Below are positions 1 to 37,277 of a stretch of 37,277 nt of DNA, piece by piece. Made by a program: the position numbers and the translations under genes. Positions within the stretch are counted from its first letter, which is position 1; each line of letters opens with the position of its first letter. This DNA is from a virus. The DNA lies in the IMG/VR virus record IMGVR_UViG_3300042542_005376, positions 1 through 37,277 of that record. The stretch is one strand, 5' to 3'. Under the pieces are notes generated by a model. That model was given only the letters and a program-made list of their open reading frames with translations. It was not told the origin of the DNA and searched no databases.

Positions 1-4
1 CAGC

Positions 5-418
5 ATGTACCGAGATCTCGTATATCGACCTGGTGAAGATTCTTACAATACACGAGATCTTGTGTTTCGACCGGGCGTAGATACCAGCGCTTACCAGATG
101 GTTCTTCGTGAGCCTGCTGATCGTCAAGTTAGTTTTGCTGAAGTAGCTCCTGGTTCTAGTCCTCAAACGGATGAGAGTGTAGATAGAAAGGCTCAGTTAC
201 TCTTAGAGCTTTTTATGCGCGGGATGGGTGGTGACCTTGTGGCTGGTTTACCTGAGCCCATGTCGCAGGAAGAGTTTCAGCACGAGGTAACTAAGCGCAT
301 GGACCGCAACAAGCCGTCCGTTCAGGATGTGTTGCGGAACAAGTTCGGCGTTGAAAGCATTCGCGAGGGTATCGGCAGGGGCATTTTCCCCGCACCTCCT
401 CGACTGCCGGGCATTTAA
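5..418 (+). CDS. Hypothetical protein with N-terminal direct repeat
   Basis: This 137-residue protein is not recognised. Its first 24 residues hold an imperfect repeat, RDLVYRPGED then RDLVFRPGVD, and the DNA repeats around an AGATCT core. The middle is acidic and helical, and the C-terminus is Pro-rich and ends in isoleucine (FPAPPRLPGI). That ending loosely recalls the shared C-terminal tag of four other proteins in the window but is not a clear member. ATG at 5 is the first in-frame start visible; the gene could begin before the window. The internal-virion-type genes later in the window have similar composition, so a virion role is possible but unproven. Confidence 0.6.
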   Translation: MYRDLVYRPGEDSYNTRDLVFRPGVDTSAYQMVLREPADRQVSFAEVAPGSSPQTDESVDRKAQLLLELFMRGMGGDLVAGLPEPMSQEEFQHEVTKRMDRNKPSVQDVLRNKFGVESIREGIGRGIFPAPPRLPGI

Positions 419-464
419 CATAATAATTTTTAAGTTACGAGATCCCTTGCGGCGCAAAGGTTCC

Positions 465-470
465 TAGAGT
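465..470 (+). promoter_or_regulatory. -10-like element TAGAGT
   Basis: TAGAGT lies 20 nt upstream of the GTG at 491, matching the spacing seen at many other genes here. It sits in the loop of a small hairpin (GTTCCT 460-465 with AGGAAC 472-477). No good -35 box is visible. Confidence 0.4.
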
Positions 471-490
471 AAGGAACACGCAAAAGCACC

Positions 491-673
491 GTGGGGGATC
501 CCTGCAAAGCGCTCGATCGAATTTCGACGCAGATTGGCAAGCTGCTGGCTTTATCGCCGGTTAGCGCTCCCGGTCGGGCTTCGAATGTCGCCACGCGCAA
601 AGCGCAGACACCCCCATACCACCTACTGCACAGCATGACCTGGGATGAGGACGGCGAACTGGATATTCGTTGA
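491..673 (+). CDS. Small hypothetical protein
   Basis: A 60-residue protein starting at GTG, with no recognised domain. Its C-terminus (MTWDEDGELDIR) is acidic and protein-like, while the middle is basic and rich in Ala, Pro and Ser. An AAGGA sequence at 471-475 could be a distant ribosome-binding site. The -10-like TAGAGT 20 nt upstream supports transcription from here. It stands alone between two other small genes. It might not be translated, since it is short and no homologue can be recalled. Confidence 0.45.
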   Translation: MGDPCKALDRISTQIGKLLALSPVSAPGRASNVATRKAQTPPYHLLHSMTWDEDGELDIR

Positions 674-686
674 CCCTGTAAATCAG

Positions 687-692
687 TAGACT
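687..692 (+). promoter_or_regulatory. -10-like element TAGACT
   Basis: TAGACT lies 22 nt before the GTG at 715. The upstream string TTGACCCTGTA (670-680) recurs ahead of the gene at 31028, where it also precedes a TAGACT. Confidence 0.5.
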
Positions 693-714
693 GAGTCCGG
701 ATATACAAGGATAA

Positions 715-894
715 GTGCGTCGAAGGCAAAAGGCGTTCAAACTTTGGGCGAATGCACTCGGACCCAAAGCCACAAATTGCCCAAAAACAGCCGATCGAGT
801 GGCGTGGATACGGACTGTTATCTTCGTCACGTACTTCGTCACCAACTGCTTTATCATTGCCGGTGTTATCAGGCACTGGAACGATGTCCTTTGA
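715..894 (+). CDS. Small single-pass membrane protein
   Basis: A 59-residue ORF with a GTG start, found because a TAGACT element sits 22 nt upstream and AAGGA sits just before the start. The N-terminus is strongly basic (MRRRQKAFK). Residues 31-52 form one hydrophobic segment (IRTVIFVTYFVTNCFIIAG), followed by a short polar tail. The layout suggests a type II or N-in membrane protein with no recognised family. Its end overlaps the next gene, which starts at ATG 884, by 11 nt, so the two are probably translated together. Longer ORFs in the other two frames are shadows in their N-terminal parts. Confidence 0.65.
   Translation: MRRRQKAFKLWANALGPKATNCPKTADRVAWIRTVIFVTYFVTNCFIIAGVIRHWNDVL
852..857 (+). 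promoter_or_regulatory. Possible -10-like element TATCAT
   Basis: TATCAT is 26 nt upstream of ATG 884 and lies inside the preceding gene. It favours 884 over a start further upstream. The evidence is weak without a -35 box. Confidence 0.3.
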
Positions 895-1102
895 GGTTTC
901 GCCTTACTACGCCGACAGCATGTACAAGAGGCTCGAAGAGAGCATTTTTGAGTATATGGATGAAGATACGATCCCTATGCTTGTTCCTGCGCTTAAGAAA
1001 GCTTTATGCGCTGAGCTGGCTCGGCGACGTGACGAAGTGAGTAGACTCGAAGCCGTTATAGGTCAACTGTTTCCCGGCGAAGGCTATGGTCAAACTCAGT
1101 AA
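884..1102 (+). CDS. Small helical protein
   Basis: A 72-residue protein of unknown family. I chose the ATG at 884 rather than one at 752 because the upstream 44 residues would be the out-of-frame shadow of the membrane protein at 715-894. From this start the product is amphipathic and mostly helical, with a region rich in Leu, Arg and Glu (CAELARRRDEVSRLEAVIGQ) that may form a coiled coil. It overlaps the next gene by 17 nt, which implies one transcript. The function is unknown. Confidence 0.65.
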   Translation: MSFEVSPYYADSMYKRLEESIFEYMDEDTIPMLVPALKKALCAELARRRDEVSRLEAVIGQLFPGEGYGQTQ

Positions 1103-1310
1103 AGATAAAAAGGCACTGCTTCGTAAGCTTGAGAATGCTTATGTTGTATGCAAGGATTGTGGTCTTAAGTATGGAGTTTATTCAGTAGGCTGTAGTTCTT
1201 CATACGTAGCAAAATGTGATGTGTGTGATGAGGAGAAGTCAATAACTGAGGCACGAGACTACGCGTACCTCGTTACTGGAATTCGTAAACTTAAACTAGG
1301 CGAAATTTAA
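1086..1310 (+). CDS. Zinc-ribbon small protein
   Basis: This 74-residue protein has two Cys pairs, CKDC near residues 22-25 and CDVC near 47-50, spaced as in a zinc ribbon. Around them are basic N- and C-terminal segments (KLSKDKKALLRK and GIRKLKL). It could bind nucleic acid or protein, but no specific family is recognised. The ATG at 1086 lies inside the end of the previous gene. Its stop codon overlaps by four bases the stop of the convergent minus-strand gene ending at 1307. Confidence 0.75.
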   Translation: MVKLSKDKKALLRKLENAYVVCKDCGLKYGVYSVGCSSSYVAKCDVCDEEKSITEARDYAYLVTGIRKLKLGEI

Positions 1311-2149
1311 ATCGTCGATTTTGGAGTGCCAAAACTTTTTTGCGCTAACAGAGCTGCTGCAGGCCCTGCAGTACTTGGGGTATACACAGGTTGCGTAGTC
1401 TCCTGAGTGTTTTTCATTGACTCGGCTAAAAGCTTCAGCGTAGCGTTATCTAGAGACTCACGAGTCTTAGCGAACTGATCTTCGTCCTGACCTTCGTAGG
1501 CAGGGATTTTTATTGGTTGTTCAGGGTTGAGAATCTGTTCAAGCTTTTCAAGTAGGAGTTCGTCTGCCGTCTTTGTTCCGGCGGTTGTCGCTGTATCGGC
1601 AGGTATTGGCATTTTTGCAGCCTCAACCAATATCTCACCTTGTTCTTCTGGGCGACTGATGTCACCGTGGCCGACACGGAATACCACGCGGCCGCTAGGG
1701 TCTTGAGCTTCACTGAAGTAACCGTAGCCACCACCTGAACCACGGGTGATTTTGCCGCCGGGAACACCGGGGATGTAAATCGAGGCACCTTCGACTGCAC
1801 CTTCGTCGAAGCGGGATTTGCCGGCAAAAGGGACGTAAAAATCTAGAGGGTCCCAACCTTGGCGCGGAGCGTGGGCACCACGAACAGCTTCGAATAGCGC
1901 GACTTTATCTTCTAGTGATGCGGTTGGATCCCACCGGCGCCCAGATACGCCTTGGTTGGAGAACTCAATTTGGCGTCCAATACTTTTGTACTGGTTGGCC
2001 AGTGAGTCAATGGCGCGGATCTTTTCAGCTATGGGTAGCTGGCTGAGGATTTTTAAGTCGATGTGATAATCCGACGAGCCGCCGATCCTGGCACTAGGGC
2101 CGGTGAATCCAGAACGATATGTCGGAAGATATGGATTTGAGTTCGTCAC
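1307..2149 (-). CDS. Putative virion protein with C-terminal TPKSTI tag
   Basis: A 280-residue protein starting at GTG 2149. The N-terminus is flexible. The middle (about 95-165) contains a Gly-rich beta region, GGGYGYFSEAQDPSGRVVF followed by RVGHGDIS, which loosely resembles the LytM/M23 peptidase core but lacks a full set of metal ligands. I therefore do not assign peptidase activity. A charged helical C-terminal half follows. The last residues are SFGTPKSTI, the same tag found at the ends of three other proteins here, one a lytic transglycosylase. That suggests it is delivered to the virion with them, which is inference. A TATACA element lies 22 nt upstream on its strand. Confidence 0.75.
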   Translation of the reverse strand: MTNSNPYLPTYRSGFTGPSARIGGSSDYHIDLKILSQLPIAEKIRAIDSLANQYKSIGRQIEFSNQGVSGRRWDPTASLEDKVALFEAVRGAHAPRQGWDPLDFYVPFAGKSRFDEGAVEGASIYIPGVPGGKITRGSGGGYGYFSEAQDPSGRVVFRVGHGDISRPEEQGEILVEAAKMPIPADTATTAGTKTADELLLEKLEQILNPEQPIKIPAYEGQDEDQFAKTRESLDNATLKLLAESMKNTQETTQPVYTPSTAGPAAALLAQKSFGTPKSTI

Positions 2150-2171
2150 TTCGGCCCTTTAGTTTTAAGGG

Positions 2172-2191
2172 TGTATAGTTCAGTTTAGCAT
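2172..2191. promoter_or_regulatory. Divergent promoter region
   Basis: On the minus strand TATACA (2172-2177) is 22 nt before the GTG at 2149, with TAAACA 17 nt further upstream as a possible -35. On the plus strand TATAGT (2174-2179) and TAGCAT (2186-2191) precede the gene starting near 2213-2222. The two directions overlap. Confidence 0.45.
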
Positions 2192-2221
2192 TTATGTTTA
2201 TACAAAGGGCGGGTGCGCTGT

Positions 2222-2443
2222 ATGAGTTATGTAGAAGTAGATGAGTCCGATTTTGAGGTGATTGGGGTTGATGCGTATGGGATCTTGGTGAAGGCAGCGT
2301 GGGGCGAGCAGAGTTTTGTTAGTAGTTGGCACCTGGTGGATGAACGCAAGATTCAGCTAACCAGAAGGACAAAGCCAGCGGATTGGGACGCAAAGAAAAA
2401 GGCCCGAGAGCAGGCTGTAGAAGATAAAGGGGTAGGAGTGTAA
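2222..2443 (+). CDS. Small hypothetical protein
   Basis: A 73-residue protein, or 76 if the GTG at 2213 is used. Residues 1-45 look like a small beta domain (VEVDESDFEVIGVDAYGILVK then WGEQSFVSSWHLV), followed by a highly charged Lys/Arg/Glu tail. I favour ATG 2222 because GGCGGG sits about 8 nt before it, while TAGCAT is 21 nt before the GTG; the start remains open. It is a single gene facing away from the 1307-2149 gene. No family is recognised. Confidence 0.65.
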   Translation: MSYVEVDESDFEVIGVDAYGILVKAAWGEQSFVSSWHLVDERKIQLTRRTKPADWDAKKKAREQAVEDKGVGV

Positions 2444-2527
2444 ATAAAAACTACGTGCGTGCGCAGCTACTGGTGGGGAAAGGTGTGGGGCGCGGGCCGA
2501 AACCCTTAAGCGCCAATCTCATGTGTC

Positions 2528-2734
2528 TTATTTGAGATTTGATTTGACGGGCTTGAACTGCCCACACCAATCTTTGTCGGCGCTAACTAAGGGCCAAACA
2601 GCCCGTGGGTGTAGGGAAGATTGCCTGTACTCCGGAACTGGAGAGAACCGACGACACTCTCCAGCTGCGTTGTTGACTGCATCGTGTGTCATTCTAAAGA
2701 ATCGACACGTCCGGCAGATGTCTTTTTCACTCAT
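2528..2734 (-). CDS. Cys-rich zinc-binding small protein
   Basis: A 68-residue protein with CRTCRFFR near the N-terminus, GECRRFSP in the middle and WPLVSADKDWCGQF near the end. This layout of four Cys with a WP..DWCG ending is a common phage and bacterial family of presumed zinc-binding proteins of unknown role. The ATG at 2732-2734 overlaps the TGA of the upstream methyltransferase gene as ATGA, so translation is probably coupled. A TTG 12 nt earlier is less likely. The stretch 2444-2527 downstream has no gene that I can see. Confidence 0.8.
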   Translation of the reverse strand: MSEKDICRTCRFFRMTHDAVNNAAGECRRFSPVPEYRQSSLHPRAVWPLVSADKDWCGQFKPVKSNLK

Positions 2735-3444
2735 GCGACTAAACAAGCGAGCTGCCAGCCAGTAAAGATGGCGGTTTTCATTGAAGCGAAGGCATTTAAC
2801 GCGCCGTCAACACCCCGCATAACCTCGGGATGGGCATAATCGTCGAAGATCACTACGCCACCACTCTTCACCATAGGCACGTAGAGCGTGGTATCCCGTG
2901 CTACAGAGGTCGGATCATGGGCGCCGTCAATATAAAGAAGGTCGATCCAAGGCTCGTCGCCGTGACGACGGTTTAATTCAGGGAAGATATCCCAGCTGCA
3001 GCCTTTGATGATCTCAATTTTGGCTGCGTTGTCGGATTTGGTGATATTTCCGCGTGCGGTGAGCTCTAAATTCTCCAGTTCGGGGTAATTTTCAGGATTT
3101 TCGTGGTGCTCAGAGCTGCCAGTGAACGGATCAATCGAAATTAGGCGCGATTCCGGGTGCGCCATGTAGAAATCGGACCAGAAACAGCTCGAAGCACCTT
3201 CATAAACACCAATTTCGACGATCTGACGCTTTTTATTGGGGTCAAGACGGAAATCTTGCGCTTGATCATGTGTACTGAGCACCATATCGGTGTTCAGCAG
3301 TGCGTCGTACCAGCCTTGGTTAAATTTATAACGACTATCTAAGGATTTCTTGCCTTGGATCTGGACAACAGGCGGAGTAGCTGCGGCTTCCTCGCCCAGC
3401 TGAGCCATCAGCTCTTTGAAATTGGGCTTGCTGGCCGTGGTCAT
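2731..3444 (-). CDS. Class I SAM-dependent methyltransferase (Methyltransf_24-like)
   Basis: This 237-residue protein shows a Rossmann methyltransferase pattern. Motif I is VEIGVYEGASS (about residues 76-86), an acidic end of strand 2 is ISIDPF, and WIDLLYIDGAHD precedes VKSGGVVIFDDY. The combination YIDGAHD plus FDDY is typical of the Methyltransf_24/CmcI-like group, whose members often act on sugars or small molecules. It is the first gene of a two-gene minus-strand operon with the Cys-rich protein. TACGAT lies 23 nt upstream of the ATG. With several glycosyltransferases nearby, a role in modifying a glycan is a reasonable guess, but the substrate cannot be read from sequence. Confidence 0.85.
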   Translation of the reverse strand: MTTASKPNFKELMAQLGEEAAATPPVVQIQGKKSLDSRYKFNQGWYDALLNTDMVLSTHDQAQDFRLDPNKKRQIVEIGVYEGASSCFWSDFYMAHPESRLISIDPFTGSSEHHENPENYPELENLELTARGNITKSDNAAKIEIIKGCSWDIFPELNRRHGDEPWIDLLYIDGAHDPTSVARDTTLYVPMVKSGGVVIFDDYAHPEVMRGVDGALNAFASMKTAIFTGWQLACLVA

Positions 3445-3467
3445 TGTCTGATTTTCGCTATGGCAGC

Positions 3468-3473
3468 ATCGTA
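3468..3473 (-). promoter_or_regulatory. -10-like element TACGAT (minus)
   Basis: TACGAT on the minus strand is 23 nt upstream of ATG 3444. It lies back to back with the plus-strand promoter at 3485-3513. Confidence 0.4.
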
Positions 3474-3484
3474 GCAGTATTTTC

Positions 3485-3513
3485 TTGACAGAGCCAGGCT
3501 GGGAGTGTATGCT
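3485..3513 (+). promoter_or_regulatory. Sigma70-type promoter TTGACA-17-TATGCT
   Basis: A perfect -35 TTGACA (3485-3490), a 17-nt spacer and -10 TATGCT (3508-3513). The start codon at 3537 follows the -10 by 23 nt. This is the clearest host-type promoter in the window. Confidence 0.75.
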
Positions 3514-3536
3514 TGTAGTGTCACCAGGTGACTCTC

Positions 3537-3809
3537 ATGACTACTAACATCAACATCAACTCAAAAGACGCGGCGCTTACCGCTTTTGTATGGAAGCTCC
3601 CTACTTACATTGTTATGTTTTCTGTGATTGGTTTTCTCTTCTGGTTGGTTCCTATCATGATTAAAAACGGAGATCGCCAGAGAGTTAAGTTCGAGGCTTA
3701 TACAAAAATTAAGACTGAGTGCATGAGGTATCAGTTGAAGACGTATGGCGACTACGATTCAGTTCAGTGCGGGCGGATCGCAAACGCCCACGTGCCTTTC
3801 TACCAGTGA
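3537..3809 (+). CDS. Small single-pass membrane protein
   Basis: A 90-residue protein with one hydrophobic segment at about residues 21-42 (LPTYIVMFSVIGFLFWLVPIMI), a short polar N-terminus and a basic C-terminal part that contains two Cys. I chose ATG 3537 over the GTG at 3528 because AGGTGA lies about 7 nt before the ATG. A strong TTGACA/TATGCT promoter precedes it. It could be a small inner-membrane effector or an antiholin, but nothing in the sequence fixes that. Confidence 0.75.
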   Translation: MTTNININSKDAALTAFVWKLPTYIVMFSVIGFLFWLVPIMIKNGDRQRVKFEAYTKIKTECMRYQLKTYGDYDSVQCGRIANAHVPFYQ

Positions 3810-3812
3810 GTT

Positions 3813-4013
3813 ATGGAAGACTTTAAAGAGCTGACTCCTGAGGAGGAAGAGCTACTGTCGCAAGCTCTTTCAAATCTTCAGCAGTTTATCGAAGAAGAGA
3901 CTACGCACTACGTACTTGTAGAGGATCCTCGTAACGACGAGGATTATGACACTTTTGAGTACGGAACGGAGCCGCTTCCTCGTGACGGGACGTGGGTTCC
4001 CAAAAAGCGCTAG
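3813..4013 (+). CDS. Small acidic protein
   Basis: A 66-residue very acidic protein (ELTPEEEELLSQAL, then VEDPRNDEDYDTFEYG), with an N-terminal helix and a tail ending in PKKR. It follows the membrane protein after 3 nt and is probably cotranscribed from the promoter at 3485-3513. The family is not recognised. Small acidic phage proteins often bind host proteins, which is only a possibility here. Confidence 0.65.
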   Translation: MEDFKELTPEEEELLSQALSNLQQFIEEETTHYVLVEDPRNDEDYDTFEYGTEPLPRDGTWVPKKR

Positions 4014-4025
4014 AACCAGTATGCT
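3997..4025 (+). promoter_or_regulatory. Promoter of the tRNA gene (TTCCCA-17-TATGCT)
   Basis: TATGCT (4020-4025) has TTCCCA 17 nt upstream. The tRNA 5' end lies only 10 nt after the hexamer, where transcription should begin. This anchors the recurring TATGCT/TAGACT hexamer as a true -10 box. Confidence 0.6.
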
Positions 4026-4035
4026 GTCACTGCTC

Positions 4036-4108
4036 GCCCGAGTAGCCCAGCGGAAGAGGCAAGCGATTTAAAATCGCTTCAGGGTGGGTTCGAATCCCAC
4101 CTCGGGTA
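4036..4108 (+). tRNA. tRNA with UAA anticodon (tRNA-Leu by codon), class I shape
   Basis: A 73-nt cloverleaf. Acceptor GCCCGAG pairs with CTCGGGT (one G-U pair), the D stem is GCC/GGC, the anticodon stem AGCGA/TCGCT encloses the loop TTTAAAA, the variable loop is TCAGG, and the T arm is GTGGG-TTCGAAT-CCCAC. The discriminator is A and no CCA is encoded. Positions 34-36 read TAA, which decodes UUA (Leu). Leucine tRNAs normally have a long variable arm, yet this one has only five bases there, so the charged amino acid is uncertain. The gene at 4123 starts 14 nt downstream and is probably on the same transcript. Confidence 0.9.
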
Positions 4109-4122
4109 TTATCTGATTTTAA

Positions 4123-4554
4123 ATGGCAGCACAACGCAAGAAGCACACGGAAGCTCAACTGAGCGGTATTCGCGCATATCATCACAATAAATCATGTCCG
4201 TCGTGTAACGGCAATAAATATACAGTCGTAGAAAGTCGCAAGACTTTTGATGCGACTCGAAGAAGGTACAAGTGTCACGATTGTGATTATCGTCAAACTA
4301 TGTACGAGATTTCTTCAGAGAGCTTTGAAGAGCTGAGGAGTCTTAGATCGAAGTTGCGTACTATTAAAGACGCACTTGCAGATTTTGATATAGTACTCAT
4401 GGACGCTCCTTCGCCATGTAGCGTACCTCTTACTTACGACACTATCCCCTGTTTAGACTGTGTTCACTTAACGCCCAACGGCTGCTCTTTTGATATTCCT
4501 GAAGCACAGACGGAAGAAGCTAGAGGTTGTAATTTATTTCAGGCGATTGTCTGA
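4123..4554 (+). CDS. NrdR-like zinc-ribbon protein with second Cys cluster
   Basis: This 143-residue protein has an N-terminal zinc ribbon, CPSC at about residues 25-28 and CHDC at about 50-53, with VESRKTFDATRRRYKC between them and RQTMYE after. The SR, RRR and YE pattern closely follows the zinc ribbon of the regulator NrdR, but the ATP-cone domain that NrdR has next is missing. Instead there is a helical linker and a second cluster, CLDCVHL then GCSF and GCNLF near the end, like the Cys-rich protein at 2528-2734. It may bind DNA as a regulator. It lies directly after the tRNA and probably shares its promoter. Confidence 0.75.
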   Translation: MAAQRKKHTEAQLSGIRAYHHNKSCPSCNGNKYTVVESRKTFDATRRRYKCHDCDYRQTMYEISSESFEELRSLRSKLRTIKDALADFDIVLMDAPSPCSVPLTYDTIPCLDCVHLTPNGCSFDIPEAQTEEARGCNLFQAIV

Positions 4555-4557
4555 TAG

Positions 4558-4563
4558 TATGCT
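4558..4563 (+). promoter_or_regulatory. -10-like element TATGCT
   Basis: TATGCT lies 19 nt upstream of ATG 4583. It is the third copy of GTATGCT within 1.1 kb and has no convincing -35 box. Confidence 0.45.
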
Positions 4564-4582
4564 GGCATAAGCCGCGCTACAG

Positions 4583-5353
4583 ATGGCAGCCTCAATTCCA
4601 GTATTAGGCACTGCGATAGTTAATAATCCTTATTGGCTACACAGGCTCTTTATGAGCATCGACTATCCGGTCGACAATTTTTTTGTCATAAACAACAACG
4701 GCCGTGGGCAAATTACGGACGCGGTCGAAAACGTTCGAAGTTTGTCTAATCCGTTCGTAAAGAAAGTTCACGTCACCCATATGCCCGCAAATGTCGGGTG
4801 CTCTGGAGCCTGGAATTTAATTATTAAGTGCTTCATGAAAGCACCTTACTGGGTTATCTCAAATCATGATGTGATGTTTGAGCCCGGTTTTTTACAGGAG
4901 ATGAACGCTAAGGCTCAGGATCCGGAGGTGGCTACGGTTCACGGTTCTGGAGGTGGTTGGGATATTTTCCTTCTTAAGGACTGGGTTGTGAATAAATACG
5001 GTTTGTTTGACGAGAATTTATACCCTGGTTACTGTGAAGATATGGATTATGGTATGCGTTTTATTCACGATGATTTAAAACGTGTTTTGACGTTAGATCA
5101 TGATTATTACCACGGAACTAAGAAGGATTACTCAGATGGATCTCAAACATGGCGATCAGAACCAAACCTTCAGACAGCTGTTCATGTCGCACACGAGCTC
5201 AACAAACGTTATTTACACATGAAGTGGGGAGAAGCGTGGCAAGCTCATGTCGAAGGAGAGACACATAAGACACCTTTTAATGTTTCTGAACTTCCCATCG
5301 ACTTTACAACTTACGATTTAGAGTTCGTTCGCCGCAAGCATTTAGGTTTCTGA
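4583..5353 (+). CDS. GT2-type glycosyltransferase
   Basis: A 256-residue GT-A glycosyltransferase. Recognisable elements are VNNPYWLHRLFMSID near the start, NVGCSGAWN at about 73-81, which matches the sugar-nucleotide region of rhamnosyltransferase-like GT2 enzymes, NHDVMFEPGFL in place of the usual DxD region, and LFDENLYPGYCEDMDYGMR near 148-165, which carries the ED pair expected for the catalytic base. It would transfer a sugar from a nucleotide donor in the cytoplasm. It heads a tight run with a methyltransferase (1 nt gap) and a CxxCxxCC protein. The acceptor is unknown and might be a virion protein or a host glycan. Confidence 0.85.
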   Translation: MAASIPVLGTAIVNNPYWLHRLFMSIDYPVDNFFVINNNGRGQITDAVENVRSLSNPFVKKVHVTHMPANVGCSGAWNLIIKCFMKAPYWVISNHDVMFEPGFLQEMNAKAQDPEVATVHGSGGGWDIFLLKDWVVNKYGLFDENLYPGYCEDMDYGMRFIHDDLKRVLTLDHDYYHGTKKDYSDGSQTWRSEPNLQTAVHVAHELNKRYLHMKWGEAWQAHVEGETHKTPFNVSELPIDFTTYDLEFVRRKHLGF

Positions 5354-5354
5354 C

Positions 5355-6041
5355 ATGGACGTTCGTCACGTTATTTCTTCAATGTGTTTGTCCGTTGATG
5401 ATGATCCGGCGGCACAAAACTTTTCGCACTGGCCTTTAGTGTGTAAAGCGGTTTTATACGCGTCTAAAGTTCGTTTAGATGTTGATAATCCTTTTGCGAA
5501 TGCTTTCCCAGGCGACCACTATCGTCTGATTTCTGGACTGCTTTCTGTTCTTGATAATGAAGGAGGTGTTCGTAATATCGTAGATATCGGTACACACTAC
5601 GGTACTGGAACACGTGTAATGCTTGACTTTGCGCCCGATGCAAAAGTCACAACATTTGACCTTACTGGTTGGGACGAGTTCCCTGTAACATATTTAACTT
5701 GTTCTGACTTTGTTAGTAATGGCGGTCGGCTCACTCAATATTTAGAGAATCTTCAGCACGCTGATGTTTTCGAGCGACATAAACAACTGTTTATTGATGC
5801 AGATTTCATTATGTGTGATGGACCTAAAGACGGCAGCTTTGAACGTGAATTTATCAAAAAGCTATCAACACTTTCTTTCCCTAAGAAACGTCGTTTCCTG
5901 TTCTTAGACGATATTCGCTTTGAGTCTGAGATACCGCTGTGGCGATTGATCCAGAGCCCTAAGGTTGATCTCACCTCTTTTGGGCACTTTTCTGGTTCTG
6001 GGTTAGTTGATATCAGCGACGGTTTAGTTTTGTTTGATTGA
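5355..6041 (+). CDS. Class I SAM-dependent methyltransferase-like protein
   Basis: A 228-residue protein with a Rossmann pattern. Motif I is IVDIGTHYGTGTR (about 75-87), strand 2 is VTTFDLTG, strand 4 is ADFIMCDGPKDG (about 149-160) and strand 5 is RRFLFLDDIR. The DIG and CDGPKDG motifs fit the same broad class as the protein at 2731-3444, though the sequences are clearly different. It starts one base after the glycosyltransferase stop, so the two are probably coupled and may act on the same glycan. The substrate is inference only. Confidence 0.75.
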   Translation: MDVRHVISSMCLSVDDDPAAQNFSHWPLVCKAVLYASKVRLDVDNPFANAFPGDHYRLISGLLSVLDNEGGVRNIVDIGTHYGTGTRVMLDFAPDAKVTTFDLTGWDEFPVTYLTCSDFVSNGGRLTQYLENLQHADVFERHKQLFIDADFIMCDGPKDGSFEREFIKKLSTLSFPKKRRFLFLDDIRFESEIPLWRLIQSPKVDLTSFGHFSGSGLVDISDGLVLFD

Positions 6042-6047
6042 GTACAA

Positions 6048-6410
6048 ATGGATAAATTTTTAGAAGAGTTTCCGTGCACAGGTTGTTCCTTGTGCTGCAA
6101 GAACTTGAGTAGTATCCACGAGGACGCTCTTAAGTTCCCTAAGGGTTCGATTGTGCGAATTGCCGCAGAGACGTTTCCCTTTAAATGGGATTCAACCGGC
6201 GCCTGTGAAAAGTTAAAAGACGACAAGTGCTCTATTTACACTGGCCGACCTTTACTGTGCAACGTGAAGGCTTTATCGCTTCTATGGGCTAGAGAGCTCA
6301 AATGTGACCCACTCGATATCTACGCTTTAACAGCTACTAGCTGTAATAATCTTATTGATGAAGCAGGCTTGGATCCTGAGTTTAAAATTAATCCAGGTCA
6401 GTTTAAGTAG
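6048..6410 (+). CDS. YkgJ-like CxxCxxCC protein
   Basis: A 120-residue protein with the hallmark of the YkgJ/UPF0153 zinc- or iron-binding family: CTGCSLCC at residues 10-17, then CEKLKDDKCSIYTGRPLLC, where the spacing of the later Cys and the IY..RP..C motif are standard. Members probably hold a metal or Fe-S cluster and have unknown chemistry. It follows the methyltransferase after 6 nt and is followed at once by the Cro-like regulator, so it is part of the same transcript. Confidence 0.85.
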   Translation: MDKFLEEFPCTGCSLCCKNLSSIHEDALKFPKGSIVRIAAETFPFKWDSTGACEKLKDDKCSIYTGRPLLCNVKALSLLWARELKCDPLDIYALTATSCNNLIDEAGLDPEFKINPGQFK

Positions 6411-6683
6411 ATGCCGTTTTATTCGTCTTACACCAACGGCAGTCGGTTGGTTAACAAGCTAAAGACCTTATTGGACAGCAAAAACTTGTCGTCGTTTGCG
6501 CTAAGTAAACAAGCTAACTTATCACCTACAACGACAAGAAAGATTTATGGCGATCCTGCTTATATACCATCACCAGATGTCTTAGAGAAACTTTGCGTAA
6601 CTCTAAGTTGTGTACCTGGCGATATATTAGATATCCGAGGTAATATAGAAGAATCAGCCGTGGTAGTGTCCGGTGTTTTCTAA
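6411..6683 (+). CDS. XRE/Cro-like helix-turn-helix regulator
   Basis: A 90-residue DNA-binding protein. Residues 12-75 match a Cro/C1-type HTH: LVNKLKTLLDSKNLSSFALSK with the turn at QANLSPTTTRKIYG, then LEKLCVTLSCVPGDIL, which is typical of the YozG/HTH_26 group. It starts right after the stop of the CxxCxxCC gene, and its end overlaps the next gene by 11 nt. Its position between enzymes and virion genes suggests a switch controlling part of the phage programme. The operator is not identified. Confidence 0.85.
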   Translation: MPFYSSYTNGSRLVNKLKTLLDSKNLSSFALSKQANLSPTTTRKIYGDPAYIPSPDVLEKLCVTLSCVPGDILDIRGNIEESAVVVSGVF

Positions 6684-7170
6684 AGCCGATTACGAATTAG
6701 CTGCTCGCATTCTCGGTTTGCCCGTACCGGAGACTCCGGCTGAACAGGCTGCAGCTACTCCTGTTACAGCCGAAGTTCTGCGTCGTTTTGGCCAAGGCCG
6801 AGCCCCTATGCCGGGGATGGAGCAAAACGGTTTTTACACTGGGGCCACGCATTCGCTTAATGGGTATCCCGATAACACGATGCCTATGCAGCACGCTCAA
6901 CTGGCTTCTCGTTTACGGACTGAGCCAGAACGGCCCCATCAAGATGCTTACTTAATGGAGCTGATCCAGTCTTTAGAGCCCGATGAGTTTGAGCTCGTTA
7001 TTGCACTGTTAGAACAACTGGCCGATCAAGAGGAGCAAGAATCAGATCGACTGTCTTCTCAGCGTCCGCTTGAATACGACATGCCGAACCTGGGTTCTAA
7101 TTACAGTGTGTTGAACGCCCCCGCTTCGAACAGCATCGAACCTTCTCGCGCTTACCAGCCCTTAAGCTGA
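6673..7170 (+). CDS. Hypothetical virion-type protein
   Basis: A 165-residue protein starting at GTG inside the end of the regulator gene. The N-terminus holds a short helix (ADYELAARILGLPVPETPAEQ), then a disordered Pro/Gly/Met region, then an acidic helix at about 95-125 (LMELIQSLEPDEFELVIALL), then a low-complexity tail. No family is recognised. It is the first of a chain of overlapping genes up to 9833 that have the composition of internal virion proteins. Its TGA overlaps the next ATG (TGATG). Confidence 0.65.
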   Translation: MFSKADYELAARILGLPVPETPAEQAAATPVTAEVLRRFGQGRAPMPGMEQNGFYTGATHSLNGYPDNTMPMQHAQLASRLRTEPERPHQDAYLMELIQSLEPDEFELVIALLEQLADQEEQESDRLSSQRPLEYDMPNLGSNYSVLNAPASNSIEPSRAYQPLS

Positions 7171-7409
7171 TGGAATTAAACGCTCGCCAACGACAACTGC
7201 GAGAGCGTGATGTCCGTAAGTTGTCTCCAGATCTAGACGCAAATACTTTTATGCGTCTGTACCTAGAAAGTAACTTTCCGCAGACAGCGGCGTACCCCTC
7301 CGCTCTTCAAAACGAGCGTGGTGTAAGTGCTGATAATCAACAAGATCCTATAAAATTAAGTAAGAAACCCCTAAGTGGGACTAGCTATGACAATCCTGGG
7401 GGTTATTGA
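7170..7409 (+). CDS. Small hypothetical protein
   Basis: A 79-residue protein with a basic N-terminal helix (ELNARQRQLRERDVRKLS) and a polar, probably unstructured C-terminus ending in DNPGGY. Its start overlaps the previous stop by one base and the next gene begins 3 nt after its end, so it belongs to the same transcript. No family is recognised. An accessory or assembly part of the virion is possible from context only. Confidence 0.65.
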   Translation: MELNARQRQLRERDVRKLSPDLDANTFMRLYLESNFPQTAAYPSALQNERGVSADNQQDPIKLSKKPLSGTSYDNPGGY

Positions 7410-7412
7410 TTA

Positions 7413-7934
7413 ATGGCTTCTCCTGTTCCTGCAGCTGCTATAGGTAAGTTTGGGGGCTTGACTCCTGGAGGTTTACTTCAAGAGATCCTGGGCAACCTAG
7501 CCGTTGCCGGTGGTGGGGCTCTTCTTGGAGCAGCTACCGAATCGATGGTGCCTCAAGCTCCTCAAGGGAGCTCTGGCAGCAAGTACATGATCACCTTGCA
7601 GGATGTCAAGGAGATCCAAAAGTACGTAGACAACGAGAATTATCGCCGTAGTCTGCTCAACATGATGCCTGGCGGACAAGATCTGCCCATGCTGAACGCT
7701 GAAGAGATTATTGCTACTCGTGAAGCTGAGCTTCGCCGTTCAGCCGATGAAGCCGGTGCTCGTGAATATGCGATTGAGAGCTTGAGTGTTCCTCGCGCAG
7801 TTATCCCCGCGATGGCTAATCAAATCGCACCTAGTGCTCAAGCCACGTCTCAAGCGGCTCAGCAGTTTCTTCAAAGTTATCTGCAGCGTCCTAATATAGA
7901 TCCATCATTAGCAGAAGTTGCGAGGGGCATGTAA
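7413..7934 (+). CDS. Gly-zipper virion-type protein
   Basis: A 173-residue protein. Residues 9-44 form a Gly/Ala-rich hydrophobic segment (AIGKFGGLTPGGLLQEILG, then AVAGGGALLGAA) with GxxxG spacing that could insert into a membrane. A polar helical region follows (LQDVKEIQKYVDNENYRR), and the C-terminal half is Ala/Gln-rich. The two following genes have the same plan, which resembles the pore-forming ejection proteins of short-tailed phages in composition, though no homology is claimed. Its stop overlaps the next start as TAATG. Confidence 0.65.
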   Translation: MASPVPAAAIGKFGGLTPGGLLQEILGNLAVAGGGALLGAATESMVPQAPQGSSGSKYMITLQDVKEIQKYVDNENYRRSLLNMMPGGQDLPMLNAEEIIATREAELRRSADEAGAREYAIESLSVPRAVIPAMANQIAPSAQATSQAAQQFLQSYLQRPNIDPSLAEVARGM

Positions 7935-8566
7935 TGAATCCATTAGTCGGTGGTTTAGGCAAGATTGCTCTTGGTGGCCTCGCTACTGGTGGAGCGATGT
8001 ATGGCCTAGAACGATTATTCGGCGGCGGCCAGGAGCAGCAAGCTAACGATCCTCTCCGGCAGCTGTCGGAGCAAGAGTATCAAAATACAATCGAGTTTCG
8101 GCGCCGAGCTCAAGAAGCTCAAATTGAAGCCGAAAAAGCACGGTGGGCACGCGAGGCCGCTGCTCGTACAGCCGGCGCTACTGAAGCTCAAACTGCTGCA
8201 ATTCTTGAAGAACTTCGCGGAGACCGCGCTCTTCGCGAAAAGATCGCTCTTGCGAACTTAGATCCCCGCTTGTACGCGCAGCGTGCTGCGGTTGATCAAG
8301 CTAACTGGGAGCGTTCTCAAGAGCTGAACCGAATCGCGGGAATGGAGCAAACCCGCGAGTTAACTCGACGTCAGATCGAAAACAGCGTGATTTCCGCGTG
8401 GCAGGGCATCACTCAAGCTCAAATTAATGCTGATGCTCTTATCGCTCAGGGGATGATGAACCTTGCCTATTCGGCAGGTGTTCCTAATCCGAATGTTCTG
8501 CAGGCTGGCGCTAGCCTTGCAGCGCAAGGTGCCGCAGGTTTTAGCGCTCCCAAATCTCAGATTTAA
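7934..8566 (+). CDS. Probable internal virion protein with Gly zipper and C-terminal tag
   Basis: A 210-residue protein in three parts. Residues 3-32 are a Gly-zipper segment (NPLVGGLGKIALGGLATGG, then a hydrophobic stretch ending FGGG). Residues 40-165 are a long charged helix rich in Arg, Glu and Ala, likely a coiled coil. The end is a hydrophobic Ala-rich helix followed by GFSAPKSQI, a variant of the SFxTPKSTI tag that also ends three other proteins here. I infer a virion protein that is packaged and perhaps ejected with DNA. It is tightly coupled to both neighbours (1-nt overlap upstream, 2-nt gap downstream). Confidence 0.7.
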   Translation: MNPLVGGLGKIALGGLATGGAMYGLERLFGGGQEQQANDPLRQLSEQEYQNTIEFRRRAQEAQIEAEKARWAREAAARTAGATEAQTAAILEELRGDRALREKIALANLDPRLYAQRAAVDQANWERSQELNRIAGMEQTRELTRRQIENSVISAWQGITQAQINADALIAQGMMNLAYSAGVPNPNVLQAGASLAAQGAAGFSAPKSQI

Positions 8567-8568
8567 TC

Positions 8569-9306
8569 ATGGCTCTCCCCGCTATTGGTGCTGCTATTGC
8601 TGGAGGAGTTGCCTCGGCTGGAACCGGAGCTCTGCTCGGCGGTCTTTTTGGCGGTGGGAGTAGTGGAGGAGGCCAGCAGCCTGGTGACGTCTACGCGCAA
8701 TTCGCTGCGCAAATGGCAGCACAGAACAATCCTTTAACTGCTGCTTACCAAGGACTTAGTCTTCTTCAGGGTGCTCTAGCTGGCGCTATCGGACAAGAAG
8801 CGACTACAAAGGCATCATCTCAGTTAAGCATCTTGACTGAGGCCCTTCAACGTGCCCAGAAAGAAGCCACGCTTCAATCATCCGTTGCTGGATATGCCTC
8901 TGGTAAAGGGTTAGACACTCTATACAACTTAGGCCAAGCTCGACTCAACACGGAGCTACAGTCTCCGCAGTTATTGGCTCAAGCCGGATCAGCTGCGCTA
9001 ACAGGTCAAAATCAACTAGCCAATCAGCTAGGTGCAACTAATCTTGGCGTTAAGCAATACCAAGAACAACTGCGTGGCGATGTAGCCAAGAATCAAGCTG
9101 ATACTCTTAATCAGGTGTATCAGACTCGTGCACAGAATGAAGGTCTTCTGGCTCTCGGTGCACAACAGTTTGAAAACGCGGCTCAATTAGATCGCGTTCG
9201 GACTCTTGGTGATCTCGCTAAAACCAAGGCAGCTACTAAAGCACAGCTAGCCCTCAAACAATTTGGAGCTAACCAAGCTCTTGCAGGCACACGAGCTTTT
9301 GCGTGA
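8569..9306 (+). CDS. Probable internal virion protein with Gly zipper
   Basis: A 245-residue protein. The N-terminus (residues 2-33) is almost only Ala, Gly and Ile/Leu (ALPAIGAAIAGGVASAGTG, then LLGGLFGGG), a strong candidate for membrane insertion. The rest is Gln/Ala-rich and helical, with repeated LxxQ and ALxxA spacing and few aromatic residues, as in the ejection core proteins of podoviruses. It lacks the C-terminal tag of its upstream neighbour and ends in GTRAFA. Its last four bases overlap the GTG start of the next gene. Confidence 0.65.
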   Translation: MALPAIGAAIAGGVASAGTGALLGGLFGGGSSGGGQQPGDVYAQFAAQMAAQNNPLTAAYQGLSLLQGALAGAIGQEATTKASSQLSILTEALQRAQKEATLQSSVAGYASGKGLDTLYNLGQARLNTELQSPQLLAQAGSAALTGQNQLANQLGATNLGVKQYQEQLRGDVAKNQADTLNQVYQTRAQNEGLLALGAQQFENAAQLDRVRTLGDLAKTKAATKAQLALKQFGANQALAGTRAFA

Positions 9307-9833
9307 TTAAATCAACTATTGGCGACTCCACAACTGTTGGAGGCTGGATTAACTCTTTAGATAAATCTCAGCAAGATGCGTTCAAGCATTACGCAAAGAA
9401 CGCTACGAGTGATATTGAGGCTTATCTGTATGCTCGGTTTTTAAAGCCAAGTTATACGGGGTCTATTGCTGACCTAACCGCGTGGGTCAGCGAGAAATAC
9501 CCAAAGGAAGATTTACGCAAGATCTTGTTGATTGAGATCGATGCGATGAAAACTGATCTGCACAACGTAAGGCAAATGACCCTTACCGGAATGCTTGATC
9601 ACGCCACAGCTGCGACGAAGATTGCAGTTCTTCAGAAAGAGATACGCTCCCACATTCAAGCTGTTCGTCAGCTGACGGACGGGTTGGATCGGCGCGGCCT
9701 GCTTCTAGCAGGTGCTGATCGGTGTATGCGGGAATTAATGAACAGCTTTGAAGACGTCCCTGCTGTTTACTCGTTGTTAGAAGACGCATCGATCGTTGTT
9801 TGGAGCACGATCGAAAAAGAAGAGAAAAGCTGA
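9303..9833 (+). CDS. Hypothetical helical protein
   Basis: A 176-residue, mostly helical protein starting at GTG within the stop of the previous gene (GTGA). It holds an aromatic N-terminal half (LDKSQQDAFKHYAKNATSD, then LYARFLKPSYTG) and long amphipathic helices in the C-terminal half. No domain is recognised. It ends the plus-strand run of virion-type genes and faces the minus-strand GH130-like gene across a structured 76-nt gap. A structural or assembly role is likely from context. Confidence 0.65.
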   Translation: MIKSTIGDSTTVGGWINSLDKSQQDAFKHYAKNATSDIEAYLYARFLKPSYTGSIADLTAWVSEKYPKEDLRKILLIEIDAMKTDLHNVRQMTLTGMLDHATAATKIAVLQKEIRSHIQAVRQLTDGLDRRGLLLAGADRCMRELMNSFEDVPAVYSLLEDASIVVWSTIEKEEKS

Positions 9834-9839
9834 GTTTGC

Positions 9840-9917
9840 GAAGGTAGATCGCAACCTACCTTCTAACCCGTTCTGGCTTCGTGGGATATCGGGAGTATTG
9901 AGTAACTCCTTATCCAA
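9840..9917. terminator. Structured convergent intergenic region
   Basis: Between convergent genes lies a hairpin GAAGGTAG (9840-9847) with CTACCTTC (9856-9863). Next comes a nested structure in which CCCGTT, GGATA and GGAGT pair with ACTCC, TATCC and AACGGG. There is no clear T-run on either strand, so a bidirectional terminator is only probable. Confidence 0.4.
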
Positions 9918-10992
9918 CGGGCTCCATTAACGCTAGCACGTTTAGTACAGGCGTTCTAAATATACCCATGAAGTAGTCATTCACACCCATGGACATCACT
10001 AGTTCTTCGTCATCAACAAAACAACCAAAAGGCAGTATGCAAGCCGGTTGATTTGAAATGTCGTTTCCGACTGGATCTGTCCACGTGACAAGATCATCGT
10101 TTGTCGAACCTATGAATAAAGGCTCATCAGTCATACGAGTGATCTTTGTTAAGTCTTTGTCTAAACAATATGCACCTAGTGCATAGACTAAATAGGGCCT
10201 GCGGTCTAGTTCATGACACATAAATTTCCAGTGGTAGAAAACAAGCCACTCGTCTTCTACAAGAACTGGAGCGGTTGAGTTAAAGGTCGGGTGGTCTGAG
10301 GTGACCTTTTTCAAGCAATCTGAGTTAATTGTCTTATCAGGCTGGTTTGGTGTCTTGATTACGATCGGTTTAGTCGAATAAAGCAATCGAAGATCAGGGC
10401 CGTCTGAAAAGAAGCACCAGTTTTTTTCTGCTCTTCCGTCAGCGTGGTTATTCCCTATAGGCGGGTAGAACTTATCAACTAAGCTTCCAAATTCATTCAC
10501 AACCCCGGTACATACTTTGGGGCTCTTACACATTTTGTGCTTAGTCGCATCCCATTTAGTTGCGTATGTGCTTGTTACAAACTGACAAAGTAAATTATCG
10601 TCTGGAGAAATAAAGATTCTCGGGTCCTCATAACTTAGTTTATGGGGTGTGTTAATAAGTTTTCGAGGAGCAACAATAGTGTCGTCAGTAAGAAGTTGAC
10701 CAATCCAGATATCTGTAGGTGTGTTGTTATAGTAAAAATATTTCATATCGTGCCTAAACACAAAATGTTCTGGCTGTGATCGCCACGCAATTAAAGTTGC
10801 CCCACGGTGCTTAATAACGCAAGGACTAAAGTTAGCAAAGCTATCTTTTGGCAGTCCTGAGTTTATGCGTGTAAACACACCTCCAATCTCGTGGGCCTGA
10901 TCAAAAACTGAAGGGAAACCAGATTTACTCGGTGTGAATGCACGCTGAATGACTCGATTGTTGTACGTGCGATAGCGATGAAATTGTGTCAC
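9910..10992 (-). CDS. GH130-like five-bladed beta-propeller (glycoside phosphorylase/hydrolase family)
   Basis: A 360-residue protein with the repeated beta-strand layout of the GH130/GH43 propellers. Signature-like stretches are NFSPCVIKHRGATLIAWR, YEDPRIFISPDD, AEKNWCFFSD, NSTAPVLVEDEWLVFYHW and QPACILPFGCFVDDEELVMS. EDPR and the EKN.. and VFYH blocks fit family GH130 (mannoside phosphorylases), where Asp/Glu and His residues bind sugar and phosphate. Activity is not certain. It starts with GTG overlapping the stop of the GT4 gene (GTGA), so one transcript makes both, which supports a joint role with a glycan. Confidence 0.75.
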   Translation of the reverse strand: MTQFHRYRTYNNRVIQRAFTPSKSGFPSVFDQAHEIGGVFTRINSGLPKDSFANFSPCVIKHRGATLIAWRSQPEHFVFRHDMKYFYYNNTPTDIWIGQLLTDDTIVAPRKLINTPHKLSYEDPRIFISPDDNLLCQFVTSTYATKWDATKHKMCKSPKVCTGVVNEFGSLVDKFYPPIGNNHADGRAEKNWCFFSDGPDLRLLYSTKPIVIKTPNQPDKTINSDCLKKVTSDHPTFNSTAPVLVEDEWLVFYHWKFMCHELDRRPYLVYALGAYCLDKDLTKITRMTDEPLFIGSTNDDLVTWTDPVGNDISNQPACILPFGCFVDDEELVMSMGVNDYFMGIFRTPVLNVLALMEPVG

Positions 10993-12161
10993 TTGCTCAG
11001 CTCCTCCATTGCTTTGTTAAAGGCTTCAGCGATTCGATCCCAGCGGTACGCAGGGTTTTGTGTGACTTTATAGCAGGACTCAGCGATGTCGTCGTAGAAA
11101 CCTTTGTCCTCGTACAACTTAGTAAGCATGGCTGCCATATCCATCACGTCTACGATTCCTCGCTCGACTCCTAGATCCTTGTCATAAATCCAAGCAGCTA
11201 TATCCGCTAAGAGAGCACTCTTCTTCCAGATGTCACTGAATGACGTGTGGTTTGGCAGTACAAGTGGTTTTTTGCAGGAAGCGTGTTCAAAAGACACAAG
11301 ACCCCACCCTTCTCCATTTGCTGTATTAATTCCGACGTCACAGGCATTATAGATTTTATTTAGTAGATCATCAGGAGGTGCGTTTGTGTAATCAATATTC
11401 GTTGATGTCATTACGAGGCGCCCATCAGCTTGAAGTCCTTTCCGCTTCATCTCTGTGTCAAAAATTGCCCTGACGTCCCAACCGAGATCTTTTTCACTCA
11501 TGTGTAGATACAGGAGCGTGTTCGGTTTATCGACGGCAAATTCTGCAAACGCCTTGATCGTTAGATCAATTTGCTTGCGAGGTTGGTTACGGTTGGCGTT
11601 AAGGACAATAAATTTATCTTCCGGCAGTCTCAACATTCGTCGAGCTTCGTTTTGATCCATTGGGAAAAACTTCCCTTGATCCAGACCGTGCGGCACTACG
11701 CCAAATAATTTTGGTTGAACCCCTTGAGACATCAAACGATGTGCTTGTTCAACAGAGAAGGTGATCGCAAAGTCCCAGTCCTTGATATACGACAACATAG
11801 AATTAACATAATATGCTGAGTCAACTGGAAAGTACGCTATGAACTTGAATTTAAGTGAGTCTTTGAGCAGGTGCACCCGCTCCCAAACTTGATTAACGAT
11901 CCAGATGTCGTTAAGACAGATAATAAAGTCAGGTTTTTCTTCTTCAACCACCCGTGGCAGGCGACCGATACCAAAGCGATCGCCAGGGTTCTGTGTCCCA
12001 GCCGGGTAAACTTTATATGGTAGATCGTGCGGATCACCTGCGTAGTTAATGCCAAACACTACAATTTCATGTGTGTTAGCTAGGTGCTCTAAGATACTGT
12101 GTGTAACTCTAGCGAAACCAGTATTAGAAAGAATGTCGCCGTACCAGAGAATTTTTGCCAT
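10989..12161 (-). CDS. GT4-type (GT-B fold) glycosyltransferase
   Basis: A 390-residue protein with two Rossmann halves. The N-terminal half begins ILWYGDILSNTGFARVTHS. The C-terminal half has FIVLNANRNQPRKQIDLTIK at about 190-209, typical for the donor-binding entry of group 1 glycosyltransferases, and DVGINTANGEGWGLVSFEHA, where the EGWGLVSFE motif contains the EX7E-type residues. It would use a nucleotide sugar in the cytoplasm. The gene is first in a two-gene minus-strand operon and shares a divergent promoter region with the terminase gene. Its acceptor is unknown. Confidence 0.9.
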   Translation of the reverse strand: MAKILWYGDILSNTGFARVTHSILEHLANTHEIVVFGINYAGDPHDLPYKVYPAGTQNPGDRFGIGRLPRVVEEEKPDFIICLNDIWIVNQVWERVHLLKDSLKFKFIAYFPVDSAYYVNSMLSYIKDWDFAITFSVEQAHRLMSQGVQPKLFGVVPHGLDQGKFFPMDQNEARRMLRLPEDKFIVLNANRNQPRKQIDLTIKAFAEFAVDKPNTLLYLHMSEKDLGWDVRAIFDTEMKRKGLQADGRLVMTSTNIDYTNAPPDDLLNKIYNACDVGINTANGEGWGLVSFEHASCKKPLVLPNHTSFSDIWKKSALLADIAAWIYDKDLGVERGIVDVMDMAAMLTKLYEDKGFYDDIAESCYKVTQNPAYRWDRIAEAFNKAMEELSK

Positions 12162-12191
12162 TTGGCAGTAGAATCTTGCTAACAGTATACA
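12162..12191. promoter_or_regulatory. Overlapping divergent promoters
   Basis: On the plus strand TTGGCA (12162-12167), an 18-nt spacer and TATACA (12186-12191) lie 18 nt before the terminase start. On the minus strand TATACT (12184-12189) lies 22 nt before the GT4 start. The -10 boxes overlap, so the two directions may compete. Confidence 0.6.
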
Positions 12192-12209
12192 GACACTTTT
12201 TAGAAGAAC

Positions 12210-13733
12210 ATGCCGAGTAGAGAAACTTTTGCATATCGTCGTGCACTTAAGCTACGTGCAGCAAAGGCTATAGACGGAGAGAGTGCTGCGATTGATAATA
12301 TCTTTTTAAGAGCTTCTGATGACTTCCATACGTTCTGTACGATTATGGATAAGGCGCCGGCCACCCACATGCTTGAGTGGCATAAGCACTTAATTACTGG
12401 TGAAAGCAACAGGTACTTACTGGATATCGCTGGTCCCAATTTAGATATCCTTGCGCCCAGGGGTAGCGCAAAGAGCACAGTACTTAATATGTTTACTGCT
12501 TGGATTATTGGAAGACATACAACAGCAGGTTTACCTCTTCAGATTATTTACTGTTCATATAACATCGCCACGGCCATACCAAAGAGTCGGATTATTAAGC
12601 AGATTATCGACTCATCTACATACCGGAAAATTTTTCCGAAAGTTCAGCTCCGCTCTGGTATGCAGTCGGATATTGGTTGGAGTATTGATTTTGATTATGC
12701 AGGCATTAGCCGTGTGGGTGACGAAGAATTTACGCTTCGTGCAGCAGGCCTTCGAGGCTCTATTACATCAAAACGTGCTCATCTTGTTATCGTAGATGAC
12801 CCTATCAAGTCTAGTACTGATATTAAGAACCCTACTATTAGAGAAGAAATGAATAATAACTGGAGCTCTGTGATCGCCCCGATTATTTTTGAAGGTGGTC
12901 GAGCTATTTGCTTAGGCACCCGATTCCACCCACTAGATATCCATAAAACGATGTTTGTTCCCGATAAGGGGTGGAAACAAGTTCAGCAGGAGGCCCTTAC
13001 TTACGATGACGACGGGGAGCCTGTGAGCTATTGGCCAGAACAATGGTCTGTTGATTACTTGCTAGGTCAGAAAGAACTTGACCCTGTTGCTTTTGCTTTC
13101 CAGTATCAGCAACAACCTGTAATGACATCGGATTTAGTCCTATCTCCAGATCTACTTGTTAAAGGGGATGTGGTTACAGAGTTCGACAGCCTCGCAGTAG
13201 GCATCGACTTATCGGCTAGTAAAAACGAGACTTCTGATTACACTGCGTTTGTACTCGGCGGTAGATTAAAGGATAAATACTATATTATTGACGCTCATCA
13301 GGTGCGCTCTATCGGTAACCTTGAGAAGATAGACCTTCTATGCAAAATGCTTGTTGAGTGGGGCATCTTGCAAGAAGATAATGATGGTAAATACTTTCCG
13401 ACCTACTCCACTTGCTCACTAGTCGTCGAGTCCGTGGCTTACCAAGCATCCCTAGCCGCTGACCTTAGACGTGTGATGCTTAACGAATGGGGGCTGGGTA
13501 ATCTTCATATTCACGAAGTCAAAGGCTTTCGAGGCGATAAGATCTCCAGATTTAGAGGCACTCTTGGGCTTTTGGAAAATAAAAAAGTCGTATTCAACCG
13601 CTATCGAAAGTTCGATATTTTATTCGATCAGCTGATCAACATAGGTGCTACTTCGCACGACGACTTACTAGACGCTTATACGCACTTAGTATGCTTCTTA
13701 CAGCGTCGCGGAAACTTTGAGATGGAGTACTGA
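12210..13733 (+). CDS. terL: Terminase large subunit
   Basis: A 507-residue DNA-packaging motor. The ATPase has Walker A APRGSAKST at residues 82-90, a Walker B-type strand LVIVDDPI at about 192-199, and a coupling region GRAICLGTRFHP near 230-241. The nuclease domain begins with GIDLSASKNETSDYT near 331, whose Asp333 is the first metal ligand, and later includes LVVESVAYQ and HDDLLDAYTHL, which supply the other acidic residues. It cuts concatemeric DNA and drives it through the portal. No small terminase is obvious nearby. It starts behind its own promoter and its TGA overlaps the next ATG. Confidence 0.95.
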   Translation: MPSRETFAYRRALKLRAAKAIDGESAAIDNIFLRASDDFHTFCTIMDKAPATHMLEWHKHLITGESNRYLLDIAGPNLDILAPRGSAKSTVLNMFTAWIIGRHTTAGLPLQIIYCSYNIATAIPKSRIIKQIIDSSTYRKIFPKVQLRSGMQSDIGWSIDFDYAGISRVGDEEFTLRAAGLRGSITSKRAHLVIVDDPIKSSTDIKNPTIREEMNNNWSSVIAPIIFEGGRAICLGTRFHPLDIHKTMFVPDKGWKQVQQEALTYDDDGEPVSYWPEQWSVDYLLGQKELDPVAFAFQYQQQPVMTSDLVLSPDLLVKGDVVTEFDSLAVGIDLSASKNETSDYTAFVLGGRLKDKYYIIDAHQVRSIGNLEKIDLLCKMLVEWGILQEDNDGKYFPTYSTCSLVVESVAYQASLAADLRRVMLNEWGLGNLHIHEVKGFRGDKISRFRGTLGLLENKKVVFNRYRKFDILFDQLINIGATSHDDLLDAYTHLVCFLQRRGNFEMEY

Positions 13734-14620
13734 TGCACGACTTCAATTTTCTAGTGTTTGTAGCGGCTCATGATCCGTTATCTAAGTTTGATGAGCTACT
13801 GAAAACCCTCCGTGGGTACGAAGAAATCCCTGGCGTAAAAGACATCTTTATTCATATAGATGCCGCACATGAAACAGATAAGGAGATATTAATTGAACTC
13901 TTAAAACCTAACGTTAGTTTTAATTCTTTAAGTGTTATCGTAGCTCCTGAGTCCTACGAAGGGTACGCTTTAACTTGGGCGCATAAAGGTCTTTTAAGGG
14001 AAGCTGTCTTAAACAAATATTATGACTTTTACGTGTATACAGAGAATGATATTTTGTTTGATAGTGAAAACTTTTTGTACTGGTACTTATACAAAGATAA
14101 GTTGAAGTCGTTAAATCTAGAGCCGGGTTTTTGTCGTTACGAAACTTATGGTTCTAAGCTTGTGCCTTTTGATAACCACAGGGTATGGCAGCTCAATAGT
14201 TTGACTAAGAATGTTTGGGGGGATCGTCCGTATAAAGTCGATTGCTATCTGACGCCTCTTGATGATTTTGTTGGTTTTGTATCTCTGGGAAATCCCTACA
14301 TGGGCATGATGATCCTGGATCAAGAGATGGCAGAACAGTATGTAAATTCAACAAGTTTTGATCCTGTAAATAGTTTTAGTCTTACCCAGTTTCGTTGCTG
14401 GCCGTTGGCTGACAGGAGTTCTATGGGGCTAGCTTTTGAAAATTTACGAACCGATCAAGAGCACCGCCGGGTGGTGCCTGTTGTTCAGGTGGGAGGAGCG
14501 CTTCAAATAGCTCCCTGCGGCTTGGTAGAACACTGTGACACAAAGTACAGTAAAGAGTTAGAAGAAAAATTAGGGTCTGTTCTCGATATCTCACAGATGT
14601 TTGGTTATGCTTCTTACTGA
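13733..14620 (+). CDS. GT-A-like glycosyltransferase
   Basis: A 295-residue protein that overlaps the terminase stop by one base (TGATG). It opens like a GT-A enzyme with FLVFVAAHDPLSKFDELLKT, has FIHIDAAHE at about 39-47, and YVYTENDILFDSENFLYW at about 101-118, where END-I-F stands in the place of the DxD metal motif. The C-terminal part contains aromatic patches of the kind that bind sugars. No exact family is named. A sugar-modifying gene wedged between terminase and portal suggests that virion components could be glycosylated, but this is inference. Confidence 0.7.
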   Translation: MHDFNFLVFVAAHDPLSKFDELLKTLRGYEEIPGVKDIFIHIDAAHETDKEILIELLKPNVSFNSLSVIVAPESYEGYALTWAHKGLLREAVLNKYYDFYVYTENDILFDSENFLYWYLYKDKLKSLNLEPGFCRYETYGSKLVPFDNHRVWQLNSLTKNVWGDRPYKVDCYLTPLDDFVGFVSLGNPYMGMMILDQEMAEQYVNSTSFDPVNSFSLTQFRCWPLADRSSMGLAFENLRTDQEHRRVVPVVQVGGALQIAPCGLVEHCDTKYSKELEEKLGSVLDISQMFGYASY

Positions 14621-14903
14621 TACAGACAAAGTAAAAAGTCTGTCCGATCTAGGTCTAAAAGTTTTTCAAGTTATGTACGATCCGGTTAATCACCCAAACC
14701 ACTACACGCAAGGTTCTATTGAAGTGATTGACTTTATGGAATCTTGCTTAACCCGAGAAGAGTTTTGCGGCGGGTGCAAAATGAACGTCCTGAAGTATGT
14801 CTCGCGTGAGAAATTTAAGAACGGTACAGAGGATCTAAAAAAAGCCCGGTGGTATTTAGACCGTTTAATCTCCTATTTGGAAGATGAGGTCAGAACGCGC
14901 TAA
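14607..14903 (+). CDS. DUF3310-domain protein
   Basis: A protein of 98 residues from ATG 14607 (TTG 14601 gives 100). The block PVNHPNHYTQGSIEVIDFME followed by KMNVLKYVSREKFKNGTEDL and KARWYLDRLISYLE is the DUF3310 signature. This domain is found in phages, including T7 gp1.7, where it is linked to nucleotide kinase activity. A role in phage nucleotide metabolism is therefore plausible but not certain for a stand-alone copy. Its start lies inside the previous gene. Confidence 0.85.
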   Translation: MLLTDTDKVKSLSDLGLKVFQVMYDPVNHPNHYTQGSIEVIDFMESCLTREEFCGGCKMNVLKYVSREKFKNGTEDLKKARWYLDRLISYLEDEVRTR

Positions 14904-14926
14904 GATAAACCAAACAGTCTCTTTAT

Positions 14927-15211
14927 ATGGATATTCGAGCTTTTGGCTCCGTATATGGGCAGACGTCGATGCTGCCTTATGCGAGCGGTTTTGGGTGGGC
15001 GCCTGGCCTAGGTCGTAAAAATTTTCCTACGTGTCGCGCAATTTTCATTGAATCAAAGTCCAACAACAGTAAAGATTATTTAACCGTAGAGCTTTCCGAT
15101 GCTCCTGGCCAGCAATCCACGGCTCTTAACCTAGAGGGAAATACGCTTATACCTATTGCTTGTACTGCGCTTATTAGCGGCTCTGTAAACGGCGTTTTTG
15201 TACTGTACTAA
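14927..15211 (+). CDS. Small beta-rich virion-type protein
   Basis: A 94-residue protein of likely beta structure. The N-terminal half is rich in Gly and aromatic residues (FGSVYGQTSMLPYASGFGW) and the C-terminal half has alternating hydrophobic strands (DYLTVELSDAPGQ, then LIPIACTALISGSVNGVFVL). No family is recognised. TAAGAT 20 nt upstream could be a -10 box. Its TAA overlaps the next ATG (TAATG). Its place between terminase and portal suggests a minor structural part. Confidence 0.6.
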   Translation: MDIRAFGSVYGQTSMLPYASGFGWAPGLGRKNFPTCRAIFIESKSNNSKDYLTVELSDAPGQQSTALNLEGNTLIPIACTALISGSVNGVFVLY

Positions 15212-15501
15212 TGGATCCTTACGCACAAGCTGCTTTTGGTTTTGCTAAAGCATACCAAATGAACATGCAAGCCGCTGATGAGCAGCGGCGAGCTAATCAG
15301 CCGTCCACTAATGCTTTTGCGCAAGGGGTGACCGACGAAGAAACAGACTATCGCTTCTCCCCAACACCACAAGCACCCGTGCCTCCTACGGAGGAGTACA
15401 CAGGTGTTCAGTCTGAAGGCGGTACTGTTTTAGATCAGTCAAACGGCACGCTGCTCTCTCGCGCAAAGCAAAAAGCTTCTAGGTACCTCCAAGGAGCATA
15501 A
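15211..15501 (+). CDS. Small Gln/Ala-rich protein
   Basis: A 96-residue polar, low-complexity protein with an N-terminal Ala-rich helix (YAQAAFGFAKAYQMNMQAAD), a Pro/Thr-rich middle and a basic C-terminal helix (RAKQKASRYLQGA). It overlaps the previous stop by one base. Its composition matches the internal-virion-type proteins of the window, but it lacks the C-terminal tag. The function is unknown. Confidence 0.6.
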   Translation: MDPYAQAAFGFAKAYQMNMQAADEQRRANQPSTNAFAQGVTDEETDYRFSPTPQAPVPPTEEYTGVQSEGGTVLDQSNGTLLSRAKQKASRYLQGA

Positions 15502-15510
15502 TTGAGTTAA

Positions 15511-15536
15511 TATAGTGAGACCCTTAAAGTCTCACT
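15511..15536 (+). promoter_or_regulatory. TATAGT -10-like box and hairpin directly before GTG start
   Basis: TATAGT (15511-15516) is 20 nt before the GTG at 15537. A perfect 8-bp hairpin, AGTGAGAC (15514-15521) with GTCTCACT (15529-15536), ends at the base before the start codon. An AAGGAG at 15491-15496 is 40 nt away. The stem may be an operator or may control translation. Confidence 0.4.
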
Positions 15537-16352
15537 GTGCTCTTAGACTGTTTTACTTACTTTAATGAGCGTGAGCTGCTTGAGCTTCGAATTCGGACTC
15601 TTGAAGATTACGTTGACGGATTTTTAATTACAGATGCAAATCGAACTCACGCCACAGGTGAGTTAAAGCCTTTCACGTGTTTAGAAACTATTCGTGAGCT
15701 TGGGCTGCCTGAAGAAAAAATTCAAGTTATGCACGTAGAGCTGCCCTCTATGGAGGAAGCTCCGGATCCTTGGATTCGTGAAAGGGGCCAGAGGGACGCA
15801 CTAGGCGTGGGTCTTCACCTGATGGATGACGATGATATCTTTATCTGTTCTGATTGCGATGAAATTACAAACCCTAGTAAGTTACCTGACGTAATTGAAG
15901 CTGTACGTGAGCATAAGGATAAAGTAGTTCGTCTTTCGATGTCGATGCACTACGGGAGGGCTGATCGACAACTTGTATCGCCAGAAGGTGAGTTATTTGA
16001 CTGGCGTTGCGGCGTAGTGAGCACAGTGGGACAACTTAAGGATTTTGGTACGTTGTCTTCTATGCGCTCTACACAAAATAATTTTTATGTAGGCAGTCGA
16101 GACGCAGGCTGGCATTTCTCGTGGATGGGCGATTCGGATAGACGTCTAACAAAACTGAAATCTATTGCCGAAGCTTACATTTGGGATCGGCCAGAGGTTC
16201 AAGAACTATGTAAAGAGTTCGAGCCTGATGAGGGTAATACAGACATGCTGGGGCGACCAGACCATTTAATTACCTCCTACCCTGTCGAGGATTTACCCGA
16301 GGAAGCGGTTAAACTGGAAAGAGTTAGAAAGTATTTGCTTCCGGATGGCTAA
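15537..16352 (+). CDS. GT17-type glycosyltransferase
   Basis: A 271-residue protein matching glycosyltransferase family 17. The opening LLDCFTYFNERELLELRIR with VDGFLITDANRTHATGELKP is the family signature (DCF.yf.E..lLe.R, then VD.F.i.....T..G..K). WIRERGQRDAL follows near 80-90 and ICSDCDEIT near 103-111 holds the acidic metal-binding residues. GWHFSWMG near 199-206 is also typical. The eukaryotic founding member adds N-acetylglucosamine to N-glycans; here the donor and acceptor are unknown. The start is GTG, and no ATG lies nearby. Its end overlaps the small basic gene at 16345. Confidence 0.9.
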   Translation: MLLDCFTYFNERELLELRIRTLEDYVDGFLITDANRTHATGELKPFTCLETIRELGLPEEKIQVMHVELPSMEEAPDPWIRERGQRDALGVGLHLMDDDDIFICSDCDEITNPSKLPDVIEAVREHKDKVVRLSMSMHYGRADRQLVSPEGELFDWRCGVVSTVGQLKDFGTLSSMRSTQNNFYVGSRDAGWHFSWMGDSDRRLTKLKSIAEAYIWDRPEVQELCKEFEPDEGNTDMLGRPDHLITSYPVEDLPEEAVKLERVRKYLLPDG

Positions 16353-16503
16353 GAGTATGCCGGCTGAGCTGCTTAAGAAGTTTGCAGCTGATCGTGAAGC
16401 CACCAAAGCCCCCAGCGGTGAGGAAGTGAGTGGTTCTAGCGAAAAGATGGCACGAGCAAAGGCTAAAGCCAAGAAGGCCAAAGAAAGCCTGTCTAAAAAT
16501 TAA
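16345..16503 (+). CDS. Small Lys/Ala-rich basic protein
   Basis: A 52-residue ORF that starts inside the end of the GT17 gene and stops 35 nt before the portal gene. It is helical and strongly basic (MAKSMPAELLKKFAADREA, then KMARAKAKAKKAKESL). Such proteins may bind DNA or pack with it. The overlap and the lack of other genes in this gap make a real gene likely, though no family is known. Confidence 0.6.
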   Translation: MAKSMPAELLKKFAADREATKAPSGEEVSGSSEKMARAKAKAKKAKESLSKN

Positions 16504-16521
16504 TTCTCTTACGAGAATTTT
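16502..16521 (+). terminator. Weak hairpin with short T-run
   Basis: AATTCTC (16502-16508) pairs with GAGAATT (16513-16519) around TTAC and is followed by TT. It could weakly end transcription ahead of the portal. TACGAG (16510-16515) in the stem is 23 nt before the portal start and could be its -10 box. Confidence 0.35.
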
Positions 16522-16538
16522 CACACCCGTGGGTATAG

Positions 16539-18764
16539 ATGTCCAGCTCGATTGAAACTAGGAAAAGATTCACCGAGATCTTAGAGGCGTCTCGTACTCA
16601 AGATCGGAGCAACCAGTCATCGACTATGGTTGTTCTGAGTCATTTGCAGCAGATGACCCTTTTGATGATCAAAAAGGGTCTTGCTTTTTACTGTGATCAA
16701 GACACTTTTAAGAGCCGCACTAAGTTCTTAGAAGACATTATTGCTTTAAACAAATTAGACATTCGTTTCCCTGCGATTATTCGCAACTTTTTGATCGATG
16801 GTTGCGGGTTGTTTTATTTTCGACCAGATCCAAAACTTAAATATCAGATTTATTTCTTTAATAAAAATCAATATCGTGTCTATCACGACGTAAATGGTAA
16901 CGTTGAAGAGGTTGTAATTGTCTATAGCTATAAAATCAAGAACGCTAATTTAGGTTTACCTAGTAATAGTTACGGGCAGAACAAACGCTACGTTCGGCTA
17001 ACCATTACAGCTGATGAAATCAGCGAAGTTGAGACTGATACTGAGCTGAGTTTTGACTTAGAGCCTGGTGCTGTCCTAACTCCGACAAAAAAGAGGCAAA
17101 ACACACTTGGTTTTATCCCGGCAGTTGAGGTTTTAAACAAACCGAACGCTAGCGGTACGGAAGGTGAGGGCGAATTTGACCCATTTATGGAGCAGATCGT
17201 TCTTCACGATCAGCTGACTCGTAATATTGCGAAAAATATTGAGTTTTTTGGCAACCCGACCTTAATTAGTTCGCGCCCACGAAGCGATCTGGTCGAAGCG
17301 AACGACGCTCAGGGCAATTTCCGGCCAACAATCAGCAGCCAATCTGGTTTTGCTGGTGTCGACAGTCCTTCGACTCGTGTCAGTGAGCCTTTTGGCGCTG
17401 GTATGGGTTCTGGTTTGCGCGTTCCGCGAATTATCGCCAACGTCGAGCCATCGGATCGCGTGGGTTACATGACCCCGGACCCCGTTAATGGGGATATGAA
17501 CCGGTATACGCTTCTTCTTCGCGAAGAAATTCGTACCGCGTTAGGTGGAGTTGACGAAATATCAATTTCTGCTGGCGCCACCGCAACAGAAATCAAAGGT
17601 TTGATGGGTCGTGCTCAAGCTACGGCTTTACGGAAGAACAAGAGTTTCCTGACTTACGGTTTTAACCGTTTGCTGGAGATGATGATTTATCACCAAGAAG
17701 TTATTTTCCGTGAGTCGTTTATTGCTGCAGCAGGGCTTAAAGAACCCAAACCTCCGACTGAAGAAACGGAAGAAAGTCTGCAGAAATATCAGACTTCTTT
17801 AGCTAAGTTTGAGTCGAAAGTTACTCAGTCTATTCAACTTGCGCTACAGGAGAATAAAGTTCCTCCCGGAGTTATAGGGCTACCGGAAGATGGGGATCGT
17901 ACTGTAACTTACAGGTATCAAGGTGATGTTTACGAAGACACTGCCTACGACATAAACCAAAAGTCTATTGTCGTCCGTAACTTACAAGAACTCGGTGTGG
18001 ATAGCATCGAAGCTCTTAAGTTCCTGTTTCCTGAAAAGACTGATTCTGAAAGAGCCGAAATGCTGAAGGGCTTCCCCTTCCGTATGGTTCAACAAACACA
18101 ATCAGCAATGCAACAATTTCTGGTATTATTAAGCCAGATGTTGCAGTCTCCGCATCCTCTTGCGCCTAATCAGCCTCTTGCAGCTGATCCTAGACTGAAT
18201 ATCACTCCGCTCCTTTACAGGACATTCGACCACCTCGCGGAAGAACTAACTTACTCGGGTAGCTATGAGCCAGCAGATCCAAGCTTCGACCCCGAGCCCG
18301 GTCTCCCCGGCGGCAGCCCCGGCGGTAATTTCGGACCAGGGCTCAACCGCCTACCCGCAATGGGTGGCGCAAACCTCTACCCCGGCGGTAGCTTCGGTTC
18401 CTACAGCCCAACCGCCGTCGCAGGTGGCACCGGCTTCGGTCCCTTCTACCAACAACCAGTACAACCAGTTAACGTCGCAGTCCTCCCCCAGCAATCCCTG
18501 GGAAGCAGCGATGGGTACCCTGGAACGGGTACTGTCCCAGGTCAATTCGCAATCCCTCAACCAGGTTCCGTCGTCTCCTTACCAGACAATTTCGGAACCG
18601 GCTACTCAACTGAGCAGTCAGAATTTACAGGCCCAACCCTGGGCTTACCAGGCACCCCAGGTAGCGCAGACCTTGCCTACCAGCGTCTCACCGACCCAAA
18701 CTTCCTCGCCGATTTCTACGGCCCCGCAAACGAGCGTAAGCCCCGTAACCGCCGAGGTCGTTAA
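16539..18764 (+). CDS. Portal protein
   Basis: A 741-residue protein that would form the dodecameric DNA gate at one capsid vertex. The N-terminal 570 residues are a folded mixed alpha/beta protein (RFPAIIRNFLIDGCGLFYFR near 78-97, then RNIAKNIEFFGNPTLISSRP, then EISISAGATATEIKGLMGRA near 346-365), a pattern usual for portal proteins that lie directly after terminase genes. The last 165 residues are Gly/Pro-rich low complexity and share 500 nt, in another frame, with the scaffold-like gene starting at 18265. From about 18240 the DNA becomes much richer in C. The call rests on size, composition and position between terminase and scaffold/capsid. Confidence 0.85.
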   Translation: MSSSIETRKRFTEILEASRTQDRSNQSSTMVVLSHLQQMTLLMIKKGLAFYCDQDTFKSRTKFLEDIIALNKLDIRFPAIIRNFLIDGCGLFYFRPDPKLKYQIYFFNKNQYRVYHDVNGNVEEVVIVYSYKIKNANLGLPSNSYGQNKRYVRLTITADEISEVETDTELSFDLEPGAVLTPTKKRQNTLGFIPAVEVLNKPNASGTEGEGEFDPFMEQIVLHDQLTRNIAKNIEFFGNPTLISSRPRSDLVEANDAQGNFRPTISSQSGFAGVDSPSTRVSEPFGAGMGSGLRVPRIIANVEPSDRVGYMTPDPVNGDMNRYTLLLREEIRTALGGVDEISISAGATATEIKGLMGRAQATALRKNKSFLTYGFNRLLEMMIYHQEVIFRESFIAAAGLKEPKPPTEETEESLQKYQTSLAKFESKVTQSIQLALQENKVPPGVIGLPEDGDRTVTYRYQGDVYEDTAYDINQKSIVVRNLQELGVDSIEALKFLFPEKTDSERAEMLKGFPFRMVQQTQSAMQQFLVLLSQMLQSPHPLAPNQPLAADPRLNITPLLYRTFDHLAEELTYSGSYEPADPSFDPEPGLPGGSPGGNFGPGLNRLPAMGGANLYPGGSFGSYSPTAVAGGTGFGPFYQQPVQPVNVAVLPQQSLGSSDGYPGTGTVPGQFAIPQPGSVVSLPDNFGTGYSTEQSEFTGPTLGLPGTPGSADLAYQRLTDPNFLADFYGPANERKPRNRRGR

Positions 18765-19188
18765 TCATTTCGGTATTGAAGCTCCTGGCATTCTGAATCA
18801 GTACGCCTGCTCTCTTGAGGATCTCCTCATGGAGCAAGCTCAGCAGATGGATGCTCTTTCTGCTCGCCATGATGCGATGCAGACCATCCTGACTGATGCG
18901 AATCACCTGGCCGAATACACTGATCGTTATTTCACCGAAGTGGTCCCCGTGGATATTGACGGCGACACTCAGGTGTACCAGGGTCAGCAACAGGCTTACC
19001 AGCCTCGTTATGACATGCCTGCTCCTCCTGCTAATGCTGGCGGCTCCAACACTGGTGCTCAGCCTCAACAGCAGTGGGAGCAGTTCAGCGATGTCATGAA
19101 CCGCAACCCTGAAAACGCTTGGCGTTATCTGAGTCAGATGGGTCCCGAAGCTATGCGCAGCAAGCTTCTGTTTATGGATCCTGCTTGA
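18265..19188 (+). CDS. Probable scaffolding protein, overlapping the portal gene
   Basis: A 307-residue protein read in the frame one base further than the portal over its first 500 nt. Residues 1-165 are Pro/Gln/Ser/Thr-rich and probably disordered, but with folded-looking islands such as NPWEAAMGTLERVLSQVNSQ. Residues 166-307 are more ordered and acidic (LEDLLMEQAQQMDALSARHD, then WEQFSDVMNRNPENAWRYL). Size, helical Gln-rich content and position between portal and capsid fit a scaffold or capsid assembly protein. A strong terminator follows. The start could be further downstream, but no stop interrupts the overlap in either frame, and both readings look coding. Confidence 0.75.
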   Translation: MSQQIQASTPSPVSPAAAPAVISDQGSTAYPQWVAQTSTPAVASVPTAQPPSQVAPASVPSTNNQYNQLTSQSSPSNPWEAAMGTLERVLSQVNSQSLNQVPSSPYQTISEPATQLSSQNLQAQPWAYQAPQVAQTLPTSVSPTQTSSPISTAPQTSVSPVTAEVVNHFGIEAPGILNQYACSLEDLLMEQAQQMDALSARHDAMQTILTDANHLAEYTDRYFTEVVPVDIDGDTQVYQGQQQAYQPRYDMPAPPANAGGSNTGAQPQQQWEQFSDVMNRNPENAWRYLSQMGPEAMRSKLLFMDPA

Positions 19189-19212
19189 TAGGTTAGGAAA
19201 GCAAGAGGATTA

Positions 19213-19236
19213 GCCCTCAATTTTGAGGGCTTTTTT
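19213..19236 (+). terminator. Rho-independent terminator
   Basis: GCCCTCAA (19213-19220) pairs perfectly with TTGAGGGC (19223-19230) and six T follow. It ends the terminase-portal-scaffold transcript 25 nt after the scaffold stop. Confidence 0.9.
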
Positions 19237-19268
19237 CTTGCTATCGTTTATTTACTTGGAGAAACACT

Positions 19269-19403
19269 ATGCGAACTCTTGGTGATCGTCCTTACAGGAC
19301 TGCGCCCGAAGTCAAAACTGAAGAGCCGGTAGTAAACGAGCCCACGCCGGTTGAAGAAGCTACTGAATCGAATAACTTTGATGAGTCAGTGGTAATCAAT
19401 TAA
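19269..19403 (+). CDS. Small acidic protein
   Basis: A 44-residue ORF with a good ribosome-binding site (GGAG 8 nt before ATG) and a TATCGT element 21 nt upstream, placed after a terminator, so it has its own promoter. The N-terminus is RTLGDRPYRTAP and the rest is Glu/Val/Pro-rich. It ends one base before the stop of the convergent holin-like gene. No family is recognised. Confidence 0.6.
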   Translation: MRTLGDRPYRTAPEVKTEEPVVNEPTPVEEATESNNFDESVVIN

Positions 19404-19404
19404 T

Positions 19405-19731
19405 TTAATTTTCGTTTTTACCTATCCGCCTTTCAATTTCTTTTTCAGCTAATCGTTCTGCGGCTGCCAGGATACGAATACCAGCGTAACCAATAATAAA
19501 TGAGGTCGCTATGGCCTCATTTTTTGTAAGTTTAAATCTTTCTTCGATCGCTGGACTTACAAATGTAGCCAGCATGAAGCCAACAACAGAGGCCTTGATT
19601 AAATAAGGTATAACTTTCCTTAGCCCCCGTGGGTGCGTAAGACTTTCAGTAATTGATCCTGAGAAACAGGCTATCGATGCTTCAGGATCTTCAAAAAACA
19701 CTGTAAGTGCCTTCTCAAAATGGGGCTGCAT
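19405..19731 (-). CDS. Putative holin (two-segment membrane protein)
   Basis: A 108-residue protein. Two hydrophobic segments lie at about residues 40-60 (VIPYLIKASVVGFMLATFV) and 72-90 (EAIATSFIIGYAGIRILAA). A charged C-terminal tail follows (RLAEKEIERRIGKNEN). The size, two segments, the Gly-Tyr-x-Gly-x-Arg-Ile-Leu pattern and the charged tail are typical of class II holins, which open the inner membrane for lysis. No lysis partner is adjacent; the lytic transglycosylase is 12 kb away. A TAAAAT element is 24 nt upstream on this strand. It stands alone, opposite to the capsid genes. Confidence 0.55.
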   Translation of the reverse strand: MQPHFEKALTVFFEDPEASIACFSGSITESLTHPRGLRKVIPYLIKASVVGFMLATFVSPAIEERFKLTKNEAIATSFIIGYAGIRILAAAERLAEKEIERRIGKNEN

Positions 19732-19755
19732 TTTGCCTTACAGAGCTTCGTAACT

Positions 19756-19774
19756 ATTTTAAACCAAGTAAAAT
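19756..19774. promoter_or_regulatory. Divergent -10-like elements
   Basis: On the minus strand TAAAAT (19756-19761) is 24 nt upstream of ATG 19731. On the plus strand TAAAAT (19769-19774) is 21 nt upstream of ATG 19796, with TTCGTA 16 nt before it. Confidence 0.4.
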
Positions 19775-19795
19775 TAAAGTATCTGGAGTGTCACT

Positions 19796-20599
19796 ATGGT
19801 GTATACACCGCAAACTAATTGGAAATACGATAAAAACTTATATCACCCGATTCAGTCCGGCCCTCAGCGCACTGGAGACAATTTAAATCTAACAAATACG
19901 TATTTAACAATTTCTAGCGGGTATGTAACACCTTCTGGAATTAATCAAACTTGGTACGGTGTTTTAGATGAAGGTGCTGATTTTGGCTTAATCCCTGTTG
20001 GCCCTCCGAACTTAAGCGGCTACTTCACTACTGACTGGAAGGCAGTTCCGCCGGCTCCGTCTGGTTATTGGACAAACTATGAGAACGTACTGCCCCACAG
20101 CTCTGGTTTACTAGATACATATGTAGGTTTCAGAGCGCAAGGTTTGTACCGTGTCGCAAATGCGACAGTACAGACTGCTTATGGGCCTCGACCAGGGCTG
20201 CGTAACTTCGGTACGCATATTTGGTACGGAGAACAGATTCCTGATAATCAAAACTATGACCCGTTTAAAACACCTAGTTCTAACGACAGCAGTCTCGACG
20301 GCGGAGGAATAACCGGGGGTGGCGTAACCCACCCTGCAACTCGCTCACCTACTCTCACCAACCCAACAAACAACACTTCAGGATCACGTGCCGCGTGGGT
20401 TTACCATTATCCGATTTATTGCCAGTCGTTTACTGAAACTCGGTACACAGGTGTTCCTGGCCAGATGGGTATACCGGTGCGGAATAGTTATCGCGGCAAG
20501 TCACTTCGTTACGTCCCTAACTACGGTTCTGTATACGGTGTACTTGGAGAAGGTGTGCGTAACATGGTGCGTACGTTTAGTCCTGGGACAAAGATTTAA
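19796..20599 (+). CDS. Virion structural protein
   Basis: A 267-residue protein rich in Gly, Tyr, Asn, Thr and Pro and poor in charged residues, which fits a beta-sheet virion protein. Examples are YLTISSGYVTPSGINQTWYG and NYGSVYGVLGEGVRNM. A Gly/Thr/Pro-rich linker lies at about 165-195. The C-terminus is TFSPGTKI, vaguely like the window's tag but not a clear match. It is next to the capsid gene, though an antisense HNH gene now separates them. The stop overlaps that gene's stop by 4 nt. A head or connector role is likely but not specific. Confidence 0.65.
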   Translation: MVYTPQTNWKYDKNLYHPIQSGPQRTGDNLNLTNTYLTISSGYVTPSGINQTWYGVLDEGADFGLIPVGPPNLSGYFTTDWKAVPPAPSGYWTNYENVLPHSSGLLDTYVGFRAQGLYRVANATVQTAYGPRPGLRNFGTHIWYGEQIPDNQNYDPFKTPSSNDSSLDGGGITGGGVTHPATRSPTLTNPTNNTSGSRAAWVYHYPIYCQSFTETRYTGVPGQMGIPVRNSYRGKSLRYVPNYGSVYGVLGEGVRNMVRTFSPGTKI

Positions 20600-21063
20600 A
20601 TGTGAGTCCAGGTGCGTCTTTGGAGGATGTTGTTAATCGATTGCCTAGAAGTATCGAGCTCCTGCGCAATTAGAGGAGCTCGATAGTACTTAGGGTGCGC
20701 CCCTTCCTGCAGAGCTCTTAGACAGAGTACTTGCTCTTCATTCAGCTTTGCTTTTGCGTTTTTCTCTCCTCGTAGGACCTCTGACGAGCTTTCTGAACGT
20801 GGTATCCAGGAAACATTTCCTGGCTCGTAATCACCCGTATCCCCTTTCCTCGACAGAGAGGTTCCTACAGGCGCCTCACCCATGTCGTTATAAAAGTTCT
20901 CAAAACACTCTAACCACTCATTACACACCTTTACCCCCTTGTTTCCATAGTATTTATAGTTAGCAGCGTTTTTGTTATAGCACCTTGTTTTCATGTCCAT
21001 CCAGGCTTTATAGGTTTGTGTATTGGACAGACCGTGTTTTTTATTGAAGCGAGCCATAACCAC
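20596..21063 (-). CDS. HNH homing endonuclease
   Basis: A 155-residue free-standing endonuclease (GTG 21063, or ATG 21057 giving two residues fewer). The pattern HGLSNTQTYKAWMDMKTRCY, then YYGNKGVKVCNEWLECFENF, then LSRKGDTGDYEPGNVSWI is that of phage HNH homing enzymes. The C-terminal LNEEQVLCLRAL with LIAQELDTSRQSINNIL is a helix-turn-helix for DNA recognition. It lies antisense between two virion genes, about 80 nt upstream of the intron-split capsid gene. It is the obvious candidate to mobilise the ORF-less intron, as F-CphI does for a cyanophage psbA intron. TAGAGT (21079-21084, minus) could be its -10 box. Confidence 0.9.
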   Translation of the reverse strand: MVMARFNKKHGLSNTQTYKAWMDMKTRCYNKNAANYKYYGNKGVKVCNEWLECFENFYNDMGEAPVGTSLSRKGDTGDYEPGNVSWIPRSESSSEVLRGEKNAKAKLNEEQVLCLRALQEGAHPKYYRAPLIAQELDTSRQSINNILQRRTWTHI

Positions 21064-21106
21064 TAAGACTGCGACAACACTCTAGCCCACAGGAGTCCTT
21101 AAGGTT

Positions 21107-21112
21107 TATATT
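21107..21112 (+). promoter_or_regulatory. -10-like element TATATT before capsid gene
   Basis: TATATT lies 30 nt before ATG 21143, consistent with the other genes. An AGGAG (21091-21095) is upstream of it. No -35 box is seen. Confidence 0.4.
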
Positions 21113-21142
21113 TGAGAAGTACTTTCTCCTCGGAACTTATCG

Positions 21143-22491
21143 ATGTTTATCGATAGCTGAATGCTCAGATTGTCGCCTAGTTAAGCAATTAACTAGTGAA
21201 AATCGGGTGAATTCAGGGAAGCCCTAACGTAGAGACGAGGGTAATCCTGAGCGAAGCCAAAGGTACACCTTTGGAACGTGCAGAGACTACCGGAGAGGTT
21301 TAGCCCTCTTAATAACCGGCTAGAGCGCCCGACACCCCACGTGGGTGAAGAGATAGTCCAGACCTCGGGGAAACCTGAGACAATCTGAATGACTTTCCGA
21401 AGATTTTAGGTGCGGAGCTGTACCGTCCTCATCCGGCGTATATCGTCGAGATGGCGGCTGAGCCCGTGGTTGTTCACGACTTCTCGAAACAACCCGGCCA
21501 GACTGTGCAGCTGGACCGTTACCGCTTCTTCGGTAATCCTGGCTCTAAGGAATCCCGCGAGCGTACTGCTGAGCAGACCATTGGTACTGCCAACAGCCGC
21601 AATATCGTGAAGGATAAGGTGCTGGTGACTCTTCGCGAGTACACCGGTCCTGCTGACCCGAGTGATCCCACTCAGCCCAGCACCTTCAAGATTGCGCGTG
21701 AGACCCTGATTACCGCCCAGCGTCTGCTGCTGGACACCGGTAACCTCACCACCTTCCACCAATCCATCGGCAGCCTGACTCTGCTCGACGACTATCGTCG
21801 TTGGCGCGACCGGGTGTTCATCAACGAACTTCTGAAGGCTGTTTCCAAGGGTCAGGCTTCTGACACCCAAGGCGGTTACTACTTCCCTGGTGATCTCGCC
21901 ACCGGTGCTCTGACCTACACCAACGCCGAGCAAGCTAAGTTCGACGTTAAGGATGACCTGCTGCGCGTGGTGAAGAGCCTGCGTAAGCGGAACACTCCTA
22001 CCTTCCAGGATGGTTTCTATCGCTGCGTTTGCGATCCGACCTTCCTGATGCACCTGCGTCAGAACAGCGACTTCCGTGAAGTTGCTCGTTATCCTGGCAA
22101 CGGGCAGATCAACCCCCTCATGTCCGGTATGCAGCCCAACGCTGCACTGTACATGGGTCAAGGCTTCGGTCAGGCTACCTTCGTGGCCGGCGAGCCGATC
22201 ATGCCCACCGGCTTCGTGTTTGAAGGCGTGCGCTTCTTCGAAAGCACCAACATGCCTACTCAAACTCAGAGCGCGACCATCGCCTCCAGCACCGCTAACT
22301 ACAACGCTGCTGTCGGTATCTTCTTCGGTCCTCAGGCCGTTGGTGTTGGCATCGGTGGCAACAATGCCCAGGTGCTCCTCAACAACAACGACGATTTCAG
22401 CCGCTTTATCATGATGATTTGGAGCCTGTACGCAGGTTTCGAACTCCTGAACGCTGACTTCGTCACCGTTGGTTACTCTTTCGACGCTTGA
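21143..22491 (+). CDS. Probable major capsid protein (split by intron)
   Basis: The 3' exon is open from about 21382 to 22491. Its reading frame (NDFPKILGAELYRPHPAYIV, then MAAEPVVVHDF) continues upstream of the ATG at 21451, so that ATG is internal. The best model joins ATG TTT ATC GAT (21143-21154) to AAT GAC TTT (from 21388), giving about 371 residues. A TTG start at 21112 with a slightly different 3' splice (after 21379) would give 384 residues reading SSELIDVYRYNLNDFPK. The protein is mixed alpha/beta, Gly/Ala-rich late, with C-ending codons that mark very high expression. Position after the scaffold and the codon bias support a major capsid protein; the family is not proven. Confidence 0.75.
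21155..21387 (+). other. Group I intron (ribozyme, no internal ORF)
   Basis: A self-splicing core is readable. P1 joins exon CGAT plus AG (21151-21156) to TTGTCG (21170-21175), with the required U-G at the splice site. P2 is CTAGTTAA-GCAA-TTAACTAG (21177-21196). P3 is TCGGG (21203) with CCCGA (21328), P4 TCAGG (21213) with CCTGA (21246), P6 CCAAAGG with CCTTTGG (21257-21274), P7 GACTA (21285) with TAGTC (21354), and P8 CACCC with GGGTG (21333-21347). P9 is CTCGGG-GAAA-CCTGAG (21364-21379). CAGA (21359) pairs with TCTG, ending in the terminal G at 21387. The exon AAT can pair with ATT in the guide. The 3' end could instead be 21379. Confidence 0.85.
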
Positions 22492-22505
22492 GGAGGTAAC
22501 TAACA

Positions 22506-23384
22506 ATGACGATCAACCCTAACCAGATCTCAGTTTCCAAGATTTATCCTGGAAACTACACGAATGTTCTTCGTTACTGGCACGAAGAAAAAACCATGCA
22601 GTTTGAGAACGCCAATGGCGTTCCTACGAACTACACCAACCAACCCGTCGGCGGCCCTGTCGGCGTGGTGTTCCGTCCCGGTTGGATTGCTCAGCAAGCC
22701 ATCGGTTACGTTGACCTGAGCTATCAGGCACTGGGTACCAACAACCAGCTGGATTATTACACCCAGCCTTATGGTTCTGGTCAGAACGCTGCTAACCAGC
22801 CGTTCCTGAATGCCAGCGTGATCATCCCCTCCCCCGACTACCATAAGGATGTTCGGGCGGATATCACCAACGGTATCACTGCTCCCTCTGGTGCATTTGT
22901 GTACCGCACTTCGCTCCGTGTGGACGGCGGTGATGTGGTCAGCTCCGGCGTTGCAGGTGGTTCTGCGACCCCTCAGCTGACCCTGATCCCTGCGGTCGGC
23001 CAAGGTCTCCGCAACACCACCACCGTGGTGTCTGGTCAGTTCGGTACCTCGATCACCGGCTCCAACAGCCGTATTGCTAACGGTAGCGTTGCTTCTACCA
23101 ACATCATCAACAGCAGCAGCCTGTCTGCTCTGACTGCTGATACTCAGTGGAAGCTGTTTACCACTACCAATCTCGGCGGTGCTGCCGCTTCTGGTCTGGC
23201 TCAAGGCTCGGGTATCTATGATCCTCGTGCTGGTGCTGGCAAACTGTCTGGCAAAAACAAAGCACTCGCTATTTGCGAAGTTTGCTGGATCGTTCCTGAT
23301 GCTCCTCCGGAGCGTGCAGACCTGGCTCTGCAGCCCGGCGGTATCGTGGAGTCCACCGCTTACACCTCCACCTCTCCTTCCTGA
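22506..23384 (+). CDS. Highly expressed virion protein, capsid partner
   Basis: A 292-residue protein with an excellent ribosome-binding site (AGGAGGT 8 nt before ATG), 14 nt after the capsid stop. Codon choice is as strongly biased to C endings as the capsid gene, so the product is abundant. It is Gly/Asn/Ser/Thr-rich and beta-like (RPGWIAQQAIGYVDLSYQ near 57-74, then many TT/SS/NG turns). A decoration, head-vertex or fibre role is possible; I lean to a capsid decoration or minor capsid protein from its position. A strong terminator follows the gene. Confidence 0.65.
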   Translation: MTINPNQISVSKIYPGNYTNVLRYWHEEKTMQFENANGVPTNYTNQPVGGPVGVVFRPGWIAQQAIGYVDLSYQALGTNNQLDYYTQPYGSGQNAANQPFLNASVIIPSPDYHKDVRADITNGITAPSGAFVYRTSLRVDGGDVVSSGVAGGSATPQLTLIPAVGQGLRNTTTVVSGQFGTSITGSNSRIANGSVASTNIINSSSLSALTADTQWKLFTTTNLGGAAASGLAQGSGIYDPRAGAGKLSGKNKALAICEVCWIVPDAPPERADLALQPGGIVESTAYTSTSPS

Positions 23385-23414
23385 TAAACTCAGAAGGCGA
23401 GCAAAGGGACACTA

Positions 23415-23438
23415 CCCCTCCTCCGGGAGGGGTTTTTT
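23415..23438 (+). terminator. Rho-independent terminator
   Basis: CCCCTCC (23415-23421) pairs with GGAGGGG (23426-23432) and six T follow. It closes the capsid operon 31 nt after the last stop. Confidence 0.9.
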
Positions 23439-23527
23439 ATTGGTTTCCTGTTCTTAATTAATTTTTTACGGTATTTAACACATTTCGCTGTCAGATTTAA
23501 TGAGACGTACCGCGTTTATCCAGTTTT

Positions 23528-23791
23528 ATGGAAGATCGGGAACTCTCTGACCTTAAATTAGATCGTAAAGAGTGCCCTCGATGTGGCGCCACGTGGCTAG
23601 ATGGGGTACATCACTGGAGAACTGGCTATAGAGGTAACGAATTAGACCTTGCGGGTTTAGTTTGCAATCGTGTGTCAGATCCTCAGTGTATTAATCCGAA
23701 AAAAGGGTGCACAGGAGGGGACACTTGGGAGAGTAGAGCTGACTTTTTAAAGAATTTTGAGCGCGACCTTAAGCGTATGCACGAAGATTGA
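23528..23791 (+). CDS. Zinc-binding protein common in cyanophages
   Basis: An 87-residue protein with CPRCGATWLDGVHHWRTG, then LAGLVCNRV, then CINPKKGCTGGDTW. The Cys/His spacing and the HHWRTG and GGDTWE blocks match a small family that I know from cyanophage genomes; its role is unknown. Its Cys set should hold zinc. It is the first gene after the capsid terminator and is followed by a new promoter at 23804. TAATGA (23498-23503), 24 nt before the ATG, could be a weak -10. Confidence 0.75.
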   Translation: MEDRELSDLKLDRKECPRCGATWLDGVHHWRTGYRGNELDLAGLVCNRVSDPQCINPKKGCTGGDTWESRADFLKNFERDLKRMHED

Positions 23792-23803
23792 GGTATTTTG
23801 GTT

Positions 23804-23809
23804 TAAACT
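23804..23809 (+). promoter_or_regulatory. -10-like element TAAACT
   Basis: TAAACT is 25 nt upstream of the ATG at 23835. No -35 box is visible. Confidence 0.45.
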
Positions 23810-23834
23810 ACTGCTCACATACTGACTTTTTCAG

Positions 23835-24290
23835 ATGTCCGCCAAAGTTTATAAGCCCAGTGGCGTCAAAATCGACGTAATTTCGACTCACGATGATGGT
23901 GAGTACTTTATGGTGCGGTCTAACACTACAGGTAAGGTGTTTTTTGCCCATAAGGATCAGGTCGATGAGTACACGGAAGATACAAACCCCGCACCGACAA
24001 CAAATTCGTTGCAAACCCGCCGTGGTCGACGACCTTTGAAGAAAGAAGAGGGCGAAGTGACTGTTGTGAAGCCGTTGCCCCCAACTGACAACCGTATCAA
24101 CTTAAATAACCTGACCCCCGAGGGTTTGACCCAGTGTTTGCCTGGTGTCGGCCTCAAAACTGCCAAGGAAATCGTTGAGCTGCGACAGTCTCTCCCTGGT
24201 GAGCGCTTTACAAAGCTTGAGCAGCTTGAATCGATTAAACGTGTTGAGTGGAAAGAAGTTTTTGCAACTGGTGTGGTGTACGTAGAATAG
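23835..24290 (+). CDS. ComEA-like helix-hairpin-helix DNA-binding protein
   Basis: A 151-residue protein. The N-terminal 50 residues look like a small beta barrel (VKIDVISTHDDGEYFMVRSN, then FFAHKDQV). A basic linker follows (RRGRRPLKKEE). Residues about 90-150 match a ComEA-type helix-hairpin-helix: NLNNLTPEGLTQCLPGVGLK with TAKEIVELRQSLPG, then FTKLEQLESI. Such domains bind double-stranded DNA without sequence preference. The protein might handle DNA in packaging, replication or repair. TAAACT lies 25 nt upstream, so it begins a new transcript. Confidence 0.85.
   Translation: MSAKVYKPSGVKIDVISTHDDGEYFMVRSNTTGKVFFAHKDQVDEYTEDTNPAPTTNSLQTRRGRRPLKKEEGEVTVVKPLPPTDNRINLNNLTPEGLTQCLPGVGLKTAKEIVELRQSLPGERFTKLEQLESIKRVEWKEVFATGVVYVE
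24283..24288 (+). promoter_or_regulatory. -10-like element TAGAAT
   Basis: TAGAAT lies 24 nt upstream of the GTG at 24313. It overlaps the end of the previous gene. Confidence 0.35.
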
Positions 24291-24312
24291 AAAGATGTAA
24301 GGGACTGAAGCT

Positions 24313-24933
24313 GTGTCTCAGCTTTCTTTAAACGAGCTCGAACAAATACAATCATATCTTGCACAACAAGGGGTAACGTTTAACGCAACCAGCACGGATG
24401 CGAGTAAGAGAGAAACAATATATGCCGCAGTTAATCAGTTAACACGTAATCCGGCACAGGTCTTCGGTTACGCTCTTGATGACTTTAACTTCAGTCGCGT
24501 CGCTTATCACCTTGGCTACAACATCGCTACAGTGCCTGCTGGTGACTATGCAAGGTTGCTAGAGGCTTGCAATAGTATCCCAAGTGAGTTTTATTTCGAT
24601 AAAATTGTTCAGCAGGTTGAGCGCTGCGAAGAAGCTGAGCGCTTGACTGAGCTTGCAACTGGTCGGGCCACGAGTCGCCAGGAAACTATTCTTGGTGACG
24701 TCTCTCGTTCTATTTCAATTCAGGACAAGCGCGAAACAGCTCGAATTTGGCGGGAGAATTATTTGTTTGAGTGTGAACGCTTAGCGGGAATGCTCTACGT
24801 ACCTAACTACAAGGATCCGGTGGCCTCCCGTTATCGCTTTGAGCGAAGCGGCGGGGAGTTTATACAAGCTATTCCCGGACCGCCGGATGTCTCTAGGTCA
24901 GATCGTCTCTACTTTTACGCTAATTGGAGATAG
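24313..24933 (+). CDS. Probable virion protein
   Basis: A 206-residue protein starting at GTG. The N-terminus is helical (SLNELEQIQSYLAQQGVTF). The centre has RNPAQVFGYALDDFNFSRVA and the C-terminus is aromatic and basic (RYRFERSGGEFIQAIPGPPD). No family is recognised. The neighbouring genes downstream are virion-like, and this position after the capsid genes is where head-tail connector and tail genes often lie, so a structural role is likely. Confidence 0.55.
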   Translation: MSQLSLNELEQIQSYLAQQGVTFNATSTDASKRETIYAAVNQLTRNPAQVFGYALDDFNFSRVAYHLGYNIATVPAGDYARLLEACNSIPSEFYFDKIVQQVERCEEAERLTELATGRATSRQETILGDVSRSISIQDKRETARIWRENYLFECERLAGMLYVPNYKDPVASRYRFERSGGEFIQAIPGPPDVSRSDRLYFYANWR

Positions 24934-24936
24934 ACT
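24931..24936 (+). promoter_or_regulatory. -10-like element TAGACT
   Basis: TAGACT lies 28 nt upstream of ATG 24965, directly behind the stop of the preceding gene. GTCTC and GTCTCGC follow. Confidence 0.45.
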
Positions 24937-24964
24937 GTCTCTATTAGTCTCGCGTTAGTTAGAG

Positions 24965-26776
24965 ATGCAATCCGGCGCACGTCTCGGCTTCGGTGCCCTT
25001 AGGCAGTTAGTTCAAGCCGTGGGCGGCGGCGGTCGAGCACGACAGGCTCTTAATACGCTTAAGCAAATTATGCCGGCCGGCCAGATGGCTTCTCCGGCAA
25101 TTAATCAAGCCACTCGTAGGGCTGCAGTAAATCTGGGTCTGGCTGACGAATTGACTGCTTTCCCCTCTGCTGTTTCGGCGCGAGGTGGCAATTTAGGTGT
25201 GATCGGTACTCGTAACGTACCCACGGCAAGGGAATTGGGTCAAGCGCCTGTGCCTCAGTGGGGAGCCGGCTCCCGTACCCCTTCTGCTCCTGCAGGTTCT
25301 CGCCCTGTAAATCAACTCCAGCCTCAACCTTATCAAGGTCCTCGTACTCGAGGCGGCGATATTGTTCCTACGAGTTCTCCTGCTGGGGCAACCACCCCTA
25401 CTCGCACTCAGTTTACTGAAGACTTAATTAGTACTCCTGTCTCGCAAGGCCCCGCACGAGCACCCATGCAGGGTCCTTCGATGACGGGTACTCCTGTACA
25501 AGGTCAGCTGGATCTGCGTTTTGGCCCCGGCTCTCAAGCTGCTACCCAGTTCACAACTGGTAGGGGTGCTGTACGTCCTGCAGGTACGAATATCGCAGGT
25601 CAACCCTACCGTGGCGGCCCTGTGGCTACCGAACGAAATCTTGAAACATTAGCTATCAACCGAGCAGCCTCTGAGCCTTTGGAGCAAGTAACTGCACGAG
25701 CACCTCAAGGCCAAGGTTCTTTCTTCCTTGACAATGCACCTGATGTTTGGACCGGTGGTTATCGTATGCGGCCGGAACTGACTCAACAACTTCCTGCAGA
25801 AGTACAGCGCCGGATAGGCACCATGATGATGCGTGAGACAGTTGATGCAGGTCCGGTTGCACCTCGTGCTGCTTTCGGCACTGGGGCTGGTCCCGCACCT
25901 GCCGATGCACTCACCGACATGGCTTTTAAACGGGGAGCTGCTGCAGGCAACGAACTCGTGGATCTCGGAGCTCTCTTAAGCAATCCTAAGATTCGGGCCA
26001 TGATTGGCCTCGGTGGAGCTGGCGCGTTTGCGGCAGGTATGGCCGGCATGATGGGCGACCGTGATCGCACTGGCGAAACAACTGCCGGATCGCCTCCGAA
26101 TGTTCCCGGAACTACGCCCCCTGCTCTCTTCTTAGAGAACGACGGTACGCCTCTCGGAACTTCGCCTGGTGTAGCCCCCAGCGTGGTTGCTCCCGCTACT
26201 ACAAATATTGATCCTGTTGTTTCAGCGCCTGTTGTGACTACAGGTGGTGTTCAAGCAGGCAGTGCAGTTCGCGAGGCTCTTGCTCAGTCCTCTCCGGCCG
26301 CTGCAGCTGTTCTTCGAGCTGTTGAACCAATGAGCCCTGAAAAATATCGGAGCATCGAAGAGTACACGGCTGCTCGTCAAGCCTTCGCGCAGGCCGAGCC
26401 TGAGATTCGCGAGCTGATGCGTTACATGGAAACTCAGAGCCCTACCGCTGGCGGCGGTTTAGCAATGTGGGCTTACTCAAATCAAGATCTTGCTCGTAAC
26501 TATCAAGCTCAGCAGCAAGCTCTTAAAAATCCTGCGATGAGTCAGCAAGGAGCAGAGTCTGTAACCACGCAGATTCTTGATGCCCCTATCGGATCTGAAA
26601 ATAGTGCTACGGCTCCTTACAACGCCGCTATCACAGCCGAAGCTGTAACCGGTGGCGGACAAGCTGCGCAAGCACTTAAGCAGGTGACAACCCCTCAACC
26701 TAAACCTTATCTGCAGCGAACTCAAGACTTCATTCAACGGCAAGCGCCTAGGGCTGCTATGTACGCAGGTTATTGA
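24965..26776 (+). CDS. Large Ala/Gly/Pro-rich virion-type protein
   Basis: A 603-residue protein of low complexity, rich in Ala, Gly, Pro, Gln, Thr and Arg, with long disordered stretches. A strongly hydrophobic Gly-rich segment lies at about residues 345-364 (MIGLGGAGAFAAGMAGMMG), which may insert into a membrane. A helical part follows (YTAARQAFAQAEPEIRELMR near 470-490). It lacks enzyme motifs. Its composition and size fit an internal or ejected virion protein, like the genes at 7413-9306. It begins behind a TAGACT element and may be cotranscribed with the next gene. Confidence 0.6.
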   Translation: MQSGARLGFGALRQLVQAVGGGGRARQALNTLKQIMPAGQMASPAINQATRRAAVNLGLADELTAFPSAVSARGGNLGVIGTRNVPTARELGQAPVPQWGAGSRTPSAPAGSRPVNQLQPQPYQGPRTRGGDIVPTSSPAGATTPTRTQFTEDLISTPVSQGPARAPMQGPSMTGTPVQGQLDLRFGPGSQAATQFTTGRGAVRPAGTNIAGQPYRGGPVATERNLETLAINRAASEPLEQVTARAPQGQGSFFLDNAPDVWTGGYRMRPELTQQLPAEVQRRIGTMMMRETVDAGPVAPRAAFGTGAGPAPADALTDMAFKRGAAAGNELVDLGALLSNPKIRAMIGLGGAGAFAAGMAGMMGDRDRTGETTAGSPPNVPGTTPPALFLENDGTPLGTSPGVAPSVVAPATTNIDPVVSAPVVTTGGVQAGSAVREALAQSSPAAAAVLRAVEPMSPEKYRSIEEYTAARQAFAQAEPEIRELMRYMETQSPTAGGGLAMWAYSNQDLARNYQAQQQALKNPAMSQQGAESVTTQILDAPIGSENSATAPYNAAITAEAVTGGGQAAQALKQVTTPQPKPYLQRTQDFIQRQAPRAAMYAGY

Positions 26777-26816
26777 TATAAAATAACTGGAGGGATTTAG
26801 GTCAACCGAGTAGTGT

Positions 26817-27392
26817 ATGGCTGAGCTTTACATGTCACCGCGCAGCTACACCTACTCGGGTGGCGATTTAATTCCTTATCGTTCCCGTTCAGATTTTGAA
26901 TCTGCGCCAGGTGTTGCGTTAGGGACAGAGCCTGGTGCTGGGGCTCCTGTCGCTGAGACATCCGCAGGTTACGGAGCTCCCCGTCAAGGCGGCGGATTCT
27001 TGGAAGGTTTAGACCGGGTCGCAGGCGCTCTTCTTCCTTTTGCTAATGCGGCCTTAGCGTTTAAGCGTGGTTATGACACCGGCTTGCCTTTACCCGGCAG
27101 CTACGGCGGAAACAACCGGATGGCTGGACAGGAACTTATGTTTACTGTCCTTCAGGATATGCGCGAACGAAATGAGCGTGCGGCAGAGCAAGCCCGCTCT
27201 GATCGAGAAGCTGCACGTGAGCGCGATCTCCGCAATCAAATTCTGCTGAAAGCTTACGAGAAGAAAGAAGTAACTCTCGATCAGCTTCTGCGAGGTATTG
27301 AATCGGGTGACTTAGGCTCCTTGGCTACACCTGAGCCGTTACCTTCTCAAGCTCCCGCAGCTCCTGCGGCACCCAAAGCTCAGCCTAAGTAA
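26817..27392 (+). CDS. Ala/Arg-rich virion-type protein
   Basis: A 191-residue protein. Residues 1-60 are Gly/Ala/Pro-rich and flexible. Residues 62-85 hold a moderately hydrophobic segment (LEGLDRVAGALLPFANAALA). A charged coiled coil (MRERNERAAEQARSDREAAR near 120-140) and a Pro/Ala tail ending APKAQPK follow. TAAAAT lies 32 nt upstream and GGAGGG at 26790-26795 is too far for a ribosome-binding site. The plan, hydrophobic patch plus Arg/Glu coiled coil, resembles the protein at 7934-8566. A virion role is inferred. Confidence 0.6.
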   Translation: MAELYMSPRSYTYSGGDLIPYRSRSDFESAPGVALGTEPGAGAPVAETSAGYGAPRQGGGFLEGLDRVAGALLPFANAALAFKRGYDTGLPLPGSYGGNNRMAGQELMFTVLQDMRERNERAAEQARSDREAARERDLRNQILLKAYEKKEVTLDQLLRGIESGDLGSLATPEPLPSQAPAAPAAPKAQPK

Positions 27393-27422
27393 TTAGGGCT
27401 ATAGTTAGGTCAAGCATTCTTT

Positions 27423-27428
27423 TAATCT
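27423..27428 (+). promoter_or_regulatory. -10-like element TAATCT
   Basis: TAATCT lies 21 nt upstream of GTG 27450. A TATAGT at 27400-27405 is also present but is 44 nt away. Confidence 0.35.
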
Positions 27429-27449
27429 TAAACTCACGGAGCTCACCTA

Positions 27450-28007
27450 GTGGCATCGACAAGCACCAACAAGCAACCATTAATGGTTGACCGCCCTTTC
27501 TTCCGTGGGGCAAAGATTAACAGTGGTACCACTGTGATTGCTGATTCGAGCAATCCTGATTTTGGTGACCTGATTCAACTTGTTCGCGTTGGCGATATTC
27601 CTTCTGAGGACGGCGCACTTGTTGAGGATATCTTTTTAGTTTCTTCTGAAGGGTATCCTGATAATGGTGGTGTGAGGGCCGCTGCTTTTGGTGTTTATGT
27701 CTACGCACCTAACCAAGCTGCACCTTCCACTTCAACTCCGCTTCTAGTCGGAAAGTTTCAGGTCGGCTTGTCTGGATCCACTGAAGGTGTGATTCAACGT
27801 ATTGAGCTACCTGCCACAGTCGCACCCACGCCGCAAACGGGAAACACTAATCTCATCTATCCAATCGAGCGTGGTAAATCTGAAGCTATGTACCTTGAGA
27901 AAGGTTACATTCTTTGTATCGGTTATCTAGGTAATGGCCCAGCCGCTGTGTCCGGCGGCTTGAGTTCTTCTGGTGTATTCATAATGGCACAGGGCGGGTT
28001 CTATTGA
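27450..28007 (+). CDS. Beta-rich virion protein
   Basis: A 185-residue protein starting at GTG. It is mainly beta structure, with alternating strands such as GDLIQLVRVGDIPSEDG, ALVEDIFLVSSEGYP and EAMYLEKGYILCIGYLG, and it lacks transmembrane segments. It could be a fibre, decoration or receptor-binding protein. The next gene, also virion-like, starts 3 nt downstream, so the two are coupled. No family is recognised. Confidence 0.6.
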   Translation: MASTSTNKQPLMVDRPFFRGAKINSGTTVIADSSNPDFGDLIQLVRVGDIPSEDGALVEDIFLVSSEGYPDNGGVRAAAFGVYVYAPNQAAPSTSTPLLVGKFQVGLSGSTEGVIQRIELPATVAPTPQTGNTNLIYPIERGKSEAMYLEKGYILCIGYLGNGPAAVSGGLSSSGVFIMAQGGFY

Positions 28008-28010
28008 CCC

Positions 28011-29555
28011 ATGGCTCGAAAGAAAGGTTCGGATGACTTTGGCTGGCAAGGTCATCAGCCAAAGAAATCTAAGTTCGGCTTTTCTTCGTTTGAGGGAGCT
28101 AGCAAGGCGTATCAGCTTGATACTCCTATGCCATTTAAAAGAAAGTTTAGACCTGACTTTAACTTAAAAGATTTTAGTATTTTATTTGATTACAACTACG
28201 CGTCTATGTGGACGCGTTGGCGTAGAGGATATGAGTTGTATATGTATGCTAATCAGGCATACGTAGGATTAAATTATTCGTTTCGTTATTGGACAACCGG
28301 TACTGTTGGGATCGGGGCAGCTTTGCCCGGCATCTGTTACATGTACCCGTCCATGAGTCAGGATATGGCCATGCGGATGGTGGCTATACGACCTAGAGAT
28401 TCGTTTAACTTCTTGGATTTTGGATATGCGATTAAGTCAGTAACCAAAACAAGTGACACTGTTTACGCCATTGAGCTTTCGAGTAACTTCGGACCTCCTA
28501 TTTCTTTTTTCACAGGCGAAATTCTTTCAGATAGATTTAAATCAGACGGCACGGAAAAAACTACTTACAACAACTACACGGTTATCGGTGTGGGTAACGG
28601 CACTACCTCACTGACACCTAGCTTTGCACCTATATTTAACAGCCTATTTATCTCACTAGAACCCAGTAAAAGTTGGTCTGTTATAAATAACGAGACTCTC
28701 TCTACGCCAGCAGCATTACCTACGCCTGGTGATTATTTGACAACTGAAATGCGTTTCAGCTGTAACTGTCCTGATTATTTAGCTAGAGAAGATTTTAACT
28801 TGTATGAGTATAGTTTAAAGCGTCGCTACCCTTACACACTTCCTCAAGACGCCAAGCCAGGCACCTACGACGTAGGGACAGAGTTTTCATCTACTCGTGT
28901 TTCTCCTTCTCGTGATTATCCAGGATTTAGTCGTGACTTCGGTTTCCTGTATGTAAAGAACTTACTTAATCTACCTAGATACACTGACAATGAGACGGTA
29001 TACTCTGATCCTAACTTAACTTATTTTGCTCCCAGATGGTGTAAGCATATTTATGCTTCTTTTTGGGACATGCAGAATCGTTTTGGAGCAGACACATTTT
29101 CTCAAGCGTGGTTAGCACAACCTAGTGACGAGCCTTTAGACAACAGGTATCGAGAAGAGTTTGAAATTAGTCTGGCAAAACAGACAACTTTTGAGAAGCG
29201 TCAGCAACGACTTCGTTGGTGGGAGAAATACTCGCCTTCTCGTGAGACTGTGCCAGTGCATATGATGTATCCCGATATGCACCCTCCTTTAATCAAAGCA
29301 CTTAACTTTGACACATTAGCTTCTGGAACAACCACGGCAATGACGCCAAGTGGGTTCGAGATGTTTACTATTGATCAGTACAATCCGTTCGCTCCTCCAG
29401 ATCCTGCTGTTACTCCTAAATATGATGGCGGTACATACAGTAATGGAGTACTCGTTAGCGGAGCGACCTTGATTTATGATGGCGGACGATACTCTAATGG
29501 TGTGTTGATACCTTATCCTTCGTACCCCTCTACCATTAACGGCGGCACTTACTGA
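28011..29555 (+). CDS. Virion protein with SWIM-like CxC/CxH cluster and C-terminal repeats
   Basis: A 514-residue protein. A basic N-terminus (ARKKGSDDFGWQGHQPKKSK) precedes a large beta-rich region. The cluster CNCPDY (Cys251, Cys253) and WCKHIYASFWD (Cys344, His346) has the Cys-x-Cys and Cys-x-His pairs of a SWIM zinc site, separated by about 90 residues. The C-terminus carries a tandem repeat, YDGGTYSNGVLVSG and then YDGGRYSNGVLIPYP, followed by a partial copy. Such repeats occur in fibre or tail proteins. It lies in a structural operon with the genes at 27450 and 29559. Confidence 0.6.
   Translation: MARKKGSDDFGWQGHQPKKSKFGFSSFEGASKAYQLDTPMPFKRKFRPDFNLKDFSILFDYNYASMWTRWRRGYELYMYANQAYVGLNYSFRYWTTGTVGIGAALPGICYMYPSMSQDMAMRMVAIRPRDSFNFLDFGYAIKSVTKTSDTVYAIELSSNFGPPISFFTGEILSDRFKSDGTEKTTYNNYTVIGVGNGTTSLTPSFAPIFNSLFISLEPSKSWSVINNETLSTPAALPTPGDYLTTEMRFSCNCPDYLAREDFNLYEYSLKRRYPYTLPQDAKPGTYDVGTEFSSTRVSPSRDYPGFSRDFGFLYVKNLLNLPRYTDNETVYSDPNLTYFAPRWCKHIYASFWDMQNRFGADTFSQAWLAQPSDEPLDNRYREEFEISLAKQTTFEKRQQRLRWWEKYSPSRETVPVHMMYPDMHPPLIKALNFDTLASGTTTAMTPSGFEMFTIDQYNPFAPPDPAVTPKYDGGTYSNGVLVSGATLIYDGGRYSNGVLIPYPSYPSTINGGTY
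29421..29512 (+). repeat. Tandem YDGGxYSNGVL coding repeat
   Basis: Two copies of a unit coding YDGG(T/R)YSNGVL differ at several synonymous sites. They start at 29421 and 29478. A shortened version (INGGTY) ends the protein. Confidence 0.7.
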
Positions 29556-29558
29556 TCT

Positions 29559-30098
29559 ATGGCTTCAACACCAGTTATTCTGCTTACAAAGCGTTCTGGT
29601 AACTCATCAGACCGCCCTAATACTGCGACAGTTCAAGCTGGTGAGACAGCTATGAGCTTTGGTGCAGCTGATCCTGGATTGTATTTTAAGGATTCAGCTG
29701 GATCTATCCGAAAGTTTGGTTCGAATCATTACGGAACTACAGCACCAAATTCGAGTCCAAACGGGTCAACAGGTAATTCGGTTGGAGAAACATGGGTCGA
29801 TTCTTCAACATCTCAGTACTATCTTCGAGTATGGACCGGAGCCGGTTGGCAGAAGATAGGCGCTGGTTTTGCGGACACAGCGACAAGTGCAAATACAGCT
29901 GTAACTGCAAACAACGCACTAACTGCAAATAGCGCACTAACTGCAAATAGCGCAACCGTGGCAAACTCAGCGGTTGTCGCAAGTGGAGTCGCCGTAGTTA
30001 CTTCGCTGCCGACTGCCTATACCGGAGGTTTGGTTTATTTAAATGCCGGAGCAAGTGGCTTGTATGTCTCTGCAAACGGAGGGTGGATACTCACATAG
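29559..30098 (+). CDS. Tail-fibre-like protein with hexapeptide repeats
   Basis: A 179-residue protein. Residues 1-100 resemble the N-terminal region of phage fibre proteins (ASTPVILLTKRSGNSSDRPN, then GLYFKDSAGSIRKFG, then WVDSSTSQYYLRVWTGAGW). Residues 108-143 contain five hexapeptide repeats of the form N(T/S/N)A(V/L/T)(T/V)A, which could form a trimeric stalk. A small C-terminal beta domain ends the protein. It starts 3 nt after the previous gene and its last 8 bases overlap the convergent Dps-like gene. A fibre or appendage role is likely. Confidence 0.65.
   Translation: MASTPVILLTKRSGNSSDRPNTATVQAGETAMSFGAADPGLYFKDSAGSIRKFGSNHYGTTAPNSSPNGSTGNSVGETWVDSSTSQYYLRVWTGAGWQKIGAGFADTATSANTAVTANNALTANSALTANSATVANSAVVASGVAVVTSLPTAYTGGLVYLNAGASGLYVSANGGWILT
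29886..29990 (+). repeat. 18-nt tandem repeats coding hexapeptides
   Basis: About five copies of an 18-nt unit (for example GCACTAACTGCAAATAGC) encode NTAVTA, NNALTA, NSALTA, NSATVA and NSAVVA. Slippage could change the copy number. Confidence 0.75.
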
Positions 30099-30633
30099 AC
30101 CCACGGAGGGTCGCTTTTAACATCCAGGCACCTTTAAATAGGTTGCCACAGATAGTAGCAGCAAAGTTTTCAACATCAGGAGCACCCACTTCTTTAGCTG
30201 TATCGACTAAATCTTTAGCCATCATCGCCCCAGCTTCAAGATTCTTTGTATACAGAGTCAGGCCCTCGCGAGCGTCGTAGGACTTAACCGAAGGAAACTT
30301 CTTAAATGCGTCAAAAAGCCCACACTGGCACATGGGCATCAAATAATCCATGCTGCGAACAAGCTCGGCCATGACGTCAAAATCGGCTACATGCTGTTCG
30401 TATTGTTCTTTAAGGAATGCGTGGACCCCAAAGAAATTAGAACACTCGACGTTCAGGTGCAGTAAGTGAGCCTGGATGTTTAACTGATACAAGTAAGAAG
30501 AAAAGGAGACCATCTGATAAGCCAGGTTATCAGGAGAGGCCTCCTTTGTAATAATCACCTCCTCCCTAAGGATTTCTTTCGTAGGAGCTTCAGAAGCGTT
30601 TTGAAAGATATCAGCTAAAGAGGAAGTGTTCAT
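30091..30633 (-). CDS. Dps-like ferritin family protein
   Basis: A 180-residue four-helix-bundle protein. The segment AHLLHLNVECSNFFGVHAFL then YEQHVADFDVMAELVRSM is the Dps ferroxidase region. By alignment to E. coli Dps, His59, His71, Asp86 and Glu90 fall at H51, H63, D78 and E82, while D67 is replaced by Lys75. Such proteins form 12-mers that oxidise and store iron with peroxide and can coat DNA. A phage copy could protect DNA during infection. It is the second gene of a minus-strand pair with the HTH protein at 30642. The N-terminal 30 residues are polar and may bind DNA. Confidence 0.85.
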   Translation of the reverse strand: MNTSSLADIFQNASEAPTKEILREEVIITKEASPDNLAYQMVSFSSYLYQLNIQAHLLHLNVECSNFFGVHAFLKEQYEQHVADFDVMAELVRSMDYLMPMCQCGLFDAFKKFPSVKSYDAREGLTLYTKNLEAGAMMAKDLVDTAKEVGAPDVENFAATICGNLFKGAWMLKATLRGSM

Positions 30634-30641
30634 TGTTGGTA

Positions 30642-30893
30642 TCAGACGGCGCAGGCCTCGCTTTCTTCTACTTTAGCCTCTTCAGAGCCAGAGCTCAGGT
30701 AAGCCTCAAGAGCATCCTTATTGATGCGATAAAGCGACTTGACACCGTTGGGCTGCAGATTTACAAAAATGCCCTTGGGCCAACCACCGGGCTGGTTGGA
30801 CTCGGTCAGCATAATACGCTTACGTACAAAGCCTGCGGAGCAGTTCAGGAGCTCAGCGGTCTGAGCGATGGTCAAAAGCCGTGCGGAATCCAT
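30642..30893 (-). CDS. HTH_17/excisionase-type DNA-binding protein
   Basis: An 83-residue protein with a MerR-like winged HTH, LTIAQTAELLNCSAGFVRKR then WPKG and KSLYRINKDALEAYLSSG, which is the usual layout of the excisionase/AlpA domain. It likely binds a nearby operator. It starts a minus-strand unit with the Dps-like gene 8 nt downstream, so it may regulate it. Upstream, 30894-31027 holds two promoter regions but no gene. Confidence 0.85.
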   Translation of the reverse strand: MDSARLLTIAQTAELLNCSAGFVRKRIMLTESNQPGGWPKGIFVNLQPNGVKSLYRINKDALEAYLSSGSEEAKVEESEACAV

Positions 30894-30997
30894 TTAATTT
30901 GGCGTTGTTGATGACGACAACGAAAGGAGGTTAGCAGGAATCTTCATGAAGAAAGTCTGTGAAAGCGACTTTTAGATTGATTTAACTTTTGACCCTG

Positions 30998-31003
30998 TAG
31001 ACT
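30998..31003 (+). promoter_or_regulatory. -10-like element TAGACT
   Basis: TAGACT lies 24 nt upstream of the GTG at 31028 and overlaps TTGACCCTGTA, which recurs near 670. GAGACTCACGAGAC follows. Confidence 0.5.
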
Positions 31004-31027
31004 GAAGAGACTCACGAGACAGCTGCC

Positions 31028-31276
31028 GTGGCCATCCGTATCGCAGGCGAGAAGTTTGCTGGATACAACCAGCCGCGCCGTGACTCGGATGGAGGCAAGA
31101 AGTTTGCTGTAGCCGCCAAAGAAGGGGACCAGGTTCGTCTAGTTAGGTTTGGTGACCCCAATATGACTATCAAAAAACACATCCCAGAACGCCGTGAGAA
31201 CTTCAGAGCAAGGCATAACTGCGATAACCCTGGAAGTAAATTAAAAGCACGCTATTGGGCTTGTAAGAGCTGGTGA
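31028..31276 (+). CDS. Small basic protein common in cyanophages
   Basis: An 82-residue protein starting at GTG. The stretch KKFAVAAKEGDQVRLVRFGD followed by NMTIKKHIPERRENFRARHN and CDNPGSKLKARYWACKSW is a conserved family (DUF5872-like) that I know from T4-like and other cyanophages. Its function is unknown. The two Cys residues and many Arg/Lys residues suggest nucleic acid or zinc binding. It has its own TAGACT element. Confidence 0.75.
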   Translation: MAIRIAGEKFAGYNQPRRDSDGGKKFAVAAKEGDQVRLVRFGDPNMTIKKHIPERRENFRARHNCDNPGSKLKARYWACKSW

Positions 31277-31283
31277 GCTCTAT

Positions 31284-31301
31284 ATCAAATTATAATTTGA
31301 T
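31284..31301. promoter_or_regulatory. Perfect 18-bp palindrome containing TATAAT
   Basis: ATCAAATTATAATTTGAT is its own reverse complement and contains TATAAT at 31291-31296. It lies 2 nt before a TAGACT element (31303-31308). It could be an operator bound by a dimeric repressor. Confidence 0.45.
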
Positions 31302-31302
31302 T

Positions 31303-31308
31303 TAGACT
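31303..31308 (+). promoter_or_regulatory. -10-like element TAGACT
   Basis: TAGACT lies 22 nt upstream of the GTG at 31331. Confidence 0.45.
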
Positions 31309-31330
31309 TAGACCAGATGCACTTGGAGCA

Positions 31331-31570
31331 GTGAAAGACGAGCACGGCCACATCCGGGTGGGTCTGACGCTTGAGGATGACTTCACGCTGCAACGCTTAA
31401 AGAACAAAGCTCATGCTCTTAAAGGCGAAGCTCGTGATCAGTATTTGTGGAAAACGATATTTCGGTTTGTTTGTCGGGAACGAGCTTATAAATCGGTTAT
31501 GGAGGAAATTGGCGTGGCGATAGACACCAACGTAGATATTTTTGATGACACGGATAGCTGTGAAGATTAA
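31331..31570 (+). CDS. Small charged protein
   Basis: A 79-residue protein starting at GTG. It is helical with a mix of acidic and basic residues (LQRLKNKAHALKGEARDQYL, then VCRERAYKSVMEEIG) and an acidic C-terminus (DIFDDTDSCED). No family is recognised. It sits alone behind a palindrome and a TAGACT element. Confidence 0.65.
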   Translation: MKDEHGHIRVGLTLEDDFTLQRLKNKAHALKGEARDQYLWKTIFRFVCRERAYKSVMEEIGVAIDTNVDIFDDTDSCED

Positions 31571-31586
31571 GTTTGCAGTCAGGTTT

Positions 31587-31592
31587 TAGACT
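31587..31592 (+). promoter_or_regulatory. -10-like element TAGACT
   Basis: TAGACT lies 24 nt upstream of the GTG at 31617. Confidence 0.45.
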
Positions 31593-31616
31593 GTGTAAAC
31601 GATTTATTAATTAGCT

Positions 31617-32372
31617 GTGTCGTACACCACTGAGCAGTTAAAAGAGATTGCCCGAAAAAAGGCTCGTGATTTTGGTGTCAATGAAGATATTTTTCTGAAG
31701 TTAGTTCAGAGTGAATCAAGCTGGAATCCTCGTGCTACGAGTAAAGCGGGCGCACAAGGGCTTGTGCAGCTGATGCCTGCAACAGCTAGAGGTTTAGGTG
31801 TTAGCAACCCATATGATCCTGTTCAGAGTCTGACGGGTGGTGCTCGTTATTTAGCTCAGCAACTTAAACGCTTTGGTAGTTACGACAAAGCTCTTGCCGC
31901 GTACAACGCTGGACCTGGAAACGTCGAACGCTATGGTGGAATACCTCCTTTTAAAGAAACTCAAAACTACGTCAAGAAAATACTTGGATCCACAGGGGGA
32001 GGGGAGGCGCAGCCACGCGCTGCAGCTGCAGTCACACAGGAGAAGGCTCCTGTTGATAAGGGAAGTCGCCTTCTAAACACTTTTATAGATCTCCTTGGAG
32101 CGACAGGCGGCCGGATTTTTGGACCTCAGTCTGCCGCACCGAGACCTGAGATGACGAGTTATGCAGAGCAAGAGTATAACCCCGTGGAGGACGAGTTAAA
32201 TATTGTATTAGATGCTTATAGTAATAAACAAAAACAAGAAGAGTACGCTAAGGCTCTTGCAGAAGCAAGTAAGCGTGAGTTAGAAAGTAATGTTGCTGCT
32301 GCAGAGCAAGCTAAAGCTCAGTTGTTTGCACAAGCTATTAACTCTTTCACGACACCTAGCTCCGTAATTTAA
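31617..32372 (+). CDS. Lytic transglycosylase (SLT domain) with C-terminal tag
   Basis: A 251-residue protein. Residues 5-120 match the SLT lytic transglycosylase domain: [17 protein letters not shown] with catalytic Glu33, then [17 protein letters not shown] and [16 protein letters not shown]. It would cleave the glycan strands of peptidoglycan, either as a virion enzyme that opens a path for DNA or in lysis. No signal peptide is present. The C-terminal half is Ala/Gln/Glu-rich, ends in an amphipathic helix and then SFTTPSSVI, a variant of the SFxTPKSTI tag that ends three other proteins. This favours a virion location. It has its own TAGACT element. Confidence 0.9.
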
Positions 32373-32375
32373 ACG

Positions 32376-32381
32376 TATAAT
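32376..32381 (+). promoter_or_regulatory. -10-like element TATAAT
   Basis: A perfect TATAAT, 18 nt before GTG 32400 or 24 nt before ATG 32406. Confidence 0.45.
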
Positions 32382-32399
32382 CAATAGAGAATAATCTTA

Positions 32400-32687
32400 G
32401 TGTCCATGAGTTACGCGGTTGGTGTCGACGTACCGCTGAGTCAGATGCCGGCTGGCATGGACGTTATGCCCCCTGCCCCTACTGCCGGCGGCGGCATCGG
32501 TTCAGCAATTTTAGGCGGGTTAGGCCGAGGCGCTCTGGGTGCTGTGACTGATTTCTTAGGCGGTTCTCAGTCAGGGGCTCCTTCATCCGGTGGACGCACT
32601 GCGTACTCAGATCGAACTCGCGATCTTTTAGGTGCTCTTATTGCTGATGCAATCGAGTCTTTTGAGACCCCTAAGTCCACTATTTGA
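32400..32687 (+). CDS. Gly-zipper protein with C-terminal TPKSTI tag
   Basis: A 95-residue protein (GTG 32400; ATG 32406 would remove two residues). Residues about 29-55 are a Gly-rich hydrophobic segment (AGGGIGSAILGGLGRGALG, then AVTDFLGG) that could insert into a membrane. A polar linker and a hydrophobic helix (LLGALIADAIESF) lead into ETPKSTI, the best match, with the 1307-2149 protein, to the shared tag. It follows the transglycosylase and precedes two more virion-type genes. A small internal or ejected virion component is likely. Confidence 0.7.
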   Translation: MSMSYAVGVDVPLSQMPAGMDVMPPAPTAGGGIGSAILGGLGRGALGAVTDFLGGSQSGAPSSGGRTAYSDRTRDLLGALIADAIESFETPKSTI

Positions 32688-32702
32688 GATAGGAGATTAA
32701 CA

Positions 32703-33389
32703 ATGGCTCAGGTACCTTCTAACGCCGTCCCAGCAGGAAAAGATTCTTCCGGCTTTCCGTTGTATACGCTGCCAGGCGCAAACGTAAGCGCTGATAATGT
32801 TTTTCGTTTAGCTGGTACGCTTGGTTCGCTTTTTAGCAGTAAATCTAATTCTATTGATGATTATATTAAAGAGGCAACTAAGGTCTTACGAAAACAATCC
32901 AGGAAGACAACTAAAAAAATCGATGAGCGCATTTCAAATATCTATCCGGAATTAACCGGGTTAACTGGCCAAGAAGCTCGTGAAGGTGCTTACGGGCGAC
33001 TTGATGCTGCTACGGGTAGGTATACAACTCTAGGTCGTGAAGATCTCGCTACAAGGCCGGATATTGGGGCAGAGTATGATCGACTTAATACACGTGTTCA
33101 GGACATACAGAATCAGTATTCTCTCGCCAATTTATTAGGTGGTTATGAGAATATTGCGTTAAATCCACCCGTGGTCTCTATGGACGTCAATTCGATCCGT
33201 AATACAGCGGATTGGGTTGACCCAACCACGAACCAGGTTCAGGGGAAATACAAAGCTCTCTATGATTACAGTGATCCTCAAACACAACGTTTCTTATACG
33301 GTAACCGAAACACTGCAGACGCTATTGGACGTTATTACAACACAAGTGGTGATGTAGCTGGCTTAATGAATTACGGAAGTGTTGGCTGA
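32703..33389 (+). CDS. Hypothetical virion-type protein
   Basis: A 228-residue protein with GGAG 8 nt upstream of the ATG. The N-terminus is polar, then a basic helical part (SIDDYIKEATKVLRKQSRKT near 58-77), then a mixed region rich in Tyr, Asn and Asp with LDAATGRYTTLGREDLATRP. No domain is recognised. It is in a run with the transglycosylase and the Gly-zipper protein; its stop overlaps the next start (TGATGG). A virion role is inferred from context. Confidence 0.6.
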   Translation: MAQVPSNAVPAGKDSSGFPLYTLPGANVSADNVFRLAGTLGSLFSSKSNSIDDYIKEATKVLRKQSRKTTKKIDERISNIYPELTGLTGQEAREGAYGRLDAATGRYTTLGREDLATRPDIGAEYDRLNTRVQDIQNQYSLANLLGGYENIALNPPVVSMDVNSIRNTADWVDPTTNQVQGKYKALYDYSDPQTQRFLYGNRNTADAIGRYYNTSGDVAGLMNYGSVG

Positions 33390-33757
33390 TGGCTCAGTTA
33401 CCACGCTCACCATTAGAGCGGCGGGTTGAGTCTTACATGAACAGGAGAGGGACTCGAACTCGGAGAGAAGCTCGCTCGTTCCGAATGGCGGGTGAACTTT
33501 TTAATGTTGAGGCTAGGGAAAAAGCTCGTAACGTTGAGCAAGAATCACGTCGTCGGCTACAAGCAGAGCGCGTGGTGGGCGTAGGTTTTGGTGAAAAAGA
33601 TAATTACGGACCCGATAATAGTTGGGATACACCTGATGTTCTCAGGTATACACCCGACCCAGCGTACTATAAAGGTCACAAAACTTACGCACCCCTAGTT
33701 GGTAGTCCTCGCGGGGTGGCAGATAGTAAACAAAGCCAAAGACCTTCGTATCTATAG
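33389..33757 (+). CDS. Basic hypothetical protein
   Basis: A 122-residue protein that overlaps the previous stop by one base. The N-terminal 60 residues are very Arg-rich and helical (ERRVESYMNRRGTRTRREAR, then NVEQESRRRLQAERVV), and the C-terminal half is Gly/Pro/Tyr-rich. It may bind nucleic acid or a virion partner. The last 116 nt overlap, on the opposite strand, the end of the adenine-methyltransferase-like gene. Confidence 0.6.
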   Translation: MAQLPRSPLERRVESYMNRRGTRTRREARSFRMAGELFNVEAREKARNVEQESRRRLQAERVVGVGFGEKDNYGPDNSWDTPDVLRYTPDPAYYKGHKTYAPLVGSPRGVADSKQSQRPSYL

Positions 33758-34232
33758 GCTTTAGATCTTTTTCTTTTAAGAGATAGGGCTTATCTTTAAG
33801 AACGCAAAGAGGGAAGTCAAACCCAATACGCTGCGTTACGAGTAGAGCGACTTCTGTAGAAGTCAGGAATATTACAGCTTGTTCGAACTCATTCCTTAGC
33901 CATTTATGATAAGCAAGCTCAAGCCACACGCGCTGAGCCGACTTCTTAAATCGATAGTTCTTTTGAAATAATCGAGTATCTTTTGGCTGCTCGTCTCCAT
34001 TCAAAATACTTCTAGGAGGGAACAGGTACACATTTTTTGCTCTCCACTCCTGATTTAAACCGTTTTTGTGCCATGAGAAATATTTTTTAGCCTGAACAAC
34101 TTGATTAGCCTGCTCACTAGAAGCTGGGTCTAGTTCAATCTCCCCACCGAAAAGATAAGCCGTGGTAGCTATGAGTTCTGGAGGAGATATAAAGTCGTCG
34201 TCAGAGAATGAGACTGTTTGAAAGTTCATCAA
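33642..34232 (-). CDS. DNA N6-adenine methyltransferase-like protein (degenerate motif)
   Basis: A 196-residue protein resembling the phage Dam-type DNA N6-adenine methyltransferases. IELDPASSEQANQVVQAKKY and YFSWHKNGLNQEW match the family's DP.AS..N and DGL...W blocks, and the C-terminal half has hydrophobic strands. The usual NPPY or DPPY catalytic motif appears as NVYLFPPRS, so the Tyr and the Asn/Asp are replaced and activity is doubtful. It is the last gene of a minus-strand block with DNA-binding proteins. Its 116-nt 3' end overlaps the convergent plus-strand gene. It starts within the end of the gene upstream. Confidence 0.65.
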   Translation of the reverse strand: MMNFQTVSFSDDDFISPPELIATTAYLFGGEIELDPASSEQANQVVQAKKYFSWHKNGLNQEWRAKNVYLFPPRSILNGDEQPKDTRLFQKNYRFKKSAQRVWLELAYHKWLRNEFEQAVIFLTSTEVALLVTQRIGFDFPLCVLKDKPYLLKEKDLKPIDTKVFGFVYYLPPREDYQLGVRKFCDLYSTLGRVYT

Positions 34233-34620
34233 TTTTTTTATTAGCTTCTACAGGATCGACCAGGTGAACACAAATTTCAGTTGATTGAACCATCGCTATT
34301 AACGCAAGATCAGAATCAGCTTCTTTTTCGATTACACGAATAATCTTGCTGAATAGAGCTTCCGCTCTTTCATCCATGCCTTCTTGAGCAACAGCTAAGT
34401 CGTTCTCAAGATCGTTTTTTGTTAAATATTTTGAAGCCTCTGGGTTCTCGGGATTGAAGACTAAGATCCCCTCACCTGAGGCTCTACGATTTTCGAAGTA
34501 AAGGCGTGTCATATCCGACAAAATAGTCCGAACAACACCCGCACTGATCATGCGCTCGGTTTCGTTGCCTCCAAATAGATTTTTGATGAGCGCTGCGGCG
34601 CCGCGAGAAAGATCAGACAT
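34201..34620 (-). CDS. Hypothetical helical protein
   Basis: A 139-residue acidic, mainly helical protein (AAALIKNLFGGNETERMISA, then LENDLAVAQEGMDERAEALF) with no recognised domain. It overlaps the HTH gene upstream by 8 nt and the methyltransferase-like gene downstream by 32 nt, so all three are cotranscribed leftward. It may partner with the HTH protein. Confidence 0.65.
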   Translation of the reverse strand: MSDLSRGAAALIKNLFGGNETERMISAGVVRTILSDMTRLYFENRRASGEGILVFNPENPEASKYLTKNDLENDLAVAQEGMDERAEALFSKIIRVIEKEADSDLALIAMVQSTEICVHLVDPVEANKKIDELSNSLIL

Positions 34621-34933
34621 AGGTAAAGTTGCTCCAGGCAGCCTGCATGATCGCGTGTGGATCGTACAAGAATTTAGATGAGTTTCGTTCGGTCGGGTCC
34701 ACTTTGCAATAGTGTTTTCCCTCCACTAAGCCTGATTCACCTTTTGAGACAATTCCTTGATGAATAAGTTTATCGATTGTTACGGAGGGGATATTTAAGC
34801 GCTGACTAATTGTTTTCTTTGAAACAAACGCACTGGTTACTTTTCCATCCTTTTGTGCAACAAGAAGTTGAAGTGAAATTTCGATGCTGTTGAGAGCGTC
34901 TCGAATGTCTTTAATTTCGCGTGTGATGTCCAT
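34613..34933 (-). CDS. HTH DNA-binding protein
   Basis: A 106-residue protein. The N-terminus is a helical dimer-type segment (IKDIRDALNSIEISLQLLVA). Residues about 37-68 form a helix-turn-helix (VSKKTISQRLNIPSVTIDKL, then IHQGIVSKG), and the C-terminal half resembles a wing or specificity region. AGGAG lies upstream on this strand, about 15 nt before the ATG and so rather far. It probably regulates early genes. The gap 34934-35062 has no gene. Confidence 0.75.
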   Translation of the reverse strand: MDITREIKDIRDALNSIEISLQLLVAQKDGKVTSAFVSKKTISQRLNIPSVTIDKLIHQGIVSKGESGLVEGKHYCKVDPTERNSSKFLYDPHAIMQAAWSNFTYV

Positions 34934-35062
34934 GAATAGGTAAGGGGCTCCTCTTGATCACCTGGCGCCAGGCAAACAGAGCGAATTACTGCTGGTCCGA
35001 AAAGGCTAAAAGGATTACAGCACCCCTTGTACCAGCGCGGCCTTTGTTACGCGCTGATCCTT

Positions 35063-35515
35063 CTAGTTTAGGAGTGCTTTGGCTTTTGTCTCGAAGTCGG
35101 AGGGGTCCTCGATCAGAAGTGCAATCAGCTTATCAAGTCTGCTGGGGCTGTCAAGCGCATCTCGTTGGTTTTTAATCAACCAGTACGTGTAGGCGTTTAA
35201 AAGGTAGTAATGAGTCTGCTTAGCCTTAAGCGCACCTACTTTCCACTTTTCGTAATCAAAAGCACTGCTGTGGCGAGAACTACCTGTTTTTAGCTCAAGC
35301 TCCCTAATCTCAATTTGAAGTTCGATATCTCGAATGGTGTACTCAAGGGAGCTTATTTTAGCCTCGCAGTCGCAGATATCTTTTGGAGGTTGATTATCGG
35401 TGTAGATCCAAGTTGGAAGATTGTCGATTTTAAATTCGTCATCCCAAAGACACGGGCGACGAAGCTCACTCGTAGAGTTCCCCGAGTATGCGGTCGATGT
35501 GTACGTTGTAATCAC
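35063..35515 (-). CDS. Hypothetical coiled-coil protein
   Basis: A 150-residue protein. The N-terminal 45 residues are polar and lie over the end of the upstream gene, so the GTG at 35515 may not be the true start, though no other start codon fits well. The middle is a coiled coil (EAKISSLEYTIRDIELQIEI, then RELELKTG) and the rest is helical with many aromatic and Lys residues. The function is unknown. It belongs to the leftward block with HTH and HNH genes. Confidence 0.55.
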   Translation of the reverse strand: MITTYTSTAYSGNSTSELRRPCLWDDEFKIDNLPTWIYTDNQPPKDICDCEAKISSLEYTIRDIELQIEIRELELKTGSSRHSSAFDYEKWKVGALKAKQTHYYLLNAYTYWLIKNQRDALDSPSRLDKLIALLIEDPSDFETKAKALLN

Positions 35516-35867
35516 CGTTTAAACAGTAGAGAGTGTGGTGTTCAAATGCGATCCTGACGACAAGATCGAGTTGAGTGAGCCGTTTTAGATGATTTCGGAC
35601 TGTACTCGTTGATTGGCCGACTTCTTCGGCAATCTCGGAAAGACTAGCAGGTTGAATAGCTTTTAAGTCGAGGATTAAGCCGCTGTGGCGATTAATCGCT
35701 TGGATCCTGCCCTGATGCCTTGGATTGTGGAAAGCGATAACTTGATTTCGAATTTCTGAAGGATAACTCGCTGGGTAATTTTGGCAGAGATACCCAGGTC
35801 TTGCAGATGCCGGATCATCCTCTCGATTTCCGGACGAGCCTTCTGGTTGGGTGTTGATGTGATACAC
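35466..35867 (-). CDS. Winged-HTH protein with unusual start
   Basis: A 133-residue ORF. Residues about 65-115 match an ArsR/MarR-like winged HTH (PASLSEIAEEVGQSTSTVRN, then HLKRLTQLDLVVRIAFEHHT). The first 60 residues lie over the HNH gene in another frame and look like a shadow. Between the HNH stop at 35675 and the HTH domain there is no ATG, GTG or TTG in frame. The real product may start at a rare ATT or ATC codon, or be made by frameshifting from the HNH gene. The HTH itself is clear. Confidence 0.6.
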   Translation of the reverse strand: MYHINTQPEGSSGNREDDPASARPGYLCQNYPASYPSEIRNQVIAFHNPRHQGRIQAINRHSGLILDLKAIQPASLSEIAEEVGQSTSTVRNHLKRLTQLDLVVRIAFEHHTLYCLNGDYNVHIDRILGELYE

Positions 35868-36364
35868 AAGTGGTATGGGTTGATACAGAATGGATTAGAG
35901 CACTTGGAACGCACGAAGTCACTTGATCTTAGCTTTGTCTTAAAGAATGCCTCGTATATGAACCGGCGCGTCCGTATCGACTGCCCATTATCATCGCTAT
36001 AGGTGTACCCCCGATCCTCTGGATACTCCAGGTGCGCGTCTGGGTCGATCAGTGGACGGTTGCGCTCAAGCCATGCGTGGAGTCGTGTGGCGCGACTAGA
36101 GCAGGCGGCGAGCTCACTCCGGCAGATCTCGCAGGCTTGCACGAGGTCGTGGGGCAACCGGACGCGCTTGCGAAAGTCAGCGGGCACTACTAGCGCGTCG
36201 GAGCGCCCGCACAAGCAGTGCCAGACAGAAACCCCCGCATAGTGCTCGATGCGCCAGTGACCGCGATGCTCGACAGTCTCAGGGGCACCCTCTGGCACCG
36301 GGATTGGCGTGTCGTCTAGGTCAAGCAGCCCTAGTAGCGCTACCGCCCTCAGGTTCAAGCCCAT
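35675..36364 (-). CDS. HNH-type endonuclease with GC-rich N-terminus
   Basis: A 229-residue protein. The C-terminal half has an HNH-like motif, RRFIYEAFFKTKLRSSDFVR, then CSNPFCINPYHLCITS, with the C.N..CINPyHL pattern of phage HNH proteins. Upstream are CxC and CEIC pairs (WHCLCG and CEICRSE) that could hold zinc. The last 45 residues include an HTH-like part (ILQKFEIKLSLSTIQGIRAG). The first 110 codons are much richer in GC than the flanking DNA, which suggests a recent fusion or transfer. It may be a homing enzyme or a nuclease. TATGCT on this strand lies 23 nt upstream. Confidence 0.65.
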   Translation of the reverse strand: MGLNLRAVALLGLLDLDDTPIPVPEGAPETVEHRGHWRIEHYAGVSVWHCLCGRSDALVVPADFRKRVRLPHDLVQACEICRSELAACSSRATRLHAWLERNRPLIDPDAHLEYPEDRGYTYSDDNGQSIRTRRFIYEAFFKTKLRSSDFVRSKCSNPFCINPYHLCITSTPNQKARPEIERMIRHLQDLGISAKITQRVILQKFEIKLSLSTIQGIRAGSKRLIATAA

Positions 36365-36387
36365 GACAAGTGCCGCATGTTAGGCGC

Positions 36388-36393
36388 AGCATA
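36388..36393 (-). promoter_or_regulatory. -10-like element TATGCT (minus)
   Basis: TATGCT on the minus strand lies 23 nt upstream of ATG 36364. TTGACG sits 12 nt further up, too close for a standard -35. Confidence 0.5.
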
Positions 36394-36766
36394 GCATCGA
36401 GGGTGCGTCAAGGCACGTTACAAGACTATGAAGCTTATGGAACGCACATAGCGCATAAAAAGGTAGTTGGTTCAGAACCCCTTTAATTTCTTTCTTTCTC
36501 TGATAGTTCAGTCTCCGACGAGACTAGGCTGAGACAAAAACTTTTATCTTTCTTGAGACGTCTCCTTAGTGTTTACGTAGTAGTTTTCTAAGACTCTAAC
36601 TTAATACGTTTATCTAAATACGACTCAAGAAACTTATCTTTTATAAACTGTGCCGAGTTTGGTTGTGAGCAGAAAGTTTTACAAAAAGTTTTTAGGGGAA
36701 ATTTTTTTGATCAAGGTTTCGAGAAGTACGGCTAGCCCGTGGTTTACATATCTTCCTATAAGTGTT

Positions 36767-36772
36767 TAGACT
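36767..36772 (+). promoter_or_regulatory. -10-like element TAGACT
   Basis: TAGACT lies 22 nt upstream of the GTG at 36795. Confidence 0.5.
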
Positions 36773-36794
36773 TTGTGAAACTTAGAGGTGCACT

Positions 36795-36962
36795 GTGCTT
36801 AAGACTACAGTCCGGCCTGTAGAAGAGCTTACTTGGAAGGACTTACGCCAGAGAGCTACAGTGCTCGGTGTACCTGCTTGGCAACTAGCTGAGCAGCTCG
36901 TGTCTCATGAACGAAACGGCGAGCTCGTATTTAAAGTTTCTCTGGATAGCACAAAGGCGTAG
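36795..36962 (+). CDS. Small hypothetical protein
   Basis: A 55-residue ORF starting at GTG with AGAGG 6 nt upstream and TAGACT 22 nt before the start. The product is helical (VEELTWKDLRQRATVLGVPA, then WQLAEQLVSHERNGELVFKV). No family is recognised. It is alone between the AT-rich region and the truncated ORF at 37015. Confidence 0.65.
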   Translation: MLKTTVRPVEELTWKDLRQRATVLGVPAWQLAEQLVSHERNGELVFKVSLDSTKA

Positions 36963-36980
36963 AATTTAATCTCCCTCAGT

Positions 36981-36986
36981 TAAACT
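36981..36986 (+). promoter_or_regulatory. -10-like element TAAACT
   Basis: TAAACT lies 28 nt upstream of ATG 37015. GGGAGGG at 36996-37002 is a possible ribosome-binding site. Confidence 0.4.
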
Positions 36987-37014
36987 GGAGAATACGGGAG
37001 GGCTACGTCTGTAA

Positions 37015-37277
37015 ATGGCTGAGATTAACGTACCCGCCTGTCCAACACACGGTTCGATACCTCGTGCACTTCATCCTGAAAATTTCGAGGGTATCGTTAC
37101 TGTTATTGAAAGCATTATTGAAACCGTAAGCGGCGTGGGCACTGTAAGTTACTCTCGATGCCCTTACGGGTACCCCTGGAACTTTGAGGGGGTTGTTCGT
37201 GCGTTAGAGGATTTAAATACCAGTATCAGTGGGATTGCCGGAGGCGGCGGCGCTGATATTGCGGCTGGCTCAGGGAT
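37015..37277 (+). CDS. Truncated virion-type protein (runs off the window)
   Basis: At least 87 residues are visible with no stop before the window end. It has an internal repeat, HPENFEGIVTVIESIIETV and then YPWNFEGVVRALEDLNTSI, both with NFEG(I/V)V, and a Gly-rich end (GIAGGGGADIAAGSG). NFEG repeats of this type occur in phage fibre and baseplate proteins. The rest lies beyond the window. Confidence 0.65.
   Translation, partial: MAEINVPACPTHGSIPRALHPENFEGIVTVIESIIETVSGVGTVSYSRCPYGYPWNFEGVVRALEDLNTSISGIAGGGGADIAAGSG

Follow-up and report, generated by a model that had tools for sequence, protein, structure and literature searches.

The locus described here raises the question of whether a Dps-like ferritin encoded by a cyanophage, together with a linked HTH protein, works as a classical Dps or handles iron in another way. 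The gene is located in the window, that is, the whole stretch of DNA that was analysed, a 37,277-base IMG/VR virus record. It contains a structural module from a relative of Synechococcus phage S-EIV1; identity to that phage is 54% for the terminase and 68.5% for the major capsid protein. A megablast search with window positions 10001-33000 against phage records gave no match. Both ORFs are present where the original prediction had placed them, and the genes of the locus are organised as follows:

28011-29555, plus strand: late gene without a family match
29559-30098, plus strand: minor tail protein-like gene
30091-30633, minus strand: dps-like gene for a 180-aa miniferritin (ORF list, Pfam, PHROG and fold prediction)
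30642-30893, minus strand: HTH gene for an 83-aa HTH_17/excisionase-like protein (ORF, Pfam and NCBIfam scores)
31617-32372, plus strand: lytic transglycosylase-type gene

The dps-like and HTH genes are inserted, on the opposite strand, between late tail and lysis-type genes of the plus strand. The HTH gene lies upstream of dps, with 8 bp between its stop and the dps start, and at its 3′ end dps shares 8 bp with the convergent gene 29559-30098. Loci in which dps is located between tail genes and the lytic transglycosylase-type gene, as in the window, are referred to as tail-linked.

The 180-aa protein matches the Pfam family Ferritin PF00210 (2.8e-9, 37.5 bits, cut-off 24.5) and phrog_3636, described as 'DNA binding protein' (1.5e-19). 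The AF2 monomer model (mean pLDDT 83.7, pTM 0.77) possesses four long helices and a short BC helix, at about the following residues:

34-61: helix A
67-94: helix B
103-109: helix BC
121-149: helix C
152-177: helix D

The original prediction depended on a four-helix Dps bundle, and the structure prediction gives one, similar to the bundle with BC helix of canonical bacterial Dps (E. coli, Listeria; nearest solved chains C. jejuni 3kwo and P. aeruginosa PA0962 8ff9). The top Foldseek matches were Dps-type or Dps-like (8ff9, 2.1e-6; 3kwo, 1.1e-5), with 14-26% identity to bacterial Dps chains among the matches listed. Nearly all of the 50 VIA-align matches listed were Dps or Dps-like as well (Z 19.2-21.8, rows less than one Z unit apart being tied). 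By sequence, a profile of 36 family members matches C. jejuni 3kwo (1.8e-11), PA0962, and the HP-NAP group. Scores against the NCBIfam Dps equivalogs were under the cut-offs (NF006975, 18.2 versus 114 bits; NF052461, 17.7 versus 300 bits). Taken together, the profile matches and the predicted model demonstrate a Dps subunit fold for the 180-aa protein. Evidence for the assignment as a phage Dps-like ferritin with a linked HTH partner comes from the ORFs, Pfam, PHROG, the gene neighbourhood, AF2, Foldseek, and VIA-align.

In the canonical ferroxidase centre, His51, His63, and Asp/Glu67 are provided by one subunit, and Asp78 and Glu82 by the other. Alignment with E. coli Dps placed His59, His71, Asp86, and Glu90 of the window protein at His51, His63, Asp78, and Glu82, as the original prediction had proposed, and Lys75 at Asp67. 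Four of the five canonical ligand positions are kept, and the full set is absent due to the Lys at position 67. The corresponding codons are:

30457-30459, minus strand: His59, His51 position, site A ligand
30421-30423, minus strand: His71, His63 position, site B ligand
30409-30411, minus strand: Lys75, Asp/Glu67 position, site B; K/G/Q/R/N in 122/122 sequences
30391-30393, minus strand: His81, replacing a core Leu/Ile/Met/Val of bacterial Dps; 120/122
30376-30378, minus strand: Asp86, Asp78 position, site A ligand
30364-30366, minus strand: Glu90, Glu82 position, bridging ligand; 122/122

The ligand roles at sites A and B follow passages of PMC6675082, according to which canonical Dps uses an acidic residue 67 at site B.

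What the original prediction noted in passing, the Lys at position 67, proved to be a signature of the whole family. It was found in 73 of 81 sequences (the window and the best 80 of 160 relatives), and none of 122 distinct family sequences has an acidic residue at position 75 (K 97, G 20, Q 2, R 2, N 1). Because position 75 is Gly in twenty of these, a salt bridge made by the Lys would not be essential. The 122 sequences comprise the best 80 loci or fewer per scan (of 160, 153, and 213 relatives) plus loci anchored on the neighbouring gene, and are therefore a sample; L184, in which a frameshift breaks up the dps ORF, was left out. Each of His59, His71, and Asp86 occurs in 119/122. Invariant residues outside the ferroxidase site include Q54, N61, E63, Y78, N131, E133, K140, and D153. 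Thirty-three loci served as source of bacterial control Dps; seven gave no row, and five of the 26 alignable ones belonged to the phage family and were left out, resulting in 21 controls. In these, position 67 is Asp or Glu in 20/21 (one Met), and position 81 is Leu, Ile, Met, or Val in 20/21 (one Gln). Since position 81 of the controls continues the hydrophobic residues spaced by 3-4 along helix B, His81 would point towards the core of the bundle. The absence of an acidic residue 67 and the core His81 distinguish the window protein from canonical Dps, as does the lack of Lys and Arg in residues 1-18. The gene is under purifying selection (dN 0.082 and dS 2.2 between the window and L002; median dN/dS 0.12 in 847 pairs).

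With cyanobacteria as hosts, a His-type ferroxidase centre was another candidate. The His-type cyanobacterial Dps NpDps4, TeDpsA, and TlDps1 also have a non-acidic position 67, according to passages of PMC6675082; in NpDps4 it is an Asn that binds no metal, and iron is still oxidised. However, position 78 of the phage family is Asp in 119/122 and Asn in three sequences, not His, and, unlike the His-type proteins with their His164, neither helix D of the window protein (152-177) nor the family consensus has any His. The His-type centre was rejected on account of positions 78 and 164. A Lys in place of an iron ligand is also found in ferritin L chains, where, as stated in passages of PMC11396501, Lys62 abolishes the site and forms a salt bridge with Glu107. 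This likeness is an analogy only, as ferritin L chains belong to another branch of the family and their site lies within one subunit, whereas the Dps site lies between two.

Three distinct sequences from six contigs (L048, L049, and L127; from the best 80 loci or fewer per scan and the neighbour-anchored loci) carry Asn56, Ser59, Ser71, and Asn86, so that both His ligands and the Asp are gone. Trp170 and Lys167 are missing as well. The three sequences form one clade with support 99 in a quick tree. A predicted Dps fold is kept (pLDDT 78.8; best Foldseek match 8ff9, 9.6e-5), with a prediction that leans on the shared alignment. Despite the lost ferroxidase ligands, substitution patterns indicate that the protein of this clade is still under purifying selection (L048 versus L127, pN 0.18 and pS 0.78; L048 versus L049, dN 0.016 and dS 0.235). 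As the clade is still constrained, ferroxidation cannot be the function everywhere.

S-EIV1 encodes a member of the same family, AHV82153, annotated in GenBank as 'DNA-binding ferritin-like protein', with 45.6% identity over residues 29-177 and a likewise non-acidic residue at site 67 (Gly). It was the only match in a tblastn search of 50,697 phage records with the window protein (E 0.01). Unlike in the window, dps of S-EIV1 adjoins a sulfate adenylyltransferase gene at a great distance from the tail genes, has no HTH partner, and encodes a product with a Pro/Lys-rich N-terminus. Among the best 80 of 160 relatives, 58 loci are tail-linked and 22 lie in an S-EIV1-like early region. The early-region dps is found directly before the sulfate adenylyltransferase gene in S-EIV1 and L059 (L059 5453-6997; L082 12456-13922), an uncommon neighbour from sulfur metabolism, and five of the 79 new loci among the best 80 of 213 relatives also hold a sulfate adenylyltransferase gene.

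Dps proteins often bind DNA via a Lys-rich N-terminus, and the original prediction had suggested that the N-terminal residues of the window protein bind DNA. This suggestion found no support in the sequence, since residues 1-18 contain neither Lys nor Arg and the net charge before helix A is -3. The N-terminal net charge is -2 to -8 in 47/47 distinct tail-linked sequences. The early-region relatives have a Lys/Pro-rich N-terminus (e.g. KPKGPARSK) with a net charge of 0 to +4 in 60 distinct sequences, and fifteen more sequences in neither group range from -2 to +3. Judging from the acidic tails of one branch versus the Lys/Pro-rich tails of the other, the two branches may differ in DNA binding, with tail charge being a weak predictor, as an E. 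coli-like control Dps gives 0 by the same measure.

The 83-aa HTH protein scores just under the cut-offs of HTH_17 PF12728 (26.3 versus 27 bits) and of TIGR01764 'excise' (26.5 versus 28.8 bits), and is therefore described as HTH_17/excisionase-like, not as a formal member. Thus, of the proposed pairing with an HTH_17 protein, the pairing holds and the formal membership does not. An HTH gene is present beside dps in 57/58 tail-linked loci among the best 80 of 160 relatives, the remaining one (L037) being cut by the contig end. No HTH gene was found at the 22 early-region loci of the same set, nor detected at 79 further new dps loci (best 80 of 213 relatives). A strict association of HTH and dps genes was rejected, given the early-region loci without HTH and locus L125, which has HTH without dps. 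The two genes are probably co-transcribed. Upstream of the HTH gene, two candidate elements were found:

30928-30936, minus strand: extended -10-like element TGCTAACCT, candidate promoter
30903-30922, no strand assigned: inverted repeat CGTTGT-N8-ACAACG, between the -10-like element and the HTH start, candidate operator

The candidate extended -10 element TGCTANNNT is present in 18/26 upstream regions. A search of 29900-31300 for promoters and terminators yielded no signal beyond chance (one promoter-like sequence versus 1.5 expected). In 100 shuffles, the inverted repeat was never matched by chance, with a pattern that was written after the repeat was seen, and its exact form occurs in 7/26 upstream regions; for both reasons it is a weak candidate for an operator. 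Divergent from the HTH gene, an 82-aa ORF (31028-31276, plus strand; phrog_7595, unknown function) is among the best conserved neighbours of the dps locus, with 59-100% identity. In S-EIV1, a 73-aa ORF whose N-terminus looks HTH-like by eye (AHV82239; 16315-16536, minus strand) lies on the opposite strand behind a tail fibre-like gene. It occupies the site where relatives of the window carry HTH and dps; the S-EIV1 dps sits elsewhere.

The window also encodes a weak Dam-like DNA methyltransferase (33642-34232, minus strand; PF05869 9.8e-5 but under the cut-off, phrog_111 3.6e-10), which is kept in relatives. Many glycosyltransferase- and methyltransferase-like ORFs lie scattered among the structural genes at 2731-6410, 9910-12161, and 13733-16352, some with Methyltransf_24 and Glycos_transf_2 matches and others judged by eye. 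A tRNA-Leu(taa) gene is located at 4036-4108. At 21406-22506, a long antisense ORF (366 aa, TTG) covers the capsid gene. The GenBank record of S-EIV1 (KJ410740.1, 60784-62010) has an antisense hypothetical ORF and a short fragment annotated over the major capsid region, which tblastn places at 60934-61986, and the deposited annotation at this gene is probably wrong.

Phage Dps genes are already known. According to passages of PMC6669764 and PMC8008677, they are carried by Lactobacillus phages and by gut 'Gratiaviridae' and others, respectively, with a suggested role in oxidative stress relief; these proteins were unmatched in the above tblastn search of 50,697 phage records (E 0.01). On the altered ferroxidase site of this cyanophage family, no publication was found in the PMC literature, which covers few subscription journals. 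With a ligand missing across the family and the site dismantled in one branch, these proteins of viruses infecting aquatic cyanobacteria probably differ from bacterial Dps in their handling of iron, or serve another purpose. The explanation we favour, held with about even confidence, is an intracellular iron-binding Dps cage of the phage with one usable site and probably slowed ferroxidase activity, made from its own leftward transcript with the HTH protein. The phage would produce the miniferritin inside the infected cyanobacterium, and dps would be expressed leftward together with the HTH protein, which probably controls the two-gene unit. The chains would assemble into a cage, which in Dps is a dodecamer, and metal site A (His59, Asp86′, Glu90′) would still bind Fe(II). 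By analogy with Lys62 of ferritin L chains, Lys75 would fill or repel site B. With site A kept and site B so altered, the cage would bind and slowly oxidise iron, and would limit Fenton damage late in infection, rather than act as a fast two-iron peroxidase.

A working classical Dps, which oxidises iron with peroxide, binds DNA, and shields phage or host DNA, was the original prediction. The predicted Dps fold, the four of five ligands present, and the early-region relatives with Lys/Pro-rich N-termini (net 0 to +4, 60 distinct sequences) would fit it, but none of 122 sequences has an acidic position 67, the window tail lacks Lys and Arg in residues 1-18, all 47 tail-linked sequences have acidic tails, and one clade has no ferroxidase ligands, so that we consider it unlikely. 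Since this ligand-less branch exists, the main rival is a cage or scaffold that has become independent of ferroxidation, such as a late structural, assembly, or storage protein, in which the ligands would be partly relict or structural. The purifying selection and predicted Dps fold in that clade speak for such a role, as do the placement of the gene between late tail and lysis-type genes and the eight residues outside the ferroxidase site that are invariant in 122 sequences. Nonetheless, His59, His71, and Asp86 are retained in 119/122, above the expectation for a relict site, and the gene is antisense to the late genes and has an early-region position in related phages; we consider a ferroxidation-free cage unlikely as well.

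Alternatively, dps could be a host gene acquired only recently (a moron or auxiliary metabolic gene) and present in some phages but not in others; its orientation opposite to the neighbours, the two alternative genomic positions, and L125 would suggest this. Anchoring on the neighbour gene 27450-28007 gave 55 loci, 35 of them spanning both flanks; dps was present in 34/35 of these, with L125 as the exception, and the HTH gene in 35/35. Exactly one dps copy was found in 17/19 long records, and none in L125 and L140. Protein distances for dps follow those for HTH and for three neighbours (r 0.70-0.90, n=52, 0/999 permutations as high), which argues for co-divergence. In a quick tree, the phage sequences fall on one side of a long branch (support 100) from the 21 bacterial Dps. 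A scan of 84,980 species genomes with two peptide patterns revealed only three loci and no bacterial family member; all three are on phage-looking contigs with phage-like neighbours as judged by eye, and a PF00210 search in the same three genomes added one more family member, L303, in one of them. Recent capture is therefore disfavoured by the phage-like context of the three loci and the 34/35 spanning contigs, and we regard it as very unlikely. The phage has carried dps for a long time.

Returning to the iron-binding cage with one usable site, a further proposal, which we make tentatively and consider rather doubtful, is that this widespread cyanophage lineage turned Dps into an 'L-type' cage, with site B lost in the common ancestor (acid to Lys/Gly), a core His, and one branch that gave up the whole centre while its protein remained conserved. 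If so, it would work by metal binding, a new His81 site, or assembly, and not by peroxide-driven iron oxidation. The common view of phage Dps is one of ordinary protection from peroxide, whereas the ferroxidase centre is consistently altered throughout this large and coherent phage family. Its natural branch, with the site gone yet selection persisting, makes the role of viral Dps directly testable through a contrast of three types, represented by the window, the ligand-less clade, and S-EIV1 with its Lys/Pro-rich tail. An answer would also bear on iron handling in infected picocyanobacteria.
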